A DNA stretch of 64,000 nucleotides, from assembly GCA_016195085.1 (NCBI GenBank), contig JACQAG010000042.1:62001-126000 (forward strand). The letters run 5' to 3'. Made by a program: the position numbers and the translations under genes. The number at the start of each line of letters is the position of its first letter. Position 1 is the stretch's first letter. The notes beneath the pieces were generated by a model that did not search any database, had not been told where the DNA came from, and saw only the letters and a list, made by a program, of their open reading frames with translations. This DNA is from Pseudomonadota bacterium (GTDB lineage Bacteria; Pseudomonadota; Alphaproteobacteria; SHVZ01). This document shows, piece by piece, positions 1 to 64,000 of this stretch.

Positions 1-288
1 CTCGAGCAAGGTGAGACCAGCGATCGCCGGCGCATCCCGGTTTTCGCGCTCGGGATGGGTCTAAGCTCATTTCTGGCGATTTCTTATGTCTTGTGCGTGC
101 TCGGCTATCTATTGTTCCCGGGCCTACCCATCGAGCACTCAGCGCTCGCCATCTTCCTTCCCGGCTTTGCGCTCCTGAGTTTGCAGAGCTTCTTGCTCGG
201 CCTCATCGAAAGCTTCGCTTGGGGCTGGTACGTCGCCCTCGTGTTCGCCCCCATCTACAACTACTTCGCGGCGCGAGCCGCACGATAA
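1..288 (+). CDS. Small integral membrane protein, DUF5676-like, 5' end outside window
   Basis: The frame is open from the first base and no convincing start precedes an internal ATG at 55, so the true start is probably upstream of the window. Two hydrophobic stretches are visible, one ending in YLLFPG and one holding the segment SFLLGLIESFAWGWYVALVF, followed by a short polar tail. The pattern FLLGLIES-x-WGWYVAL resembles the small DUF5676 membrane proteins of alphaproteobacteria; this is recognition from memory, not a search. The neighbouring gene is a copper-type oxidase on the other strand, which fits a metal or envelope context but proves nothing. Confidence 0.55.
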   Translation, partial: LEQGETSDRRRIPVFALGMGLSSFLAISYVLCVLGYLLFPGLPIEHSALAIFLPGFALLSLQSFLLGLIESFAWGWYVALVFAPIYNYFAARAAR

Positions 289-333
289 CTCGGACCGCGC
301 TGAGCAGCGCAGCTGGGCGGTGTGGCACCCGTC

Positions 334-2265
334 TCAGCTCTCGACCTCGATCACCATGGTGAGCCCGCCGCCGCCCTGCTCCTCGACGTTGTAGTTCGTG
401 GTGTGATGGGGGATGTGGCAGTGGATCAGCCACTTGCCCGGCAGGCGCGCCTTCCAGATGACGTCGTAGCGCTGGCCGGGCCCGACATTGACCGTGTCGG
501 CCAGATAGCGGGCGGCCGGCTTTAGGATCTCGCCGTCGCGCGCCACCACCTCGAACGGCCCGCCATGCACATGCATGGGGTGGATGAAGTTGTTGTTGGT
601 GCCGATGAAGCGCAGCTTCACGGTCTGACCGATTTTCATTTTGATCGTGTCGGTCGCCGGGTAGGCCTTGCCGTTGATGGTGAAGTAGTTGGGCAGGCCC
701 CCCTCCATCAGCATCGCCGGATAGGTGAGCCAGTCGCGCTTCAGCCATTCCTGGATCTGAACGGTGTATTCGAGATCGGCCTTGGGCTCGCCGCCGTCCT
801 TGGCGGCGACGATGAGCGCGCCGTAGAGGCCGAAGGCCTGCTGCCGATCGGAATGGTCGTGGGTGTGGTAGAAATAGGTGCCGGACTGGCGCACGGTGAA
901 TTCGTAGGTGAAGCTGCCGCCCGGCGGCACCGGCTTCTGGGTGATCTTGGCGGGGCCGTCCATCCCGTTCGGGATGATCAGCCCGTGCCAATGCACCGTG
1001 GTCGATTCCGGCAGGTTGTTGCGGAGATTGATCCTGACGCGGTCGCCTTGGACCACCTGCAGGCGCGGCCCCGGGATCTGGTGATTGAAGGCGTAGGCAT
1101 CGACGGTGACGCCGGGCAGGATGTTCCAGCGGATCACCGCGGCCTCGAGGTCGAAGACCTTCACCCCGCTCTCGAGCCGCGGCGGCAGGATCTGGTCGCC
1201 CTGCGCGTCGGCCGGGGCCTGGTAGGAAACCAGGCGCGGGTGAATGGCGCTCATGTCACGCATGGCGCCCGCGGGCGTATCGAAGCCCATGACCATGCCC
1301 GACGGCATGATCGCGCCGCCAACATCGCTGAGGTTCAATGACAGGTTCACATAGAATCCCGGCACGATCAGCCCGGCCAGCAGCATGAGCGTGGTAACCC
1401 CGGCGACGGCAGCGATCTGCGGCAACGTCGCATCGCTCCCCATGTGATGGCCGGAACCGGGCATGGCCATGGCCATTTGCTTACGGCCGGGATTGTGCCC
1501 CTGGTGCTGAGCGGCGGCTGCCCGTTTTGGGGCGGCCTTATGGCCTCGGTGCCGAGCGGGCTTGGGCGCGGCTGCGGTCAAATCGAACGGCGAGCCGGGC
1601 GCCCGCTCGGTCATGAGCCCGTGCTTCAGCCCGCGCTTCACCATCCAGACATTGACCGGGAAAGCGGTGGCGAAGCCGATGGCGACGCCGAACGACATGA
1701 CGCCCCAGAACACGAGCTCGGTCGGATCCATGGCGCGCATATCGCGGCCCATCATCAGGAGGCTCATGATCGGCGCCATTCCGGCCATCATGGCATTCAT
1801 GCTGATGAGCTCCGGCAGGAAGGTCCGGCGCACATTCTCCCAATAAGAGCCGCCCATCATCTCCTTCATGAACAAGGACTGGAAGATGAAGATGCCGAAG
1901 GCGAAGCCGGCGAGGTATTCGACGATGAGGTCGAGCCACATGGGGAGGCCGAGTGCGGCGGTGACGACCGCGGCCAAGATGATGCCGGTGGCATCGCCGG
2001 CGACACAGTGGATGGTGCTGCCGACCCCCTGCTTCCACAGCGGTTGGGTGAACGCCTCGTGCTCGCCCGGCCGCGGCTCCTTGTCGGCCAGCACGTAGAT
2101 GAGCAATCCGAGCGGACCCATATAGAGAGTCACCAGGATGAAGCCCCACTTCATCACCACCGGCTCGGGGTTGTTGCGGTACTGGTCGTAGGCGACGTAG
2201 CCGGTCGATAGCGCGGCCAGAGCGAACCAAACGACGAGCAGGTAGTCGATCGGCTGGATCAGCAT
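334..2265 (-). CDS. DUF4396 membrane domain fused to a multicopper oxidase
   Basis: The 643-residue protein has two parts. Residues 1 to about 220 carry several membrane helices of the DUF4396 type (for example MKWGFILVTLYMGPLGLLIY). A Lys/His/Met-rich linker and one more helix follow. Residues from about 350 form a cupredoxin-type multicopper oxidase with copper-ligand motifs in order: HWHGL, HTHDHS, HPMHVHGG and HCHIPHH. The oxidase domain would face the periplasm and oxidise Cu(I), another metal or a phenolic substrate; the substrate cannot be told. After the final HCHxxxH motif, the usual place of the type 1 axial Met holds a polar residue. A ribosome site AGAGGCAGG precedes the ATG. Confidence 0.85.
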   Translation of the reverse strand: MLIQPIDYLLVVWFALAALSTGYVAYDQYRNNPEPVVMKWGFILVTLYMGPLGLLIYVLADKEPRPGEHEAFTQPLWKQGVGSTIHCVAGDATGIILAAVVTAALGLPMWLDLIVEYLAGFAFGIFIFQSLFMKEMMGGSYWENVRRTFLPELISMNAMMAGMAPIMSLLMMGRDMRAMDPTELVFWGVMSFGVAIGFATAFPVNVWMVKRGLKHGLMTERAPGSPFDLTAAAPKPARHRGHKAAPKRAAAAQHQGHNPGRKQMAMAMPGSGHHMGSDATLPQIAAVAGVTTLMLLAGLIVPGFYVNLSLNLSDVGGAIMPSGMVMGFDTPAGAMRDMSAIHPRLVSYQAPADAQGDQILPPRLESGVKVFDLEAAVIRWNILPGVTVDAYAFNHQIPGPRLQVVQGDRVRINLRNNLPESTTVHWHGLIIPNGMDGPAKITQKPVPPGGSFTYEFTVRQSGTYFYHTHDHSDRQQAFGLYGALIVAAKDGGEPKADLEYTVQIQEWLKRDWLTYPAMLMEGGLPNYFTINGKAYPATDTIKMKIGQTVKLRFIGTNNNFIHPMHVHGGPFEVVARDGEILKPAARYLADTVNVGPGQRYDVIWKARLPGKWLIHCHIPHHTTNYNVEEQGGGGLTMVIEVES

Positions 2266-2373
2266 GGCGGGGGCCTGCCTCTGTGGTGATCGATGCGGGA
2301 AAGCGGGGGCGATTGGCTCAGTGGGATCGAGGTCGCGCGCGGGCGGCGTTGACTGGGGCGTGCGTCCTTCGGG

Positions 2374-3204
2374 CTATTTCAGCTCAGACTTGGCCGAGCC
2401 CGCCATCAACAGCGCGGTGTGGCGCTTGATGACTGCTGCGTGCGCGGCTTGGGTTTCCGGCCCGCACTCGTCCCTCGGCGTCGGTTCCGGCTCGAAATGC
2501 CCGTAGCGATCGATCCCGCGCACCAGCGAGGCGGAATCCCTTCCGGCAATCTGGCGGATGGAAGGTGGGATGTAGCGGATGGCGAAGCCGATGCGCCGGT
2601 CCGCCGACCGGTTGGGCGAGGAGCCGTGGACGATGCGGATGTGGTGCAGCGACATCTCGCCCGGCTGCAGCAAGAGATCGACGGCTTCGCGCTCATCCAC
2701 CTCGACCTGCACTTCCTGGCCGCGGGTCAAGAGGTTCAAGGGATCGTGGCGATCCCGGTGCGGCAGCTGGTCCTGCTTATGGCTGCCGGGAATGACCCGC
2801 ATCGCCCCGCTCTCGACCGTGCTCGGCGTGAAGGCGATCCAGGCGGTGGCGACGTCGGTCGCGGATAAGCCCCAATAGGTCGAATCCTGGTGCCATGAGA
2901 CGAAATCCTCGGTCATCGCCTCCTTGGTGAAGAAGTTGGTGGTCCATACCAGGATGTCGCCGCCGAGCACGTCCTCGACCGCGTCCAGGATGCGGGGATG
3001 GCGAACGAGCTCGGCCAGCCAGGGAAACAGCAGATGCGCTTTGTGCCGGTGGGCGCCCTTGAGCGGCCCGCCCTCTCGGCGCTCGAAGGCCTCGAGCCGC
3101 CGCCGGAGCCCAATCGCTTCCTCGGGCGGCATCACCGGGATCGGCGCCAGATAGCCGGTCTCGTGGTAGCGCCGAACCTCAGCCTCGGACAATAAGCGGG
3201 TCAT
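2374..3204 (-). CDS. Phytanoyl-CoA dioxygenase (PhyH) family oxygenase
   Basis: A non-haem Fe(II)/2-oxoglutarate-dependent oxygenase of the PhyH family, 276 residues. The HxD iron ligands appear in WHQDSTYWGL. The distal His lies in IRIVHGSSPNRS and is followed by the Arg of RRIGFAIRYIP that usually binds 2-oxoglutarate. I chose the start MTRLLSEAEV because GGGAGGT sits six bases ahead; an in-frame start ten codons upstream has no such site. The substrate is unknown. It follows a shikimate dehydrogenase on the same strand with about 55 bases between, so the two may be cotranscribed. Confidence 0.85.
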   Translation of the reverse strand: MTRLLSEAEVRRYHETGYLAPIPVMPPEEAIGLRRRLEAFERREGGPLKGAHRHKAHLLFPWLAELVRHPRILDAVEDVLGGDILVWTTNFFTKEAMTEDFVSWHQDSTYWGLSATDVATAWIAFTPSTVESGAMRVIPGSHKQDQLPHRDRHDPLNLLTRGQEVQVEVDEREAVDLLLQPGEMSLHHIRIVHGSSPNRSADRRIGFAIRYIPPSIRQIAGRDSASLVRGIDRYGHFEPEPTPRDECGPETQAAHAAVIKRHTALLMAGSAKSELK

Positions 3205-3259
3205 TGCGAGACCTCCCGATGTCCCGTCGATCATACCTCGGGCAAACGCCGCCGCCCGC

Positions 3260-4102
3260 TCAGATCGTCGCCTCGATCATTGCCCTGAGCTCCGCCGTCA
3301 CCTCGGGCATCACCCCGAACCAGGCATGGAAGGCCGGCCGCGCCTGGTTGAGCAGCATGCCAAGCCCGTTCACCGTCTTGTTGCCGCGCTTGCGCGCCGC
3401 CTCCAAGAGCGGCGTTTCCTTCGGGATATAGACGATGTCGGAGACCAATGCGGTTCGCGGCAGCCGGTCGAGCGTGAGCTCGAGTGCCGGCTGGCCCGCC
3501 ATGCCTTGGCTGGTGGTGTTGACCAGCATCGCCACGCCGTCGAGGGCATCGGCGCGGTCCGCCCAGGCATAGGCCCGGATCGGCTGGCCCAGCTCCGCCT
3601 CGAGCGTCTTCGCGCGCTCGAAGGTGCGGTTGATGACGCGGATCTCCTTGGCGCCGCGCTCGGCCAAGCCGACCAGAACCGCCCGGGCGCCGCCGCCGGC
3701 GCCGATGACGACGATCGGGCCGGCGTCGGCGCGCCAATTCGGATCGGCATCGAGGATGCTGTGGATATAGCCGAAGCCGTCATTGTTGCGGCCGTCGAGG
3801 GATCCGTCCGCCTCAACCACCACGCAGTTGATTGCGCCGATGCGCTTGGCCGCCGGATCCACCCGGTCGACGATGGCGAAGGCCGCCTCCTTGTGCGGGA
3901 TGGTGAGGTTGCAGCCGGAGAAGCCCAGGGCCGGAAGGGCGCGGAGCGCTGCCTCGAGCCCTTCGGCCTTGATCGCCAGCGGCACATAGGTGCCCACCAG
4001 CCCATGCTTGGCCAGCCAGTAGTTGTGCAGCTTGGGCGAGCGCGAATGCATGACCGGCCAGCCCATGACGCCGGCCATCAGAAAACGATCGGGGTGCGCC
4101 AT
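3260..4102 (-). CDS. aroE: Shikimate 5-dehydrogenase, first copy
   Basis: This 280-residue enzyme reduces 3-dehydroshikimate to shikimate with NADPH, or works in reverse in catabolism. Visible motifs are SRSPKLHN (substrate loop), NLTIPHKEAAF with the catalytic Lys, NNDGFGY with the catalytic Asp (most homologues read NTDGxG), the nucleotide loop GAGGGARAV and NTTSQGM. Length is normal for the family. A second, divergent copy lies at 11.7-12.7 kb. A cloverleaf repeat separates this gene from the SDR upstream. Either copy could be the housekeeping enzyme; this one looks closer to classical AroE. Confidence 0.92.
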   Translation of the reverse strand: MAHPDRFLMAGVMGWPVMHSRSPKLHNYWLAKHGLVGTYVPLAIKAEGLEAALRALPALGFSGCNLTIPHKEAAFAIVDRVDPAAKRIGAINCVVVEADGSLDGRNNDGFGYIHSILDADPNWRADAGPIVVIGAGGGARAVLVGLAERGAKEIRVINRTFERAKTLEAELGQPIRAYAWADRADALDGVAMLVNTTSQGMAGQPALELTLDRLPRTALVSDIVYIPKETPLLEAARKRGNKTVNGLGMLLNQARPAFHAWFGVMPEVTAELRAMIEATI

Positions 4103-4148
4103 CGGTTACTTTCTCTTTGCCGCCAATACACGACTAGCGACCGCGGGC

Positions 4149-4232
4149 CCTCACCCTCCCGCGCAAGCGCGGGTCCCTCCCTCTCCCGCATTGCGGGAGA
4201 GGGTGCCGAGCGACAGCGAGGCGGGTGAGGGC
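4149..4232. repeat. Cloverleaf palindromic repeat, copy 1
   Basis: An element of about 84 bases whose ends pair (CCTCACC with GGTGAGG) and which holds two inner hairpins, CCCGCGC-AA-GCGCGGG and CTCTCCCGCA-T-TGCGGGAGAG. A near-identical element lies at 8408-8493. It is non-coding and sits between the SDR and aroE, both on the minus strand. The layout matches REP/BIME-like repeats. Confidence 0.85.
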
Positions 4233-4283
4233 ATCGTGTCCGGGCCAGTCGCTATTGAGACTAGAAGGTTGCTCATAGCCGCA

Positions 4284-5048
4284 TCAATAGGTGGCGCGGC
4301 CGCCGGAGATGTCGAACACCGCACCGGTGGTGAAGCTGCAGTCGGGGCTGGCGACATAGGCGGTCATCGCCGCGATCTCCTGGATCGAGCAGAAGCGCCC
4401 CATGGGAATGCGGGCGAGCGCGCTCTTGATGTGCGCCGCGGTCATCTGGCGAAACAGCTTGGTCTCGGTGATGACCGGCGTGATGCAATTGGCGGTGACT
4501 CCCGTGGTCACGAGCTCGCGGGCGAGCGCCTTGGTGAAGCCGATCACCCCGGCCTTGGCCGCGGAATAGGCGGCGATCCCCGGCATCCCCTCCTTGCCGG
4601 CGATGGAGGCGATGTTGACGATGCGCCCATAACCCTCTTTCAGCATATGCGCTGCGGCCGGACGGCAGCAATGAAAGACCCCGGTCAGGTCGACCGCGAG
4701 CACATCGGCCCAGGCCTCCACCGGGTATTCCCAAGCCGGCGCCACCGGGCCGTTGATCCCGGCATTGTTGATGAGGATGTGCACCTGACCGGCGAGCGCC
4801 ATGGCTTCGGCGAAGGCGCGCTCGACCTCCGCGAGGTCGCTCACATCCACGCACCTTGCCTGAGCCGGCTTGAAGTGCCGCGCCTCTTTGCGGAGCGGTG
4901 TCAGGTCCCGATCCCAGATCACCACCTGGGCGCCGTCCTCATTGAGGCGGAGTGCTATGCCCAGGCCGATGCCGCGGGCGCCGCCGGTCACGATCGCGAC
5001 CTGCCCTGCGAGCGGCTTCGATGTGCGCTTAGGCCGCGGACGCGCCAC
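4284..5048 (-). CDS. Short-chain dehydrogenase/reductase (FabG-like)
   Basis: A classical NAD(P)-dependent SDR of 254 residues. The cofactor loop is TGGARGIGLG, the structural NNAG motif is LINNAGINGP, and the catalytic Ser and YxxxK lie in NIASIAGKEG and AAYSAAKAG. The start is a GTG with GGAGGG five bases ahead. It overlaps the end of livF by 20 bases, so translation is probably coupled. Position in the transporter/dehydratase operon suggests it oxidises a hydroaromatic or a related hydroxy compound; quinate dehydrogenation is possible but not shown. Confidence 0.88.
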   Translation of the reverse strand: MARPRPKRTSKPLAGQVAIVTGGARGIGLGIALRLNEDGAQVVIWDRDLTPLRKEARHFKPAQARCVDVSDLAEVERAFAEAMALAGQVHILINNAGINGPVAPAWEYPVEAWADVLAVDLTGVFHCCRPAAAHMLKEGYGRIVNIASIAGKEGMPGIAAYSAAKAGVIGFTKALARELVTTGVTANCITPVITETKLFRQMTAAHIKSALARIPMGRFCSIQEIAAMTAYVASPDCSFTTGAVFDISGGRATY

Positions 5049-5787
5049 TGGTCCCTCCGAGAAAGAGCTGGCCGACGCGGGGGTCGTTCAGAAGCGCTTC
5101 GGCGCTGGCCGCCATGCGCACGCGGCCAAGCTCCAGCACCAACCCGTCATCGGAGATCTGCAAGGCGCTCCGGGCGTTCTGCTCCACCATCAGGATCGAG
5201 GTGCCGCCGGCACGCAATTCGCTGAGGATCGAAAAGATCCGCTCGACCATGATCGGCGAGAGGCCGATGGAGGGCTCGTCGATCAAGAGCAGCTTCGGCT
5301 GGGTCAGGAGGCCGCGGGCGATCTCGAGCAACTTTTGCTCGCCGCCGCTCAAGGTCGAGGCCTGGCGGTCGGCCTTCGCCGCCAGCACCGGGAAGCGCTG
5401 GATCGAGGCCTCGATGCGGCTGCCGATCTCCGCCGCCGAGGTGAGTGCCACGGCACCGAGCTCGAGATTGTGCCGCACGCTCAAGGTCGGGAAGATGTTG
5501 CGGCCCTGGGGTATGTAGCACATGCCGAGATCGATGAGACGCCGCGGGGTGGCCCCCGTGGTCAGGGTGCCATCGAAGCGGATGCGTCCCTGGCGCGGCG
5601 CCAGGAGGCCGAACACGGTCTTGAATACCGTCGACTTGCCGGCGCCGTTGGGGCCGATGATGGTGGTGATGGCGCCGCGACGGATGCGGAGGCTGAGCCC
5701 GTTCAAGACCGTCATCGCCCCATAGCCGGCGGTGACCTCGTCCAGCTCCAGGATCGGCTGCGGGTCCTCAGTGGCCGAGATAGGCAT
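5029..5787 (-). CDS. livF: ABC transporter ATP-binding protein, LivF type
   Basis: One of two ATPases of a branched-chain amino acid-type (HAAT) importer, 252 residues. Walker A is GPNGAGKST, the signature is LSGGEQKLLEIARGL and Walker B is LLLIDEPSIGLSP. PQGRNIFPTLSVRHNLELG is typical of LivF. It overlaps livG upstream and the SDR downstream by 20 bases each. The symbol gives subunit type; the neighbourhood points to hydroaromatic acids as substrate rather than branched-chain amino acids. Confidence 0.92.
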   Translation of the reverse strand: MPISATEDPQPILELDEVTAGYGAMTVLNGLSLRIRRGAITTIIGPNGAGKSTVFKTVFGLLAPRQGRIRFDGTLTTGATPRRLIDLGMCYIPQGRNIFPTLSVRHNLELGAVALTSAAEIGSRIEASIQRFPVLAAKADRQASTLSGGEQKLLEIARGLLTQPKLLLIDEPSIGLSPIMVERIFSILSELRAGGTSILMVEQNARSALQISDDGLVLELGRVRMAASAEALLNDPRVGQLFLGGTSGASAA

Positions 5788-6511
5788 CGATCACTTCAGC
5801 GTTGCTGCGGATGTCCCGGGGCGTGCCCTCGGCGATGATCCGGCCCTCCGCCAAGACGAGGATGCGGCTGCAGAGGGCCATGACGAAGTCCATGTTGTGC
5901 TCGATCACGATGAAGGTGGCTTTCTGGCTCTCGTTGATCGCCTGCAGCCGGTCGCGGAGATTGCCCAGCATGGTCGGATTGACGCCGCCCGCCGGCTCGT
6001 CGAGCAGTACCAGCCGCGGACCCGCCATGAACGCCATGGCGACATCGAGCAGCTTCTGCTGGCCATAGCTGAGGCGGCCCGCCCGCTCGGCGGCCACGGG
6101 CGTGAGGCGGAAGAACTCGATCATGGTCTCGGCCTCGGGCCTCAAGCCCGCATCGGCGCGTCCCAACAGGCGGGAGAGCATCGAGCCCCGATGCTCCTGG
6201 CCGGCAAGGATCAGATTGTCGCGGACCGAGAGCTCAGGGAAGACCTGCAGGAGCTGGAAGGTGCGGCCGACGCCGAGCCTATTCAGATCGCAGGGTCGCA
6301 TGCCGGTGATCGGCCTGCCGTTGACATGGACCGCCCCCGAGCTCGGCCTCAATTGGCCCAGCACGCAGTTGAACAAGGTCGACTTGCCCGACCCGTTGGG
6401 GCCGATGATGCCGAGGATCTCGCCTTCGCCGAGAGCAAAGGAGACGTCGTCGACGGCGCGAATGCCGCCGAAGGACTTGCAGAGATGGGAGACCTCGAGC
6501 ACCGGGCTCAT
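5768..6511 (-). CDS. livG: ABC transporter ATP-binding protein, LivG type
   Basis: Second ATPase of the HAAT importer, 247 residues. Walker A is GPNGSGKST, the signature region LSYGQQKLLDVAMAFM and Walker B LVLLDEPAGGVNP, followed by the switch His in IVIEHNMDFVM. SYGQQ in place of SGGQQ is common in LivG. The start ATG overlaps the livM stop by four bases, which fixes the start; the frame stays open much further upstream but only over livM in another frame. Confidence 0.92.
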   Translation of the reverse strand: MSPVLEVSHLCKSFGGIRAVDDVSFALGEGEILGIIGPNGSGKSTLFNCVLGQLRPSSGAVHVNGRPITGMRPCDLNRLGVGRTFQLLQVFPELSVRDNLILAGQEHRGSMLSRLLGRADAGLRPEAETMIEFFRLTPVAAERAGRLSYGQQKLLDVAMAFMAGPRLVLLDEPAGGVNPTMLGNLRDRLQAINESQKATFIVIEHNMDFVMALCSRILVLAEGRIIAEGTPRDIRSNAEVIDAYLGH

Positions 6512-7494
6512 CCGCCGGTCTCCCCGGTGCCGAGCGCCACCCCGCGCTGCCGGTGGACGAGGGTGCGGGCGAGCTTCTGCAGGAGGCCGATGATGCCGCT
6601 CGGGCAGAACGCCATCAGCACCATCACCATGATCGCGTAGCAGAGAAGATAGTAGCCCTCGGCGATGCGCAGCCACTCCGGCAGGAGGATCGACACGGCG
6701 GCGCCGATGAACGGCCCCAGGAAGAAGCCGGCGCCGCCGACGATGACCATCAGCAGAAGCGTGAAGGAGAGGCCGAGGCCGAAGGAGTTCGGCTCGATGA
6801 ACTGCACCAAGGGCGCATAGGCGGCACCCGCCAGGGCGCCGACCGAGGAGCCGATGGCAAACGCCATCAGCGTATAGCGCCTGGTATCGACGCCGAGCGA
6901 CAAGGCCCTGATCGGATTCTCGCGCAAGGCCATGAAGGCTCGGCCCCAGGGCGAGCGGACCATCCACCACAAGGCGAGGCTGATCGCGCCGAGGACGAGG
7001 AGGCAGAAGCCGTAGAAGTCGATCGCCTTCGTCGTCGACCAGCCGAAGAAGCTCGGCCGCGGGATGTTGCTGAGGCCGTAGATGCCGTTGGTGAGCCATT
7101 GCTCGTTGCGCAGGAAGAGAAAAACCAGGGTCGAGAAGGCCAGCGTGACGAAGGCGAGGTAGTGATGCTGCACCCGGAGCGCCGGGTAGCCCAAGACCCA
7201 GCCGATGGCGAAGCCGACGCCACCGGCGGCGATGAAGGCCAAGGGATAGGGCCAGCCATTCATGGTCATCAGCGCCGCCGTATAGGCGCCGATGCCGACA
7301 AAGGCGCCTTGCGACAGCGAGATCTGGCCGGCATATCCCAGCGTGAGATTGAGCCCGAGTGCGGCGATCGCCATCACCGCCCACAGGCTCAAGAGATAGA
7401 TGCCGAAGGGCTTGAGGAAGAACGGCAGCACGATCAGAACCGCACCGGCGCCGGCGACCGAGGCAAGGGTGAGCCACCGCGGCAACGGGCTCAT
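6508..7494 (-). CDS. livM: ABC transporter permease, LivM type
   Basis: A membrane permease of 328 residues with about eight to ten hydrophobic segments. The family motif region reads ALGLNLTLGYAGQISLSQGAFVGIGAY, followed later by the coupling-loop stretch ALRENPIRALSLGVD. It overlaps livH and livG by four bases at each end. Acts with LivH to form the inner-membrane channel of the importer. Confidence 0.93.
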   Translation of the reverse strand: MSPLPRWLTLASVAGAGAVLIVLPFFLKPFGIYLLSLWAVMAIAALGLNLTLGYAGQISLSQGAFVGIGAYTAALMTMNGWPYPLAFIAAGGVGFAIGWVLGYPALRVQHHYLAFVTLAFSTLVFLFLRNEQWLTNGIYGLSNIPRPSFFGWSTTKAIDFYGFCLLVLGAISLALWWMVRSPWGRAFMALRENPIRALSLGVDTRRYTLMAFAIGSSVGALAGAAYAPLVQFIEPNSFGLGLSFTLLLMVIVGGAGFFLGPFIGAAVSILLPEWLRIAEGYYLLCYAIMVMVLMAFCPSGIIGLLQKLARTLVHRQRGVALGTGETGG

Positions 7495-8369
7495 ACGGTG
7501 CGTTCCTCGACCACGCCCAGAATGCCCTGGGGCCGAAACAGGATGACGGCGATCAGGATCAAGAGCGGAAAGGCGCCGCGGTATTGCGCGGAGATGTAGG
7601 CCGCCGACAGATTGTCGAGCACGCCCAGGATGACGCCGCCCAGGATGGCGCCCCTGACCTGATTGAAGCCGCCGATGATGGCGGCGATGAAGGCGGCAAG
7701 CCCCAAGGTCTCGCCATTGGTGAACTTGGCGAGATAGATCGGGCTAATGAGGATCGAGGCCAGCGCCACCAGGCCGGCATTGATGAGGAAGGTGTAGAGG
7801 ATCATCCGCTCGACCGGCACGCCGAGGATGCGGGCCACGGTCGGGTTCTGCGCGGTCGCCTGCATGGAGCGGCCGAGGCGCGTATGGTGCAAGAGGAGAT
7901 GCAAGCCCCCGACCGCGAGGATGGCGACGGCCACGATCATCACGCTTTGGCTGGAGATGACCGCATCCAGGATCAGGATGTCCTTGGTCTCGATCAGCGC
8001 CGGAAAGGGCTGCGCCTGGGAGCTGTAGAAGTCCTTGGCGAACTCCTTGAGAAACAGCGAGAGCGCGATGGTGGAGATGACCAGCGGCAACACCCCATGG
8101 CTCACCATCGGATCGACGATGATGCGCTTGAACAGGAATCCGAGAACGGCCACGGAAACGACGAGGCCGACCAGAGAAGCCGCCCAGAACGGCAGGCCGA
8201 TGAACTTGATCGCCGCCAGCGCGAAGAAGGCCGGGATCATCACGAACTCGCCCTGGGCGAAGTTGATGGTCTGCGAGGTCTGCCAGAGCAAGGTGAAGCC
8301 GACAGCGACCAAGGCATAGATCGCCCCGGTCGCCAGACCCGACACGAAAAGCTGGATAAAGGCGGCCAT
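7491..8369 (-). CDS. livH: ABC transporter permease, LivH type
   Basis: The partner permease, 292 residues. The N-terminus LATGAIYALVAVGFTLLWQT and the NFAQGEFVM stretch are diagnostic of LivH. The coupling-loop area reads MQATAQNPTVARILGV. It is the first of the overlapping livH-livM-livG-livF group and is separated from the binding-protein gene upstream by about 160 bases holding a cloverleaf repeat. Confidence 0.93.
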   Translation of the reverse strand: MAAFIQLFVSGLATGAIYALVAVGFTLLWQTSQTINFAQGEFVMIPAFFALAAIKFIGLPFWAASLVGLVVSVAVLGFLFKRIIVDPMVSHGVLPLVISTIALSLFLKEFAKDFYSSQAQPFPALIETKDILILDAVISSQSVMIVAVAILAVGGLHLLLHHTRLGRSMQATAQNPTVARILGVPVERMILYTFLINAGLVALASILISPIYLAKFTNGETLGLAAFIAAIIGGFNQVRGAILGGVILGVLDNLSAAYISAQYRGAFPLLILIAVILFRPQGILGVVEERTV

Positions 8370-8407
8370 GGCCCGCGGCCCGGAGTTACAAGCTCACAGC
8401 ACGCAGA

Positions 8408-8493
8408 CCCTCACCCACCCGCGCTATCGCGCGGGTCCCCCCTCTCCCGCATTGCGGGAGAGGGTGCCGAGCGCTGGCGAGGCGGGTGAGGGT
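8408..8493. repeat. Cloverleaf palindromic repeat, copy 2
   Basis: Same element as at 4149-4232: paired ends CCCTCACC/GGTGAGGG around hairpins CCCGCGC-TATC-GCGCGGG and CTCTCCCGCA-T-TGCGGGAGAG. Apart from a few bases in the first loop and the tail it matches copy 1. It separates the binding-protein gene from livH, where such a structure could stabilise the upstream mRNA (inference). Confidence 0.85.
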
Positions 8494-8530
8494 CAGTGCT
8501 ATTGGGCCTGTGCCTTGAATCCCATCCCCA

Positions 8531-9670
8531 CTACTTCCCGAGCTTCGGCAGGACCTCGACGATCTTCTGCTTGCCGTCGACGACCTCGGCCAGGAAGCTG
8601 GCGCGGTCGATGTCGCCGTTCTTGTCCCAAGTGGCCTCCATCAAGATGCCCGGCTCCTGCTCGGGCTTGATGGTGAGGCCGTGCAGGGTCTCGACGAACA
8701 GCTTCTTATCGAACTTGCCCATTTTCTCGGTCACATGCTTGATCGTGTAGATGGCGATGTAGCCCTTGATGCCGTTGTGGTCGTTGGCATAGCCGAACTT
8801 CTTCTTGAACTTGGCGGCGAATTCCTGCACGGCGGGCACCGGCGCGTCCGCGCTCAGACCGACATGGCCCTTGACGCCATTGGCGGCATCGCCGGCGAGC
8901 TCGATCACCTTCTGGCTCAGAAGCGTGGTCTCGCCGATGAGCGGCGCCTTGATGCCCTGCTTCTTCGCCTCCTTCAGAAACCGGGCGCTCTCCTCCTCGT
9001 TGGTATAGACGAAGATCACCTCGGCATTCGCCGCCTTGATCTTCACCACATCGGCGGAGAAGTCGGCCTGGCCCTGCTCGGTCGAAATGTCGGCGACCAC
9101 CTGGATGTTGCGGGTCTTCATCTCGGAGAGGAAGGTGTCGCGCCCGCCCTTGCCGAAGTCGTTGTTGACCCAGAGGATCGCCACCGACTTGGCCTTCAGC
9201 CCATCGCGGAGATAATTGGCGATCTTCGGCATGCTGAATTGCTGGCCGAAGGAGGTGCGAAACACATAAGGATCGCCCTTCTGGGTGATGGCCGCCGCCT
9301 CGCCGCCGACGATCTCGGGAACCTCCGCCGCCTGGGTCAGCGCCATGTCCACCAGGACCGAGCCGGAGAACACCGGACCCAGCACCACATAGGGATTGTT
9401 GTCGAGCACCTTCTGCATCTGGGCGCGGCTGATGCCGGCATCGCTCTGGGTGTCGAGATGCGGGGTGTCTATCCGGCGCCCGAGAATGCCGCCCTTGGCG
9501 TTGATCTCCTCGATGGCAAGGATGATGCCGTCGCGCCAATTGGTGCCCGAGACGGCACCCGGCCCGGAAAGCTCCACGATGTTGGGGATGTAGACGGTCG
9601 TCTGCGCGTTCGCGGTGGCGGGCGCCAGGATGATCCCGGCCGCGAGGATCCCCTTCAGCAATGTCTTCAC
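8531..9670 (-). CDS. Periplasmic substrate-binding protein of the HAAT importer
   Basis: A type I periplasmic binding protein (Peripla_BP_6 family) of 379 residues. A cleavable signal peptide, VKTLLKGILAAGIILAP ending at ATANAQ, precedes the mature start TTVYIPNIVELSGPG. I take the GTG at 9670 as start because GGGAGG lies six bases ahead; the 30-codon upstream extension has no signal character. It lies directly downstream of quiC1 and upstream of livHMGF, so its ligand is likely a quinate- or shikimate-like acid (inference). Confidence 0.9.
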   Translation of the reverse strand: MKTLLKGILAAGIILAPATANAQTTVYIPNIVELSGPGAVSGTNWRDGIILAIEEINAKGGILGRRIDTPHLDTQSDAGISRAQMQKVLDNNPYVVLGPVFSGSVLVDMALTQAAEVPEIVGGEAAAITQKGDPYVFRTSFGQQFSMPKIANYLRDGLKAKSVAILWVNNDFGKGGRDTFLSEMKTRNIQVVADISTEQGQADFSADVVKIKAANAEVIFVYTNEEESARFLKEAKKQGIKAPLIGETTLLSQKVIELAGDAANGVKGHVGLSADAPVPAVQEFAAKFKKKFGYANDHNGIKGYIAIYTIKHVTEKMGKFDKKLFVETLHGLTIKPEQEPGILMEATWDKNGDIDRASFLAEVVDGKQKIVEVLPKLGK

Positions 9671-9756
9671 CCGTTTCCTCCCTTGATGCGTTTGCCTTGG
9701 TTCTACGGAGCAGGATAGCGCCGAAGGAGCCGGCTCCGCATCGGCTTTTGTCAGCC

Positions 9757-11643
9757 TCAAAGGCCCGGAATCGTCGATTGCTGAAAAAGCCGCGTTTGGG
9801 CCGCCAGCCGGATCGGAGCATTGACCGCCCCGAAGCCTCTGTAGCCGCGGCGCTCGACGATCTCGAAGAAGAATCCCCCCTCCAGGGTTCTGGTGTAGGC
9901 GTGGAAGAATTCGGCGCTGCCCTCGCGGTCGTAGAGGATCTGCTCGGCGTGCAGCCGCGCGATCTCAGGGGCGGCGAGATCGGTGCGGGCGGCGAGGTCG
10001 TCATAGTAGTTGTCGGGTATCGGCAGGAGCTGGATGCCGCCCCTGCGCAGCGCCTGGACGGTGGCGAAGATGTCGGATGTCGCAAGCGCGATCTGCTGCA
10101 CGCCTGAGCCGAAGAAGTCGTGGATAAAGCGTGCCGCCAGGGTCTGCCGGCTCTGCGAGGCGTTGAGAACCAGGCGCAACGACCCGTCCGCGGCCTCGAC
10201 CGCCTGGCTCTGCACCACCCCGCCTGGATCGATGACGTCCTGGACGGCGGTCTTTCTCAGATCGAGGAGCGAGGTATAGAACAGGAGCCAGGTCAGCATT
10301 TCCTCATATTGCATCGTCTGCGAAAGGTGATCGAACCGGATGAGACCCGCATCCTTGCCGGCGGACGGTGCGAGGCCTTCAAAGTCGATGTCCCAAAGCC
10401 GGCCGAGATCGGTCTTGTGGTCGACGAAATAGACGACGCTGCCGCCGACGCCGCGGACGGCCGGGATGTCCAACTCTCCGGGGCCCGAGCGCTGCCGGAA
10501 CGGCTGGTCCAGGAGCTTTGCTGCCCGCTCCACCGTCGCCGCCGCATCGTCGACCCTGAGGGCCATCGCGCAGACCGAGACCCCGTGGGTGATGGAGAAG
10601 GAATGGGCAAAGCCCTCCTTGTCGCAATTGACCACGATGTTGATGTCGCCCTGGCGCCAGCGGGTGACCGCCTTCGAGCGATGGATGCCCACCTTGGCGA
10701 AGCCGAGCCCGTTCAAGACCTGCTCGAATTCCGGTGCCTGCGCCTCGTCCATCGCAAACTCGAGGAACTCGATACCCTCTGGGCGGGAGCGCGGCGGCAG
10801 CCGAGGCGCGCCGGGCACGGGAATGCCGGTCTTGCAGGCGAGCGCGTCCAGCATGACGAGGAGAGAGCGCTGGCCGTCGACGGCGACATGCCGGGCCGAG
10901 CCCGAGCGAAACCGATCGCTGAAGATTTCCAGCGACAACAGCCCGTCGAAGCCGGTCGCCTGGAGGGCTTCCATGAACTCCGCCAAGGGCAGGTCGCCCT
11001 GGCCGGGAAAGCAGCGGTAGTGCCGGCTCCAGGATAGATAGTCCATCTGCAGAAGCGGCGCGTCGGCGACCTGGACCAGAAAGATCCGGTCCTTCGGGAT
11101 CGAGCGGATGGGCATGAGGTCGGTCTGGCGCACCAGGATATGGAAGGTGTCGAGGACCAGGCCGATGGCGGGGTGATCGGCGCGCCGAACCACCTCCCAG
11201 GAATCCCGGTAGTCGTTGATATGCCGGCCCCAGGCCAGCGCCTCGAAGGCGACCCGGAGTCCGCGCTTGGCCGCACGCTCGCCGAGCTCGTGGAAGTCGG
11301 CGGCGGCCCGGTCGATGCCGCCCTGCGCGTCGGGGGAGACATTGCTGCAGATCAACAGGAGATCGCAGCCGAGATCCTGCATGAGGTCGAACTTCCGCTC
11401 GGCTCGGGAGAAGGCCTTTTGCCGGTGCGGTTCCGGCATGCCCTCGAAATCGCGGAAGGGCTGGAAGGTAATGGTCTTGAGACCGAGATCCTCGACGATC
11501 CGGCGGACGTCCCCGGGCGTGCCGTTGAACGACAGGAGATCGTTCTCGAAGATCTCCACGCCCTTGAACTGGGCGGCCGCGATGGCATCCAGCTTTTCGG
11601 CGAGCGTCCCGCTCAGCGATACGGTGGCGATTGCGGTCTGCAC
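9757..11643 (-). CDS. quiC1: 3-dehydroshikimate dehydratase, QuiC1 type (isomerase-like plus HPPD-like domains)
   Basis: Converts 3-dehydroshikimate to protocatechuate, the committing step of quinate/shikimate catabolism. The 628 residues hold an N-terminal TIM barrel of the sugar phosphate isomerase family (about 1-275) and a C-terminal VOC region resembling 4-hydroxyphenylpyruvate dioxygenase (about 290-615). Counting from the start, E134, D165, Q191 and E239 fall at the numbers I know for the metal ligands of Pseudomonas QuiC1. In the C-terminal domain the HPPD iron-ligand positions appear as His in RFDHLSQ, Gln in GVQQIAL (normally His) and Glu in FEIVERRGY, so true HPPD activity is unlikely. 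It lies between a shikimate dehydrogenase and an importer, as expected for catabolism. Confidence 0.93.
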   Translation of the reverse strand: MQTAIATVSLSGTLAEKLDAIAAAQFKGVEIFENDLLSFNGTPGDVRRIVEDLGLKTITFQPFRDFEGMPEPHRQKAFSRAERKFDLMQDLGCDLLLICSNVSPDAQGGIDRAAADFHELGERAAKRGLRVAFEALAWGRHINDYRDSWEVVRRADHPAIGLVLDTFHILVRQTDLMPIRSIPKDRIFLVQVADAPLLQMDYLSWSRHYRCFPGQGDLPLAEFMEALQATGFDGLLSLEIFSDRFRSGSARHVAVDGQRSLLVMLDALACKTGIPVPGAPRLPPRSRPEGIEFLEFAMDEAQAPEFEQVLNGLGFAKVGIHRSKAVTRWRQGDINIVVNCDKEGFAHSFSITHGVSVCAMALRVDDAAATVERAAKLLDQPFRQRSGPGELDIPAVRGVGGSVVYFVDHKTDLGRLWDIDFEGLAPSAGKDAGLIRFDHLSQTMQYEEMLTWLLFYTSLLDLRKTAVQDVIDPGGVVQSQAVEAADGSLRLVLNASQSRQTLAARFIHDFFGSGVQQIALATSDIFATVQALRRGGIQLLPIPDNYYDDLAARTDLAAPEIARLHAEQILYDREGSAEFFHAYTRTLEGGFFFEIVERRGYRGFGAVNAPIRLAAQTRLFQQSTIPGL

Positions 11644-11724
11644 GGGTTCCCTCCTGTCGTCGCAGCCGAGCGGCTTTGGGCTGCCGGCTGCCGGTTCTCA
11701 TCGACCGGTCGCGCTGGCGTCGGC

Positions 11725-12660
11725 TCACAACCTCGCGAAGTGACGGAGCATGCGCTCGGTGTCGGGTGCTAGCCCGGTGAAGAGCTCGAATGCCGCAGCA
11801 GCCTGGAAGACGGCCATGCCGCCGCCGGCGAGCGTGCGGCAGCCAAGGCGGCGTGCCGATCGGAGAAGCTCGGTCTCCAGCGGCACGTAGACGATGTCGG
11901 CCACCCAGTGGCTTGGGCGAAGCAGACGCTCGGGCACCGGCGATCCCGGATGACTCGGCATGCCGATCGGCGTCGTATTGATGATGCCGTCGGCCAGGGT
12001 CAGTACCCGTTCGAGATCGTCGCTGGCCATGGCCCGACCCGGTCCGAACCGCCGGTTCAGCGTCTCGGCCAGAGCGGCGCTCCGCGCTCCGTCGGTGTCG
12101 ACGATCATCAGCGCGCCGGCGCCGAGCGAAAGTGCTGCCACCGCCACCGCCGCACCTGCCCCGCCGGCACCGAGCTGAGCCACCATGCGCCGGGGCGCAT
12201 CTCCCATGCCGCGGCGGAAGTTCTCCGCGAAGCCATGACAATCGGTGTTGTGGCCGATTCTGCGGCCATCCCCGAAGACGACGGTGTTGACGGCGCCGAT
12301 CGCGTCCGCCTCCGGCGAGAGCCGGTCCAGCTTCGAGAGCACGGCCTGCTTGCAGGGATAGGTGATGTTCAGGCCGGCGAAACCCAGACGTTCCGCCGCC
12401 AGCAGCAGCTCGTCCAAGTCATCGGCGGTCAGGTGGAGCGCGGCGAGATCGATGAGCTTGTAGATGCAGCGAAGGCCCTGCTCGGCGGCTTCCGCCTCGT
12501 GCAGCGCCGGCGAGCGCGATGCCTGAATGCCGGCGCCGATGAGTCCGAGCAGGAGCGACCGGCCTCCACGCGTCGACGCAGGCGTCCTATCGACCCCGGT
12601 AGCGCCAGCATCGGGGCCTAAGGGCAGAACCAGGCTCGAATCGGCAGCGTTGACGGCCAT
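11725..12660 (-). CDS. Quinate/shikimate dehydrogenase, catabolic type (second AroE paralogue)
   Basis: An AroE-superfamily enzyme of 311 residues. The start of the fold reads GLIGAGIQASRSPALHE, the catalytic Lys is in LNITYPCKQAVL, the Asp in GHNTDCHGF, and the cofactor loop is GAGGAGAAV. NITYPCKQ instead of NLTIPHK and the GLIGxGIxAS opening resemble QsuD-like quinate/shikimate dehydrogenases. The frame is open to a TTG at 12777, but that lies upstream of the expected transcription start of the operator-controlled promoter, so I use the ATG at 12660; the exact start remains uncertain. It is the first gene of the quiC1-importer operon. Confidence 0.85.
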   Translation of the reverse strand: MAVNAADSSLVLPLGPDAGATGVDRTPASTRGGRSLLLGLIGAGIQASRSPALHEAEAAEQGLRCIYKLIDLAALHLTADDLDELLLAAERLGFAGLNITYPCKQAVLSKLDRLSPEADAIGAVNTVVFGDGRRIGHNTDCHGFAENFRRGMGDAPRRMVAQLGAGGAGAAVAVAALSLGAGALMIVDTDGARSAALAETLNRRFGPGRAMASDDLERVLTLADGIINTTPIGMPSHPGSPVPERLLRPSHWVADIVYVPLETELLRSARRLGCRTLAGGGMAVFQAAAAFELFTGLAPDTERMLRHFARL

Positions 12661-12777
12661 TCCTGGGGACTCTTCGGCGCTCGCCGGCCGGCCCCGCTCG
12701 CGGGATCGCGAGCGCCGGCATCCCGTTTCTCCGCCGGATCGCGCCTCGGAGCGGAACGGTCGAGCCGCGAGAGGCAA

Positions 12778-12806
12778 ACCATGTACGAACTAGTTCGTTC
12801 AGTCAA
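12778..12806 (-). promoter_or_regulatory. Promoter with TetR operator for the dehydrogenase-quiC1-importer operon (operator copy 1)
   Basis: Reading leftward, TTGACT (12806-12801) is a -35 box and CATGGT (12783-12778) a -10 box, 17 bases apart. Between them lies the palindrome ATGTACGAA-CTAG-TTCGTTCAG (12781-12802), whose core ACGAACTAGTTCGT is perfect. The same palindrome occupies the same place in two other promoters (13597-13618 and 18016-18037). A repressor bound here would block RNA polymerase. Confidence 0.82.
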
Positions 12807-12830
12807 GGCTGTCGTCGCCCGCAACTCGGA

Positions 12831-12836
12831 TATACT
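12831..12836 (+). promoter_or_regulatory. Probable -10 box of the tetR gene
   Basis: TATACT lies 36 bases before the tetR start. No good -35 box is seen 16-18 bases upstream. The nearest operator ends 28 bases upstream, so autoregulation is plausible. Confidence 0.45.
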
Positions 12837-12872
12837 GCCGCGCAATTCGACGTCGCAACGAAGACGGGAACC

Positions 12873-13541
12873 ATGATGGCTCGCAACGGCAATTTGAGAA
12901 AGCTCGACGAGCGCGCCGACGGCGTTCGCGCTCCCGACGCCGAGGGCAGCCGGCGCAACATCCTCGACATCGCCACCGAGGAGTTCGCTGAGAAGGGCTT
13001 CAGCGGCGCTCGCATCGACGAGATCGCGGCGCGCACCAACACCAGCAAGCGGATGATCTACTACTACTTCACCGACAAGGACGGGCTGTTCGTCGCCGTT
13101 CTCGAGGAAGCCTATCGGCGCATCCGCACGATCGAGAATTCCCTCGACCTGGATCATCTGTCTCCGGAAGACGCGCTCAAGAAGCTGGTGGGATTCACCT
13201 TCGACTACCAGAACGCCAATCCGGATTTCATCCGGCTGGTGATGGTTGAAAACATCCACAACGGCGTTCACCTGCAGAAATCCCGAGGCATTCGCAATCT
13301 GAACGTGACCGTGATCGATGCGATCGAGCGGCTCTATGAGCGCGGTGTCGCCGACGGCGTCTTCCGCAAGGGTCTCGACCCGATCCACATCCACATGTCG
13401 ATCAGCGCACTCTCCTTCTTCAACGTCTCGAATCGCGCCACCTTCTCCTTGATCTTCGACCACGACATGACCTCCCGCCAGGCCCTGGCCAAGCGCCGGG
13501 CCCAGGTGGTGGAGACGATTCTCCGCTACATGGCGAAGTAG
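12873..13541 (+). CDS. TetR/AcrR-family transcriptional regulator of the hydroaromatic island
   Basis: A one-component regulator of 222 residues. The DNA-binding domain covers about residues 28-75, with the helix-turn-helix IDEIAARTNTSKRMIYYYF. The C-terminal ligand domain contains FDYQNANPDFIRLVMVEN and resembles the TetR_C group seen in RutR-like proteins. It sits between the divergent quiC1-importer operon and the TRAP/aroQ genes, each preceded by the same palindrome, so it is the natural candidate for the repressor. The inducer may be quinate, shikimate or protocatechuate (inference). Two consecutive ATG codons occur at the start; the upstream ribosome site is weak. Confidence 0.9.
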   Translation: MMARNGNLRKLDERADGVRAPDAEGSRRNILDIATEEFAEKGFSGARIDEIAARTNTSKRMIYYYFTDKDGLFVAVLEEAYRRIRTIENSLDLDHLSPEDALKKLVGFTFDYQNANPDFIRLVMVENIHNGVHLQKSRGIRNLNVTVIDAIERLYERGVADGVFRKGLDPIHIHMSISALSFFNVSNRATFSLIFDHDMTSRQALAKRRAQVVETILRYMAK

Positions 13542-13591
13542 GCCACCGCGCCCTCGCCCCGGCGGGCGGGGCGGATCAGCCTCGCCTTGAG

Positions 13592-13621
13592 TTGACATGT
13601 ACGAACTGTTTCGTACATCAT
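13592..13621 (+). promoter_or_regulatory. TRAP operon promoter with operator copy 2
   Basis: TTGACA at 13592-13597 and CATCAT at 13616-13621, 18 bases apart, form a sigma70-like promoter. The spacer is filled by the perfect palindrome ATGTACGAA-CTGT-TTCGTACAT at 13597-13618. A nearly identical promoter and leader precede the second TRAP binding protein at 18 kb. Confidence 0.88.
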
Positions 13622-13676
13622 TCGCGACAACGAAGCATGGCCGCCTTGCGGACCGGCAAAAGGGGAGGAAACGGAC

Positions 13677-14663
13677 ATGAACGGGATCGATCGCCGTACG
13701 GTTGTGGCTGGTGGCGCCGCGATGATCGCGTTGGGCGCGACCCGAACTGCGCGGGCGCAAGCCAAGCCGAAAGTGCGATTCTCCGCCGCCTTCACCGAAC
13801 AGGATCTGCGCGCCGAAGCCTACAAGGCATTTGCCGCGGACATGAAGGACGACATCGACTTCGAGCCGTACTGGAACAACACGCTGTTCAAGCAGGGCGC
13901 CGAGCTGGTGGCCATGCAGCGCGACAATCTGGAAATGTGCAACCTGGCGCCGGCCGACATTTCAAAGCAGATCCCGGCCTGGTCGCTGATGACGTCGGCC
14001 TATCTGTTCCGCGACGCCGAGCACATGACGAAGACCTTCCGCAGCGACGTCGGCAAGGAATTCGTCAAAATGGCCAAGGACCAGCTCGGCATCCAGATCA
14101 TCACGCCGGTGTTCTTCGGAACCCGCAACGTCAATCTGAAACCGGACAAGCTGATCAGGACGCCGGCGGACTTGGCCGGCATCAAGCTGCGCATGCCGCC
14201 CGGCGAGTTCTGGCAGTTTCTCGGCGAATCGATCGGTGCCAATCCGACGCCGGTCGCCTTCGCCGAACTGTACACGGCGCTGCAAACCGGAACCGTCGAC
14301 GGTCAGGACAACCCGCTGGTGCTGAGCAAGCTGATGAAATTCGACGAGGTGACCACGCAATTCGTGCTCACCGGCCACGTCATCGGCTACGACGTGATGG
14401 CGATCACCTCGAAGCTTTGGGATGCGATGCCGCCCGCGCGGCAGGCAAAGCTTCAGGCGGCTGCCGAAAAGGCGATCGACGCCTCCACCGCTAAATACGT
14501 GGCGCAGGAGACGGAAGTCGCAGCGGCGTTCAAGGCGGCAGGCAAGAAGGTCTATGCGCCGGACCAGGACGCGTTTCGCGCCTTCGCACAGAAGAAGTAT
14601 TTGGACAAATACGGCCCCGATTGGCCCAAGGGCGCGCTGGAGCGCATCAACGCAGTGAAGTAA
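13677..14663 (+). CDS. dctP: TRAP transporter substrate-binding protein, DctP family (copy 1)
   Basis: Periplasmic binding protein of 328 residues. The N-terminus MNGIDRRTVVAGGAAMIALG with TARAQ at the cleavage site is a Tat-type signal. The family core reads LAGIKLRMPPGEFWQFLGE...ANPTPVAF, then YTALQTGTVDGQDNP; the Arg of KLRMP usually binds the ligand carboxylate. GGGAGG precedes the ATG. It is closely related to the protein at 18101-19093. The operator upstream and aroQ downstream suggest a hydroaromatic acid ligand. Confidence 0.92.
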   Translation: MNGIDRRTVVAGGAAMIALGATRTARAQAKPKVRFSAAFTEQDLRAEAYKAFAADMKDDIDFEPYWNNTLFKQGAELVAMQRDNLEMCNLAPADISKQIPAWSLMTSAYLFRDAEHMTKTFRSDVGKEFVKMAKDQLGIQIITPVFFGTRNVNLKPDKLIRTPADLAGIKLRMPPGEFWQFLGESIGANPTPVAFAELYTALQTGTVDGQDNPLVLSKLMKFDEVTTQFVLTGHVIGYDVMAITSKLWDAMPPARQAKLQAAAEKAIDASTAKYVAQETEVAAAFKAAGKKVYAPDQDAFRAFAQKKYLDKYGPDWPKGALERINAVK

Positions 14664-14769
14664 GCGCCCGGCGATCGACGATCATCGACCGCGTCGCGGG
14701 GGCGGCCGATGATGCGCGAAAGGGACTGCGCGAGACTCGCCGGGCGGACGATCGACGGGGTGGCGATCC

Positions 14770-15291
14770 ATGCGATTCGGGCTCTCTGATCTGGCTGCGG
14801 CCGGCCGATGGCTGCGCCGAAGAGCGGAGAACGTCGCGGTTGTCCTCCTTGCGACGATGTTCGTCTGCTTCATCATCCAGATCTTCGCCCGCTATGTGCT
14901 GAACAATCCGGCGGGGTGGACCGAGGAGGTCGAGATCGCGACGTGGCTGTGGGTGGTGCTCTGGGGCGCCGCTTTCGTGGTCTCGGAAAAGGAGGAAGTC
15001 CGCTTCGACATCATCTACAGCAACATCTCCGAGGGCAAACGGCGGGCATTCACGGTGATCACCGGCATGTCGCTCATCGGCCTCTACGGGGCATCGCTGC
15101 CCGCGGCGTACAGCTAAGTCGCCTTCATGAAGGTGGAGCGATCGGCCTATCTGCGGGTGCCGATGAACTACCTCTATTCGATCTACGTCATCTTCGCCGT
15201 CGCCTGCATCTGCCGCTATAGCTGGCTGGTGTGGCGCGCGATCCGCGGCGAGGTCTCGCCGGTCACCGATCCCGCGCAGCTTCCCGACTGA
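14770..15291 (+). pseudogene. dctQ: TRAP transporter small permease dctQ with an internal TAA stop
   Basis: The first 115 codons encode a normal DctQ start: a first helix VAVVLLATMFVCFIIQIFARYVL, then the typical GWTEEVEIATWLWVVLWGAAFVV. A TAA at 15115-15117 interrupts the frame, yet the same frame continues at once as VAFMKVERSAYLRVPMNYLY and a last helix SIYVIFAVACICRYSWLVW, ending at TGA 15289-15291, four bases before dctM. The full length, 173 codons, is normal for DctQ. A single base change from a Tyr codon (TAC/TAT) to TAA explains it. Either the transporter is broken or the base is a sequencing error. Confidence 0.88.
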
Positions 15292-15294
15292 GCC

Positions 15295-16593
15295 ATGATC
15301 CTCTCCCCATTTGCCATCTGCATCATTTCGATAACGGCGCTGGCAGGGCTCGGCTTGCCGATCGGGCACGCGATGATCGTCTCATCGATCTTCTATTTGC
15401 TGCTGGCGGGCCTCGACCCCGCGACGGCCGCCGAGCAGATGCTCAACGGCCTGTTCAACGGCTACGTGCTGCTCGCGGTGCCGCTCTTCATTCTGGCCGC
15501 CGACCTCATGAACATCGGCAGCCTCACCGACCGGCTGCTGCAATTCTGCCTCGTCCTGGTCGGGCGCTTCCGCGGCGGGCTCGGACACGTCAATGTCGTA
15601 GCGAACATGATTTTCGCCGGGATGTCGGGATCGGCGATCGCCGATGCGGTCGGCATCGGCCGCATCATCATCGGCATGATGACCAAGGGCGGGAAATATC
15701 CCATCGCCTACGCGGGAGCGATCACCGCGTCGGCCGCGATCATCGGGCCGATCATTCCGCCGTCGATTCCGATGGTGCTCTACGCGCTGATTTCCGACGC
15801 ATCGATCGGCTATCTGTTTCTTGGCGGCTTCGTGCCGGGCGTGCTGCTCGGCATCGCCTTCATGGTGATCAATTCCCTGATCGCGCGCCGCCGCCTCTAC
15901 CCGGTCGAGCCGTCGATCCCGATCCGCGAGATTCCCCGCATCACCATCCGGGCGTTCCCCGCCTTGATGCTGCCGGTCATTCTGCTGTTCGGAATCTACG
16001 GCGGCGTCACGACGCCGACGGAAGGTGCCGCCGCCGCGGCCGCCTACGCGCTGTTCGCCTCCACCGTGCTCTATCGCGCCGTGACGTGGAGGCAGCTCTA
16101 CGAGGCGATCCTGGCCAGCGGCAAGGCGGCGACCTCGGTCGGCATCCTGATCGCCGGCGCGCTGGTGTTCAACTACGTGGTGACGATCGAGAACATTCCA
16201 CGGTCCCTGCAGCACTTCATGAGCGGGTATGACCTGTCGGCGGGCGGGTTCTTGCTGCTCGTCAACGTCATTCTGTTCATTCTCGGGTGCCTGCTGGAAG
16301 GCAGCACGATCCTTTTGGTCGTGGTCCCGATCTTCATTCCGACCGCGAAGGCGCTTGGCATAGACCTGGTCTATTTCGGCGTCGTCGTCGTCGTCAACAT
16401 CATGATCGGGCTTCTCACGCCGCCCTATGGACTGCTGCTCTTCATCCTTGCCAACATGACGAAGCAGCCGCTGGCGGCGATCGTGCGCGAGGCGACTCCT
16501 TTTATCGTTGCCGCGATCGTCGTTCTCGTTCTCATAACGGCGATACCCGACGCCGTGCTTTGGCTGCCGAGGGTGATGGGCTACAAGGGCTGA
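15295..16593 (+). CDS. dctM: TRAP transporter large permease, DctM family
   Basis: A 432-residue membrane protein with about twelve hydrophobic segments. Typical stretches are IFAGMSGSAIADAVGIG, AIIGPIIPPSIPMVLYA and GGVTTPTEGAAAAAAYA. It is the ion-coupled transport subunit and needs DctQ and a binding protein. It follows the interrupted dctQ by three bases. The sequence itself looks intact, which suggests that the dctQ defect is recent or an error. Confidence 0.93.
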   Translation: MILSPFAICIISITALAGLGLPIGHAMIVSSIFYLLLAGLDPATAAEQMLNGLFNGYVLLAVPLFILAADLMNIGSLTDRLLQFCLVLVGRFRGGLGHVNVVANMIFAGMSGSAIADAVGIGRIIIGMMTKGGKYPIAYAGAITASAAIIGPIIPPSIPMVLYALISDASIGYLFLGGFVPGVLLGIAFMVINSLIARRRLYPVEPSIPIREIPRITIRAFPALMLPVILLFGIYGGVTTPTEGAAAAAAYALFASTVLYRAVTWRQLYEAILASGKAATSVGILIAGALVFNYVVTIENIPRSLQHFMSGYDLSAGGFLLLVNVILFILGCLLEGSTILLVVVPIFIPTAKALGIDLVYFGVVVVVNIMIGLLTPPYGLLLFILANMTKQPLAAIVREATPFIVAAIVVLVLITAIPDAVLWLPRVMGYKG

Positions 16594-16628
16594 GCGGGCG
16601 GCCTTCCCTGGCGTGAAAGCGGAACCGG

Positions 16629-17060
16629 ATGACCAAACCGATCTACATTCTCAACGGGCCGAACCTCAACCGGCTCGGCACGCGCGAGCCGCATATCTAC
16701 GGTACCGCCACGCTCGCGGACATCGAAAGGATGTGCCGTGCGGAAGCCGGCGATCGGGCGATCGTATTTCGCCAAACCAACAGCGAGACGCAGCTGATCG
16801 AGTGGGTGCATGAGGCGATCGACGAGGGTGCGGGAATCATCATCAACCCGGCCGCCTATACCTTCACCTCGCTGGCGCTGCTCGACGCGCTGAAGATGGT
16901 GGCCGGTCCGATCATCGAGCTGCACATCTCGAACATTCACAAGCGTGAAGCCCATTATCACAATTCCTATGTGTCGAAGGTCGCGACCGCGATCATCGCC
17001 GGGCTCGGCGCCAAGGGTTATTCGATCGCCGTGCGGGCCATGCTCGGTCTGCTTCAATGA
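16629..17060 (+). CDS. aroQ: 3-dehydroquinate dehydratase, type II
   Basis: Interconverts 3-dehydroquinate and 3-dehydroshikimate. The 143-residue protein shows ILNGPNLNRLGTREPHIYG with R19 and the catalytic Y24, Asn at N73 and the catalytic His H99 in ELHISNIHKRE. The stretch NPAAYTFTSLAL has Phe79 where most type II enzymes have a substrate-binding His (THTS). Position in the operator-controlled TRAP operon, 35 bases after dctM, indicates a catabolic role linking quinate to QuiC1. Confidence 0.93.
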   Translation: MTKPIYILNGPNLNRLGTREPHIYGTATLADIERMCRAEAGDRAIVFRQTNSETQLIEWVHEAIDEGAGIIINPAAYTFTSLALLDALKMVAGPIIELHISNIHKREAHYHNSYVSKVATAIIAGLGAKGYSIAVRAMLGLLQ

Positions 17061-17164
17061 TCACAGGCTCGTCGCGGCGGTGAGGCTCGCTCCGAGCAAA
17101 GGCGGTCGAGCCGCACCAAGCCTGAAAGCTTGTCCGAGATCGGACGATCACGGAGCTGAGCGGC

Positions 17165-17958
17165 GTGGAAGGCGCGTTGTCGGACAAGTATGACGTCGTG
17201 GTGCTGGGCTCCGGCGCCGCCGGGCTGACCGCGGCCTTGATTGCGGCGATCGACGGGCTTCGTCCGATCGTCATCGAGAAGTCGCCCTGGATCGGAGGGA
17301 CGACGGCGATCTCGGCGGGTTCTGTTTGGGTGCCGGGGACGCATCTGGCACCAGGGGCGGAGGCCAGCCCCGAAGACGCAAGTCGCTACCTCGACGCAAT
17401 CGTCGGGAATCATTCTCCGGACGCGCTGAGGCGGGCATTCCTCTCGCAGGGTCCCAGGGCAATCCGGCTGCTCGAGGACGTGACGCACGTCACGTTCCGA
17501 CCTTACGCGTACCATCCCGACTACTATCCGGACGCCCCAGGGGCGACGCTGCGCGGGCGGGTGCTGGAGCCGGTCCCATTCGACGGACGCGTGCTCGGTC
17601 GGGATTTCGCGCGCCTGCGGCCGCCGCTTCGCGAGTTCATGCTCTTCGGAGGCATGATGGTCGATGCCTGGGGCCGATCGGAGCGCCGCCTTATTGCGCG
17701 ATCCGCGTCTATCCCGGAGACATCGGCGCCAGTCTCGGCCTCATCACCGACGCGAACGCGCGCGTCCTCAATGAATCGGGCGCCCCGATCGAGGGCCTCT
17801 ATGCGTGCGGAAACGACATGAGCTCGGTGATGGGGGGCACCTATCCGGCGCCTGGCGTGACGCTCGGTCCGGCGATCACGTTTGGCTTCATCGCGGCGCG
17901 CGAGGCAACGCGGCTGATCCGGTCGACTGCGTCCGACGAGTGCACCGGGCTGGGCTGA
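17165..17958 (+). pseudogene. FAD-dependent dehydrogenase remnant (fumarate reductase/ketosteroid dehydrogenase family) with a central deletion
   Basis: The N-terminal part (from GTG 17165) is a clear flavoprotein start: VVVLGSGAAGLTAAL, IVIEKSPWIGGTTAISAG and LREFMLFGGMMVDAWG. At about 17660-17690 the reading shifts into another frame, where the C-terminal end of the same family follows: CAIRVYPGDIGASLGLITD, EGLYACGNDMSSVMGGTYP and GVTLGPAITFGFIAAREA, to TGA 17956-17958. Family members are usually above 500 residues, so roughly half of the gene has been lost and the ends joined out of frame. It cannot make a working enzyme. Confidence 0.85.
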
Positions 17959-18010
17959 CTCGATATCCCCCGGGCCGGATCGCCGGCGGGGCAAAGGATT
18001 CCCCCTCGGA

Positions 18011-18040
18011 TTGACATGTACGAACTGTTTCGTACATCAT
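18011..18040 (+). promoter_or_regulatory. Promoter with operator copy 3, before the second TRAP binding protein
   Basis: TTGACA at 18011-18016 and CATCAT at 18035-18040 flank the perfect palindrome ATGTACGAA-CTGT-TTCGTACAT (18016-18037). Bases 18011-18041 are the same as in copy 2, and parts of the leader (CAACGAAG, TTGCGGACCGGCA) are also shared. Confidence 0.88.
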
Positions 18041-18100
18041 TTCGAGCAACGAAGTCCGCTGGCCATTGCGGACCGGCACACGGGGGTAAGGGAGGATACG

Positions 18101-19093
18101 ATGGGATCTCTGCTGAATCGTCGCGCCGTGCTCATGGGCGCTACCGGCCTACTGGCCGCGGCGGCAGCGCCGAGGGCCGGGGCCGCCGACAAGATCGTGC
18201 TCAAGCATGCCGATACCATCTCCGAGCAGGACCTTCGGGCACGGTCCCTGAACGAGATCTTCGCCAAAGAAATCGGCCCTGAATTCGAGTTCCAGGGCTA
18301 CTTCAACGCGAGCCTGTTCAAGCAGGGCACCGAGCTGGTCGCCATGCAGCGCGGCAATCTCGAGCTGGCCAATCTGGCGCCCCAGGATATGGCCAATCAG
18401 GTACCGGCGTGGAGCCTTATGACCGCGGCCTATCTGTTTCGCGATCCCGAGCACCTGAAGCGGGTGTTCAAGAGCGATGTCGGCAAGGAGTTCCTCGACA
18501 TCGCCGACAAGCAGCTCGGCGTCCGCGTTCTGGCGGCACCCTATAACGGCACCCGCCACATCAACTTGAAGCCGAAAAAGCGCATCAGCACGCCTGATGA
18601 TCTGGCGGGGATCAAATTGCGCATGCCCGGCGGCGAGACTTGGCAGTTCATGGGCAAAGCGCTCGGCGCCAATCCGACCCCGATGGCCTTCACCGAGGTC
18701 TATACCGCCCTCCAGACCGGCGCCATCGACGCCCAGGACAATCCGTTGCCGGCCGACAAGCTGATGAAGTTCTACGAGGTCACCTCGCAGATCGTGCTCA
18801 CCAGCCACCAGGTCGGCTACAACCTGTTTTCGATCTCGAACAAGATGTGGACGACCTTGTCGGCCGAACAGAAGGCCCGCATTCAAGCCGCCGCCGACAA
18901 GGCCACCGACTGGAGCACCGAGCAGATCAAGAAGGAAGAGGGCGAGCTGGCCGCCTTCTTCAAGAGCCAAGGCCTCGAGGTCTATACCCCCGACGTCGCC
19001 GCGTTCCGCGCCCGCGCGCAAAAGATGTATCTCGAATCCGATCTGTCCAAAGACTGGCCCAAGGGCGCGCTCGATCGCATCAACGCCCTGTAG
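18101..19093 (+). CDS. TRAP transporter substrate-binding protein, DctP family (copy 2)
   Basis: A 330-residue paralogue of the protein at 13.7 kb; for instance FKQGTELVAMQRGNLELANL matches FKQGAELVAMQRDNLEMCNL. The signal has twin Arg (LNRRAVLMGATG) and ends at AGAA. Core motifs are AGIKLRMPGGETWQFMGKAL and YTALQTGAIDAQDNP. GGAGG lies ahead of the ATG. No membrane subunits follow, so it may use the DctQM at 14.8-16.6 kb or be an orphan. It carries its own copy of the TetR operator. Confidence 0.92.
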   Translation: MGSLLNRRAVLMGATGLLAAAAAPRAGAADKIVLKHADTISEQDLRARSLNEIFAKEIGPEFEFQGYFNASLFKQGTELVAMQRGNLELANLAPQDMANQVPAWSLMTAAYLFRDPEHLKRVFKSDVGKEFLDIADKQLGVRVLAAPYNGTRHINLKPKKRISTPDDLAGIKLRMPGGETWQFMGKALGANPTPMAFTEVYTALQTGAIDAQDNPLPADKLMKFYEVTSQIVLTSHQVGYNLFSISNKMWTTLSAEQKARIQAAADKATDWSTEQIKKEEGELAAFFKSQGLEVYTPDVAAFRARAQKMYLESDLSKDWPKGALDRINAL

Positions 19094-19185
19094 CTGCTCG
19101 AGCGTGCGAAGGGCGGTCGCATTCTGCTAAAGGTGTCGGGGGACTGCACTCCGCTACGTCGAAGCCTGAACGAGGACGCCGCACC

Positions 19186-19450
19186 ATGGCCGGACCCGCA
19201 CGCATCGCCGTCGTCGGCACCGGCCTGATCGGCCGCGAGCATGTGGCGCGGATTCAAGCCGAGCCGAATGCGGCGCTCGTCGCCATCGTCGATCCCGCGC
19301 CGGGCGCCAAGGAGCTGGCCGCCGCTGAGGGCGTTCCGTGGCTCGACCATCTCGATTCCATGCTGACCGAGGTCAAGCCCGACGGCGTGGTGATCGCCAC
19401 ACCCAACCGGCTGCACGTGCCTTGTGCCATGGCCTGCATCCGGGCGGCGG
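19186..19450 (+). pseudogene. Gfo/Idh/MocA oxidoreductase, 5' fragment only
   Basis: An ATG at 19186 opens a typical Rossmann start: IAVVGTGLIGREHVARI, then VVIATPNRLHVPCAMACI. The homology stops at about 19450, exactly where the convergent aldo/keto reductase ends. Intact members have about 330-400 residues and continue with a GKHVLxEKP-type motif, which is absent. Only about 88 codons remain, so this is a truncated relic. Confidence 0.8.
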
Positions 19451-20317
19451 TCAGATCCCGAAGATGGAGGCGAGCCCGGTGCGCTGGCTCAAGGCCGCCA
19501 TGGTCTCGTTGGACGGCTTCACCACCGGTTCCGCCGCCGCCTTCAGGATCGACGGCAAGAGGGCCACGTCGCCCGCCGACAACAGGAACACGCCGGGACG
19601 GCTCAACACCCAATGGACGGCGGGGCGGATGTCGTCCATCGCCTCCAAGGGTTGATACCAGGTGTTGCGGTCGCGTTTGATTCCCGCCGCCCAGGGACCC
19701 CTGGCGACACCCTTGATCGTCTGCACCGCCAGATTGCGCTCACCGGCGAGCTGGACCGTCCGCTCGAAATCCGGCGCATAGGTCTGGTGCTGGGCGGCGA
19801 ACCAGTTCCAGGGCAGCAGGATCGAGTCGAAGTCGAAGCGCTCCAGGCTGCGGCGATGCATGGCCGCCACCGTCCAGCCATGGCCGGTGACGCCGATATG
19901 CTTGACCAATCCCTGATCGCGCGCCTCGATGCAGGCCTCCAAGGCACCCTTCGGCCCTAGCGCCCGCTCCCATTCGTCGGGGTGGAAGAGCGCATGCAGC
20001 TGGATGAGATCGATGCGGTCGGTCCTCAGCCGCTCGAGCGAACGGCGGATACTGTCCCGCGCGCCTTGGTAGTCCCGCTCCCCGGTCTTGGTGGCGAGGA
20101 AGAAGCGATCCCGGTGCCGGCCCATCCAGGGCCCGATGCGGAGCTCGGAATCGCCGTAGCTGGCCGCGGTATCGATGTGATTGACGTCATGCTCGATCAG
20201 GAGATCGAGCACCCGGTCGGCCACATCCTGGTCCACCTTTCCCAGCGCCGCGGCGCCGAAGATGACCGCCGAGCTGCTATGGCCGGTGCGGCCGAAAACC
20301 CGCTTTTCGATCGCCAT
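19451..20317 (-). CDS. Aldo/keto reductase
   Basis: An NADPH-dependent oxidoreductase of 288 residues with a TIM barrel. Motifs are [16 protein letters not shown] (catalytic Asp and Tyr), ATKTGERD with the Lys, and [11 protein letters not shown] with the His position. The start [12 protein letters not shown] is preceded by GGAGG six bases ahead; another ATG lies one codon upstream and a further 28 codons are open. The substrate is unknown. It ends on the Gfo/Idh/MocA fragment and is divergent from larC. Confidence 0.9.
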
Positions 20318-20444
20318 CATCGCCCTCCGGGCCTGGGTTCTTTGCGAGGCTGCGGAACCGAGGAATGCATAGGCAAGCTCCGCCTGGCGAGTATGATGTA
20401 GCACTCACCTCTCTGGATGGAAACCGGCGAAGGCCAAGGCAAGC

Positions 20445-21692
20445 ATGGGCCTGCATATCCACCTCGATCCCGTGGGCGGCATCGCCGGCGACATGTTCGC
20501 GGCCGCGATGCTGAATGCCCTGCCGGAGCATCGCCAGACGCTGATGGAGGCGCTGGCCGGCCTGGCGCTGCCCCAGGGTGTGGCGGCAAGGCTGGTCACC
20601 TTCGACGACGGCACGCTCTCAGGCGCCCGCTTCGAGGTGACGCTGCCGGATTCCGCCGCCGCGCACGCTCATGACCACGGCCCCAATCATGACCACGCAC
20701 ACACGCATCGTCCCTTCCGCGACATTCGCCGTTTCCTCGAGAGCTCAACGCTTCCCGCCGCAATCCGCCAGCGCGCGCTCCTGATCTTCCAAGTCCTGGC
20801 GGAAGCCGAGGCAAAAGTGCATGGGCTTGCCGTCGACGACGTCGCCTTCCACGAGATCGGCGCCTGGGACTCGATTGTGGACATCGCCGCCGCCGCCTTC
20901 CTCATCGAGCGGGCCGGCGCCGGCACTTGGTCGCTCGCACCCCTGCCGATCGGCTCCGGCCGGGTGCAGACCCGGCATGGCGAGCTGCCGGTGCCGCCGC
21001 CGGCCGTGGCCTTGCTGCTCCAGGGCTTCGCCGTGTTCGATGACGGCCGCCCGGGCGAGCGGGTGACGCCGACGGGCGCCGCCATCCTTCGGCATCTGGC
21101 GCCGGCGCCCCGGTTGCCGCACGGCATCTTCCGCCATGAGCGCGTCGGCTACGGCTTCGGCACCAAGCGGTTCCAGGGGATCAGCAACGTGCTTCGCGTG
21201 CTGGTGCTGGACGAGACGGCCGGCCACGCGCCCGATCAGGAGATCGGCGTTCTCAGCTTCGAGGTGGACGACCAGACGCCGGAAGATCTCGCGATCGGCC
21301 TCGATCGCCTGCGCGGCTTTCCGGGCGTGCTCGACGTGCTGCAGGCGCCCGCCTTCGGCAAGAAGGGGCGGCTGGTCGCCTCTATCCGGGTGCTGGCCGA
21401 GGCCGCTTCGCTCGATGCGGTCGCCGAGCGCTGCTTCGCCGAGACGACGACAATCGGGGTCAGGCTGGAGCGGGTCAGGCGACGGGCGCTCGAACGCGAG
21501 ACTGCGTCGGTCGGCGACGGGGAGGGCAGATCGATCCGGGTCAAGCGCGCCAAGCGCCCAGGCGGAGGGGTCACCGCCAAGGCGGAGATGGATGACATCG
21601 CCGCCACCTCCGGCGACCATAGCGACCGCGTGGGGCGACGCCGGCGCATCGAGCGGGTGGCGCTGGCCCGGGAGGAGGACCGGGATGCCTGA
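20445..21692 (+). CDS. larC: Nickel insertion protein LarC (nickel-pincer cofactor synthesis)
   Basis: LarC inserts nickel into the pincer nucleotide cofactor of lactate racemase, using CTP. The protein of 415 residues begins with the family signature HLDPVGGIAGDMFAAAML and has a His-rich loop, HAHDHGPNHDHAHTH, likely for nickel. Further marks are AFHEIGAWDSIVDIAAAAF and RVTPTGAAILRHL. It is read as one frame, without the frameshift that splits larC in Lactobacillus. It heads the larC-larE-larB-larA operon and overlaps larE by eight bases. Confidence 0.93.
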   Translation: MGLHIHLDPVGGIAGDMFAAAMLNALPEHRQTLMEALAGLALPQGVAARLVTFDDGTLSGARFEVTLPDSAAAHAHDHGPNHDHAHTHRPFRDIRRFLESSTLPAAIRQRALLIFQVLAEAEAKVHGLAVDDVAFHEIGAWDSIVDIAAAAFLIERAGAGTWSLAPLPIGSGRVQTRHGELPVPPPAVALLLQGFAVFDDGRPGERVTPTGAAILRHLAPAPRLPHGIFRHERVGYGFGTKRFQGISNVLRVLVLDETAGHAPDQEIGVLSFEVDDQTPEDLAIGLDRLRGFPGVLDVLQAPAFGKKGRLVASIRVLAEAASLDAVAERCFAETTTIGVRLERVRRRALERETASVGDGEGRSIRVKRAKRPGGGVTAKAEMDDIAATSGDHSDRVGRRRRIERVALAREEDRDA

Positions 21693-22512
21693 GGCGGCTC
21701 GACGGACAGCGGCGTTAGAGACGCTGTTGGAGCACCTCGCTCCGGTCGCGGTCGCCGTCAGCGGCGGCGTCGACAGCACGACCTTGGCCGCCCTTGCCCA
21801 TCGCCGGCTCGGCCGGCGCGCCACGATGATGCATGCGGTCTCGCCGGCGGTGCCCCCGGAAGCGACCGAACGCGTGCGGGCGCTGGCTCTGAGCGAGGGC
21901 TGGCACCTGGAGGTCCTCGATGCCGGCGAATTCGCCGATCCGCGCTACCGCGCCAATCCCGCCGACCGCTGCTTCTATTGCAAGACCAATCTCTATGGCG
22001 GCATTGCGGCGGCGACCGACGCCGTCATTCTCTCCGGCACCAATCAGGACGATCTCGCCGATTGGCGCCCCGGCCTCAAGGCGGCCGTCGAGCATGGCGT
22101 GCGCCATCCCTATGTCGAGATCGGTATCGACAAGGCGGGCGTGCGCGCCATCGCCCGGCATCTTGAGCTCGGCCCGATCGCCGAGCTGCCGGCCTCGCCC
22201 TGTCTTTCCAGCCGGATCGAGACCGGAATCGCCATCGACCCGGAGGAGCTGGCGCTGGTGCACGCGGTGGAGAGGTTCGTTGCCGCACGGCTCGGCGCCG
22301 CGACCGTGCGCTGCCGTCTGCGCCGCTCCGGTCTGGTGATCGAGCTCGACCAAACGAGCCTCGAGAGCTTGCCGACGGCCGAGCGCGAGACCCTCGCAGC
22401 CGCGGTCGGCGCGATCGCCCGCGCCCGCGGCGGCGACCGCCCCGTGGGCTTCAAGGCCTATCGCATGGGCAGCGCCTTCTTGCGGCCGTCTCCCGCCCCG
22501 ATCGGCCGATGA
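21685..22512 (+). CDS. larE: Pyridinium dinucleotide sulfurtransferase LarE
   Basis: LarE adds sulfur to the carboxylated pyridinium intermediate of the nickel-pincer cofactor. The 275-residue protein has the ATP-binding PP-loop AVSGGVDSTTL at about 24-34. Three Cys sit at positions of interest: C96 and C99 in DRCFYCK and C173 in ASPCLSSR. In known LarE proteins the Cys near PCLSSR either donates its sulfur or, with two more Cys, holds an Fe-S cluster; the visible trio would allow the second type (inference). The ATG lies within the end of larC, with GGAGG ahead. Confidence 0.9.
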   Translation: MPEAARRTAALETLLEHLAPVAVAVSGGVDSTTLAALAHRRLGRRATMMHAVSPAVPPEATERVRALALSEGWHLEVLDAGEFADPRYRANPADRCFYCKTNLYGGIAAATDAVILSGTNQDDLADWRPGLKAAVEHGVRHPYVEIGIDKAGVRAIARHLELGPIAELPASPCLSSRIETGIAIDPEELALVHAVERFVAARLGAATVRCRLRRSGLVIELDQTSLESLPTAERETLAAAVGAIARARGGDRPVGFKAYRMGSAFLRPSPAPIGR

Positions 22513-22525
22513 CCGAACCCAACTC

Positions 22526-23203
22526 ATGACCGAGACCGGCATCAACCTCGATTTCGATCGCACCAGCCGCCTCGGCTTCGATGAGGCGATGTTCTGCTCG
22601 GGCAAGACTGTGGGCCAGATCGCTGCCATCCTCGAGCGCGTGGCCGAGCGTGGCGGCAGCATGCTCTTGACCCGGCTCGAGCCGGCGGTCTTCGCCCTGC
22701 TGCCGGAGGAGACGCGCCGGCACCTCGACTACGAGGCGCTGTCGGGCACGGCTTATTTCGGTCCGGTGGCGCCGCTCGGCAAGATCGGTCAGGTCGCCGT
22801 GGTCGGCGCCGGCACGTCGGACATGGCCGTCTGCCGCGAGGTGGTCCGCACCCTGTTCTATCACGGCGTCAAGGCGAGCGAGGTCTATGACGTCGGTGTC
22901 GCCGGGCTGTGGCGGCTCCTGGAGCGCGTGCCGGAGATCGTCCGTCACCCCGTGGTGATCGCGGTCGCCGGCATGGATGCGGCCTTGGTCAGCGTGCTGG
23001 GCGGGCTGGTGCCGGGCCTGGTCATCGCCGTTCCCACCTCATCGGGCTACGGCGTTGCCAATCGCGGCGAAACCGCGCTTCATGCCGCCTTGGCGAGCTG
23101 CGCGCCCGGCGTGCCGGTCGTTAATATCGACAATGGCTATGGTGCTGCCTGCGCGGCGCTTCGGGCACTTCGTGCCGCCGATTGGGCGAGGAGTGAGGGT
23201 TGA
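22526..23203 (+). CDS. larB: Pyridinium-3,5-biscarboxylic acid mononucleotide synthase LarB
   Basis: LarB carboxylates and hydrolyses nicotinic acid adenine dinucleotide, the first step of the cofactor route. The 225 residues include a PurE-like (AIR carboxylase) domain with VVGAGTSDMAVCREV, VIAVAGMDAALVSVLGG and VPTSSGYGVANRGETAL. It follows larE by 13 bases and its stop overlaps the larA start (TGATG). Confidence 0.93.
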   Translation: MTETGINLDFDRTSRLGFDEAMFCSGKTVGQIAAILERVAERGGSMLLTRLEPAVFALLPEETRRHLDYEALSGTAYFGPVAPLGKIGQVAVVGAGTSDMAVCREVVRTLFYHGVKASEVYDVGVAGLWRLLERVPEIVRHPVVIAVAGMDAALVSVLGGLVPGLVIAVPTSSGYGVANRGETALHAALASCAPGVPVVNIDNGYGAACAALRALRAADWARSEG

Positions 23204-24507
23204 TGGGCGCCAAGATCGAGATCGCCTTCGGTCGCACGCAGCTCGCCGTCGCCTTGCCGGCGAACTCGGACGTGCATGTCATTCGCAAGCGGCAATTGCC
23301 GAGGTTGCCCGATCCCGAAGCCGCCATCCGCGGCGCGCTCGATCGGCCGATCGGTGCGAGGCCATTGAAGGCGCTCGCCGCCGGCCGCAGCAGCGCCTGC
23401 ATCCTCATCTGCGACATCACCCGCCCCGTCCCCAATCACCTGTTCCTCAGGCCGATGATCGAGGATCTCACGTCTTCCGGCATTCCGGCCGCCGGCATCA
23501 CCGTCCTGGTGGCAACCGGATTGCACCGTCCGAACGAGGGGGCGGAGCTGGAGGAGCTGGTCGGCGATCCCTGGGTCATGAAGACCGTCCAGGTGGTGAA
23601 CCACGACGCCCGCGACGATGGCGCGCATGTGGATTTCGGCACCACGTCCAAGCGCAAGACGCCGGTCAAGATCGACCGCCGCTTCGCGCTGGCCGATCTC
23701 CGCATCGCCACCGGTCTGGTCGAGCCGCACTTCATGGCGGGCTGGTCCGGCGGCCGCAAGGTGGTCGCCCCCGGCGTGGCGCACCACACCACCATCCGCA
23801 CCTTCCATTCCGCGCGCTTCATGGAAGACCCGCTGGCGATCCAGTGCAATCTCGTGGGCAACCCCTTGCATGAGGAGCAGCTCGAGATCATGGGCATGCT
23901 GGGGGAGATCTACGCGCTCAATGCCGTGATCGACGAAGAGCGGAACCTCGCCTTCGTCTCCTTCGGCGAGATCATCGAAAGCCACCTCTCCGCCGTCGCC
24001 TTCGTCGAGAAAGCGACCCGCATCCCGATCGACCGCCGGTTCGGCACCGTACTGACCTCGGCCGCGGGCTATCCCTTGGATAAGACCTATTACCAGACGG
24101 TCAAGGGCATGGTGACGCCGCTCGACATTCTCTCGCCCGGCGGCACCCTCATCATCGCCTCGGAATGCTCGGAAGGCTTCGGCTCGGATGAGTTCCGCGA
24201 AGCGCAGAAGCGCCTGGTCGAGCTCGGACCGGACCGCTTCCTGGCCACCTTGACGGCGAAGTCGCTGGCCGACATCGACGAGTGGCAGACCGAGATGCAG
24301 CTGAAGCCGATGCGCCGCGGCCGCATCCAGCTCTACACCGCCGGGCTCGGCCCCCAGGAGCTGTCGATCACCGGGGTGGAGACGATCCAATCGCTCGAAA
24401 GCGCAATCAGCGCCAGCATCGAGCGCAGCGGCGATCCCGGCGTGGCCGTCATTCCCGAAGGCCCCTATGTGGTGCCGGTCTATGCCGGGGCGGCGGCGGC
24501 CGAGTAG
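23203..24507 (+). CDS. larA: Nickel-dependent lactate racemase-family enzyme LarA
   Basis: A 434-residue enzyme that uses the nickel-pincer cofactor to racemise or epimerise 2-hydroxy acids. Expected active-site residues are present: H108 in ATGLHRPNEG, H176 in LVEPHFMAGW, K186 in SGGRKVVAPG (the cofactor-binding Lys) and H202 in RTFHSARF. The first part holds ICDITRPVPNHLFL. Its ATG overlaps the larB stop, so the four lar genes form one operon. LarA homologues differ in substrate; lactate is possible, another hydroxy acid equally so. Confidence 0.92.
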   Translation: MGAKIEIAFGRTQLAVALPANSDVHVIRKRQLPRLPDPEAAIRGALDRPIGARPLKALAAGRSSACILICDITRPVPNHLFLRPMIEDLTSSGIPAAGITVLVATGLHRPNEGAELEELVGDPWVMKTVQVVNHDARDDGAHVDFGTTSKRKTPVKIDRRFALADLRIATGLVEPHFMAGWSGGRKVVAPGVAHHTTIRTFHSARFMEDPLAIQCNLVGNPLHEEQLEIMGMLGEIYALNAVIDEERNLAFVSFGEIIESHLSAVAFVEKATRIPIDRRFGTVLTSAAGYPLDKTYYQTVKGMVTPLDILSPGGTLIIASECSEGFGSDEFREAQKRLVELGPDRFLATLTAKSLADIDEWQTEMQLKPMRRGRIQLYTAGLGPQELSITGVETIQSLESAISASIERSGDPGVAVIPEGPYVVPVYAGAAAAE

Positions 24508-24533
24508 GGCGTAAACGCGTAAGCGGGCACTGG

Positions 24534-24567
24534 CCAACCTGGCCGCCAATGACCGCTTCCAGGTTGG
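24534..24567 (+). terminator. Inverted repeat after larA, possible transcript end
   Basis: CCAACCTGG (24534-24542) and CCAGGTTGG (24559-24567) form a 9-bp stem with a 16-base loop, 27 bases after larA. No T-run follows, so it may be an mRNA 3' end structure rather than an intrinsic terminator. The rest of 24508-24775 shows no gene. Confidence 0.4.
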
Positions 24568-24775
24568 AAGCGACCTTCATTCATGCGTCTCGCAATGTCG
24601 CTGAAGTGCCACGAACGGACACTGCACCAAGGTCGGCAGCTCGCAGTCGCAAGTTGCCGTCCGCCAGAGCAGAGATTTGTAGCACAACCTGGTGGAGCGC
24701 ATCCCCCTCACTTTGCCCCACTCACGTGCCAGGTACGAAAATCTGGCGGCGATTCAGAGACTCGCGTCACAAAAT

Positions 24776-25477
24776 CTAGTCGGGGCTATCCGCGATGCCT
24801 TGTAGTTGAGTCTCGTCCAGGAGCGTGATGTTTCCGTCGGCAATAGAAATAAGCTGGCTCTTTTGCCAGGCGGCGAGCTGCTTGTTGACACTCTCCCGGG
24901 AGAAGCCAACGAGATTCGCGAGTTCTCGCTGGGAGAGCTTATGCTTGAGCGTGACGCCCTTCTTGTGTCGGTCACCACCCGCAGCGAGGCTCAACAGCTT
25001 TTTCGCCAGCCGCGATGCGAGGTTCAGGAAAAGCAGATCCTCCACCTGCTCGGTCGTACGCCGAAGGCGGTCGCAGAGCACTGCCATCAAACGCAATGCA
25101 ATCTCGGCATTCTGCTTCAGAAATGGGACGAACTCGCGCCGATCGATGACGAGGAGCTCGCAGTTCGTCATAGCTACTGCGTCAGCGGACCGCTCTCTGC
25201 CGTCCAAGAGCGCAATCTCGCCGAAGACCTCGCCCTGATCGATAATGTTGAGAGTCACCTCACGCCCATCGACGCCGGGCGCCCGAATTTGAACTCGCCC
25301 CTTGAGCACCGCCAAGAGACCGCGCCCGGGTGATCCCTTAAGAAAGATCGTCTCGCGGGCCCGATGGGTTTCGATGCGAGCAAAACTCAGAACCCTGTCG
25401 AGCTCAGCGCTCGAAAGGCCACCAAAGAGCCCGTGAGATTCGAGAATATGACGATGGTCCTTGGCAGTACCAGTCAT
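24776..25477 (-). CDS. Crp/Fnr-family transcriptional regulator
   Basis: A 233-residue regulator. The N-terminal cyclic-nucleotide-binding fold covers about 12-130 (GEVFGEIALLDGRERSADAVA). The C-terminal winged helix-turn-helix contains LSQRELANLVGFSRESVNKQL. The N-terminus lacks the Cys cluster of true Fnr. GExALLDGxxRSA resembles the cAMP phosphate cassette of Crp-like proteins, which fits the class III cyclase gene 1 kb away (inference). An inverted repeat, TTGCC-N6-GGCAA, lies 20-35 bases upstream of its start and could be an autoregulatory site. Confidence 0.92.
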   Translation of the reverse strand: MTGTAKDHRHILESHGLFGGLSSAELDRVLSFARIETHRARETIFLKGSPGRGLLAVLKGRVQIRAPGVDGREVTLNIIDQGEVFGEIALLDGRERSADAVAMTNCELLVIDRREFVPFLKQNAEIALRLMAVLCDRLRRTTEQVEDLLFLNLASRLAKKLLSLAAGGDRHKKGVTLKHKLSQRELANLVGFSRESVNKQLAAWQKSQLISIADGNITLLDETQLQGIADSPD

Positions 25478-25602
25478 GCCAAGGATCTACCTCAAGATTG
25501 CCCCTTCCGGCAAATCTGGGGGATCTCGACGACGACTTGCGCACGCCGTCAAGGATTGGATTCGGGCCTTAGCGTAGGCCTCGCTGACGCTTTCCCACGA
25601 GG

Positions 25603-26328
25603 TTAGCGAGGAACGTTTGTACCCGCGTAGAGGGCCTTCACGAGCGCGCGTATGGTTCGGATCCGCGCTCCATGGCTCCCCACCACGTCGCTCAAGCCAT
25701 GGCTTTCCATGATTTGGGTGACAACCTCGGACCCGCCCTCGACGATTTGGAAGGCAACACGAAGCTGTTGCGAGAGGTCGGGTAACGGCTGCTCCGGATC
25801 CTCTATCACAATGAGAGTGGCGGATTCGCTCGGGCCGGCAGCCGTCAAGCCGCGCTCAAGTGGAGCAAAGAGGAGCAGGTATGGCGCCATCCCCGATAGC
25901 CGTGAGGCCGTGGCGACCGTATAGGAGGGTCCGGCGCATCGATCTTCGCGGGTCAGCGTCCTGGCGATTTCCTGCCGCATCATCTCGTCCTCAAATGGCC
26001 GGGTTGCCGCCAGGGTCTGCCCCAGCAGCATGAGCCCGTCACAGCTGGCCAAGAGAGCTTCTGCCGCCGAATTGAGAATGATGACACGCCCTCCTTCGCC
26101 GACGAGGAGGACGCCAAGCGAGAGGCTATCAATCGTCCTCTCCAGGAGGTCTCGTGCGCTTTCCGAGGCCTGCTCCGTATCAAACGGGAGATTGGATTGC
26201 CCGCTTACTTGCGGAGTACACTGTCTTTTGCATTGCTCGAAATGACTGTCCTTGACGCGCACTCGGCAATCGATCTCGGCCCGTAGGGCGACACTGTTCC
26301 ACCAAAATGCGGATTTAACGTGCGCCAT
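25603..26328 (-). CDS. PAS-domain LuxR-type regulator with shortened C-terminus
   Basis: The 241-residue protein has a PAS-like segment at about 60-160 (LLERTIDSLSLGVLLVGEGG, VIILNSAAEALL) and ends in a LuxR-type helix-turn-helix, ESHGLSDVVGSHGARIRTIRA. It stops right after LVKALYAGTNVPR, where homologues normally continue with a final helix such as SRQAELVRLL. The recognition helix is present but the domain is cut short. I start it at MAHVKSAFWW because GAGGAGG lies eight bases ahead. It is divergent from the adenylate cyclase gene. It may be a functioning short form or a decaying gene. Confidence 0.65.
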   Translation of the reverse strand: MAHVKSAFWWNSVALRAEIDCRVRVKDSHFEQCKRQCTPQVSGQSNLPFDTEQASESARDLLERTIDSLSLGVLLVGEGGRVIILNSAAEALLASCDGLMLLGQTLAATRPFEDEMMRQEIARTLTREDRCAGPSYTVATASRLSGMAPYLLLFAPLERGLTAAGPSESATLIVIEDPEQPLPDLSQQLRVAFQIVEGGSEVVTQIMESHGLSDVVGSHGARIRTIRALVKALYAGTNVPR

Positions 26329-26514
26329 CGCTGCATCCTCCTCTATGCGACCAAATCGTCGGCTTGGGGACCAGCTGCCTCGTAGCGCATTCGAGGCCCA
26401 AGGACCTGTGAAGCAGTTCACAGGTCCGGTACTGCGGGGGCGGATAGTCTTGTAGCCGCAAGCAACCAGACCACTGAGGGAATCGCGGCCATTCCTCATT
26501 TTGCAGACCGTGCA

Positions 26515-29500
26515 ATGTCCGTTTCGAGGTTCTACAATGCTGAAATCATGGACAATGCCCTCAGCCGGCAGATGCAGTGTCCAGCATGTGGCAACGAGAA
26601 CCCGCCGGGGGCAGAAGACGTTTGCAGCCGATGTGGCGCCGGTCTAACGCGGTGCCGGCACTGCGGGTCCAGCAATCTTCGTCGATTCCGGCACTGCGTT
26701 GCGTGCGGAGCCTTTCTCGTCCTTCCCGAGGTGGACACGGAGGGCGCCAGAGGCAAATCCGGCGAGCGCAAGCATGTAACGGTGCTGTTCGCCGACATCG
26801 CCGGCTCGCTCGCCATGATTCAGGACAGCGACCCCGAGGATGCTCGCGCAATCTTCGACCGCACCATCGAAGCGGTCACCGCGGTCGTTCATAGCCATGG
26901 CGGGACGATCAATCGCGTCCTCGGTGACGGCGTGATGGCGCTGTTCGGCGCGCCGGCCTCGCTGGAGCAGCACGCGGTAAAGGCGACGACCGCGGCACTC
27001 CAGATCCTGCGGGCCTTGGACGAGCTGAACCATCGGTTGGAACCCATCTATGGCGCGCGCATTCGAATGCATATCGGCCTGGATTCCGGCGAGGTCGTCG
27101 TTCACTCCGTATCCACGGACATTCACACTGAGTACGACGCGGTTGGTCGCACCGTGCATGTCGCCGCTCGAATACTGGCGCTCGCGCCCGCGGGTACCAT
27201 CCGCATCTCCGCCGAGACGGCACGGCAAGTCGCGGGCTTCATCAGGATGCGTTCGCTCGGATCGATCCATGTGAAGGGTCTGGTGGATCCAATCGAGATA
27301 TTCGAACCGCTCGCTGCGGATGTGGTTGCAACGCCGTTCGAACTGTCAATCAGTCGCGGCTTGAGCCCATTCGTGGGCAGAGACCGGGAAGCGGGCGCGT
27401 TGCTGGCCGCCGCAGACAGAGTGGCCGTCGGCGCGGGCGAGCTGTGGGCAATAGTCGGAGAGCCTGGCACCGGCAAGTCGCGTCTTGTCCATGAGATCGT
27501 CACCGACCTCCGCAGGCGCAACTGGCGGATCGTCGAGGCGTACTGCACGATGCACGGGGCGACGACCAACCTTGCGCCGGTGGCTGCGCTCTTGAGATCG
27601 TTCTACGGGATTCGCGACGGGCATTCCGCTGAAGCGATCCGTCCAGCGATCGGCATCGAACGCTCCTCGGCTCCGCAGGATGCGCATACGACTGCAGCCA
27701 TACTGTCCATTCTCGGGCTTGCGGAGGGGGATCTTGATTGGCACGGCCTCGACCCGCCGCTCCGGCGCGATTCCGTGCGCAACGTGCTGCCCACGTTGCT
27801 CGCTCCCGCAGCGCTGACGCGTCCAATGGCCGTCGTCGTGCAAGATCTCCAATGGGCGTCTGACGATACCGTCGTGCTGCTCGACCGGCTTGTTCAAGCT
27901 CTCCCCAACACGCCGATTCTGATTCTCACGAATTTCCGTCCGGAATGCCGCAATCCCTGGCGAGGCCAATTGCGGGCGCACGAGATTTCGATTGAGACCT
28001 TGCCCTTCCATGACGCGCGGGCACTCATCGAGGCATTGCTCGGAACCGACCCAAGCCTCGCCGGGGTCCAGCGACTTGTTCTCACGCGAAGCGCCGGAAA
28101 CCCGCTCTTTATTGAAGAAAGCGTGCGATCGATCGCTGACAGCGGCGCCCTGGTAACAGCCGATGGACGCACCATTCTTTCCGCGCCGCTCGAGCGGGTG
28201 AAAATCTCGCACACCATACAGTCGATGCTCTCCTCGCGCATCGATCAGCTCCCTCCAGCCGACAAGCGGCTCTTGCAGTGCGCTTCGGTGATCGGCGCGA
28301 ACTTCAGCACGACGCTCCTAGAGATCGTATTGGGCAAGTCCAATTGGCCTTCTCTGCTCGACCCGCTCGTCTTCGGAGGGTTCATCGTCCAGTCCCAAGC
28401 CGGCTCCGGGGATGAATATTTTTTCAAGCATCCCCTCATTGAAGAGGTGGCCTATGCGGGGCTGTTGCGCAGCGAGCGTCGGACGCTCCACCGCCAGATC
28501 CTCGCGGCAATGGAGCAGCTCTACGAAGCGCGCACAGCGGAAGTTGCTGAACGCCTGGCCGAGCACGCCCGCCGGGGCGAAGTGTGGGACAAGTGCGCCG
28601 TCTACCTGCGCCAGGCGGCCGGCATCGCCTATGCGCGCTCCTCCAACCGGGAGGCGGCACAGCTCCTGGAGGATGCCTTGCAGGTGTGCTCGCTCGCTCC
28701 GCCGGGGATCGATCGTAACAGGCTGCGGATCGACCTATGCTTCGACCTCCGTAACGCGCTCCTCCTTGTGGGCGAGGTAAGCAAGATCCTGAAGACGTTG
28801 GCGGATGCTGAGGCGATCACGGCGGAATTCGGAGACATCGACAGGAGCGCCAAGTTGGCCTCCTATCTGACCCACGCATTCTGGACGAGCGGAGATTGTC
28901 GGCGCGCTCTGACGCACGGGCGCCGCGCGCTGCGACTAGCCCGGGGTCGAAGCCGACCAATAGCGATACCTGCGCAATATCACCACGCGCTCGTCCTTAT
29001 GGATCTCGGGTTCTATGCGGAAGCCAACCGGCGACTCGGGCGATTGCTTGATCTCGTCGACACCGAGCGGCAGGAGCGGTTCGGACTCAACGCGCCGCTG
29101 TTCATCCTTGCAGGAAGCTATCTGGTGCGATCGCTGGCGGAGGTCGGCCAGTTCGATTCAGCCTTGGCGCACGCCGAGGAGATCAGAAGAGTCGCCGACG
29201 AGACGGGGCAAACATTCGCAGAGGCGATGACAAGGCTGTCGCTCGGATATTGCGTTCTCTTGCGCGGCGAGCCGCGTCGGGCGGTCCATGTGTTGACCGA
29301 CGCCCATGCACGCTTTTCGAAGCTGCGAAACGTCACGATGTCGACCGTCACGGCCGGATTCCTCGGCTTTGCGCAACTCTTGGCACGCAACATACCCGCC
29401 GCGGCGGAATGGCTCGACCGGGGCGTAACCCAGGCAAGCGCCATCGGCGTGTTGTCGCAACAGCCGCTGCGCCTCGCGTTTCTCGCCGAGTGTCGGTCCA

Positions 29501-29865
29501 AGCTCAATGACGGGCCGGCGGCACTGGCGATTTCCGAGCAAGCGGTACGTCTTGCCGAGCAGCAGCGGGAGCGCGGCTCGTTGGCTTGGACGCTTTGTTT
29601 TCGCGGCCGCCTCTTTCGAGAGGTGATGGGGGATGCCGACAAGGCATGCAGCGCAATGCTTAGGGCCGAAAATCTGGCACGCAGATCATCGATGCGTCCC
29701 CTGGCGGCTATTTGCGCGGTCGAGCTTGCCTACTGCATGCTCGATCTCGGCGACGGAGCCGAGGCTCGGCGTTATGCCGAGACGGCATGCGTGGAGCTCG
29801 ACCAGCTGCAAATGCCGCTATGGCAGCAACGAGCCGCAGAAGTCCGTAATCGCGCGATAGCTTGA
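26515..29865 (+). CDS. Adenylate/guanylate cyclase with zinc ribbon, AAA ATPase and TPR region
   Basis: A signalling protein of 1116 residues. Domains in order: a double zinc ribbon (about 20-70; CPACG...CSRCG and CRHCG...CVACG), a class III nucleotide cyclase (about 80-250; VTVLFADIAGSLAMI and LGDGVMALFGAP with the metal Asp residues, YDAVGRTVHVAARI), an ATPase with Walker A GEPGTGKSRL (about 290-650), and a long helical TPR-like C-terminus. His replaces the usual Asn in VNxAAR, as is frequent in this cyclase-ATPase group. The start is uncertain: ATG codons at 26515 and 26548 both lack a clear ribosome site. A Crp-like and a PAS-LuxR gene lie next to it. Confidence 0.88.
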   Translation: MSVSRFYNAEIMDNALSRQMQCPACGNENPPGAEDVCSRCGAGLTRCRHCGSSNLRRFRHCVACGAFLVLPEVDTEGARGKSGERKHVTVLFADIAGSLAMIQDSDPEDARAIFDRTIEAVTAVVHSHGGTINRVLGDGVMALFGAPASLEQHAVKATTAALQILRALDELNHRLEPIYGARIRMHIGLDSGEVVVHSVSTDIHTEYDAVGRTVHVAARILALAPAGTIRISAETARQVAGFIRMRSLGSIHVKGLVDPIEIFEPLAADVVATPFELSISRGLSPFVGRDREAGALLAAADRVAVGAGELWAIVGEPGTGKSRLVHEIVTDLRRRNWRIVEAYCTMHGATTNLAPVAALLRSFYGIRDGHSAEAIRPAIGIERSSAPQDAHTTAAILSILGLAEGDLDWHGLDPPLRRDSVRNVLPTLLAPAALTRPMAVVVQDLQWASDDTVVLLDRLVQALPNTPILILTNFRPECRNPWRGQLRAHEISIETLPFHDARALIEALLGTDPSLAGVQRLVLTRSAGNPLFIEESVRSIADSGALVTADGRTILSAPLERVKISHTIQSMLSSRIDQLPPADKRLLQCASVIGANFSTTLLEIVLGKSNWPSLLDPLVFGGFIVQSQAGSGDEYFFKHPLIEEVAYAGLLRSERRTLHRQILAAMEQLYEARTAEVAERLAEHARRGEVWDKCAVYLRQAAGIAYARSSNREAAQLLEDALQVCSLAPPGIDRNRLRIDLCFDLRNALLLVGEVSKILKTLADAEAITAEFGDIDRSAKLASYLTHAFWTSGDCRRALTHGRRALRLARGRSRPIAIPAQYHHALVLMDLGFYAEANRRLGRLLDLVDTERQERFGLNAPLFILAGSYLVRSLAEVGQFDSALAHAEEIRRVADETGQTFAEAMTRLSLGYCVLLRGEPRRAVHVLTDAHARFSKLRNVTMSTVTAGFLGFAQLLARNIPAAAEWLDRGVTQASAIGVLSQQPLRLAFLAECRSKLNDGPAALAISEQAVRLAEQQRERGSLAWTLCFRGRLFREVMGDADKACSAMLRAENLARRSSMRPLAAICAVELAYCMLDLGDGAEARRYAETACVELDQLQMPLWQQRAAEVRNRAIA

Positions 29866-29888
29866 AAAGGACTGTCCGACGCGATGCG

Positions 29889-30227
29889 CTACGGCCGCTT
29901 GCCTCGCGATGCCTTCTTCTTCCGAACGGCCCGTTTATCGAAGACCTTGAGCATAAAAACGTCGCCATCGGAGACGTTCATGACATCATGAGCGAAGCTG
30001 GCGCTTCTTCGCCACTGCAAGCCTGGCTCCAAATACAGCAATTCGAGGAACTTCCCTTGTTCATCGAACCTGACTGTTCTCCCAGGAGTGCAGGCGATCA
30101 TGGTGTAGGGAATGCCATCCCCGTGGAAGCCGGTGCGTGCACCGGCCTTCAATGCGATCTTCTCAACCCGCACGGAGTCATTCTCGAACAGTTTTGTAAT
30201 CATCACTCCGGATCGAGACTCAACCAT
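29889..30227 (-). CDS. Small cupin-like protein
   Basis: A 112-residue protein that looks like one small beta barrel: ITKLFENDSVRVEKIALKAG, then ARTGFHGDGIPYTMIACTPG and a final basic tail (KKKASRGKRP). The alternation of strands and the GxxTGFH...T arrangement are cupin-like, but the usual His metal set is not complete. GGAGGGGG lies about ten bases before the ATG. It is convergent with the cyclase gene. Function unknown. Confidence 0.6.
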   Translation of the reverse strand: MVESRSGVMITKLFENDSVRVEKIALKAGARTGFHGDGIPYTMIACTPGRTVRFDEQGKFLELLYLEPGLQWRRSASFAHDVMNVSDGDVFMLKVFDKRAVRKKKASRGKRP

Positions 30228-30564
30228 TGGCCTACCCCCTCCCTATGTCGTTGAAGTCGTGCCCGCACCCCAAAATGTTGAGTGGTGAACAATAGCATCC
30301 ACCGCCAATAGTGAATAGCAGTTGCTGCAAAAGCAGTCACAAACGTCCATGCGCGGCACAGATGTGTAGCAGCCTGACAGGATCGCCCCACGCGGCAATT
30401 GCAATGAGTACCGCCTTGGGCAAAGAGCCGTCGTAGGCGCCATTGTTGGTCTGCTGTATGGCGTGCTGTCGCCGGACGCGGGCTATGCGGTTCAATGCCC
30501 GCCATTGGTGAAACGCATCAGTCTTGAGAGTGGAGGTCGCGGGTCGCTTACGCCCTGGCTCGCC
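30228..30564. other. Intergenic stretch without a gene
   Basis: About 340 bases between the cupin gene and the polyamine-type importer. Base composition is clearly less GC-rich than the flanks. I see no supported reading frame, RNA gene or strong hairpin. It must hold the promoter of the cupin gene near 30240-30300. Confidence 0.5.
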
Positions 30565-31368
30565 TCACACCAGCTTCGCCAGCCCGAACCAGCGATCGGC
30601 CAGCACGATCACCCCGGCGGTGCCGAGGATCATCAAGGTCGAGAGCGCCGCGACCGACGGGTCGTTGTAGTTGTCGAGGTAGATCAGGATCACCACCGGC
30701 AAGGTGCTGGTGCCGGGCACGCTCAGCATCAGCGAGATCTCCAGATTCCCGAAGGATGCGATGAAGGCGAAGATGCCGGCGGCAAGCATCGCCGGGCGCA
30801 GGAGCGGCAGGGTCACGTGCCAGAACACGGAGAGCGGCCGTGCTCCCAGATTCATCGCCGCCTCCTCGACGTCGCGCTCCAGCCCCTGCAGGCCGGCGAT
30901 GAGCACGCGCACGATCCAGGGCAGGCAGACGATGGCATGGCCGATCAGGAGGCCGATCACCGTGCCGTTGATGGCGAGGTCGAAATTCTCGATGAAGAAT
31001 TGCGTGTAGAGCATGAGCAGCCCGACGCCGAGGATGATCGCCGGAACGACGATAGGCGCCATCAGCATGGCGGCCAGGAGATCGCGTCCGGGAAAGCGGT
31101 AGCGCACCAGCGCCAGTGCCGCGGGCAGGCCCAGGAGCATCGCCGTCGCGGTCGCACCGACAGCCACGATCAAGCTCAGGGTCATGGCGTCCCAGAACGG
31201 CTCATAGGCGAGCATCTTGCGATACCAGACCAGCGAGACGCCTTCGGGCGGCATGCGGAAGATGCCCGATGGGCTGAACGACAGCAGGATGACGAACACC
31301 ACCGCCGACAGGATGAAGGCGTAGATCGCGACGTTGGCCGCGAGGAAGAGCCGCCGCCCCCGCGTCAT
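30565..31368 (-). CDS. ABC transporter permease, PotC type
   Basis: An inner-membrane permease of 267 residues with six hydrophobic segments. The coupling loop reads DVEEAAMNLGARPLSVFWHVTLP, the EAA motif of the spermidine/putrescine-type importers. Its start overlaps the end of the PotB-type permease by four bases. The frame is open for 260 codons further upstream, but only out of frame over the neighbour. It is the last gene of the transporter operon. Confidence 0.9.
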   Translation of the reverse strand: MTRGRRLFLAANVAIYAFILSAVVFVILLSFSPSGIFRMPPEGVSLVWYRKMLAYEPFWDAMTLSLIVAVGATATAMLLGLPAALALVRYRFPGRDLLAAMLMAPIVVPAIILGVGLLMLYTQFFIENFDLAINGTVIGLLIGHAIVCLPWIVRVLIAGLQGLERDVEEAAMNLGARPLSVFWHVTLPLLRPAMLAAGIFAFIASFGNLEISLMLSVPGTSTLPVVILIYLDNYNDPSVAALSTLMILGTAGVIVLADRWFGLAKLV

Positions 31369-32237
31369 CGCCCGGCCTCGATGCGCCAGCGATCGCTCAG
31401 CGCCCGGCTGAAGCCCGCCACGCAGAGCAGGGTCAGGATCAGGAGGATGAACGACACCGCGGCCCCGAAGGGCCAGTTGTAGATCGCGGTCATCTGCTGA
31501 TAGACCTCGGTCACCAGCATCTTCACGCGCCTGCCGCCGATCAGCGCCGGCGTCGCATAGGATCCGGCGGCGAGGATGAAGACCAGCATCGAGCCGGCGA
31601 TGATCCCCGGCATGCTCAAGGGCAAAATCACCTCCTTGAACACGCGCCAGGGCCGGGCACCGAGATTGGCCGCCGCCTCCTCCAGCATCGGGTCGATCTT
31701 CTGCAAGGTCGAGGCCAAGGTCAGGATCATGAAGGGCAACGCCACCTCGGTCAGCGCCACGACCACCGCCCAGGACGTGAACATCATGCGGATCGGGCGC
31801 TGGACGACGCCGAGCCAGATCAGGAGATTGTTGATGAGGCCGCCGTCGCCGAGGATCACCAGCCAGCCATAGGCGCGCACGACCGCGCTCACATAGAGCG
31901 GGCTGATGATCAGCACCAGGCAGACCGCCCGCCAGCGCGACTTCTGCCGCGCCAGCCCGTAGGCGACGGGAAATCCCAGGACCAACGCCGCAAGGGTGAC
32001 GGAGAACGCGATGGCGAGCGTCTGCGCCAGCACGCCGAGATAGTAGGAATCGGTCAGGAACCGTATGTAGCTGGCGAGCGTGACCCCGCGGGCGAGCGGA
32101 TCGGCCGGATCGTAGACAAAGAGGCTGTAGCGGCCGAGATAGAGCAGCGGCGCCACGCAAAAGAGGCCGAGAGCGACGGCGGACGGCAGCGCGAGCGCGA
32201 TGCCGGCCGCTCGTCGCTTGGCGGCGGGGTGCGCCAA
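31365..32237 (-). CDS. ABC transporter permease, PotB type
   Basis: The partner permease, 290 residues, six hydrophobic segments. The EAA loop is LEEAAANLGARPWRVFKEVILPL. The N-terminus KRRAAGIALALPSAVALGLF leads into the first helix. It follows the binding-protein gene by two bases and overlaps the PotC-type gene by four. Confidence 0.9.
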   Translation of the reverse strand: MAHPAAKRRAAGIALALPSAVALGLFCVAPLLYLGRYSLFVYDPADPLARGVTLASYIRFLTDSYYLGVLAQTLAIAFSVTLAALVLGFPVAYGLARQKSRWRAVCLVLIISPLYVSAVVRAYGWLVILGDGGLINNLLIWLGVVQRPIRMMFTSWAVVVALTEVALPFMILTLASTLQKIDPMLEEAAANLGARPWRVFKEVILPLSMPGIIAGSMLVFILAAGSYATPALIGGRRVKMLVTEVYQQMTAIYNWPFGAAVSFILLILTLLCVAGFSRALSDRWRIEAGR

Positions 32238-32239
32238 GG

Positions 32240-33298
32240 CTAGGCGGCGATCTCCTTGTTGAACCGCTCCTGCCAGGCGGCGCGGTTCTGGGCGATGATC
32301 GCCCAGTTGAACACCAGCGCCTTGTCGGGCGTGGGCACCAGGCCCGCGAGCTCTTTCGGGATCGCGACCTTGTTGTTGACCGGCGTCATCAGGATCGACT
32401 CCATGAAACCCTTCTGCGCCTCGGCGTCGACCTGCATGTTCATGAAGTCATAGACGAGGTCGCCGCCCTTGCGTTTGGTGACGATCTCGACCGTGTAGGG
32501 GATCGGAAAGAAGCCGTCCTCGGGGAGCACGAAGCTGTAGCGCTTGTCCTTCTCGGCGAAGGTCTTGGCGAAGCTGTTCTCGATGCCGGGGCTGAGCAGC
32601 ATGGCGTCGGTCAGGAACAGGTTGGTGATCTCCGCTGGTTTTCCTGAATGGACGAAGGCACCCATCTTCTTCAGCTCCGCCAGCGCCTTGAATCCCGGCT
32701 CGATATTGCTCTCCGAGCCGCCATTCATACGTGCCGCCTGCACCAGGAACTGCACGCCGGTGGTGCCGGCGGTGTCGTGCAACCCCATGATGCCGCCCTT
32801 GTAGGCGGGGTTCCACATGTCCTTCCAAGTCTTCGGCGCGGGCTTCACCTTCTCGGTGTTGTAGAGAATGCCGGCAGTGGCGTAGAGCGAGGCGAAGCCG
32901 AAGCCGTCGGGATTGAGCGCCTTTGGATCGACATCCTTCATGTTGGCGATCTTCGCGCGGTCCATCTTCTCGAAGATGCCTTCGGCCCGCCCGGTGACGG
33001 CGACGGCCTCGGCGATCACCACCAGATCGACGCTGGGGCTGGCCTTCTCGGCGCGGAGCTTCGCCAGCATCTCCACGCTGCTTCCCGGCGTCACCAGCAC
33101 CTTGGCGTTGAACTTCTTCTGAAACGGCTCGATGACGAGACGCGTCAGCGTATCCTGGTACTGGCCGGCATTGATCATGATCGACAGTTGCCGCAGTTGC
33201 GCGAAGGCCAGCCGCGGGGCGGCGAGCATGCCGGCGAGCGCGGCGGAGGCCTTGAGGAAGGTGCGCCTGGCGATCCTCTTTTGGTTCGAGCGAGACAT
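32240..33298 (-). CDS. Periplasmic substrate-binding protein, PotD/iron type
   Basis: A type II binding protein of 352 residues. The signal is a classical Tat signal, ARRTFLKASAALAGMLAAP with LAFAQ at the cleavage site. The mature part begins LRQLSIMINAGQYQDTLTRL. I start it at MSRSNQKRIARR because GGGAGAG lies ahead; 27 more codons are open upstream. The ligand may be a polyamine, an amino acid derivative or a metal chelate; the sequence alone does not decide. Confidence 0.9.
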   Translation of the reverse strand: MSRSNQKRIARRTFLKASAALAGMLAAPRLAFAQLRQLSIMINAGQYQDTLTRLVIEPFQKKFNAKVLVTPGSSVEMLAKLRAEKASPSVDLVVIAEAVAVTGRAEGIFEKMDRAKIANMKDVDPKALNPDGFGFASLYATAGILYNTEKVKPAPKTWKDMWNPAYKGGIMGLHDTAGTTGVQFLVQAARMNGGSESNIEPGFKALAELKKMGAFVHSGKPAEITNLFLTDAMLLSPGIENSFAKTFAEKDKRYSFVLPEDGFFPIPYTVEIVTKRKGGDLVYDFMNMQVDAEAQKGFMESILMTPVNNKVAIPKELAGLVPTPDKALVFNWAIIAQNRAAWQERFNKEIAA

Positions 33299-33326
33299 GA
33301 GCCACTCTCCCTTCTTGTTCGAGCGT

Positions 33327-34406
33327 TCAAGTTTCCGGCAGCAAGACGGCGTCGCGCGGCTGCCAATCGATCCATACATTGGTTTCGGGACTGAGAACCG
33401 CGCTCTGTCCGTCGTTGCTCACGAGCGCCATCACCGCCTGCCCGTTGCTGCGGCACACATACTGGATAGCGGTGCCGAGATAGGCGACGGACTCGACGGT
33501 GGCGGCGAAGGCATGGCCCGGCGCCGGCGATGGGCTGAGACGGGTGCGTTGATCCTTGACCGAGAGCACGGCCTGGCTGCCGCCGGCAAGGCCCAGGGGA
33601 TTGCCGGCATGGAGACGCCTTCCCTCGGCGTTCTCCAGCACGGCCGCACCGTCGCCGGTTCCTGGATCGACGATCCGTCCGGCGAAGAAATTGCTCTGCC
33701 CGATGAATCCGGCGACGAACAGGGTCCGCGGCCGCTCATAGATCTCCACCGGCGTTCCCACCTGCTCGATGCGGCCGTGGTTCATCACCGCCAGCCGGTC
33801 GGCCATCGACAGCGCCTCCTCCTGGTCATGGGTGACGAAGAGAGCGGTGATGCCGACGCGGCGCTGAATCGCCTTCAGCTCGAGGCGCATCTCCTGGCGC
33901 AGCTTGGCGTCGAGCGAGCTCAAGGGTTCGTCGAGCAGCAGCAGCTGCGGGCGGATGACCAGCACGCGCGCCAGCGCCACGCGCTGCTGCTGGCCGCCGG
34001 AGAGCTGCCTCGGATAGCGCACCTCGAGGCCGGCCAGCGATACCAGAGCCAAGGCCTCGCCGACCCGAGCTTGCCAGTCGTCCTTCGGCACGCCCCGCAT
34101 GCGCAGGCCGAAGGCCACGTTCTGCCAAACCGTCATATGCGGGAACAGCGCGTATTGCTGGAAGACCATGCCGGTGTCGCGCTTGTAGGGCGGATCCTCG
34201 GTGACCTCCGCACCTTGGATCAGCACGTGGCCTGCGTCCGGCTCTTCGAAGCCCGCGACCATGCGCAGGGTCGTCGTCTTGCCGCAGCCGCTTGGTCCCA
34301 AAAGCGCCATCAACTCGCCCGGCGCCACGCGCAAGCTGACCCGATCGACCGCGGTGACCGAGCCGAACCGCCGCACCACTTCCTGCAGCTCGAGCGCCGG
34401 GACCAT
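33327..34406 (-). CDS. ABC transporter ATP-binding protein, PotA type
   Basis: The ATPase of the importer, 359 residues. Walker A is GPSGCGKTT, the signature LSGGQQQRVALARVL, Walker B LLLLDEPLSSLDAKLR and the switch His is in LFVTHDQEEAL. A C-terminal TOBE domain begins at about 280. The ATG at 34406 has AAGG shortly upstream; a TTG five codons earlier is possible. It is the first gene of the potA-potD-potB-potC-like operon. Confidence 0.92.
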   Translation of the reverse strand: MVPALELQEVVRRFGSVTAVDRVSLRVAPGELMALLGPSGCGKTTTLRMVAGFEEPDAGHVLIQGAEVTEDPPYKRDTGMVFQQYALFPHMTVWQNVAFGLRMRGVPKDDWQARVGEALALVSLAGLEVRYPRQLSGGQQQRVALARVLVIRPQLLLLDEPLSSLDAKLRQEMRLELKAIQRRVGITALFVTHDQEEALSMADRLAVMNHGRIEQVGTPVEIYERPRTLFVAGFIGQSNFFAGRIVDPGTGDGAAVLENAEGRRLHAGNPLGLAGGSQAVLSVKDQRTRLSPSPAPGHAFAATVESVAYLGTAIQYVCRSNGQAVMALVSNDGQSAVLSPETNVWIDWQPRDAVLLPET

Positions 34407-34538
34407 CCGCCGCCTTTTCAAAAAATCCGACCAAGGCCGCCCGGAAGTTTATCCGACATTGGCCGAGGGACTAGCCCCGCATTTCTCCTAAGAAATACAG
34501 GCCGCCGTCCGGGGGAGCCTCGAGGAGGGTCGGGACGG

Positions 34539-34607
34539 TTGGGGACGGGTCCTTCCGTCCCCAACGCCGCGCCGGCAGGATCCGGCGCGGCCGTCCCCGA
34601 CGGGGAC
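34539..34607. other. Three consecutive perfect hairpins in the leader of the polyamine-type importer
   Basis: Hairpin 1 is TTGGGGACGG/CCGTCCCCAA (34539-34564, loop of 6), hairpin 2 GCCGCGCCGG/CCGGCGCGGC (34566-34591, loop of 6), hairpin 3 GTCCCC/GGGGAC (34593-34607, loop of 3). The 3' arm of hairpin 1 and the 5' arm of hairpin 3 share CCGTCCCC, so either can pair with the first GGGGACGG. The set lies 130-200 bases upstream of the ATPase gene on the minus strand. The rest of 34407-34773 shows no gene. Confidence 0.7.
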
Positions 34608-34773
34608 CACTCCCTCCTAAATCCGACCCCCGGAATTGTATTGGGAGCGATAAATTCCCGCGCAGGGGATGGCGCTTTCGCGCGTGCTGGTCATCAGCAG
34701 CATCTGTGACATAGGTCACAGCGCCGCCTCTTTTCTCCATGCATGCTGAAGCACCTTAGAAGGGGGTCGCGTC

Positions 34774-35001
34774 ATGACGTGTCGCTACGCCCGTTTCGCT
34801 CCGCCCACCATCAATGCCTTGAAAGCGCCGACAGCCCTCGACCTTGGCGCCGTCCGAGCCGCGATGCGCACCAGGGCTCGGGAGCATGAGGGCGACGGCA
34901 GAATGCCGCTTGCCCAAAGCCATGGGCAGGCAGACTTCAAGGGCCGCATCCTCGGCAAGTGGCTGGTGCTGGCGCGGTCGCTCTGGCGGGATCGGACTTA
35001 G
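34774..35001 (+). CDS. Small protein of unknown function
   Basis: A 75-residue frame, MTCRYARFAPPTINALKAPT at the start and a basic, amphipathic end KGRILGKWLVLARSLWRDRT. A GGGGGT stretch lies seven bases before the ATG. I do not recognise a family. It could be a genuine small protein or a chance frame; GC-rich DNA makes such frames common. Confidence 0.4.
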   Translation: MTCRYARFAPPTINALKAPTALDLGAVRAAMRTRAREHEGDGRMPLAQSHGQADFKGRILGKWLVLARSLWRDRT

Positions 35002-35036
35002 GGGCTAGCTCGGCGAGCCGCTGCTCCGGGCCGATT

Positions 35037-35306
35037 CTATGGCTTTGGCGGAACAGGCGAAAAGGCCGGCCCGAAGCCCGCCAGCGGGCCGGTCTTCCTA
35101 AGCTCGAGAAAGCCGCTCCAGGCCTTCAGGAATTTATCCGCGTCGGCTTCGGACTCGAACCTGACGAAGCAGCCGGTGACCTTGCCGTTCAGGCGCGAGG
35201 GCCCGCGAACGCTGGCACGATACTCCAAGCCCATGATCGCCAACGCGCGCTCGACGAAGCCCGGGCTGGGCGGCAAATCCCCGAACTCGATTTCTCGTAC
35301 GACCAT
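35037..35306 (-). CDS. Small protein of unknown function
   Basis: An 89-residue frame with a plausible alpha/beta composition: a start MVVREIEFGDLPPSPGFVER, a middle strand GKVTGCFVRFESEADADKFL and a Pro-rich tail. The ribosome site is weak. No family is recognised. The order of charged and hydrophobic residues looks more protein-like than in the opposite frames. Confidence 0.45.
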   Translation of the reverse strand: MVVREIEFGDLPPSPGFVERALAIMGLEYRASVRGPSRLNGKVTGCFVRFESEADADKFLKAWSGFLELRKTGPLAGFGPAFSPVPPKP

Positions 35307-35479
35307 GGAGCAATGTTAGCCAATTGGGCATGGCCGATCAAACCGAGACGCGATCCGGTCCGGCGCCCTCAAGCCATTGTCATCGTTCGCCGACCGAGCA
35401 GAACCTAGGTTTTCTCCTGAATAGACCAGACGCGGCATGGGGGGGCGTGCTACTGCTCCTGTGTAGAGCTGGGGGGTCG

Positions 35480-35749
35480 ATGGAATCGCGTTCCGAGCAA
35501 CAACTATGGTGTGCCGTCATTCACCGAGCCTATGAGGACGCGGCCGGCAGCATCGCCGCGGTCGGCGATCCGCGCAGCCGCCGGCGGGCGCAGGATGAAG
35601 CCCGCACCTGGTTCCACGACAATGGGCGCGATTTTCGCTGGACCTGCGATGCCGCCGGCTTCGACGCCGACTCGCTCCGCGCCTCGGTGCTGCGCTCGAT
35701 CGCCGGCGCCCGCCAGCCGGTGGCGGAGCACGAGGCCGCCAAGACCTAA
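35480..35749 (+). CDS. Conserved-looking small protein, coupled to the desaturase
   Basis: An 89-residue protein with start MESRSEQQLWCAVIHRAYED and the core ARTWFHDNGRDFRWTCDAAG. The pattern W-x5-DF-x3-C-x2-AGFD resembles small helical proteins common in alphaproteobacteria, some of them phage-linked; this is a memory match. The start follows a run of six G. Its stop overlaps the desaturase start (TAATG), so translation is probably coupled. A TTG 52 codons upstream is open but unsupported. Confidence 0.6.
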   Translation: MESRSEQQLWCAVIHRAYEDAAGSIAAVGDPRSRRRAQDEARTWFHDNGRDFRWTCDAAGFDADSLRASVLRSIAGARQPVAEHEAAKT

Positions 35750-36750
35750 TGGATGGCCATTTGAAGGCGCGGGTTGCCGACTATCAGCAAAGCGACCCGC
35801 GGGCCAGCCTGCAGCAGCTTGCGACTTCGATCGGACTGTTCGTCCTCGCCTGCGCCCTCATGTATCGCGCGCTGGACATCTCCTACGCCCTCACCCTCGC
35901 CTTGTCGGTGCCCGCCGCCGGATTCCTGGTCCGCATCTTCATCATCCAGCATGATTGCGGCCACGGCGCATTCTTCAAGACCAGGCGCCTCAACGACCTC
36001 GTGGGCGCGATCTGCAGCGTCATGACGTTGACGCCCTACAGGAATTGGCGCCGTCAGCACGCCGGCCATCACCGGAGCTGGAACAATCTCGATCTACGGC
36101 TGGCGGGGAGCGATATCTACTCGACCTGCCTCACCGTGGGGGAATATCGGGCGCTGACCTGGCGGCATCGCTGGCTCTATCGCCTGACACGGCATCGCGC
36201 GATATCAAATCTGGTCCTGCCGCCGCTCGTCTTCCTGCTGCTCTATCGCGTCCCGTTCGACACGCCGAAGACTTGGAAACGCGATCGCCGCTCGGTCTAC
36301 TGGACGGATCTTGCGATCGGCGCCGTCGGCATCGCGCTCGGCCTCGAGCTTGGATTCCGGCAGGTGCTGCTCGTGCAAGTGCCGGTGATGGCGCTGGCTT
36401 CGATCATCGGGGTGTGGCTGTTTTCCGTGCAGCACCGCTTCGAGCATGCGCTGTGGGCGCGCCAACCCGAGTGGAGCACCACCAGCGCGTCGCTCAGGGG
36501 CTCCTCATACCTTCGCCTGCCGAAGCTGCTCCAGTGGTTCAGCGGCAATATCGGCTTTCATCACGTGCACCACTTGAACCCGCGCGTGCCGAACTACCGC
36601 TTGCAGGAATGCCATGACGGCATCCCGGAGTTGCGCGCGACCCCGATCCTGACGCTGCGCTCGGCATTGCTGAGCCCCGCGCTGGCGCTGTGGGACGAAG
36701 ATCGCCAGAAGCTCGTGAGCTTCGCCGACCTACGCGGGCATGCGTTCTAG
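35749..36750 (+). CDS. Membrane fatty acid desaturase
   Basis: A 333-residue di-iron desaturase of the inner membrane. The three His boxes are QHDCGHGAFF (HxxxH), RRQHAGHHRS (HxxHH) and GFHHVHHLN (HxxHH), with four to six hydrophobic segments around them. An additional His pair lies in VQHRFEHALW. It would introduce a double bond into lipid acyl chains, probably acting with electron carriers encoded elsewhere. Its start overlaps the stop of a small unknown gene. A cold-shock protein gene lies 550 bases downstream, a suggestive but unproven link with membrane cold adaptation. Confidence 0.92.
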   Translation: MDGHLKARVADYQQSDPRASLQQLATSIGLFVLACALMYRALDISYALTLALSVPAAGFLVRIFIIQHDCGHGAFFKTRRLNDLVGAICSVMTLTPYRNWRRQHAGHHRSWNNLDLRLAGSDIYSTCLTVGEYRALTWRHRWLYRLTRHRAISNLVLPPLVFLLLYRVPFDTPKTWKRDRRSVYWTDLAIGAVGIALGLELGFRQVLLVQVPVMALASIIGVWLFSVQHRFEHALWARQPEWSTTSASLRGSSYLRLPKLLQWFSGNIGFHHVHHLNPRVPNYRLQECHDGIPELRATPILTLRSALLSPALALWDEDRQKLVSFADLRGHAF

Positions 36751-36995
36751 CCGCTCGGGAGCTCCCGAGCGGGGCGTGCCGTTTACAACCCATTGATGGT
36801 CGTCCTGGCGTTGGAGCGCACCCTTGGTATGAATGAGGTCAACGGTCACAGTATTCTTCCCGCACCGCGATGCCATCGGGCGAGGGAACGTTTGCGCGCA
36901 TGGCGACCGCCCAGCCCCGTGGACCGGAGCAAGGTTTCCTTGGAAAGCCACGGATTCGTTTCCGCCTTGTCGCTGAAACCGTGCCACTATCTCCT

Positions 36996-37184
36996 ATGGA
37001 AGATGTCCAGCATGTCCTCGCCGTCGCCCGCGAGTTCGTCGACCGCTTTGGGCCGGCGGAAGCCGTCGACGAGGCCGAACAGCGGACCAAGCTCCATGCC
37101 GACGCCTCGGAGAACGACGGCGCCTCGTTTTGGCGGCGGGTAAGGCTCGCGATCCGATCCCTCCAATATGGCGATCTCGCATAG
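36996..37184 (+). CDS. Small conserved-type protein (DUF6961-like)
   Basis: A 62-residue protein. The stretch HVLAVAREFVDRFGPAEAVD, then a short acidic part and GASFWRRVRLAIRSLQ, resembles the short helical proteins of the DUF6961 type, with the order ARxxxxRxG...A...W.RI..AI..L. The frame is open for 42 codons further upstream, but that part has no such character. No good ribosome site is seen. The preceding 245 bases after the desaturase show no gene. Confidence 0.5.
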   Translation: MEDVQHVLAVAREFVDRFGPAEAVDEAEQRTKLHADASENDGASFWRRVRLAIRSLQYGDLA

Positions 37185-37301
37185 ATCGGTCCGCCCGATG
37201 CCGCCGGGCCGGCATTAATGGGACAGAAGGCAACATTTCCGCTAGTCTGCGGCCTGCCATGCACTCCCGTTGTGGCGTCATCCAACTTTCGGAGATCAAG
37301 A

Positions 37302-37511
37302 ATGCCGGTCGGCACAGTTAAATGGTTCAATAGCACCAAGGGATTTGGGTTCATTCAGCCGGATGGCGGTGGACAGGATGTCTTCGTCCATATCTCGGCG
37401 GTGGAGCGCGCTGGCCTGGGCGGGCTCAATGAGGGCCAGAAAATCTCCTACGAGGAGCAGCGCGACCCCAAGCGCGGCAAATCCTCCGCAGAGAATTTGA
37501 AGGCGGTCTGA
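37302..37511 (+). CDS. cspA: Cold-shock protein, CspA family
   Basis: A 69-residue single OB-fold protein that binds single-stranded RNA or DNA. Both nucleic-acid-binding motifs are present: GFGFI (RNP1) and DVFVHI (RNP2), after the conserved start GTVKWFN. GGAGA lies seven bases before the ATG. The gene stands alone; whether it responds to cold or is constitutive cannot be told. Confidence 0.95.
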
Positions 37512-37599
37512 GCAAGCCTTGATGCGGCACCGGCATCCGATGACCGGATGACGGAAGGGCGCGATCGAGGAGGCAGACGCATGGGAGCCTGTCGTCGCC

Positions 37600-37795
37600 C
37601 CCCCTTCGCCAAGGCAATGGGGGACCTCGGCGGGCAGCCTTCGTTCCTGCTCCGCTCCGGCTGGCTTGCCAGCCGGAGCACCGCAGGGGCGACGTTGTCG
37701 TGAAGATAGCAGTAACTAAGCGCGCCACCGCTTTCGCCAAGGCTACGGTGGGCAGGCCGCTTCCGGCTGGCACGCCAGCCGTAACTCCGCAGGAG
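37600..37795. repeat. Two related hairpin repeats beside tRNA-Ser
   Basis: Two units begin with TTCGCCAAGGC and hold a palindrome followed by CCGCAGG. Unit 1 has GCTCCGGCTGGC-TT-GCCAGCCGGAGC (37654-37679), unit 2 has CGGCTGGC-AC-GCCAGCCG (37764-37781). They lie on the 3' side of the tRNA. No gene is supported in 37512-37803. Confidence 0.65.
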
Positions 37796-37803
37796 CTGAA
37801 GGC

Positions 37804-37893
37804 TGGCGGAGAGAGTGGGATTCGAACCCACGGTACGGTTTCCCGTACACACGCTTTCCAAGCGTGCGCCTTAAGCCACTCGGCCATCTCTCC
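37804..37893 (-). tRNA. tRNA-Ser (anticodon GGA)
   Basis: Reading the minus strand, the acceptor arm GGAGAGA pairs with TCTCTCC. The anticodon stem-loop CACGCTTGGAAAGCGTG gives anticodon GGA. The long variable arm (GTACGGGAAACCGTAC) is the mark of a class II tRNA such as Ser, and the T arm contains GGTTCGAATCC. Discriminator G and an encoded CCA follow. Confidence 0.95.
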
Positions 37894-38067
37894 GTCAAGA
37901 CCGCGGAACCTACCGAAGTGAGCGGGCCGGTGCAACGCTCGCTCGCCACCGCCGCCCGGTTCTCTCCCTGCGCCCCCGCGTTAACCCATCCCTGAACCGA
38001 ATTTCCTAATCTGTGCTATAGATTACCCAGAAATGCCGGCCCGTTCGGGACCGGCTGGGGAGGATGC

Positions 38068-38394
38068 GTGCGGCGGATCTTCCGGCTCCTCGGTTGGCTT
38101 CTTGTCATCTTCGCTCTGGCGCTGCTTGCGGTGGGCGCTTGGGATTGGGGCTGGACCGGAGAATTCCGCTTCCTTGCCACCGGCGAGCTTTGGTATCGGC
38201 TCGACCGCGGCAGCCTCAACCTCGTCCAAGCGATAACCCAGCGCTACCTCTCGCCCTGGCTTTGGGATCCGGTGGTGACCAACTATGTCCTGCTGCAGCC
38301 GGCGGCCCTGGTTTTGGGCCTGCCGGGGGCTATCCTCTTGCTGTTGACCCGGGGCCGGCGCGAGCGCCGGCGGCGCGGCCGCATCTTCGATTGA
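38068..38394 (+). CDS. Small membrane protein of unknown function
   Basis: A 108-residue protein with two membrane helices: LLGWLLVIFALALLAVGAWD near the start and ALVLGLPGAILLLL near the end, followed by a strongly basic tail. Between them is a short soluble part, GELWYRLDRGSLNLVQAITQ. The GTG start has GGGAGG five bases ahead. This two-helix layout is common in alphaproteobacteria, but I cannot name a function. Confidence 0.75.
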   Translation: MRRIFRLLGWLLVIFALALLAVGAWDWGWTGEFRFLATGELWYRLDRGSLNLVQAITQRYLSPWLWDPVVTNYVLLQPAALVLGLPGAILLLLTRGRRERRRRGRIFD

Positions 38395-38510
38395 GCGCCA
38401 CCGGCGCCGGGACCGGGGATGCTCCGCGGCCTAAAAATTATTGCTGCAAAATCAAGTGGTTGCCTTCGTCCCGCGGTCCCATCCCTTAGGCACTCCCATC
38501 CTGGGACATC

Positions 38511-40313
38511 CTAGCCGTCGCCCATCTTGAGGGCGGCCAAGAAGGCGGATTGCGGGATCTCGACCTTGCCGAACTGGCGCATCCGCTTCTTGCCTTCCTT
38601 CTGCTTGTCCAGGAGCTTCCGCTTGCGGCTGACGTCGCCGCCATAGCATTTGGCGAGCACGTCCTTGCGCAAGGCGCTCACCGTTTCGCGCGCGATGATG
38701 CGGCTGCCGATCGAGGCTTGGATCGCGATCTTGAACAGCTGGCGCGGGATCAGGTCCTTCAAGCGCTCGCACAGCGCCCGGCCGCGGGCATCGGCCTGGT
38801 TCTTGTGCACGATCATGGCGAGCGCATCCACCGGCTCGGCATTGACGAGGATCGACAGCTTGACGAGGTCGCCCTCCTGGTAGCCGTCGATCTGATAGTC
38901 GAAGCTGGCATAGCCGCGGCTGACCGACTTCAGCCGGTCGTAGAAGTCGAACACCACCTCGTTCAAGGGGAGGCGATAGACCACCATGGCGCGGTTGCCG
39001 ACATAGGTGAGGTCGATCTGCTGGCCGCGGCGGTCGGTGCACAAGGTCAGGATCGAGCCGAGATACTCGTCCGGCACGAAGATGGTGGCCTTGATCCACG
39101 GCTCCTCGATCGAGCGGATGCGCACGGGATCGGGCATGTCGGTGGGGTTGTGCAGCTCGAGCGTGATGCCGTCGTTCAAATTGACTCGATAGACGACGCT
39201 GGGCGCGGTGGAGATGAGGTCGAGGTTGAACTCGCGGTGCAACCGCTCCTGGATGATCTCCAGATGCAGCAGCCCGAGAAAGCCGCAGCGATAGCCGAAG
39301 CCCAAGGCAACCGAGGTCTCCGGCTCGAAGGCGAAGCTCGCATCGTTGAGACGGAGCTTGGCCAGACTGTCGCGGAGATTCTCATAGTCCGCGGCATCCA
39401 CCGGGAAGAGGCCGCAGAACACCACCGGCACGCTCGGCTTGAAGCCGGGCAGCGGTGCCTCGGCCGGGCGACGATCCTCGGTCAGGGTGTCGCCGACGCG
39501 GCAATCGGCCACGGTCTTGATTGCCGCGGTGATGAAGCCGATCTCGCCCGGCCCCAGCATGTCGGTCGGCTGCAGCTTCGGGCAGAAGATGCCGACACGG
39601 TCCAGCTGATGGGCCGCACCGGTCGCCATCATGCGGACCTTCATGCCGGTCTTAAGCGTGCCGTCCTTGACCCTGACCAGGGCCACGACGCCGAGATAGC
39701 TGTCGTACCAGCTATCGACCAGGAGCGCCTTCAACGGCCCCGAGGCATCGCCGGTCGGCGCCGGCAGCCGATGCACGATCGCCTCCAAGACGTCGTCGAT
39801 GCCGACGCCGGTCTTGGCCGAGATCAACAGTGCGTTCGAGGCATCGAGCCCGATCACGTCCTCGATCTGCTGCTTGATCCGCTCGGGCTCGGAGGCGGGC
39901 AGGTCGATCTTGTTCAGGACCGGCACGATCTCGTGATTGGCATCGATCGCCTTGTAGACATTGGCGAGGGTCTGCGCCTCCACCCCTTGGGTTGCATCCA
40001 CCACCAGGATCGAGCCCTCGCAGGCGGCCAGGCTGCGGCTGACCTCGTAGCCGAAATCCACATGGCCCGGCGTGTCCATGAGGTTGATCTCATAGTCCTC
40101 GCCGTTCCGGGCCTTGTAGGCGAGCCTGACGGTCTGCGCCTTGATGGTGATGCCGCGCTCGCGCTCGATGTCCATGGAATCGAGGATCTGCTCGCGCATC
40201 TCCCGCGAGGTCACCGCCCCGCAGCGCTCGATCAGCCGGTCGGCGAGCGTCGACTTGCCGTGATCGATATGGGCAATGATGGCGAAGTTGCGGATATGCG
40301 CGAGGTCGGTCAT
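38511..40313 (-). CDS. lepA: Elongation factor 4 (back-translocase LepA)
   Basis: A ribosome-bound GTPase of 600 residues. The G domain shows [14 protein letters not shown] (G1), the ERGITIK region (G2), DTPGHVDF (G3) and NKIDLPAS (G4). The LepA-specific C-terminal domain ends [20 protein letters not shown]. The start [10 protein letters not shown] is the usual LepA start; 13 more codons are open upstream. It reads in the same direction as pheT but is separated from it by about 100 bases. Confidence 0.97.
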
Positions 40314-40356
40314 CGGCTCATGACAGGTAGGGTCGGAGACAAGCGACCGCAACCGG

Positions 40357-40385
40357 CCTCATGCTTCGACAAGCTCGGCATGAGG
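40357..40385. repeat. Short palindromic repeat between pheT and lepA
   Basis: CCTCATGC (40357-40364) and GCATGAGG (40378-40385) enclose TTCGACAAGCTCG. The TTCGACAAGCTC core with CATGAGG ends is a dispersed element I know from many alphaproteobacterial genomes. It lies between two minus-strand genes. Confidence 0.7.
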
Positions 40386-40418
40386 CCCTCATCCCGTGGG
40401 TCGAAAGCAATCCGTCTA

Positions 40419-42842
40419 TCATGTCCGCAAGACCCCGCCGGTCGACTTGGCCACCGCGGCGACGATCTTCGCCGCCACCGCCTCGATCTCATCTTCGGTC
40501 AAGGTCGCCCCGGTCGGCTGCAGCACCACCGACAAGGCCAGCGACTTCTTGCCGGGTCCAAGGCGGTCGCCTTCATAGAGGTCGAAGACGCGCACATCGC
40601 TGATGAGGCCCTTCTCGGCCCCCTTGGCCGCGCGCACCACCTGATCGGCGGCGACCGCGGCATCGAGCACGAAGGCGAAGTCGCGCTCCACCGGCTGGAA
40701 CGCCGACAGCTTCAAGACCGGCCGCGCCGTGCCGCGCCCACGCGGCGTCGGCACTTTCGCCAGGAAGACTTCGATCGCGGCCGCCTTCCCCTTCAAATCG
40801 AAGGCCTCGATGATGCTGGGATGCAGCATGCCGAACCAGGCCAGCACCGTGGGCCCGAGCCGGAGTGCCCCCGACTGCCCCGGATGGTACCAGCCGGGCG
40901 CATCGGTCGAGACCTGCAGATTCTCCACCGGCGCGCCGACCGCCTCCAAGACTGCGAGCGCGTCCGCTTTGGCATCGAAGGCGTCCGCCGCGCGCTGCGG
41001 TACTTGCCAATGGCGCGGACCCACGTGGCCCACGCGGATCGCGGCGGCGATGAGCGCCTGGCCCATGGGCGTGCTGTCGGCGTATTGCGGGCCGACCTCG
41101 AACAAGGCCGGATCGCCCTGGCTCCCGCCCAAGCCCCGGTCGAGGTTGCGCTTCGCCGCCGCCAGCAGGTTCGGCAGGATCGAAGGCCGCATCACGTCGA
41201 GATCGGCGCTGATGGGATTGATGAGCGTGAGCGCCGCGCCCGCACCCTCGAAGAGCCGTGCCGCAGCCGCGGGCATGAAGGAGAAGGTGACCGCCTCCAT
41301 GAAGCCGCGGCCGGCCAAGGCGCGCTTGGCGACGATGGCCCGGCGCTGCTGGATGCTGATCGCCGGCGGCGGGATCACCGAAGGCGGGGCCAAGGAGACG
41401 GGTGCCACGCGATCGAGACCGTGGACCCGCACGACCTCTTCCACGAGATCCGCCTCGCCCTCCACGTCGGCGCGCCATGACGGCGGCTCGGCGGTGAGAT
41501 CCTCGCCCTCGCCTTTGACGGTGAAACCGAGGGAGCGAAGGATGCTCCGGCATTCCTCAGCCGGCACCTCGATGCCGCCCAGGCTCTGCACGCGCCCGAC
41601 GCGGAGGCCGAGGCTGCGGCGCCAGCTCGGCTCGGCGCCGGCAACGCTCCGCTCGCTCGCCTCGCCGCCGCAGAGCTCGACCGCGAGCTTGGCGGCGATG
41701 TCGGCACCCCAGAAGGGCGAGGTCGGATCGACGCCGCGCTCGAAGCGATAGCGGGCATCGGAGAGGAGATTGAGCTTGCGTCCGGTTTGCGCCACCTGGA
41801 TCGGATCGAAATAGGCGGATTCGATGAAGACCGAGGTGGTGGTCTCGGTGCAGCCCGATGCCTCGCCGCCCATGACCCCGGCGATCCCCTGCACGGTCCG
41901 GCGGTCGGCGATCACCACCATCGATGGATCGAGCTCATAGGTCTTGCCGTTGAGGGCGGCCATGCGCTCGCCTGCCCGCGCCATCCGCATGGTGAGGTCG
42001 CCGCCCTCGAGCTTATCGGCATCGAACACATGCAGCGGCCGGCCGAGATCGAAAGTGACGAAGTTGGTGATGTCCACCAGGGCCGAGATCGGGCGGAGAC
42101 CGATGGCGGTCAGCCGTTCCTGCATCCAGCGCGGGCTCGGCCGGTTCTTCAGCCCACGCACCAGGCGGCCGACCACCAAGGGGCAGCCGCCGAGAGCCGC
42201 GGGATCGATGCGCCATTGCACGGGGCTCATGAAGCCGCCCTCCCTCGAGCCGACGGCCGGTGGGGCGAGATCGATGGGCTTCAAGATCCCGAGCCCGGCC
42301 GCCGCCAGATCCCGGGCGATGCCGCGGACCGCGAGGCAGTCGGCGCGGTTGGGCGTGACCGCGACCTCGAACACCGGATCATCCAGGCCCAGAAACTTGG
42401 CGAAGGGCTCGCCCACGAGCGCATCTGCCGGGAGGTCGATGATGCCTTCGTGATCCTCCGACAGGCCCATCTCATAGGCCGAGCACAGCATGCCGTCGGA
42501 GGCCTCGCCGCGGATCACGCCGGCCTTCAGCACTTGCCCCGTGGCGGGAATGACCGTGCCCGCGCGCGCGAACACGCCCTTCATGCCGGTGCGGGCATTG
42601 GGCGCGCCGCACACCACCTGCACCTTGTCCCGGCCGGTGTCGACCAGGCAGACCCGGAGCCGGTCGGCATTGGGATGCGGCTTCGCCTCGATCACATGGC
42701 CGACGGTGAAGGCCGCGAGCTTGGCGGCGCGGTCCTCCACTCCCTCGACCTCGAGGCCGAGCCGGGTCAGCGCGTCGGCGATGCTGGTTGCGGTTTCCTT
42801 GGTCTCGAGATGGGCCTTGAGCCAGGCAAGCGTGAACTTCAT
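40419..42842 (-). CDS. pheT: Phenylalanine-tRNA ligase, beta subunit
   Basis: An 807-residue subunit of the alpha2-beta2 synthetase that charges tRNA-Phe. The start MKFTLAWLKAHLETKETATS leads into the tRNA-binding domain (HPNADRLRVCLVDTG). The B5 domain and a catalytically silent core follow, and the C-terminal anticodon-binding fold contains PVERDFAFVLDAAV. Its ATG overlaps the pheS stop by four bases; the frame is open further upstream only across pheS. Confidence 0.96.
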   Translation of the reverse strand: MKFTLAWLKAHLETKETATSIADALTRLGLEVEGVEDRAAKLAAFTVGHVIEAKPHPNADRLRVCLVDTGRDKVQVVCGAPNARTGMKGVFARAGTVIPATGQVLKAGVIRGEASDGMLCSAYEMGLSEDHEGIIDLPADALVGEPFAKFLGLDDPVFEVAVTPNRADCLAVRGIARDLAAAGLGILKPIDLAPPAVGSREGGFMSPVQWRIDPAALGGCPLVVGRLVRGLKNRPSPRWMQERLTAIGLRPISALVDITNFVTFDLGRPLHVFDADKLEGGDLTMRMARAGERMAALNGKTYELDPSMVVIADRRTVQGIAGVMGGEASGCTETTTSVFIESAYFDPIQVAQTGRKLNLLSDARYRFERGVDPTSPFWGADIAAKLAVELCGGEASERSVAGAEPSWRRSLGLRVGRVQSLGGIEVPAEECRSILRSLGFTVKGEGEDLTAEPPSWRADVEGEADLVEEVVRVHGLDRVAPVSLAPPSVIPPPAISIQQRRAIVAKRALAGRGFMEAVTFSFMPAAAARLFEGAGAALTLINPISADLDVMRPSILPNLLAAAKRNLDRGLGGSQGDPALFEVGPQYADSTPMGQALIAAAIRVGHVGPRHWQVPQRAADAFDAKADALAVLEAVGAPVENLQVSTDAPGWYHPGQSGALRLGPTVLAWFGMLHPSIIEAFDLKGKAAAIEVFLAKVPTPRGRGTARPVLKLSAFQPVERDFAFVLDAAVAADQVVRAAKGAEKGLISDVRVFDLYEGDRLGPGKKSLALSVVLQPTGATLTEDEIEAVAAKIVAAVAKSTGGVLRT

Positions 42843-43927
42843 CTGGCCAGCCCCCCGGGAACGCTGGGTGGATCCAAAGGCACGAAGCCGTATTGCCTGA
42901 GCCAGCGGAGATCGGCATCGAAGAAGCTGCGGATGTCGGGGATGCCGTATTTCAGCATGGCGATGCGGTCGATCCCCATGCCGAAGGCGAAGCCCTGATA
43001 GCGCGCGGGGTCGAGCCCGCAATTGGCGATCACCTTCGGATGCACCATGCCCGAGCCCAGGATCTCCAGCCAGTCGCCGCCGGCTCCGAGCTTGAGCTCG
43101 CCGCCCTTGCGCGAGCAGCCGATATCCACCTCCGCCGAGGGCTCGGTGAAGGGGAAGTAGCTCGGCCGGAAGCGCACCGGCAAATCCTCCATGGCGAAGA
43201 AGGCGCGGAGGAAATCGGTGAGGCAGCCCTTCAAATGGCCGAGATGCGTCGACTCGTCCAGGACCAGGCCCTCGACCTGGTGGAACATGGGCGAGTGGGT
43301 GGCATCGGAATCGCTGCGATAGACCCGGCCCGGCACGATGATGCGAATGGGCGGCTTCACCGTGGTCATGGTGCGGATCTGCACCGTAGAGGTGTGGGTG
43401 CGCAGCACCATCGGCGGGCCGTCCACCTTGTTCGGCGGCAGATAGAAGGTGTCCATCATCTGCCGGGCGGGATGATGCGGGCCGATGTTGAGCGCGGTGA
43501 AATTATGGAAGTCGTCGTCGATATCCGGACCTTCGGCAACGGTGAAGCCCATGGCGCCGAAGATCTGGATGAGCTCCTCCAGGGTCTGGCTCAAGGGATG
43601 CAGCCGCCCGATCGAAGCCGGGCGAGCGGGCAGGCTCACATCGACGCGCTCCTGGGCCAGCTTCGATTGCAGCGCCTGGCCGTGAAGGGCGGCCTGGCGC
43701 TTGGCCAGCGCCTCGGCGATCTGGTCCTTGAGCTCGTTCAAGGCCTGGCCCGCTTCGCGCCTGGCATCGGGCTCGAGCCCGCCCAGGCCTTTCATCAGCT
43801 GGGTGATGCGGCCCTTGCGGCCAAGGGCGGCCACCCGGACCGCCTCCAGGGCATCGAGCCCGCCGGCCTCGGCCACCATGGCCAAGAGCTCGGCTTTGGC
43901 TTCTTCCACCTGTTGCTTCATCTCCAT
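42839..43927 (-). CDS. pheS: Phenylalanine-tRNA ligase, alpha subunit
   Basis: The catalytic subunit, about 362 residues. Class II synthetase motifs are VYRSDSDATHSPMFHQVEGL (motif 2) and GFAFGMGIDRIAML (motif 3), with THTSTVQIRTM before them. An N-terminal coiled coil precedes the core. I start it at MEMKQQV, with GAGG just ahead; GTG four codons upstream and another ATG two codons downstream are alternatives. An intrinsic terminator ends only 14 bases before this start. Confidence 0.95.
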   Translation of the reverse strand: MEMKQQVEEAKAELLAMVAEAGGLDALEAVRVAALGRKGRITQLMKGLGGLEPDARREAGQALNELKDQIAEALAKRQAALHGQALQSKLAQERVDVSLPARPASIGRLHPLSQTLEELIQIFGAMGFTVAEGPDIDDDFHNFTALNIGPHHPARQMMDTFYLPPNKVDGPPMVLRTHTSTVQIRTMTTVKPPIRIIVPGRVYRSDSDATHSPMFHQVEGLVLDESTHLGHLKGCLTDFLRAFFAMEDLPVRFRPSYFPFTEPSAEVDIGCSRKGGELKLGAGGDWLEILGSGMVHPKVIANCGLDPARYQGFAFGMGIDRIAMLKYGIPDIRSFFDADLRWLRQYGFVPLDPPSVPGGLAR

Positions 43928-43940
43928 GATCCTCGTCACG

Positions 43941-43969
43941 AAAAAGGGGCCACCCGGTGAGGCGGCCCC
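43941..43969 (-). terminator. Intrinsic terminator or attenuator between rplT and pheS
   Basis: On the minus strand, GGGGCCGCC and GGTGGCCCC form a 9-bp stem (one G-U pair) with loop TCACCG, followed directly by TTTTT. It lies about 30 bases after the rplT stop and just before the pheS start. Confidence 0.85.
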
Positions 43970-43998
43970 TCTCGTCGCTTGCTCGAAGGATCCGCCGG

Positions 43999-44364
43999 CT
44001 AGGCGGGTTGGGCGAGAGCGGCCTGGGCCTGTTCCACCAAGCTCTTAAACGAGGCCGGCTCGCGGATCGCCAAATCCGAGAGCACCTTGCGGTCGAGCTC
44101 GATGCCGGCCTGCTTCAGGCCCGCCATGAACTTCGAATAGGTCAAGCCATGGGCGCGAACCCCGGCATTGATCCGTTGGATCCACAGCGCGCGGAAGTCG
44201 CGCTTGCGGTTGCGCCGGTCGCGATAGGCATAGCGCAGCGCCTTCTCAACCTTTTCCAGCGCGATCCGATAGTTGGTCGCATTGCGGCCGCGGAACCCCT
44301 CGGCCAGCTTCAGGACCTTCTTGTGCCGTGCGTGGGCGGTCACACCCCGTTTGACGCGTGCCAT
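43999..44364 (-). CDS. rplT: 50S ribosomal protein L20
   Basis: A 121-residue 23S rRNA-binding protein. The family start [20 protein letters not shown] and the stretch [20 protein letters not shown] are diagnostic. In many bacteria L20 represses its own operon by binding the mRNA leader. It follows rpmI by 15 bases. Confidence 0.97.
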
Positions 44365-44379
44365 GGCAGCTTCTCCCGG

Positions 44380-44583
44380 CTATAGGCCGTTGGGCAGGAA
44401 GAACTTGCGCACGCGCGGCATGTCGCGCTCGCTCATCACTTCCGGTCCGCGCGCCTGGCGCTTCATTTTCTGGGGGCGATTGCTGAGCCCATGGCGCTTG
44501 CGCGACGGGTTGAGCTTGATCTTGCCAGTGCCGGTCATCGAGAAGCGCTTCTTGGCGCCGCTCTTGGTCTTCATCTTGGGCAT
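44380..44583 (-). CDS. rpmI: 50S ribosomal protein L35
   Basis: A 67-residue basic protein, [20 protein letters not shown] at the start. The usual infC partner is not upstream in this window. AAGGG lies about nine bases before the ATG. It heads the rpmI-rplT(-pheS-pheT) unit and has a strongly structured leader. Confidence 0.96.
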
Positions 44584-44613
44584 TTCAAACCCTTTCTCTG
44601 GGGTTGGAGGCGG

Positions 44614-44657
44614 CCTGGGGGTGGACTTGTCGGAGGGGGTGGGGACCACCCCCTCCG
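44614..44657 (-). promoter_or_regulatory. Structured rpmI-rplT leader with competing pairing partners
   Basis: A perfect 12-bp palindrome, CGGAGGGGGTGG-GGA-CCACCCCCTCCG, covers 44631-44657. On the minus-strand transcript, CCACCCCC occurs a second time about 20 bases after the hairpin (near 44617-44624), so GGGGGTGG has two possible partners. The hairpin lies about 50 bases before rpmI. This arrangement could serve L20 autoregulation or attenuation. The rest of 44584-44888 shows no gene. Confidence 0.6.
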
Positions 44658-44888
44658 GGACCTCCCCGGAGAGCCGCAACACATCGGCCAGGCATGCCCG
44701 ATTTATGAGCCCGGTCGCGACGGAGCGCAGGGTTATAGCGGCGGGACGGGCTTAAGGCAAGCCTGGAGACCGGGCTTGGGGCAACAAAACCGGGCCGGAA
44801 CCCGGGGTATTGGCGCCCGCCCGGGGCATTCGCTTGGGCGTTGGGCTGACCTCCCCAAAGTCCCCGAAGCGACACAGAGGGGCGTATC

Positions 44889-45017
44889 TCAACCGAGCGC
44901 CGCCTCGATCGCGCCCACGAGCTGCCGAGCGAGGCAGCGATAGCCCCATTGGCTCATGTGCAGCCGGTCCGGGTGGACAAGCTCGGCTTCCGTCGCCTGG
45001 CCCGAGCCGACCGTAGA
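44889..45017 (-). pseudogene. SGNH/GDSL hydrolase, C-terminal fragment
   Basis: The last 40 or so codons of a minus-strand frame read ATEAELVHPDRLHMSQWGYR and CLARQLVGAIEAALG before the stop. The DRLHMSxWGYxCLA segment carries the Asp-x-x-His of the SGNH hydrolase family (block V). Upstream of about 45017 the frame loses all similarity and runs into the CBS gene region. Only the end of the gene is left. Confidence 0.7.
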
Positions 45018-45039
45018 CGGCCGGCTCGCCGTCATACGT

Positions 45040-45468
45040 CTAATTGCGGATATAGTGCTCAAGCTGATCGATGACAAATTTCTGATCGGCGATGATGCTG
45101 TTGACCAGATCGCCGATTGAAACGATGCCGCCGATTTTCGACCCATCAGCCACGGGAAGATGACGCACGCGATTCTTGGTCATGACGGCCATGCATTCTT
45201 CAACGGTTTGTTCTGGCCGCGCAACGAGGACATGAGTTTGCATTATCTCTTCGACCATCGTCGTCGGGGAGGACTTCCCTTTCAGGAACACATTCCGAGC
45301 ATAGTGTCTCTCGGTGACGAGGCCGATGAGCTTGTCTCCCTCCATCACCAACAATGAGCCCACGTCGTTGTCCGCCATTTTCCTGATGGCATCCAACACC
45401 GTGGCGCCCTTGTGGATTGAATGAATCTTGTGACCTTTCTGATCGAGCAGCTGTTTGACCGTCGTCAT
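45040..45468 (-). CDS. CBS-domain protein
   Basis: A 142-residue protein consisting of two CBS motifs: IHKGATVLDAIRKMADNDVG...SLLVMEGDKLIGLVTERHYA and ARPEQTVEECMAVMTKNRVR...HLPVADGSKIGGIVSIGDLV. The pair would form one Bateman module that binds an adenosine nucleotide. Proteins of this short type are often linked to redox or stress regulation. GGGAG precedes the ATG, and an Fnr-like box lies about 60 bases upstream. Confidence 0.92.
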   Translation of the reverse strand: MTTVKQLLDQKGHKIHSIHKGATVLDAIRKMADNDVGSLLVMEGDKLIGLVTERHYARNVFLKGKSSPTTMVEEIMQTHVLVARPEQTVEECMAVMTKNRVRHLPVADGSKIGGIVSIGDLVNSIIADQKFVIDQLEHYIRN

Positions 45469-45796
45469 TGGCCAACTCCCGGAAGGATCTGTCTTTATAA
45501 ATTGGGATCCGACTCGGCCCTTCGAGCATTAACCCAAATCAAGGGCTTTTCGGTTTCATGCCAACCGGGATTCCCCCGTTGGACGGTCTGGACGGCCGCA
45601 CCGACGGAGACCGCACCACTTTTCGGTCTCCTCCGCAACTTGAATTTCCCCCGGAGCTTGCAAGTGCGGCTTGATGTCAGTGGCGGAAGGTCGACGGATC
45701 GTCGATCTTGCCGGCAACCGGCAACTTCGTCATGTCTTTATCGTCTTTGATAGTGGCTGCGGGCGGCGGCGGCCAAGCAGCATAGCGGAGGCAACG
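45469..45796. promoter_or_regulatory. Divergent region with a -10 box, an Fnr-like box and a hairpin
   Basis: For the CBS gene, TATAAA (minus strand, 45499-45494) is a possible -10 box, and TTGATTTGGGTTAA (45542-45529) is close to the Fnr consensus TTGAT-N4-ATCAA. An 8-bp inverted repeat, GGAGACCG/CGGTCTCC, lies at 45606-45631. No gene is supported in these 328 bases. Confidence 0.4.
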
Positions 45797-46585
45797 ATGG
45801 ATTGGCTGAGCGTCGGGCCGGCGGTGGCGACCGCCTTTCTAGGCTCGCTGGTGGAGGCGGTGGAGGCGCTCACCATCGTCTTGGCGGTCGGCACCGTGCG
45901 CGGCTGGCCGCCGGCGCTCCTGGGTGCGGCCGGCGGCCTCGCGGCGCTCGCCCTCATCGTGCTGCTCTTGGGTCCGGCCTTGTCCTCGGTGCCGCTGTCG
46001 CTCCTGCAGCTCCTGGTCGGCACCTTGCTGCTCCTCTTCGGCATGCGCTGGTTGCGCAAGGCGATCTTGCGGGCTTCCGGCATCGTGGCCCTCCATGACG
46101 AGGATGCGGCCTATGCCGAGGAGACCAGCCTCCTGCGCGCCGAGCGCGTGCGCCGGATCGCCGGCTGGGATGCGGTGGCCGTGGTCACCACCTTCAAGGC
46201 CACTATGCTGGAAGGGCTCGAGGTGGTGTTCATCGTGATTGCGGTCGGCGCCTTCGGCCAGCTGCTCGTGCCCGCCAGCCTCGGCGCCTTGGCCGCCTGC
46301 CTGCTGGTGGTCGTCGTCGGCATCATGCTGGCGCGGCCCTTGGCACGGATCCCGGAGAACACCCTTAAATTCGCCGTCGGCGTGCTGATCTCCGCCTTCG
46401 GCACGTTCTGGGTCGGCGAGGGAATGGGCCTCTCCTGGCCCGGCGACGATCTCGTCATCCCGGTCCTGGCGCTGGTCCTGCTGGCGGTGGCGCTGGGCTC
46501 GGTGGCGCTCGCCCGGCGCATCGTCTCGGCGCCGGCCGAGCCGGAGGCGCGAACCCTGGGTTCGGGGAGCGCCCGCCATGGCTAG
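45797..46585 (+). CDS. COG4280-type multispanning membrane protein
   Basis: A 262-residue protein with about six to seven helices. Two similar segments, LVEAVEALTIVLAVGTVRGW near residue 20 and MLEGLEVVFIVIAVGAFGQL near 145, suggest an internal duplication with paired Glu residues in the membrane, as in the Gdt1/UPF0016 cation exporters. Between them lies a soluble loop, HDEDAAYAEETSLLRAERVR. The family is annotated only as predicted membrane protein; metal or proton transport is my inference. The ATG follows GGAGG closely. It overlaps the next small gene by eight bases. Confidence 0.75.
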   Translation: MDWLSVGPAVATAFLGSLVEAVEALTIVLAVGTVRGWPPALLGAAGGLAALALIVLLLGPALSSVPLSLLQLLVGTLLLLFGMRWLRKAILRASGIVALHDEDAAYAEETSLLRAERVRRIAGWDAVAVVTTFKATMLEGLEVVFIVIAVGAFGQLLVPASLGALAACLLVVVVGIMLARPLARIPENTLKFAVGVLISAFGTFWVGEGMGLSWPGDDLVIPVLALVLLAVALGSVALARRIVSAPAEPEARTLGSGSARHG

Positions 46586-46796
46586 CCTCTTGGCCGGGCT
46601 CAGCGAGCTCCTCGGTCTCTTCGTCGACGATGGCAGCCTCGCCGTGGGCTTGCTCGTGTGGCTCGCCGTGGTCGGGCTGCTGGCGCCAAGAGCCCCGCTC
46701 GGCGCCGAGGCGATGGCGGCGATCCTGTTTCTCGGCTGCCTTGCCATCCTCATCGAGAATGTGCGCCGCACGGCGCAGCGCCGTCGGAAGGGTTGA
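46578..46796 (+). CDS. Small membrane protein coupled to the COG4280 gene
   Basis: A 72-residue protein with two helices, SLAVGLLVWLAVVGLLA and AMAAILFLGCLAILI, and a basic end RRTAQRRRKG. Its ATG lies inside the end of the preceding gene (8-base overlap), so the two are probably translated together and may form a complex. No family is recognised. Confidence 0.7.
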   Translation: MASLLAGLSELLGLFVDDGSLAVGLLVWLAVVGLLAPRAPLGAEAMAAILFLGCLAILIENVRRTAQRRRKG

Positions 46797-46822
46797 TCCG
46801 AAGTCCGGCCGTTGGCCAAACC

Positions 46823-47185
46823 CTAGGAGGCGAGGCCGGCGCGCTCCTTCAGCCCTTCCTTGCCGTATTGCAGCACCTGCACCTTCTCCAAGGTGACCAG
46901 CCCGCTCTGCATCATCCGGTCGAGGACCGGCAGGAATCCCCTGATCTTGGCCTCGGTGTCGACGATCTCGACGACGATCGGCAGGTCGTAGGATAGCCGC
47001 ATGATCTTCGCGGTATGGAGCCGGCTGGAATGGCCGAAGCCCATCGGCCCGCGCAGCACGGTGGCACCGGCGAGATGCACCTCGCGCGCCTTCAGCACGA
47101 TGGCTTCGTAGAGGGGCTGATGCTCGAAGCGATCGTTCTCGCCGAAGAAGATCCTGAGCAAGACCGCGTCCTTGGGAATCTGCAT
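46823..47185 (-). CDS. DUF190 PII-like protein
   Basis: A 120-residue protein of the DUF190 family, which has a PII-like ferredoxin fold and usually forms trimers. Motifs are LLRIFFGENDRF at the start, ARGxxLAGATVLRGPMGFGH in the middle and LPIVVEIVDTEAKI. DUF190 genes are often found next to crcB. Here it follows the antiporter by 26 bases on the same strand, so it should be read from the fluoride-riboswitch transcript. It may sense a ligand and modulate the antiporter (inference). Confidence 0.9.
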   Translation of the reverse strand: MQIPKDAVLLRIFFGENDRFEHQPLYEAIVLKAREVHLAGATVLRGPMGFGHSSRLHTAKIMRLSYDLPIVVEIVDTEAKIRGFLPVLDRMMQSGLVTLEKVQVLQYGKEGLKERAGLAS

Positions 47186-47211
47186 CGTTTCCTCCCGGGA
47201 AGGTGCCGGCG

Positions 47212-48441
47212 CTAATCCGCTTTTTGTCCGAGCTCGGCCGTTGCTGTCGCCGTCGCCGCAGTCGGCAAAGAAGCCGCTTCATCCTCGACGCCAGCCGGCA
47301 GCAGATGCCTCGGCAAATAGAAGGCATTGGCAATCAGCGTCGGTGCGACGGCGCTGGCGACCACCGCTGCGACCAAGGCCGAATATTGCGATTGGTCGAT
47401 GATGCCGTGCGCGAGGCCGAAGAGCGAGGAGATCGTGCCGAAGGTAAGCCCGGTCGACATCATCAAAGTCGTGTAGATGCCCTCCTGGCGAGGCGATCCG
47501 AAAGCCCGCGCGGTCGGATAGACGCCGACGAACTTGGTCGCGAGCTTGACGACCAGCATCACCAGGAAGGCAGAAGGTGCCGCGATCAGAGCCGGCAGGG
47601 AGACGAACGAGCCGGCGCGGATGAAGTAGAACGGCGTCAGGAAGCCGAAGCACAAGGTCCGGAGCCTGCGGATCAGGATATGGTCCTTGCCGACGCTGCC
47701 GGCGAGGATCATGCCGATGAGATAAGACGGCAGCACCGCCTCGCTGTCGGCCCAGGTCGCCAGCGCCCCCAGTCCAAACAGCAGCAGCAAGAGGTATTTG
47801 GTTTCGAGCTCGGAGGGGCGGCCGCCGTAGCGCCGGAAGAACTCCGTGGTGAACCACGGCAGGATCGCCAGCGCGGCGATGACGGCGGCAAGGAAGATCA
47901 ACGTCCTCAGCGTGAACGGGGCGAAGATGAGGCCGAGCGCCAGCACCGTGCCGAGATCGGTGATGAAGCATGCCGCCAGCACGACCTTGCCATAGTCGGT
48001 GGCGTTGAAGCCGAATTCGAGCATGACCGCGTACACCACGGCGACCGAGGTCGTGGACATGGCCACACCGGCGAGCCAGCTCGCTATCGGATCCCAGCCG
48101 AGGAGGTAGCGCGCGGCCGCCGTGCAGCCGAGGAAGGGTGCAAGGAAGCTGATGAAGCCGATAGCCCCGGCCTCCTTCCAGCGCGCTCGGAACACAACCG
48201 GGTCCAGCTCGGCGCCGGCGAGGAAAGTGAGCACGATGGCTCCGGTCCCGGAGAGGAATCTGATCCAGGTCTCGTCCGTGCCGAGGATGGCGGCGCCGAT
48301 CGCCGCCCCGATGATGAGCTGCGCGATGGTGCCGACGACGATCTCGGAAAGCGCGGTCGCGATCCTGAGCCAAATGGATATGAGCGTCGCTACGAGCGCC
48401 AGCCCGAGCCACAGCGCAGCCTGGGTCCAAATCTGAGTCAT
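47212..48441 (-). CDS. CPA2-family cation:proton antiporter under a fluoride riboswitch
   Basis: A 409-residue membrane protein with about twelve helices. Stretches such as FLAGAELDPVVFRARWKEAG, AMSTTSVAVVYAVMLEFGF and AACFITDLGTVLALGL (with the ion-binding Asp in the TDL segment) mark the Na+/H+ exchanger core. The ATG at 48441 has GAGGT seven bases ahead. A fluoride aptamer and terminator lie in its leader, 35-150 bases upstream. Exchangers of this type are known among genes controlled by fluoride riboswitches. Whether it moves fluoride, Na+ or protons is not shown. Confidence 0.93.
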   Translation of the reverse strand: MTQIWTQAALWLGLALVATLISIWLRIATALSEIVVGTIAQLIIGAAIGAAILGTDETWIRFLSGTGAIVLTFLAGAELDPVVFRARWKEAGAIGFISFLAPFLGCTAAARYLLGWDPIASWLAGVAMSTTSVAVVYAVMLEFGFNATDYGKVVLAACFITDLGTVLALGLIFAPFTLRTLIFLAAVIAALAILPWFTTEFFRRYGGRPSELETKYLLLLLFGLGALATWADSEAVLPSYLIGMILAGSVGKDHILIRRLRTLCFGFLTPFYFIRAGSFVSLPALIAAPSAFLVMLVVKLATKFVGVYPTARAFGSPRQEGIYTTLMMSTGLTFGTISSLFGLAHGIIDQSQYSALVAAVVASAVAPTLIANAFYLPRHLLPAGVEDEAASLPTAATATATAELGQKAD

Positions 48442-48474
48442 GGTGACCTCACATCCGTTTCGGGCGGCGGGCCA

Positions 48475-48499
48475 CAAAAAACCCGCCGGCTTGGCGGGT
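48475..48499 (-). terminator. Terminator of the fluoride riboswitch expression platform
   Basis: On the minus strand, ACCCGCC-AAGCC-GGCGGGT forms a 7-bp GC-rich stem directly followed by a T-run (48481-48476). It lies between the aptamer and the antiporter start, as expected for a transcription switch. Confidence 0.92.
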
Positions 48500-48529
48500 C
48501 GTCATCGACCTCCCTCCGCCATCTTGCGC

Positions 48530-48580
48530 GGTAGGAGTCATCAGCCTCTCTAGGCAGTTATCGGGGAACTCCATCCCCAT
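48530..48580 (-). promoter_or_regulatory. Fluoride riboswitch aptamer (crcB motif)
   Basis: On the minus strand the sequence contains GGGGATGGAGTTCCCC, then ATAACTGCC, and ends GGCTGATGACTCCTACC. All three conserved blocks of the fluoride aptamer are present (GGnGATGG, the pseudoknot-forming middle and CTGATGACTCCTAC), in the right order and spacing. The intrinsic terminator 30 bases downstream forms the switch. Fluoride should prevent termination and turn on the antiporter and the DUF190 gene. Confidence 0.95.
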
Positions 48581-48757
48581 CCATCACGCCAAGACTTAGC
48601 ATCCTGCGGTTGGGATTTCCAGACGGCCCTAGGAAGCTCGGTTGCGCGCCCTGGCTCTCGACCGCCGGCCGATGCAGATGGCTAGCGGCTTCGGCTGCGA
48701 TCGTGATCAAGTAGGCGATGCCGGCAGAGGACGGCGGCAGCGGAGAGTCGGAAGGAC

Positions 48758-49141
48758 ATGAACTATCTCTGGGTGGCGCTCGGCAGCGCCTTGGGGGGCA
48801 CGGCGCGCTATTGGGCTTCGGGGTTCATCGCCTCCCAGTTCGGCGAAACCTTCCCCTGGGGCACCATCATCGTCAACGTGACCGGCTCTTTCGTCATCGG
48901 CCTCTTCGGCGCCCTCGGGCTGCCGGAGGGGCGCTTCATTCTCGATCCCTCCCTGCGTATCTTCGTCATGGTCGGAATCTGCGGCGGCTATACGACATTT
49001 TCTTCCTTCAGCCTGCAGACGCTCAACCTCGTGCGCGACGGCGAATGGCTCTATGCCGGCGCCAATATTCTCTATTCGGTCGTGCTGTGCCTGGTCGCCG
49101 TGTGGCTCGGCCATGTCGCCGGCCAAGCCATCAACCGCTAG
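48758..49141 (+). CDS. crcB: Fluoride channel CrcB/Fluc
   Basis: A 127-residue dual-topology fluoride channel with four helices. Motifs are GSALGGTARYWASG, the GTIIVNVTGSFVIG segment with the pore Asn, and GICGGYTTFSSFS, which holds the Phe and polar residues that line the path. GGAAGG lies before the ATG. It is divergent from the riboswitch-controlled antiporter; no aptamer is seen in its own 160-base leader. Confidence 0.95.
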   Translation: MNYLWVALGSALGGTARYWASGFIASQFGETFPWGTIIVNVTGSFVIGLFGALGLPEGRFILDPSLRIFVMVGICGGYTTFSSFSLQTLNLVRDGEWLYAGANILYSVVLCLVAVWLGHVAGQAINR

Positions 49142-49205
49142 CTGCTGCCGGTTGACGCTGGCGGTGTAGCGTCCATGATGCTCGAGTGTGATCGAGGAGG
49201 TGACG

Positions 49206-50477
49206 ATGGACTCCGCGACTGAGCTCGAAGGACGCGCCGCCGCCCTGGTGGACGAGGCGCGGCTCTGGCGCCGGCACATGGAGATGGCGAAGCTGGGCGC
49301 CACGCCCAAGGGCGGGGTCCGGCGTCCGGCCCTCACCTCCGACGACAACCGGGCCCGGGCGCTCCTAGCCGAATGGGGTGCGGCAATCGGCTTCACCAGC
49401 GCCATCGACCCCATCGGCAATTTCTTCGTGCGCCGCGAGGGGAGCGAGGCGACGGCGCTGCCGGTGGTGAGCGGCTCGCACACCGACACCCAGCCCTCCG
49501 GCGGCAAGTTCGACGGCATCTATGGGGTGCTGGCGGCCTTGGAAGCGATGGAGGCGATCGAGCGCGCGGGCATCAAGACCCGTCGGCCGATCGAAGCGGC
49601 GGTGTGGACCAGCGAGGAGGGCGGATCCAGGTTTCAGCTGGGCTGCCTCGGCTCCAGCGTGTTCGCCGGCGCCACACCCTTGGCCGATGCGCTCGCCGCC
49701 AAGGACTATGACGGCGTCAGCGTCGCGACCGCGATCGAAGAGACCAGGCGCGCGGTGCCGATGGCGGCCGACCGCGCGCTTGGATTCCCGCTCTCGGCCT
49801 TCGTCGAGGCGCATATCGAGCAGGGACCGGAGCTGGAAGCGGTGGGGAAGACCATCGGCATCGTCACCGTCATCCAGGGCGCCCGCCGTTTCCTCATCGA
49901 GGTCACCGGCGAGGACGGGCATGCCGGCACGGTCAAGCGGGCGTTGCGCAAGGATGCGTTCCTCGCCGCCATCCGCATGGCCGCCGCGCTCGAGCGGCAT
50001 TTCCATGACCCCGAAGACGTGGTGCGCTTCACCATCGGGCGCTTCGTGGTGACGCCCAATGCACCCGCGGTCATTCCCGGCCGCGTCATCTTCACCGTCG
50101 ACTTCCGCCACCCCGAGCCTTCGGTCCTGGACCGTCTGGGCGACGGTGTGGCCCGGATCTGCGAAGCGGCGAAGGGGCCTTGCGGGGTCAAGGTCGAGCA
50201 GACTTCGGCCACCAAGCCGGTACACTTCTCCGGCCTGGTGCCGGACCTGGTCGAAGCCGCGGCCCGGCGCCTCAAATTGCCGGCGATGCGCATGCTCTCA
50301 GGCGCGGGCCACGACTCGATCTATCTCAATCGCTGCTGCCCGACCGGCATGATCTTCGTGCCCTGCGAGAAGGGGATCAGCCATAGCGAGATCGAGAACG
50401 CCGCACCGTCCGACCTCGCCGCCGGCGCCCGGGTGCTGGCCGAGGTCTTGGTCGAGCTCGCCAACCGTCCCGATTGA
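49206..50477 (+). CDS. Zn-dependent M20 amidohydrolase (N-carbamoyl amino acid/allantoate type)
   Basis: A 423-residue cytoplasmic hydrolase that cleaves carbamoyl or ureido groups. Metal and active-site motifs are GSHTDTQPSGGKFDG, TSEEGGSRF, FVEAHIEQGP, the dimerisation loop DGHAGTVKR and the final HSE in KGISHSEIEN. The ATG at 49206 has GAGGAGG ahead; a GTG six codons upstream is possible. Substrate could be an N-carbamoyl-L-amino acid, allantoate or ureidoglycolate. It stands alone, though a TAXI binding protein follows. Confidence 0.92.
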   Translation: MDSATELEGRAAALVDEARLWRRHMEMAKLGATPKGGVRRPALTSDDNRARALLAEWGAAIGFTSAIDPIGNFFVRREGSEATALPVVSGSHTDTQPSGGKFDGIYGVLAALEAMEAIERAGIKTRRPIEAAVWTSEEGGSRFQLGCLGSSVFAGATPLADALAAKDYDGVSVATAIEETRRAVPMAADRALGFPLSAFVEAHIEQGPELEAVGKTIGIVTVIQGARRFLIEVTGEDGHAGTVKRALRKDAFLAAIRMAAALERHFHDPEDVVRFTIGRFVVTPNAPAVIPGRVIFTVDFRHPEPSVLDRLGDGVARICEAAKGPCGVKVEQTSATKPVHFSGLVPDLVEAAARRLKLPAMRMLSGAGHDSIYLNRCCPTGMIFVPCEKGISHSEIENAAPSDLAAGARVLAEVLVELANRPD

Positions 50478-50601
50478 GAGCGGGATCGCTAGCGGAAAAT
50501 CGCCTCTCGATCGCCCCACCGAGGATGCCATCGGCAAATAATCTGTTAGAGTGGTTCACATGGTCTGATCATGCCGGACAGCGATCACGGGGCTCCTCCT
50601 G

Positions 50602-51642
50602 ATGGCAGGCGCGAATAGGGCGAGCGCAGGCAAGAGGCCTCGGGTCCGGGCAAGGCTTCTTCTCGTCCTCGCTGCCCTCTGGCTCCCGGCGCTTGCCGTC
50701 TCGGCCCAGGACATCCGCTTCTTCCGCATCGGCACCGGCCCCATCGGCGGCGCCAATTTCGCCATCGGCGGCCTCTTGGCCGGCGCCATCTCCAATCCCC
50801 CCGGCAGCCGCGAGTGCGAGCGCGGCGGCAGCTGCGGCGTGCCCGGCCTCATCGCGGTGGCGCAGGCCACCGCCGGTTCGGTGGAGAATGTCGAGAAGAT
50901 CGGCAAGGGCCAGCTCGATGGCGGCTTGACCCAGGCGGACATCGCCTTCTGGGCCTATTACGGCGCCGGCCTCTATACGCCGGCCGGCGCCATTCATGAG
51001 CTGCGCGCCGTGGCCAATCTCTACGCCGATTTCGTCCATCTGGTGGTGCGCGCCGACAGCCCGATCAACACGGTGGCCGATCTCCGCGGCAAGCGCGTGT
51101 CCCTGGGCGAGCCCGGCTCGGGCACGCTCGTCGATGCGCAGATGGTGCTGAGAGCCTTTCGCATCGAGGAAGCGTCCCTGCAGCCGAGCTATCTGCGCGT
51201 GGGCGAATCCCTGGATCGCATGCTGGCGGGCGAGCTCGATGCCTTGTTCCAGGTCGGCGGCGTGCCCACGGCCGACATCGCCGAGCTGGCCCAGCGCCTG
51301 CCGGTGCGCCTGGTGCCGATCGCCGGCCCGGAGATCGACGCCTTGCGCGCCTCCCAGCCCTTCTTCACCGAGGCGACGATCCCCCAGGACGCCTATAAGG
51401 GTGTGAGCCAGCCGGTCGCCACCATCGCCACCGGCGCCTTGTTCGTCGTCTCCTCGAAGGTGGACGACGACACCGTCTTCGGCATCGCCAAGGCGCTCTG
51501 GCACAAGAACACCCGTGCCGTCTTCGACAACGGTCCACCCGAGGCCAAGCGCATTCAGCTCGGCAACGCGCTTTCCACCGTGCCGATCCCGCTCCATCCC
51601 GGCGCCGAACGCTACTACCGCGAGGCGAAGCTCTTGGAGTAG
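50602..51642 (+). CDS. TAXI-family TRAP substrate-binding protein
   Basis: A 346-residue periplasmic protein with a signal peptide, ARLLLVLAALWLPALAVSA, then the family start RFFRIGTGPIGGANFAIGG. Further marks are GGLTQADIAFWAYYG, LRGKRVSLGEPGSGTLVDA and LDALFQVGGVP. TAXI proteins bind glutamate-like or other small acids and work with a fused DctQM permease, which is absent here. The insertion SRECERGGSCGVPG with two Cys is unusual enough to note. The ribosome site is weak. Confidence 0.88.
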   Translation: MAGANRASAGKRPRVRARLLLVLAALWLPALAVSAQDIRFFRIGTGPIGGANFAIGGLLAGAISNPPGSRECERGGSCGVPGLIAVAQATAGSVENVEKIGKGQLDGGLTQADIAFWAYYGAGLYTPAGAIHELRAVANLYADFVHLVVRADSPINTVADLRGKRVSLGEPGSGTLVDAQMVLRAFRIEEASLQPSYLRVGESLDRMLAGELDALFQVGGVPTADIAELAQRLPVRLVPIAGPEIDALRASQPFFTEATIPQDAYKGVSQPVATIATGALFVVSSKVDDDTVFGIAKALWHKNTRAVFDNGPPEAKRIQLGNALSTVPIPLHPGAERYYREAKLLE

Positions 51643-51705
51643 GCGATTCTGCGGCGATTGCCGTTGCGGCCAGCGCTTGCGCCGGCCCCCTCGCCTCGGC
51701 TACGG

Positions 51706-53322
51706 ATGACGGCGATGCCTGCCAAAGCCGACAAGGCCGCCGAACGCAGCTTGGTGCGGGTCCGCCGGGCCCTCATCTCGGTCTCCGACAAGACCGCGCT
51801 GGTCGAGATCGGCCAGGCGCTGGTCAAGCTCGAGATCGAGATCATATCCACCGGCAACTCGGCCAGGACCATGCGCGAGGCGGGTCTCGCCGTGATCGAG
51901 GTCGCGGACTACACCGGATTTCCCGAGATGATGGATGGGCGGGTGAAGACGCTGCATCCGAAGATCCATGGCGCCATCCTCGGTCGCCGCGACCTCGAGG
52001 AGCATCGCCGGCAGATGGCGGCGCATGGCATCGAGCCGATCGACCTCGTCATCTCCAATCTCTATCCCTTCGAGGCGACGGTCGCAGCCGGCGAGGGCTT
52101 CGATGCCTGCATCGAGCAGATCGATATCGGCGGCCCGGCGCTCATCCGCTCGGCGGCGAAGAACCATGCCTTCGTCGCAGTAGTGACCGAGCCCCAGGAC
52201 TATCCCTCGCTCCTGGACGAGCTTTCCAAGCGCGACGGCTCGACCACGCTCGCCTATCGGCGCTGGCTGGCAGGCCGTGCCTACGCCCATACCGCCGGCT
52301 ACGATGCGGCGATCGCCGGCTTCATGGCGCGCTCGGGCAAGGACAGCTTCTCCGAGCGCCTGACCTTGACCTGGCGGCGGCGCCAGATCCTGCGCTACGG
52401 CGAGAATCCGCATCAGGAAGCGGCCCTCTATGTCGGCGGCGAGAGCCGGCCCGGCGTCGCCAACGCCCGCCAGGTGCAAGGCAAGGAGCTCAGCTACAAC
52501 AATCTGAACGACACCGATGCCGCCTTCGAGCTGGTGGCCGAGTTCGAGCGGCCGGCAGTGGCGATCATCAAGCATGCCAATCCCTGCGGCGTCGCCGTCG
52601 CCGACTCGCTGGCCGAGGCCTACAAGCGCGCGCTCGCCGCCGATCCCGTCAGCGCCTATGGCGGCGTGATTGCCGTCAACCGGCCCTTGGACGAGGCGAC
52701 CGCAAACCTAGTGGCCAAGCTCTTCGCCGAGGTCGTGATCGCGCCCGAGGCGGATCAGGCGGCCTTGGCGGCACTGGCCGGCAAGAACCAGCTCCGGCTC
52801 TTGCTGACCGGCAGCATGCCCGATCCGGCCGGCAAGGGCGTAACGCTGAGGTCGATCGCCGGCGGCGTGCTGGTGCAGACGCGCGATGCGGCGCGCGCGC
52901 TGAAGGACGAGGTGGCGGTGGTGACCAAGCGGGCGCCGAGTGCGGCCGAGCTCGACGATCTCTTGTTCGCCTTCACCGTGGCCAAGCACGTCAAGTCGAA
53001 CGCCATCGTCATGGCCAAGGGCGGGGTCACGGTGGGGATCGGCGCCGGGCAGATGAGCCGGGTCGATTCCTCACGCCTTGCGGCCGAGAAGGCCGGCGAG
53101 ATGGCGAAGGCCGCAGGCGAGGAGAAGAGCCGGGCTCAGGGTGCGGTCGCCGCCTCCGATGCGTTCTTTCCCTTCGCCGACGGGCTGCTGGCGCTGGCGG
53201 ATGCCGGGATCGGCGCCGTCATCCAGCCCGGCGGCTCCAAGCGCGACGACGAGGTGATCAAGGCCGCCGAAGAGTGCGGCCTCGCCATGGTCTTCACCGG
53301 AAGGCGGCACTTCCGGCATTAG
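51706..53322 (+). CDS. purH: Bifunctional AICAR formyltransferase/IMP cyclohydrolase
   Basis: Catalyses the last two steps of IMP synthesis, 538 residues. The cyclohydrolase part (about 1-210) starts [20 protein letters not shown] and has [15 protein letters not shown]. The transformylase part shows [24 protein letters not shown] with the catalytic Lys-His, and [14 protein letters not shown] codons at 51706 and 51715 are both plausible starts. Length is normal. Confidence 0.96.
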
Positions 53323-53367
53323 GAATGTGCAAGGGGGAGGAATGGTGCGGCGCGCTCACTCTCCTGC

Positions 53368-53406
53368 TCCCTCCCCCTTGACGGGGGAGGGCAGGGGATA
53401 GGGTGT
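53368..53406. repeat. Short repeat flanking the nucleotidyltransferase gene, left copy
   Basis: CTCCCTCCCCC-TTGA-CGGGGGAGGG followed by CAGGGGATAGGGTG. It is itself a hairpin, and it is the inverted counterpart of the element at 53862-53900; by eye 36 or so of 39 positions agree. Confidence 0.75.
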
Positions 53407-53841
53407 TTGCTGGCAAAGAAGAAGCGCTGGCCACCCGATCCTAGTAAATTATCTATAGGTGAGGATACGCGGAGCCTGGCTTTGAAGCGATCAAGCAGAA
53501 ACTCAATTAGGCCTGCTGCTCATCGACCCCCGGTTGCGGACGAACAGCGACTCGCCGCCGTGCTCACAAAGCTGCGACGCTCTTCCGGCAGTCTTCAGCA
53601 CATGGGGGTTCGCCACATCGTCGTCTTCGGCTCGACCGCGCGTGGCGAGGCCGCGCCCGACAGCGATGTCGACCTCGCTATCGACATCGATCCGAAGCTA
53701 GAGATCGATCTTTTCGACCTTGCCGGTATCGTCGGCGCAATCCGCGAGCTCTTGGACATGCCCGTGGATGTGGCACGATTCAACCGATTGATCCCGGGGG
53801 TCGCTCGCGCGGTCGCCCGCGACGGGATTTGTGCGTTCTAG
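53407..53841 (+). CDS. Minimal nucleotidyltransferase (MNT/MJ0435 type), orphan
   Basis: The core reads RHIVVFGSTARGEAAPDSDV, followed by DLAIDIDPKL: the GS-x10-DxD signature of minimal nucleotidyltransferases, with a possible third Asp in MPVDVARF. Such proteins often act as antitoxins that modify a HEPN (DUF86) toxin. No HEPN gene is next to it. The frame opens at a TTG (53407), but the first 40 residues are low in character, so the real start is probably inside, between about 53480 and 53600. The nearby AT-rich stretch at 53440-53475 differs from the surroundings. Inverted repeats flank the gene. Confidence 0.75.
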   Translation: MLAKKKRWPPDPSKLSIGEDTRSLALKRSSRNSIRPAAHRPPVADEQRLAAVLTKLRRSSGSLQHMGVRHIVVFGSTARGEAAPDSDVDLAIDIDPKLEIDLFDLAGIVGAIRELLDMPVDVARFNRLIPGVARAVARDGICAF

Positions 53842-53861
53842 CGCGGTCCATCCTGCTCGGC

Positions 53862-53900
53862 CACCCCCTCCCCTGCCCTCCCCCGTCGAGGGGGAGGGAG
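53862..53900. repeat. Short repeat flanking the nucleotidyltransferase gene, right inverted copy
   Basis: CCCCTGCCCTCCCCC-GTCGA-GGGGGAGGGAG, the reverse complement of the left copy at 53368-53406 with few changes. It lies about 20 bases after the gene and before the convergent binding-protein gene. Confidence 0.75.
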
Positions 53901-53927
53901 TAAGAGAGGGCGAGCACGTGCCTGCGC

Positions 53928-55547
53928 TCACATCTTCTCGACGTTCCACCAGACGATCGAGTCGGGGACCGCGATCAGGCCCTTCAAGGTATCGCGATAG
54001 GCGACCGGCGAGCTCCACTGGCCGTAGGGGATGTAGACCACCACCTCCATCGCCCGCTTCTGGATCGCCTCGGCGACCTTCTGCCGCTCGGGCAGGCTGC
54101 GCGCCAGCGCCCATTGGGTGCGCAGCTTCTCCACCTCTGCATCGCACGGCCAGCCGAACCAGGCCTTGTCGCAGCCGGCCGAGATGGCGATGTGGAAGGC
54201 GGGATTGGAGGCCTCGAGCCCGCCCGATGAGGTGTGGAAGGCACTCCAGCCGCCCTGACCCGGCGGCTCCTTCTTCGCCCGGCGGGTGACCAGGGTGCCC
54301 CAATCCATGGCATCGATCTGCACGTTGATCCCGGCCTTCTTCATCGCCGCGGCCAGCACCAGATTGGCGGCATGGAAGCGCGGGCGTTCGGCCGGGTCGA
54401 GCAGCACCACCAGCTCGCCCTTGTAGCCGGCCTCGGCCAGCAAGGCCTTCGCCTTGGCGATGCGCTCATTCTCCGGCAAAGTCGACAAGAGCGCCTCGGC
54501 GCCGGCTTCGCTGCCCATGGAGGAGCCGCAGACCAGAAGCGCGCCGCAAACTTTCATCAGCTGCGGATCGCCGATCATCGCCTGCAGATAGTCCTTCTGA
54601 TTGACCATCCACAGCACGGCTTGGCGCGCCTTGGGATTGTTGAAGGGCGGCTGCAGGTGATTGAGGCGAAGGATGCCTTCGGTGCCGAGCGGATTTAGAG
54701 TCTCGACCTTGACGCCCTTGGCCGCACGCAGCATCGGCAACAGATCGGTGGGCGGCTGTTCGAAGAAATCCACCTCGCCCCGGGTCAAGGCCGAGGCGGC
54801 GGTCTGCGGGTCCGGCATGACCACCCACTCGACCCGGTCCGCCTTCGCCACCTTGCCGCCGGCGATGCCGCTCGGCGGCTCCGCCCGCGGCACGTAGTCG
54901 GTGTTCTTGAGGTAGACGATCTTGCTGCCGGGGACCCATTCCTCCTTGGCGAACTTGAACGGGCCGGAGCCGATCACGTCGGGAATCTGCTGGAACGGAT
55001 CGGTCATCGCCAGCCGCTTCGGCATCATCGCCGCCACATTGGCGCTGGGCTTGGCGAAGGAGTCGAGCACCAGCCCATAGGGCTCGCTCAAGGTGAGCTT
55101 GAAGGTCTTGGCGTCGACCGCGGCCAGATCCCGGGTCAGCTTCATCAGCTGCTGGCCGGCGCCGTCGCGCACTCCCCAGCGCTTGAGCGAGAGCACGGCG
55201 TCTTCGGCGGTCACCGGCTGGCCGTCATGCCATTTCAGCCCGTCGCGCAAGGTGAAGGTGTAGGTGAGCCCGTCCTCGCTCAAGCTCCATTGGCCGACCA
55301 TCTGCGGCTTCGCCGCCAGGTCCTTGTCCATGGCGAACAGCATGTCGAAGACCATCATGCTGTGAAACGAGGTGATGTCGGCGGTGTTGAAGATCGGATC
55401 GAACACCTTCACATCCGCCTGCATCACCGCGCGGATGGTCTTGTTCGCGTCCTGCGCCTGGCTGGGCGCGCTTGATCCCGCCAGCAGCAATGCCGCGCCG
55501 GCGGTCGTTGCCAGGAGCCTCACGCCTCCCTCAGCGAGTTGCCTCAT
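53928..55547 (-). CDS. ABC transporter substrate-binding protein, peptide/nickel type
   Basis: A large (539-residue) periplasmic binding protein of the SBP_bac_5 family. The signal peptide is LLATTAGAALLLAGSSAPSQAQ. The family region reads LTYTFTLRDGLKWHDGQPVT, followed by AEDAVLSLKRW and IPDVIGSGPFKF. GGAGA lies before the chosen ATG; 28 more codons are open upstream without signal character. No permease or ATPase gene is next to it, so it is an orphan here. The ligand may be a peptide or another small solute. Confidence 0.9.
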   Translation of the reverse strand: MRQLAEGGVRLLATTAGAALLLAGSSAPSQAQDANKTIRAVMQADVKVFDPIFNTADITSFHSMMVFDMLFAMDKDLAAKPQMVGQWSLSEDGLTYTFTLRDGLKWHDGQPVTAEDAVLSLKRWGVRDGAGQQLMKLTRDLAAVDAKTFKLTLSEPYGLVLDSFAKPSANVAAMMPKRLAMTDPFQQIPDVIGSGPFKFAKEEWVPGSKIVYLKNTDYVPRAEPPSGIAGGKVAKADRVEWVVMPDPQTAASALTRGEVDFFEQPPTDLLPMLRAAKGVKVETLNPLGTEGILRLNHLQPPFNNPKARQAVLWMVNQKDYLQAMIGDPQLMKVCGALLVCGSSMGSEAGAEALLSTLPENERIAKAKALLAEAGYKGELVVLLDPAERPRFHAANLVLAAAMKKAGINVQIDAMDWGTLVTRRAKKEPPGQGGWSAFHTSSGGLEASNPAFHIAISAGCDKAWFGWPCDAEVEKLRTQWALARSLPERQKVAEAIQKRAMEVVVYIPYGQWSSPVAYRDTLKGLIAVPDSIVWWNVEKM

Positions 55548-55667
55548 AGCTTTCTCCGATCGTGTTCGAAAGGGCACGCCTGTTTCGTGCCCGGGATGGG
55601 ACTCTAGACCTCGGCGATCCCGCCCGTCCACGCGACTTTCTGATCGGAAAAAGCAATCGCAGAGGGG

Positions 55668-56732
55668 CTAACGATCCTCGGCCTGTGCATGGCTCACCAC
55701 CTTGCGGGTCAAGGTCGGCAAGCCCTGGGTCTGGAGGGCTTCTTCGCTGACCCAAAGGCCGGCTCCGGCCGCGCGGACCTTGACGTGCGCCGCCAGCACC
55801 GTGAGCTCGAGGCGGAAATGGGTGAAGCCGTGGCTGACCACGCCCGGCAGCGCGCGCCATTTGGCGCTGAAGGGTGCCTGCGGGACGGCCTCGTCCCGGG
55901 TCCAGCCCGCCTGGCGCCATTCCGTCGAAGGCACCTCCAACATGCCGCCGAGTACGCCTTTCGGCGGCCGGCGGCGCAGGAGAACGGCCCCGTCGGCGCG
56001 CACCGCCCAGAATGCGACACCCTGCCGGAGCGGCCGCTCGCGCTTGGGCGCCCGGGCCGGCAGCGTCGCGGCGATGCCGCGCTCAAAGCCCAGGCACATT
56101 GCCTGCAGCGGACAGAGCATGCAGCGCGGCCGCGCCGGCACGCAGATGGTGGCGCCCAGATCCATCATCGCCTGCGCGAAATCGCCGGCGCGGGCATCGG
56201 GGGTGAGGCCTGCCGCCAGCCGGGTCAGATGCGCCTTCGCTCCCGGCAACGCCTCCTCGACCGCAAAGAGCCTGGCCACCACGCGCTCGACATTGCCATC
56301 GACGACGGTCGCCTTCTCTTCGAAGGCGATGGCGGCGATCGCGGCGGCGCTGTAGCGGCCGATGCCGGGCAGAAGCAGGAGCTCCGCTTCGTTCGAAGGA
56401 AATCGTCCGCCATGCTGCCCGGCGATCAGCCGGGCGCAGGCATGGAGATTGCGGGCGCGGGCGTAGTAGCCGAGCCCGGCCCACAAGCCGAGCACCTCTT
56501 CAAGGTCCGCCGCGGCCAGCGCCTTCACATCCGGCCAACGGGCAAGGAAGCGCTCGAAATAGGCGCCCACCACCGGCACCGTCGTCTGTTGCAGCATGAC
56601 CTCGCTCAGCCACACGCGATAAGGATCGGCCGCTTCGCCGGGGCCGGCGCGCCAGGGCAGCTTGCGGGCATGACGGTCGTACCAGGCAAGAAGCGTCGGC
56701 GCGATCGGCGGCGTAAGATTGGGCGCTGCCAT
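55668..56732 (-). CDS. mutY: Adenine DNA glycosylase MutY
   Basis: Removes A mispaired with 8-oxoguanine, about 354 residues. The catalytic Glu is in WLSEVMLQQTTV, the helix-hairpin-helix is LLPGIGRYSAAAI, the catalytic Asp is in VVDGNVERVVARL, and the Fe-S cluster Cys are spaced CVPARPRCMLCPLQAMC (C-x6-C-x2-C-x5-C). A C-terminal NUDIX-like domain, RRPPKGVLGGMLEVP, recognises 8-oxoG. The start MAAPNLTPPIAPTLLAWYD is chosen because it fits family length; ATG codons 22 residues upstream are possible. It is divergent from dciA. Confidence 0.95.
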   Translation of the reverse strand: MAAPNLTPPIAPTLLAWYDRHARKLPWRAGPGEAADPYRVWLSEVMLQQTTVPVVGAYFERFLARWPDVKALAAADLEEVLGLWAGLGYYARARNLHACARLIAGQHGGRFPSNEAELLLLPGIGRYSAAAIAAIAFEEKATVVDGNVERVVARLFAVEEALPGAKAHLTRLAAGLTPDARAGDFAQAMMDLGATICVPARPRCMLCPLQAMCLGFERGIAATLPARAPKRERPLRQGVAFWAVRADGAVLLRRRPPKGVLGGMLEVPSTEWRQAGWTRDEAVPQAPFSAKWRALPGVVSHGFTHFRLELTVLAAHVKVRAAGAGLWVSEEALQTQGLPTLTRKVVSHAQAEDR

Positions 56733-56905
56733 GGCGAGCGGACTATAGAGGCAAGTGTCCCGCCCCTGAAATTCGTCGGCAAATTTCGGAATCATCACAC
56801 TCTAGGGACGGCCCGACAAAAACCGCTTCCAGGAGGCGCCACCTTTCCGCCATATGGCCGGTACAGGCTGAGCCGGCGAGAGCAGCCCTTGGGAACGGGT
56901 GGAGC

Positions 56906-57430
56906 ATGGCCGCAGCGAAGAAGGAAATGGCCGTAGCGAAGAACCTAGAGGCGCCCCGCCGCGGCGGGCTGCGCGCCATCGGCGCCACCCTGCCGCAGGC
57001 AACCCGCGATGCGATCGGCCGCCGCGGCTTCGTCGAGGCACGGTTGATGCTCGACTGGTCCGCCGTGGTGGGCGAGGCGATGGCGCGCCACACGCTGCCG
57101 GAGAAGCTGAGCCGCGCGCGGGGCGGGGAGGCGGGCGGCAGCCTCTCGGTGCTGGTCGACGGCGCCTTCGCCTTGGAGCTGCAGCACCTGGCGCCGTTGG
57201 TGGTCGAGCGGGTCAATATGTATTTCGGCTATGAGGCGGTCGCCCGCCTCAAGCTGCGCCAAGGTCGGGTGCCCACGGCGCCGAGCCGCCGGCGCCCGAA
57301 GCCGGCCGCCCTTGCCCCGGAGATGGCCCGGGACCTCGCCGAATGGCTGGGCCGGATCGGCGACCCGGACCTGCGTGCGGCACTCGACCGCTTGGGGCGT
57401 TCGGTGCTGGCACCCCGCCGTCGCCCTTGA
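56906..57430 (+). CDS. dciA: DUF721 protein, DciA-like helicase operator
   Basis: A 174-residue protein of the DUF721/DciA family, which helps load the replicative helicase DnaB in bacteria lacking DnaC. The family core is LMLDWSAVVGEAMARHTLPEKLS, followed by GSLSVLVDGAFALELQHLAP and VERVNMYFGYEAVARLKL. In alphaproteobacteria it is typically divergent from mutY and upstream of a DsbA-like gene and smc, as here. Confidence 0.85.
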   Translation: MAAAKKEMAVAKNLEAPRRGGLRAIGATLPQATRDAIGRRGFVEARLMLDWSAVVGEAMARHTLPEKLSRARGGEAGGSLSVLVDGAFALELQHLAPLVVERVNMYFGYEAVARLKLRQGRVPTAPSRRRPKPAALAPEMARDLAEWLGRIGDPDLRAALDRLGRSVLAPRRRP

Positions 57431-57456
57431 GCCCGGGCCAAGGCCGGTCCTATACT
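57427..57456 (+). promoter_or_regulatory. Possible promoter of the dsbA-smc genes
   Basis: TTGAGC (57427-57432) and TATACT (57451-57456) with an 18-base spacer lie about 50 bases before the DsbA-type gene. The -35 box overlaps the dciA stop. Confidence 0.45.
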
Positions 57457-57505
57457 CCGCCCGCGCCACGGGGCAGGGGCTATATTTAGTGGATAGGAGG
57501 TATTT

Positions 57506-58120
57506 TTGCGTCGCCGTACCCCAGCAGTTGTAGGTCTAATCGTGATGCTGGCCCTGCTTACCGGGCTGCCGGCCAGCGCCCAGGAGGTGCCCCTCGAGCA
57601 GGCCTTGGCCGAGCGCACCCTCGGCAAGGCGGATGCCGCCATCACCATCATCGAGTTTGCCTCTCTCACCTGCCCCCATTGCGCCGCCTTCGACAAGGAG
57701 ACCCTGCCGAAGCTGAAGGCGGCCTATATCGACACCGGCAAGGCCAAGCTGGTGTTCCGCGACTTCCCCTTGGACGGGCTGGCGCTCCGGGCGGCGGCAC
57801 TCGCCCGCTGCGCGCCGGCCGACCGTTACTTCCCGATGCTCAACATCCTGTTTCAGCAGCAGGACTCCTGGAGCCGCGCCAAGGATCCCCTGGATGCGCT
57901 CGCCAAGATCGGGCGGCTCGCCGGCATGAGCCAGCAAACCATCGATGCCTGTCTCAAGAGCGACAAGCTCATGGACGGTGTGGTCAACATCCGGCTCGAG
58001 GCCGAGCGGCAGTTCAAGATCGAGTCGACACCGACCTTCGTCATCAACGGCACCAAGATCAGCGGCGCCCAGCCCTTCGAAGAGTTCGACCGGGTGCTGA
58101 AGCCTCTGGCGAAGCCATGA
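57506..58120 (+). CDS. DsbA-family thiol:disulfide oxidoreductase
   Basis: A 204-residue periplasmic thioredoxin-fold protein. The signal peptide AVVGLIVMLALLTGLPASAQ is followed by the active site FASLTCPHCAAF (CPHC, as in DsbA) and the cis-Pro loop ESTPTFVING. It would form or shuffle disulfides in exported proteins. The start is a TTG, with AGGAGG six bases ahead, which decides the start. It lies just upstream of smc. Confidence 0.93.
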   Translation: MRRRTPAVVGLIVMLALLTGLPASAQEVPLEQALAERTLGKADAAITIIEFASLTCPHCAAFDKETLPKLKAAYIDTGKAKLVFRDFPLDGLALRAAALARCAPADRYFPMLNILFQQQDSWSRAKDPLDALAKIGRLAGMSQQTIDACLKSDKLMDGVVNIRLEAERQFKIESTPTFVINGTKISGAQPFEEFDRVLKPLAKP

Positions 58121-58144
58121 TCGTGGAATAGGGGCGCACTCTCG

Positions 58145-61100
58145 GTGCAGTTCGTCAGCCTCCGGGTGTCCGGTTTCAAATCCTTCGTCGAGCCGACAGA
58201 AGTCACCATCGAGCCAGGGCTGACCGGCGTGGTCGGTCCGAATGGCTGCGGCAAGTCGAACCTGGTCGAGGCGCTGCGCTGGGTCATGGGCGAGAACTCG
58301 CCCCGAAGCATGCGCGGCGACGAGATGGACGACGTGATCTTCAAGGGCACCTCCCAACGTCCCAACCGCAACCAGGCCGAGGTCGTGCTCAAGCTCGACA
58401 ATGGCGACCGCAAGGCGCCGGCCTTGTTCAACGATTATGACGACCTCGAGGTGAGCCGAAAGATCGAGCGCGGCCATGGCTCGCTCTACCGCGTGAACGG
58501 CCGCGAGGTCAGAGCCCGCGACGTGCAGCTCTTGTTCGCCGACGCCGCGACCGGCGCTCACTCGACCGCACTGGTGAGCCAGGGCCGCATCACCCAGCTC
58601 GTCAACGCCAAGCCGGCCGAGCGGCGCCTGCTCCTGGAAGAGGCGGCCGGCATCAGCGGCCTGCATTCCCGCCGGCACGAGGCGGAGCTCAGGCTGCGCG
58701 CGGCGGAGGCCAACCTCGCGCGCCTGGACGACGTGCTGATTGCCCTCGACGGCCAGCTGCATGGCTTGAAGCGGCAAGCCCGCCAAGCCAGCCGCTATCG
58801 CAACATCGGGGCGCAGATGCGCCGGCTGGAAGCCCAGCTGGCGCATCAGCGCTGGCAGGCGCTGTTGGCCGAGCGCCAGGCGGCGGCCGATCGCTTGGCC
58901 GAGGCCGAGCGCGTGGTGGCGGATCTGACCGGACGGGTGGCATCGGCCAGCACCGCCCAGGCCGAGGCGGCCGGGAGCCTGCCGGGTTTGCGCCATGCCG
59001 AAGCCGAGGCGGCCGCGGCGCTGCACGCGGTGCGTCGCGCCGAGGCGGAGCTGGCGGCCGAAGAGAAGCGCGTCGGCGACGCAAGGCGCGAGGCCGAGAC
59101 CCGGCTCCAGGAGATCGCGGCCGATCTCGCCCGCGAGGCCGAGCTTGCCGATGACGCGCGCGCCGCCCTCGCCCGCATCGAGCGCTTGCGCCAAGAGCTG
59201 ACCCTGGCCCAGGTGGGTGAGGGCGAGGCCATGGCAGCGGCCGCGTCCAGGCTCGCCAAGGAAGGCGAGGCGGTCATGCAGGCCGAGGCGGGCTTGGCCG
59301 CGCTCGCAGAGCGCATCGCCGTCGCCGAGGCGGAGCACGCGGCACGGACCCGCGAGCTGGAGGCGGTGCGCCAGCGTTTGACCCGACTGGCCGAGGAGGC
59401 AGCCGAGGTCGACGAAGAGCGCCAGAGCCTCGCCGCCGGCAGCGACGCCGAAGCGGTCTTGGCAGCGGCAGCGGCGGCAACCAAGGCGGCCGAGGAGCGG
59501 CTCGAGGCGGCGAGTGCGGCGGCCGAAGCGGCCGAGCAGCAGCGCCTGGCGGCGAGTGCGGTCGAGGCCGGCGCGCGCGAAGCCTTGCAGCAATCCGATG
59601 CGGTGCTGTCCCGACTCGCCGCCGAGGCCGCCGCCTTGCGCGAGCTTCTGGCGGTCGGCCGGATCTCCGATTTGCCGCCGCTCATCGATAAGATCGCAGC
59701 CCAGCCCGGCTACGAGGCCGCCTTGGGTGCTGCCCTCGGCGAGGACGTGAACGCGCCCGCCGCCGAGGACGCGCCGGTGCGCTGGCGCATCCTGCCGCCG
59801 CTGGCCTTGGTGCCGGCCCTGCCCGCGGGCGTGGAAACCCTCGATCGCTTCGTTGAAGCACCGCCTGAACTGGCGCGCCGGCTCTCGCAGATCGGGCTCG
59901 TCGCCGATGCCGCTGAGGGTGCGCGGCTGCAGAGCGAGCTCAGGCCCGGCCAACGCCTGGTCAGCCGCGAGGGCGATCTCTGGCGCTGGGACGGCTATGC
60001 CGTTGCCGCCGGTGCCGCCCCCCAGGCGGCCACCAGGCTGAAGCAGAAGAACCGCCTGATCGTGCTCGATGCCGAGCTGGAACGCGCCCAGGCGAGCCGC
60101 GACCGCGCCGCCGAAGTGCTGGCCGCGGCGCGGGCGGATGAGCAGGCGGCCTCGGCCGGGGATCGTCAGCAGCGCGAGGCGGCGCGGGCGGAGCTTGCCG
60201 CTCTCGCCGGAGCGCGCGATGCGGAATCGGCGCTTCGGCGCGGCTTGTCCGAAGTCGCTTCCCGGCTGGCGACGCTGGCCGACCGGGCCCAGCGGATCGC
60301 TGCCGACCAGAGCGAGGTGGAGGCGCGGCGCGGTGCGGCGGCGACGGCGCTGCTCAGGATTGGCGATCTCGCCCCTCTGCGCCTGGAGCTGGCCGATCGT
60401 CGCGCCGGGCTCACCCATTTGCGGCTCGGCCTCGATCAGGCAAGGGGAGAACGCGACCGGCTGGCGGCCGAGGTAAGCGAGCGCCGGCGCCGGCTGGAGG
60501 CGCTGGGATCCGATGGCGAGTCCTGGCGTTCCAGGGAAGCCGGCGCCGCCGAGCGCCAGGCGCGTCTCTCCGAGCGGCAGCGTCTGGTCACGGGCGAGAT
60601 CGAGCGGCTTGCCTTGCGCCCGGCGGAGCTCGCCGAAGAGCGGGCCAAGATCCTGGAAGCGATCGGCGCCGCCGAGCAGGCGCGGAGCCTGGCTGCCGAC
60701 ACGCTGGCGACCGCGGAAGCGACGCTGGCCCAGGCCGACCGCGCCTTGCGCCTGGCCGAGCGCGAGCTGGCCGAGGCCAGGGAAGCGCGCGTGCGCCTGG
60801 AGGCACAGCTGGGCCAGGCGGACGAGGCGGTCAAGCATCTCGCGCAGCAGATCCGCGAGCGGCTGGAATGCCTGCCCGAGCGGGTCTTGGAGCTGGCGGA
60901 GCTCCGCCAAGACGAGGTGCCGCGCGGCGCGGAGGAGCTGACCGACAAGCTCGAGCGCCTGACCCGGGAGCGCGATGCCATCGGCCCGGTCAATCTCCGC
61001 GCCGAGCAGGAGATGGAAGAGCTCGACACCCAGATCGAAGGGCTGAAGACCGAGCGCACCGACCTCGTGAACGCCATCCAGCGCCTGCGTCACGGCATCT

Positions 61101-61606
61101 CGGAATTGAACCGCGAAGGCCGGGAAAGGCTGCTCGCCTCCTTCGAGCAGGTGAACAAGCATTTCGGCGAGCTCTTTACCCGGCTCTTCGGCGGCGGCCG
61201 GGCCTTCCTCAAGCTGACCGACAGCGAGGATCCCTTGGAGGCGGGGCTGGAGATCCTGGCGAGCCCGCCCGGCACCAAGCTGCAGGTCCTGTCCTTGCTG
61301 TCGGGGGGCGAGACCACCTTGACCGCCTTGGCGCTGCTGTTTGCCGTGTTCCTGACCAACCCGGCGCCGATCTGCGTCTTGGACGAGGCCGATGCCGCCC
61401 TCGACGACGCCAATGTCGACCGCTTCTGCACCCTCCTCGAGGATATGGCGCGCGGCACCGGCACGCGCTTCCTGGTGATCACCCATCACCGCATGACCAT
61501 GGCCCGCATGCATCGCCTCTATGGCGTGACCATGGTCGAGCGCGGGGTCTCGCAGATGGTCTCGGTCGACCTCGGCGAGGCCGAAAAGCTGCGCGCCGTC
61601 GGCTGA
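58145..61606 (+). CDS. smc: Chromosome segregation protein SMC
   Basis: A 1153-residue condensin ATPase that compacts and segregates chromosomes with ScpA/ScpB. The N-terminal head has FKSFVEPTEV and Walker A GPNGCGKSNLVEA. Two long Ala/Glu/Arg-rich coiled coils flank a hinge at about 500-625 (PPLIDKIAAQPGYEAALGAA). The C-terminal head holds the signature LSGGETTLTALALLF and Walker B CVLDEADAALDD. The start is a GTG, 24 bases after the DsbA stop. The coiled coil is rich in GC codons, which opens long false frames on the other strand. Confidence 0.96.
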   Translation: MQFVSLRVSGFKSFVEPTEVTIEPGLTGVVGPNGCGKSNLVEALRWVMGENSPRSMRGDEMDDVIFKGTSQRPNRNQAEVVLKLDNGDRKAPALFNDYDDLEVSRKIERGHGSLYRVNGREVRARDVQLLFADAATGAHSTALVSQGRITQLVNAKPAERRLLLEEAAGISGLHSRRHEAELRLRAAEANLARLDDVLIALDGQLHGLKRQARQASRYRNIGAQMRRLEAQLAHQRWQALLAERQAAADRLAEAERVVADLTGRVASASTAQAEAAGSLPGLRHAEAEAAAALHAVRRAEAELAAEEKRVGDARREAETRLQEIAADLAREAELADDARAALARIERLRQELTLAQVGEGEAMAAAASRLAKEGEAVMQAEAGLAALAERIAVAEAEHAARTRELEAVRQRLTRLAEEAAEVDEERQSLAAGSDAEAVLAAAAAATKAAEERLEAASAAAEAAEQQRLAASAVEAGAREALQQSDAVLSRLAAEAAALRELLAVGRISDLPPLIDKIAAQPGYEAALGAALGEDVNAPAAEDAPVRWRILPPLALVPALPAGVETLDRFVEAPPELARRLSQIGLVADAAEGARLQSELRPGQRLVSREGDLWRWDGYAVAAGAAPQAATRLKQKNRLIVLDAELERAQASRDRAAEVLAAARADEQAASAGDRQQREAARAELAALAGARDAESALRRGLSEVASRLATLADRAQRIAADQSEVEARRGAAATALLRIGDLAPLRLELADRRAGLTHLRLGLDQARGERDRLAAEVSERRRRLEALGSDGESWRSREAGAAERQARLSERQRLVTGEIERLALRPAELAEERAKILEAIGAAEQARSLAADTLATAEATLAQADRALRLAERELAEAREARVRLEAQLGQADEAVKHLAQQIRERLECLPERVLELAELRQDEVPRGAEELTDKLERLTRERDAIGPVNLRAEQEMEELDTQIEGLKTERTDLVNAIQRLRHGISELNREGRERLLASFEQVNKHFGELFTRLFGGGRAFLKLTDSEDPLEAGLEILASPPGTKLQVLSLLSGGETTLTALALLFAVFLTNPAPICVLDEADAALDDANVDRFCTLLEDMARGTGTRFLVITHHRMTMARMHRLYGVTMVERGVSQMVSVDLGEAEKLRAVG

Positions 61607-61672
61607 GCCGAAGCCCCGAAAAACCCGAGGAAATTCGGGCCTTGCAGCCTTGCTGCGGCGGGGAGTTGCGGC

Positions 61673-61702
61673 TTGACAGGCAAGGGGCCACCTCCCTATG
61701 GT
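61673..61702 (+). promoter_or_regulatory. Probable promoter of the F0 ATP synthase operon
   Basis: TTGACA (61673-61678) and TATGGT (61697-61702), spaced by 18 bases, lie about 60 bases before atpI. A small inverted repeat CCCGA/TCGGG at 61624-61639 just after smc may mark its transcript end. Confidence 0.6.
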
Positions 61703-61760
61703 GGCGCCGCTTTCGGGGGCTGGGGGCCACGGGAGCGAGGGGCTTTCGCGCCAAGGAGCC

Positions 61761-62135
61761 ATGCCGGAGCCGAAGCACCCTTTGTCGCTGGATGAGCTGG
61801 AGAAACGCCTCGCGGCGGTTCGCGGCCGGGACGACAACAGGGAGGGCGTCGGCGAGCGGTCGGGCGGGTCGATGTCCCAGGCGCTGGGCTTGGCCTTTCG
61901 CGCCGGGGTGGAGCTGGTCGCGGCCTTCGTGGTCGCTCTCGGCATCGGCTGGCTGATCGACTCCTGGCTCGGCACGAAGCCGTGGTTCCTGTTGGTGTTC
62001 TTCTTCCTTGGTACCGCAACCGCCTTTATGAACGTGATGCGAGTCGTCAAGGGCATGGGGCTCGCGGTCGGCTTTCCTGGAGCCAAGGGGAAGGGGCCTG
62101 AGGACGACGCGTCGTCCGAGGACAAGCGGGGTTAG
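61761..62135 (+). CDS. atpI: F0F1 ATP synthase accessory protein I
   Basis: A 124-residue membrane protein of the AtpI family that helps assemble the c-ring. A charged N-terminus is followed by two helices, GVELVAAFVVALGIGWLIDSW and PWFLLVFFFLGTATAFMNVMR. The ATG has AAGGAG ahead; the 21 codons open upstream overlap the likely promoter. It is the first gene of the F0 operon. Confidence 0.9.
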   Translation: MPEPKHPLSLDELEKRLAAVRGRDDNREGVGERSGGSMSQALGLAFRAGVELVAAFVVALGIGWLIDSWLGTKPWFLLVFFFLGTATAFMNVMRVVKGMGLAVGFPGAKGKGPEDDASSEDKRG

Positions 62136-62141
62136 GCGTCG

Positions 62142-62864
62142 GTGCACAGTCCGATCGAGCAATTCCAGATCAAGCCGCTGATCGCCTTGCATGTCGGCGG
62201 CCACGATCTCGCCTTCAGCAATTCTTCGCTGTGGATGGTGGTGGCGCTCCTGGTGCTGATGGCGTTCTTCGTGGCGGCCACTGCCAAGGCTGCCGTGGTG
62301 CCCGGCCGGCTGCAGAGCACGGCCGAGCTCGCCTACGAGTTCATTGCCGGGATGGTCCGCGACAATGTGGGCGAGGCGGGAAAGCCATTCTTCCCCTTCG
62401 TGTTCACCATCTTCACCTTCATCCTTGCCGGCAATCTTCTGGGTATGGTGCCCTACAGCTTCACCTTTACCAGCCACATCATCGTCACCTTCTCGCTCGC
62501 CATCGTCACCTTCCTCGGCGTGACCTTGGTCGGGCTCGTCCTGCATGGGCTGCACTTCTTCAGCTTCTTCGTGCCGAAGGGCGTGCCGGTGTTCATGCTG
62601 CCCTTGATGGTGGTGATCGAGGTGCTGTCGTATTTGACGAGGCCCATCAGCCTGTCGGTCCGGCTGTTCGCCAACATGATGGCCGGCCACACCATGCTGA
62701 AGGTGTTCGCCAGCTTCACCATCATGCTGGGAATTTTCGGCGTGGCGCCGATCGCCATCAACGTGGCGCTGACCGGCTTTGAAATTCTGGTCGCGCTCCT
62801 GCAGGCCTATGTGTTCGCGGTCCTGACCTGCATCTATCTCAACGACGCGATCCACCTGCACTGA
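62142..62864 (+). CDS. atpB: ATP synthase F0 subunit a
   Basis: A 240-residue proton-channel subunit with five to six helices. The key Arg lies in RPISLSVRLFANMMAGHTML, the half-channel residues in QAYVFAVLTCIYLNDAIHL. The N-terminus is MHSPIEQFQIKPLI. The start is a GTG six bases after the atpI stop. Confidence 0.95.
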   Translation: MHSPIEQFQIKPLIALHVGGHDLAFSNSSLWMVVALLVLMAFFVAATAKAAVVPGRLQSTAELAYEFIAGMVRDNVGEAGKPFFPFVFTIFTFILAGNLLGMVPYSFTFTSHIIVTFSLAIVTFLGVTLVGLVLHGLHFFSFFVPKGVPVFMLPLMVVIEVLSYLTRPISLSVRLFANMMAGHTMLKVFASFTIMLGIFGVAPIAINVALTGFEILVALLQAYVFAVLTCIYLNDAIHLH

Positions 62865-62888
62865 GCTCAACGGAAAGGAAGAAGACCC

Positions 62889-63113
62889 ATGGATCTCGCA
62901 AGCGCAAAGATGATCGGAGCCGGGCTGGCGGTCATCGCCTTGGCCGGCGTCGGCGCCGGCATCGGCAACATCTTCGCCTCGCTGGTCGCCTCGATTAGCC
63001 GCAACCCGGCCTCCCGCGGCGAGGTCTTCCCCTTGGGCATGCTGGGCTTCGCCTTGACCGAAGCCGTCGCGCTGTTCGCGCTGCTCATCTCCTTCCTCAT
63101 CCTGTTCACCTGA
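62889..63113 (+). CDS. atpE: ATP synthase F0 subunit c
   Basis: A 74-residue hairpin of two helices that forms the rotor ring. The first helix has the [11 protein letters not shown] glycine pattern, the polar loop is RNPASRGEV, and the ion-binding acidic residue is the Glu in [23 protein letters not shown] precedes the ATG. Confidence 0.96.
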
Positions 63114-63133
63114 GCCAAGGCGTCTTGGCCGGC

Positions 63134-63724
63134 ATGGAAAGCATGAGGCGCATCGCGCTCAGGCTTGCGGCTTGTGCCTGCGGCCTCTTGGCCTCGGCGG
63201 CGATCGCGGCCGAGCATGAAAAGGGCGGTCTGCCACAGCTCGATGCCCATGGCTTTCCCGGCCAGATCTTCTGGCTCGCGGTCACCTTCATCCTCTTCTA
63301 CGTCTTCGTCGCGCGCGTGGCGCTGCCGCGCATCGGCAAGACCTTGGCGGCGCGCGCCCTGCGCATCCAAGGGCAGATCGCCGAGGCGGAGCGGATAAAG
63401 AATGCGGCCGCCGCCGCTCTCGCCGATTACGAGAAAGCGCGCGCCGATTCCCGCGCCAAGGCGCAGGCGGAAGTGAACGCCGCCTTGCAGCTTGCGGCAA
63501 CGGAAGCGGCCAAGCGCGAGGCGGTGCTTGCCCAGAGCTTGGGCGCGGAGACCAAGAAGGCGGAAGCCCGCCTGGCCGAGGCCAAGGCCGAGGCGATCCG
63601 CAATCTGGGCGCGGTCGCCCTCGAGGTGACGCGGCTCGCCGCCGAGCGGCTGATCGGCGTCAATCTCGCCGAGGGAGAAGCCAAGCGCGCCGTCGACAGC
63701 GTGCTGGCCGAGCGGGGACGCTGA
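63134..63724 (+). CDS. atpF': ATP synthase F0 subunit b'
   Basis: A peripheral-stalk subunit of about 196 residues. It has one N-terminal helix, FPGQIFWLAVTFILFYVFVARVALP, and a long charged coiled coil. An extra hydrophobic N-terminal segment, ALRLAACACGLLASAAIAAE, looks like a signal peptide, as in other alphaproteobacterial b' subunits. ATG codons at 63134 and 63143 are both possible. It overlaps the next gene (TGATG). Confidence 0.92.
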   Translation: MESMRRIALRLAACACGLLASAAIAAEHEKGGLPQLDAHGFPGQIFWLAVTFILFYVFVARVALPRIGKTLAARALRIQGQIAEAERIKNAAAAALADYEKARADSRAKAQAEVNAALQLAATEAAKREAVLAQSLGAETKKAEARLAEAKAEAIRNLGAVALEVTRLAAERLIGVNLAEGEAKRAVDSVLAERGR

Positions 63725-64000
63725 TGTTCTCCGAGCCGGAATTCTGGGTCGCGGTCGCCTTCGTCCTCTTCGTCGCCCTGGTGGGGCGTCCGGGGGCGCG
63801 CTTCATCACCACCGCGCTCGACGACCGGGCGACGGCGATCCGCCAGGAGATCGAAGCCGCGAGCCGGCTTCGCGCCGAGGCGGAAGCGACCCTGGCGGAC
63901 TACAAGAAAAAACACGCCGAAGCGCTCCAGGAGGCCGCGGCGATCCTGGCCCACGCCAAGAGCGAGGCCCGGCGCCTGCAAGCCGAGGCCGGCGAGCAGG
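63724..64000 (+). CDS. atpF: ATP synthase F0 subunit b, cut by the window end
   Basis: Only the first 92 codons are in the window: MFSEPEFWVAVAFVLFVALV as membrane anchor, then the start of the charged coiled coil with ALDDRATAIRQEIEAASRLR. The ATG overlaps the stop of the b' gene by one base. Together with b' it forms the heterodimeric stalk typical of photosynthetic and many other alphaproteobacteria. Confidence 0.92.
   Translation, partial: MFSEPEFWVAVAFVLFVALVGRPGARFITTALDDRATAIRQEIEAASRLRAEAEATLADYKKKHAEALQEAAAILAHAKSEARRLQAEAGEQ

Follow-up and report, generated by a model that had tools for sequence, protein, structure and literature searches.

A TetR-family regulator with a recurrent palindromic operator at a quinate/shikimate island: a candidate repressor of hydroaromatic-acid catabolism

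The window, that is, the whole 64-kb stretch of DNA that was analysed, carries genes for the degradation and putative uptake of quinate and shikimate on both sides of a gene for a TetR-family regulator (tetR). The features, in order of position, are the following:

3260–4102, minus strand: second shikimate dehydrogenase, AroE (NF001312, over the cut-off), at the end of the dehydrogenase-quiC1-ABC gene run
4284–5048, minus strand: SDR dehydrogenase, at the end of the same run
5029–9673, minus strand: ABC importer of the branched-chain-amino-acid type, five genes with open reading frames
5029–5787, minus strand: LivF of the importer run
5768–6508, minus strand: LivG of the importer run
6508–7494, minus strand: LivM of the importer run
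7491–8369, minus strand: LivH of the importer run
8531–9673, minus strand: LivK of the importer run
9757–11643, minus strand: quiC1, two-domain 3-dehydroshikimate dehydratase (NF042435, 694.9 bits, under the curated cut-off of 1200)
11725–12660, minus strand: NAD-type quinate/shikimate dehydrogenase (NF009201, 428 bits); the reading frame is open to 12777, with a likely ATG near 12660
12781–12802, minus strand: operator 1 (ATGTACGAACTAGTTCGTTCAG on the plus strand), separating tetR from the divergent dehydrogenase operon
12873–13541, plus strand: tetR, 222 amino acids, TetR_N and TetR_C_29 domains, recognition helix TSKRMIYYYF
13592–13621, plus strand: predicted promoter with operator 2, before dctP1 (TTGACA-18-CATCAT, 10/12)
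13597–13618, plus strand: operator 2, perfect palindrome ahead of dctP1
13677–14663, plus strand: dctP1, TRAP solute-binding protein (profile matches)
14770–15294, plus strand: dctQ, TRAP small permease, with an in-frame TAA at 15115–15117
15295–16593, plus strand: dctM, TRAP large permease (profile matches)
16629–17060, plus strand: aroQ, type II 3-dehydroquinate dehydratase (DHquinase_II and NF003806, both over the cut-off)
17165–17958, plus strand: remnant of a FAD-dependent dehydrogenase of the PRK12843 type, between aroQ and dctP2 (profile positions 14–178 of 578)
18011–18040, plus strand: predicted promoter with operator 3, before dctP2 (TTGACA-18-CATCAT, 10/12)
18016–18037, plus strand: operator 3, perfect palindrome ahead of dctP2
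18101–19093, plus strand: dctP2, second TRAP solute-binding protein

The gene identities proposed in the original prediction hold when they are compared with profiles and solved structures. The best solved relatives of the dehydrogenase are 2nlo and 3jyo, quinate/shikimate dehydrogenases of the C. glutamicum type (E ~1e-76), and the IVDTD stretch that follows its glycine-rich loop aligns to VADLD of 2nlo; an aspartate after this loop favours NAD+. The quiC1 product matches QuiC1 of P. putida (5hmq) over nearly its whole length (E 3.6e-186). The island had also been described as complete, which is correct for the dehydrogenase and for both dehydratases, and is too strong, as assembled, with regard to three other elements: dctQ has its in-frame stop, the FAD-dependent dehydrogenase is a remnant, and the genes for the next step, protocatechuate 3,4-dioxygenase (pcaGH), lie on another contig (C79). 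An operator before pcaGH was looked for and rejected, no site being found there at up to three mismatches. The dctQ stop codon corresponds to Tyr in relatives and to Phe in L020 (seven relatives compared), the frame is otherwise open to dctM, and the codon is either a nonsense mutation or a base-call error. In the FAD-dependent remnant, the N-terminal ~165 residues are followed by a change of frame, the middle is lost, and a C-terminal piece, recognised by eye, stands in another frame.

Some neighbouring features are recorded here in their own right. Only two shikimate-dehydrogenase genes were found in the genome, both of them in the quinate island, and four close relatives have one such gene at the tetR locus and another on a different contig; either the assembly lacks the housekeeping aroE or biosynthesis relies on the copy in the operon. 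Downstream of dctP2, at 19146–19460, lies the start of a gene similar by eye to Gfo/Idh/MocA oxidoreductases, soon broken off and possibly a second remnant. Just past the island, at 20445–24507, there are genes resembling larC, larE, larB and larA by eye, of the type associated with the nickel-pincer cofactor and lactate racemase.

The regulator itself is a member of the TetR family. Its N-terminus matches the helix-turn-helix profile PF00440 (TetR_N; E 1e-14, over the cut-off), its C-terminus matches PF17938 with 160 bits, and the structural model is all-helical, with a pLDDT of 90.9. The top fold matches of this model are TetR-family regulators, with 3npi first and chains of RutR among those after it; 3npi is also the closest solved structure by sequence (E 3.4e-27), being approximately 30% identical. 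It corresponds to DIP1788 of C. diphtheriae, an uncharacterised TetR protein whose entry title gives no function. RutR, which senses uracil, shares the TetR fold with the window regulator, but the score against the NCBIfam model for RutR (49.6 bits) is far below its cut-off of 368. Over 25 aligned sequences, residues R121, E126, N127, H174, S178, N187, T190 and F191 of the C-terminal half are invariant, and they are candidates for the residues that line the ligand pocket.

The palindrome ATGTACGAA-N4-TTCGTACAT occurs exactly three times in the window when up to three mismatches are allowed: the copies of operators 2 and 3 have none, and that of operator 1 has two, so that both the description and the positions originally given are borne out. 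The number of matches expected by chance is 0.01, and none of 100 shuffles contained three; a chance origin of the palindrome was rejected on this basis and on that of the shuffled loci described below. The same search over the whole genome (4,812,688 bases, up to three mismatches) returned the same three sites and no others (control 0/0), in an assembly of 4.81 Mb, 95 contigs and 95.9% completeness. A looser operator consensus, again with up to three mismatches, also found only the three places in the window (control 0/1). Scatter of the palindrome at unrelated genes, which the original prediction had named as one observation that would count against it, was thus looked for in its own genome, where all three sites lie at the island.

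Operators 2 and 3 face the two TRAP binding-protein genes, while operator 1 faces the dehydrogenase, QuiC1 and ABC genes, with tetR adjoining, and is kept upstream of the quinate dehydrogenase in relatives. The two perfect copies are not independent and count as less than two, because the promoter and leader around them are 84% identical over 76 bp; the promoter at operator 3 is probably a duplicate of that at operator 2, and the dctP1 and dctP2 proteins are 54% identical. A strictly perfect palindrome was rejected as the operator of the family: relatives mostly have GTTAGTTC or GTGAGTTA as the right arm, which makes the true consensus asymmetric around GTAC-GAAC.

Each site had been placed between −35 and −10 boxes 17–18 bases apart. 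This is solid for operators 2 and 3, whose promoters were found by an independent scan for sigma-70-like promoters; at operator 1 a TTGACT −35 box abuts the site on the minus strand and the second hexamer is weak (best 8/12). Immediately ahead of tetR the scan gave no sigma-70-like promoter. Of 35 selected sites in the window and in relatives, 20, including the three of the window, have a TTGAC box that adjoins the palindrome at an almost constant register, and the other 15 have no recognisable TTGAC box.

The connection between the regulator and the palindrome was evaluated at 42 loci, namely those encoding a TetR relative, using the palindrome of the window itself and no fitting. At 20 of them the palindrome, with up to five mismatches, is found in the 320 bp that precede the tetR relative; 200 shuffled half-sites gave a mean of 0.49 loci in the same test, with a maximum of 12. 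The positive loci comprise three close-family MAGs, two Hyphomicrobiales MAGs, two Halomonas, ten Rhodococcus/Rhodococcoides and three Nocardia; two phyla are represented among them, although the loci are far from independent of one another. Scores from a fitted matrix were excluded from the proof, since its training set shared some sites with the test. At the remaining 22 loci there is no site upstream of tetR at up to five mismatches. One of them (L016) has both of its sites in another part of the locus. In Agrobacterium and most Rhodobacteraceae the only candidates are weak and degenerate, and a convincing site is absent from L023, L029, L046, L047, L050 and L051.

When 385 genomes of the class were scanned with a consensus, 30 loci were returned, and the 3 kb examined at each contained a tetR relative in eight of the nine with 0–1 mismatch and in none of the 21 with 2-mismatch sites only; the latter are the 2-mismatch places whose flanks were checked, out of a larger number in the scan. 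Three further genomes have a 0–1-mismatch site, one with a tetR relative and two without. In all, a tetR relative adjoins the site in 9 of the 12 genomes outside the family that have such a site, and is absent in G283, G110 and G219. Among ten loci of the class whose TetR is 52–62% identical, a strong site is present in eight, a moderate one in L113 and none in L112 (at 58% identity), and among 15 loci at 42–51% identity a strong site is present in one. Across 14 genomes picked for having a site beside tetR, including Rhodococcus, Nocardia and Halomonas, all 15 whole-genome matches at up to one mismatch fall at the tetR/quinate locus (reversed-pattern control 0), which extends to other genera and phyla the check for scattered copies. 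Sites in the alphaproteobacteria, the gammaproteobacteria and the Nocardiaceae have no neighbouring gene in common other than the tetR relative.

In relatives, sites precede the dehydrogenase, dctP and quiC1 (the last in L097, L101, L102 and L103). Others stand before MFS transporters in Rhodococcus, identified as such by Pfam (L032 and L042), before an ABC permease (L096), before a TonB-dependent receptor (L098) and before a gene of the SMP-30 type that TRAP genes follow (L100). The arrangement varies: in L011 and L012 a single site accompanies one continuous run of dehydrogenase, TRAP, aroQ and quiC1 genes that points away from tetR, in L101–L103 quiC1 lies on the opposite side of tetR with a site of its own, and the window represents a third arrangement, with three operons and one site at the head of each. 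In relatives with a split operon, the portion with quiC1 can thus have an operator to itself. Of all the observations, this distribution speaks most strongly for a real regulon. At one locus, in a Rhodoferax MAG (L025), a good operator at 9743 stands beside a tetR relative and a gene for an S-layer-domain protein, with no quinate or other catabolic neighbours. In L097, a gene for an esterase similar to BD-FAE/LipQ (4528–5610) adjoins the tetR relative and bears an operator; this esterase could free quinate from plant esters such as chlorogenate.

The recognition helix points in the same direction. Nearly all regulators with the GTAC-GAAC operator have the helix SKRMIYYYF or TKRMIYYYF, a conservation that is biased in L010–L051, where one of the search peptides, MIYYYFTD, lies inside the helix. 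A group of paralogous TetR proteins (L119 and L122–L130) has NKRM(L/I)YHYF in its place; the NKRMLYHYF group forms one clade, and in L122, L124, L129 and L130 its members have GTAACCAAYTGGTTAC-like palindromes (GTAACC-NN-GGTTAC-like) upstream. The association of TetR and operator is shown by their co-occurrence across Alphaproteobacteria, Halomonas, Rhodococcus and Nocardia and on the joint change of palindrome and helix in the paralogous clade. The register of the operator, the conservation of the helix and the paired change of helix and palindrome together point to the TetR protein as the reader of the palindrome, and the comparative tests strongly support that assignment.

Taken together, these observations suggest that the protein encoded at 12873–13541 is a dedicated repressor of a hydroaromatic-acid (quinate/shikimate) regulon, a reading to which we give a probability of roughly 0.88. 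In the proposed mechanism, a TetR dimer would read the palindrome ATGTACGAAC-TR-GTTCGTACAT at the three operators, all of which overlap predicted core promoter elements, with a TTGAC −35 box abutting each. Because TTGAC abuts the palindrome in a nearly constant register, a dimer sitting there would mask the core promoter and repress by occlusion, keeping RNA polymerase off three transcription units, namely the dehydrogenase-quiC1-ABC operon, the operon of the TRAP and aroQ genes, and the gene for the second TRAP binding protein; the site beside tetR may also provide autoregulation. Quinate, shikimate, 3-dehydroshikimate or protocatechuate would then bind to the TetR_C_29 domain and cause the release of the DNA. 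The sites, their uniqueness, their overlap with promoters, the gene identities, the linkage of TetR and operator across phyla and the covariation of helix and operator are observed; that the protein physically binds, that it represses and does not activate, and which metabolite induces are the parts of this proposal that we infer.

Repression is not the only sense in which the protein could act on these sites. The position of the site varies in relatives, some of the listed sites have no recognisable TTGAC box, and quinate regulators of other families include activators such as QsuR, all of which would suit an activator or a dual regulator. The three sites of the window, on the other hand, either overlap the core promoter boxes or fill the space that separates them, and a protein attached there blocks the polymerase. 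The members of the TetR family are mostly repressors, and an activating or dual role is improbable.

A different objection concerns the reader of the palindrome, which could be another transcription factor, tetR being a mere neighbour with different targets. The three of 12 genomes that have a good site and no adjoining tetR relative speak for it; against it stand the sharing of tetR, and of no other gene, by sites in three distant groups, and the paralogous clade in which a different recognition helix goes with a different palindrome, and these make a foreign reader very improbable. Similarly, the likeness of the two perfect copies together with their leaders would fit an accident of promoter duplication devoid of regulatory meaning. 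The flanks of operator 1, however, are different, and its orthologous position in relatives is independent; the palindrome has remained identical while the dctP proteins diverged, and it is conserved across phyla, so we attach hardly any weight to such an accident.

On a broader scale, the same pair of TetR protein and palindrome recurs in distantly related bacteria. It is fairly probable, if less secure than the role proposed for the window regulator, that this clade of TetR proteins constitutes, with its operator, a widespread and previously undescribed type of hydroaromatic-acid sensor, present in Alphaproteobacteria, Halomonas and Nocardiaceae, in which the operator recruits local uptake genes (TRAP, ABC, MFS, TonB receptor), and which is split from its paralogues by paired changes in the helix (SKRMIYYYF versus NKRMLYHYF) and in the palindrome (GTACGAAC versus GTAACCAA). 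These paired changes make the DNA-reading code of the TetR proteins directly testable. Plants contain quinate and shikimate in abundance, and the quinate regulators in the cited papers are of the LysR or the IclR type. If the proposal is true, quinate genes would gain a third type of regulator, a TetR repressor whose operator is compact and portable, and its promoter-operator pair would be ready for use in a biosensor of hydroaromatic acids.

Among the known systems, QuiR of Listeria monocytogenes is a LysR-type regulator that exerts shikimate-responsive control over protocatechuate-forming genes; control of this kind would be shared with the window TetR, while the fold and the architecture of the site differ. 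PcaU responds to protocatechuate. It and other IclR-family regulators likewise have aromatic or hydroaromatic regulons with palindromic sites, with the IclR fold and not that of TetR. IclR-family regulators govern other quinate/shikimate gene sets through palindromic sites (PMC8222616), and two-domain QuiC1/QsuB enzymes have been characterised (PMC7442255). A parallel in what is controlled is QsuR of C. glutamicum, a LysR-type activator of the qsuABCD quinate/shikimate genes that responds to chorismate (PMC11258901): it too is a local regulator of a quinate/shikimate dehydrogenase, a two-domain dehydroshikimate dehydratase, a dehydroquinate dehydratase and uptake genes. The LysR fold of QsuR and QuiR was not found in the window regulator, which is a TetR protein whose compact palindrome overlies the core promoter. 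In the open PMC library, judged by titles and the openings of abstracts, no paper turned up on a TetR-type regulator for quinate genes. A TetR repressor acting on a palindrome is an ordinary mechanism; what is new with respect to these known systems is the operator and the assignment of its TetR clade to hydroaromatic catabolism.

Follow-up and report, generated by a model that had tools for sequence, protein, structure and literature searches.

A fluoride riboswitch upstream of a CPA2-like antiporter and a DUF190 gene, with crcB divergent, in an alphaproteobacterial genome

The fluoride aptamer of the crcB motif (RF01734) was expected to turn gene expression on by antitermination (Weinberg et al., 2010; PMC2864571), and Na+/H+ antiporters are the next most common class of genes under fluoride riboswitches after the exporters (PMC11139923). 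Antiporters of this class, together with those of plasmid-borne antiporter-UspA-MutS clusters, belong to the same subfamily as the antiporter described here, share 70–75% identity with it and also have an aptamer upstream. In the plasmid clusters crcB is located nearby, whereas in the window, which denotes the entire 64,000-nucleotide stretch of DNA that was analyzed, the antiporter gene lacks a neighboring UspA gene and directly adjoins a divergent crcB gene. The nearest operon is that of a Rhodospirillaceae metagenome-assembled genome (loci L049/L110), in which the switch, antiporter, crcB and DUF190 genes follow each other on one strand. Its antiporter and DUF190 protein are 80% and 84% identical, respectively, to those of the window and its leader is of the same kind, but its crcB gene is within the operon on the same strand whereas that of the window is divergent and outside the switch. 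We consider it probable (~0.75) that the window carries a fluoride-activated riboswitch that acts by transcription attenuation on a fluoride-stress operon of two genes, the antiporter followed by DUF190, that this operon is a trimmed form of a widespread one, and that crcB lies outside its control in cis. The aptamer, the terminator, the identities of the genes and the recurrence of the arrangement among relatives are established by the analysis, whereas fluoride binding, switching and the physiological roles at the locus are what we infer.

The aptamer was located at positions 48525–48587 on the minus strand with a cmscan score of 57.4 bits (gathering score 34; E 2.7e-13 over the whole window). 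It is the sole fluoride aptamer in the window, and a covariance-model search found it to be single-copy in the 4.8 Mb genome. The original prediction, which covered 48475–48757 and thereby the terminator, the aptamer and the divergent intergenic space, had reported the conserved fluoride-aptamer blocks on the minus strand and had proposed a covariance-model search of both strands; that search returned only this match. Stems P1 and P3 and the pseudoknot between the loop and the 3′ strand (GGAGU/ACUCC) are complete, with every pair present. Among 105 distinct aptamers the structure is 93.8% paired, changes on both sides were observed at 11 of 13 pairs, and none of 500 shuffles attained the covariation score. 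The window RNA shares aptamer sequence, P1, P3, pseudoknot and a downstream terminator platform with RF01734 from which it does not differ essentially, and details of the platform match those of its alphaproteobacterial relatives.

An intrinsic terminator, also predicted originally, follows the aptamer. The consensus scan placed it at 48475–48500 on the minus strand as GACCCGCC-AAGCC-GGCGGGUU and a U run, with an eight-pair stem at 48500–48480 (−) that precedes the T run. Between the aptamer and terminator lies GCGGAGGGAG, with which the aptamer 3′ strand CUCCUACCGC is able to pair; the anti-aptamer strand GGCGGAGGGAGG (48509–48520, minus strand) forms 8 of 9 pairs with this 3′ strand. A nine-base complementarity of this type with at least 8 of 9 pairs was present in all 16 related leaders examined, compared to an average of 1.5 leaders with shuffled tails, and position 6 of the pairing alternates between A-U, G-U and G-C. 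As 8% of shuffles of the window sequence also attain 8 of 9 pairs, the case for the anti-aptamer strand rests on the relatives.

Equilibrium folding of the window leader without constraint produced the anti-aptamer hairpin and the terminator together. When the aptamer 3′ strand was blocked to mimic the fluoride-bound state, the region 48510–48497 (−) instead formed an antiterminator hairpin, GGUCG-AUGA-CGACC, that captures part of the overlapping terminator 5′ arm, and pairing within the terminator stem became less probable, with the mean falling from 0.97 to 0.39. The terminator of locus L119 responded more sharply (0.93 to 0.006), those of L127 and L049 showed a smaller response than L119, and those of L141, L038 and L109 hardly changed. 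The folding therefore supports coupling of the expression platform to the aptamer 3′ strand without proving a switch. In the mechanism that we propose, the aptamer 3′ strand would pair with the anti-aptamer strand when fluoride is absent, leaving the terminator arm free, and transcription would end before the antiporter gene. Binding of Mg-fluoride would lock the 3′ strand within the pseudoknotted aptamer, and the purine-rich region thus freed would pair with part of the terminator 5′ arm, thereby allowing the polymerase to read through.

The purine-rich strand might alternatively act in translation, as the ribosome-binding site of a leader open reading frame (48505–48449, minus strand) whose translation would melt the terminator or be coupled to that of the antiporter. 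The window does read GGAGGGAGG-UCG-AUG, and in locus L128 the anti-aptamer strand itself is the ribosome-binding site of the antiporter gene. However, any strand complementary to CUCCUAC will look like a Shine-Dalgarno sequence, the window leader contains a good terminator, and the leader peptide as compared by eye is not conserved among relatives, because of which we regard translational control here as very unlikely. The anti-aptamer strand provides this reading frame (48449–48505, minus strand) with a strong ribosome-binding site; the frame crosses the terminator and stops at the antiporter's own ribosome-binding site. Elsewhere, L128 has tandem aptamers (5907–6001) with the anti-aptamer strand serving as the ribosome-binding site of the antiporter, and the leaders of three other Hyphomicrobiales loci (L122, L135 and L175) are without a terminator and contain CUCCUGC as a mimic, which could base-pair with that site. 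Judged from the leaders of Hyphomicrobiales and those with terminators, one switch head appears to drive both translational and transcriptional platforms.

For the window we retain attenuation of transcription, which a promoter located between the aptamer and antiporter gene would bypass. No match to the promoter consensus was detected in this interval, which is weak evidence as many alphaproteobacterial promoters diverge from the consensus that was scanned. The divergent intergenic space at 48588–48757 must house the promoters of both transcripts and similarly contains none that the consensus scan recognized.

The first gene after the terminator encodes a cation:proton antiporter of 409 amino acids (47212–48441, minus strand; PF00999, 111 bits against a cut-off of 26.2) whose start methionine at 48441 is conserved in alignments with relatives. 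The CPA2 subfamily model TIGR00932 is the best NCBIfam match, although its 97.1 bits are under the cut-off of 238.3, and the protein is filed as CPA2-like on the basis of its fold and its similarity to KefC and NapA. The ion-binding Asp, D162, is invariant in the subfamily and is located in the helix that bears the DD pair in NapA. In place of the first D of that pair the subfamily has T or N, and the resulting TD or ND suggests, from general knowledge of the family, that exchange may be electroneutral. Cytoplasmic pH drops as HF enters. The exchanger could either bring pH back or, in the manner of KefC, lower pH and so reduce the trapping of HF; when induced, it would adjust pH and ions under HF stress. 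The aptamer, terminator, antiporter (48441–47212) and DUF190 gene (47185–46823) lie in this order on the same strand, as envisaged originally. It had further been proposed that the switch acts on an exchanger rather than on the channel: by position the antiporter and DUF190 genes are under the switch and crcB is beyond its reach in cis, but the contrast with the channel reflects the gene order of one genome.

The extent of the arrangement was assessed by a scan with an antiporter alignment of a genome collection representing 84,980 species, from which the best 80 loci were kept. These range from Proteobacteria to Acidobacteria, Nitrospirae and Omnitrophota. When aptamers were sought within 2 kb upstream with a model built from alphaproteobacterial aptamers, 70 of the 80 best loci proved to have one; of the ten others, two have <150 bases of sequence upstream. 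The antiporter is accompanied by UspA in 70 of these 80 loci and by DUF190 in 53, crcB is on the same strand in 43, and both crcB and DUF190 are on the same strand in 41. Two gene orders dominate: antiporter-UspA-crcB-DUF190 (for example in L108, L119, L135 and a Methylocystis plasmid) and, in beta- and gammaproteobacteria, aptamer-crcB-DUF190-antiporter-UspA. On plasmids of Klebsiella and Enterobacter, the antiporter gene is accompanied by UspA and MutS genes, with crcB in the vicinity. The operon of the window would be a trimmed version of this widespread aptamer, antiporter, UspA, CrcB and DUF190 operon. The combination of switch and exchanger is therefore ordinary, as it belongs to a widespread fluoride-resistance operon, and the novelty claimed for the arrangement mostly falls away: antiporters under fluoride riboswitches are a recognized class (PMC11139923), the aptamer precedes 70 of the 80 relatives, and the window locus amounts to a typical fluoride-stress operon in which crcB appears to have been rearranged.

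The divergent crcB gene encodes a fluoride channel of the Fluc type (48758–49141, plus strand; CrcB equivalog NF010802, 203.4 bits against 140) and is single-copy in the genome. An aptamer belonging to crcB itself was sought and ruled out: with filters off nothing exceeded 5.3 bits elsewhere in 48400–49300, and in the same interval the Rfam scan gave no other family above cut-off, only sub-threshold chance matches. The gene thus reads from 48758 on the plus strand without an aptamer of its own, in agreement with the original prediction. It is followed by an M20 gene of the allantoate amidohydrolase/carbamoylase type (49188–50477, plus strand), and in the family's six other genomes crcB always lies immediately before the same amidohydrolase gene. 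No aptamer was detected at the crcB place in these six relatives; a marginal match of 22 bits in one of them (G386) is situated away from that place and probably reflects chance. None of the six relatives has the antiporter, and DUF190 is missing from the four that were searched for it. In two family relatives (L285 and L286), the open reading frame divergent from crcB encodes a PAS/histidine kinase. As all six relatives have crcB at this place without aptamer or antiporter, the antiporter-DUF190 block appears to have been added beside a long-standing crcB locus, and the divergent crcB without an aptamer appears to result from local rearrangement. The gene lies at the usual crcB place of the lineage, beyond control by the switch in cis.

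The block would have arrived either without crcB or with a crcB gene that replaced the native one in reverse orientation. In the latter history an entire antiporter-crcB-DUF190 operon would have been acquired and then rearranged. The window CrcB is 66% identical to the operon-encoded CrcB of L049, compared to 55–57% for family relatives, and the CrcB tree sets it apart from the native group (127 columns). However, the location of the gene before the amidohydrolase is the one native to the family, the alignment of 127 columns is too short to decide between the origins, and approximately unbiased tests on it rejected neither grouping (p 0.20 and 0.28). We view replacement as a serious possibility whose chances fall a little short of even. 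With either history, a channel without an aptamer is a matter of local history and not a regulatory principle.

The second gene of the operon begins 26 nt after the antiporter gene and encodes a DUF190 (COG1993) protein of 120 amino acids (46823–47185, minus strand) that is single-copy in the genome. Its family membership follows from a PF02641 score of 135.6 bits (cut-off 23.4), and the PII-like character proposed for it was borne out by a predicted structure with a PII fold (pLDDT 82, one low-confidence loop), for which the best structural matches were the DUF190 structures 2dcl and 1o51 followed by CPII, CutA and SbtB. The proteins PH1503 (2DCL) and TM0021 (1O51) share both the family and the PII-like fold with the window protein. 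In comparison with L049 it is the most conserved of the three products (84%, against 80% for the antiporter and 66% for CrcB). A PII-like role for DUF190 is a fair inference.

The company kept by DUF190 was also surveyed in an independent sample of 40 loci, taken across the phylum at about one per genus. The neighbor was crcB in 17 of 40 loci, CLC in one, at which there are three DUF190 genes, and the antiporter in none. Strong DUF190 matches co-occur with the riboswitch in 5 of the 385 genomes of a class sample, where ~0.5 would be expected by chance (p = 5e-5; p = 5e-4 without the window's own genome); weak matches from the class search (L088–L097) belong to another subfamily and were left out. 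At least six loci have the order aptamer-DUF190-antiporter with no crcB detected nearby, including L114 and L144 for which membership of the DUF190 family was confirmed. On balance this genomic company favors the exporter, which DUF190 seems to follow more than it does the antiporter.

These patterns bear on the proposal that DUF190, as a trimeric PII-like protein, binds and controls the antiporter, with the exchanger replacing the channel as target of the switch. The proximity of the two genes (26 nt), the loci with aptamer, DUF190 and antiporter in which crcB was not found, and a PII-like fold that also matched SbtB and the SbtA-SbtB complex, in which a transporter is bound by a PII-like protein, are all compatible with it. 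Nevertheless crcB is the usual neighbor (17 of 40 against 0 of 40 for the antiporter in the independent sample), and some operons pair DUF190 with CLC with no antiporter nearby (L244). A special partnership with the antiporter is thus not borne out, the loci without crcB notwithstanding, and we judge this proposal unlikely. In the attenuation mechanism favored above, DUF190 would be a co-induced PII-like protein that is likelier to be tied to the CrcB exporter or a general stress response than to the antiporter alone. More tentatively, and with doubt prevailing, DUF190 proteins could serve bacterial fluoride resistance in general as PII-like control subunits that are induced by the riboswitch, sense adenylate or the fluoride/Mg state and gate an exporter or antiporter; in the window the DUF190 protein would link the operon to the crcB gene outside the switch.

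No relevant paper linking DUF190 to fluoride or crcB was found in the open full-text literature, although such a link may be recorded in papers behind subscription or in gene tables, and the role of this common companion of fluoride exporters appears unstudied. Fluoride operons of many phyla regularly include a member of this uncharacterized PII-like family, next to three different transporters (CrcB, CLC and the antiporter), and if DUF190 regulates export, it would add a post-translational layer of fluoride resistance above the riboswitch.

The wider survey yielded further arrangements of the family. A third, divergent DUF190 subfamily directly follows genes for CLC-type transporters in fluoride loci (L113, 1184–1552; L132, 3430–3789; L244, 2855–5530), with three DUF190 genes around one CLC in L244. 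In L121 (4178–5524) a DUF190 domain is fused to four CBS domains within a fluoride operon, which hints at adenylate sensing. DUF190 genes also are located beside CusA/CzcA heavy-metal RND pumps in L104, L105, L257 and L258 (Phenylobacterium, Caulobacter, Sphingomonas and Anabaena plasmids). Within the window, a gene for an OFeT_1-like permease (PF16955) and an open reading frame of 72 amino acids without family assignment occupy 45797–46796 on the plus strand, convergent with DUF190, and this region has a DNA paralog (68%) on another contig of the genome (C48). A dispersed short repeat of ~55 bases at approximately 44614–44678 matches some twenty other places in the genome at 81–95%.
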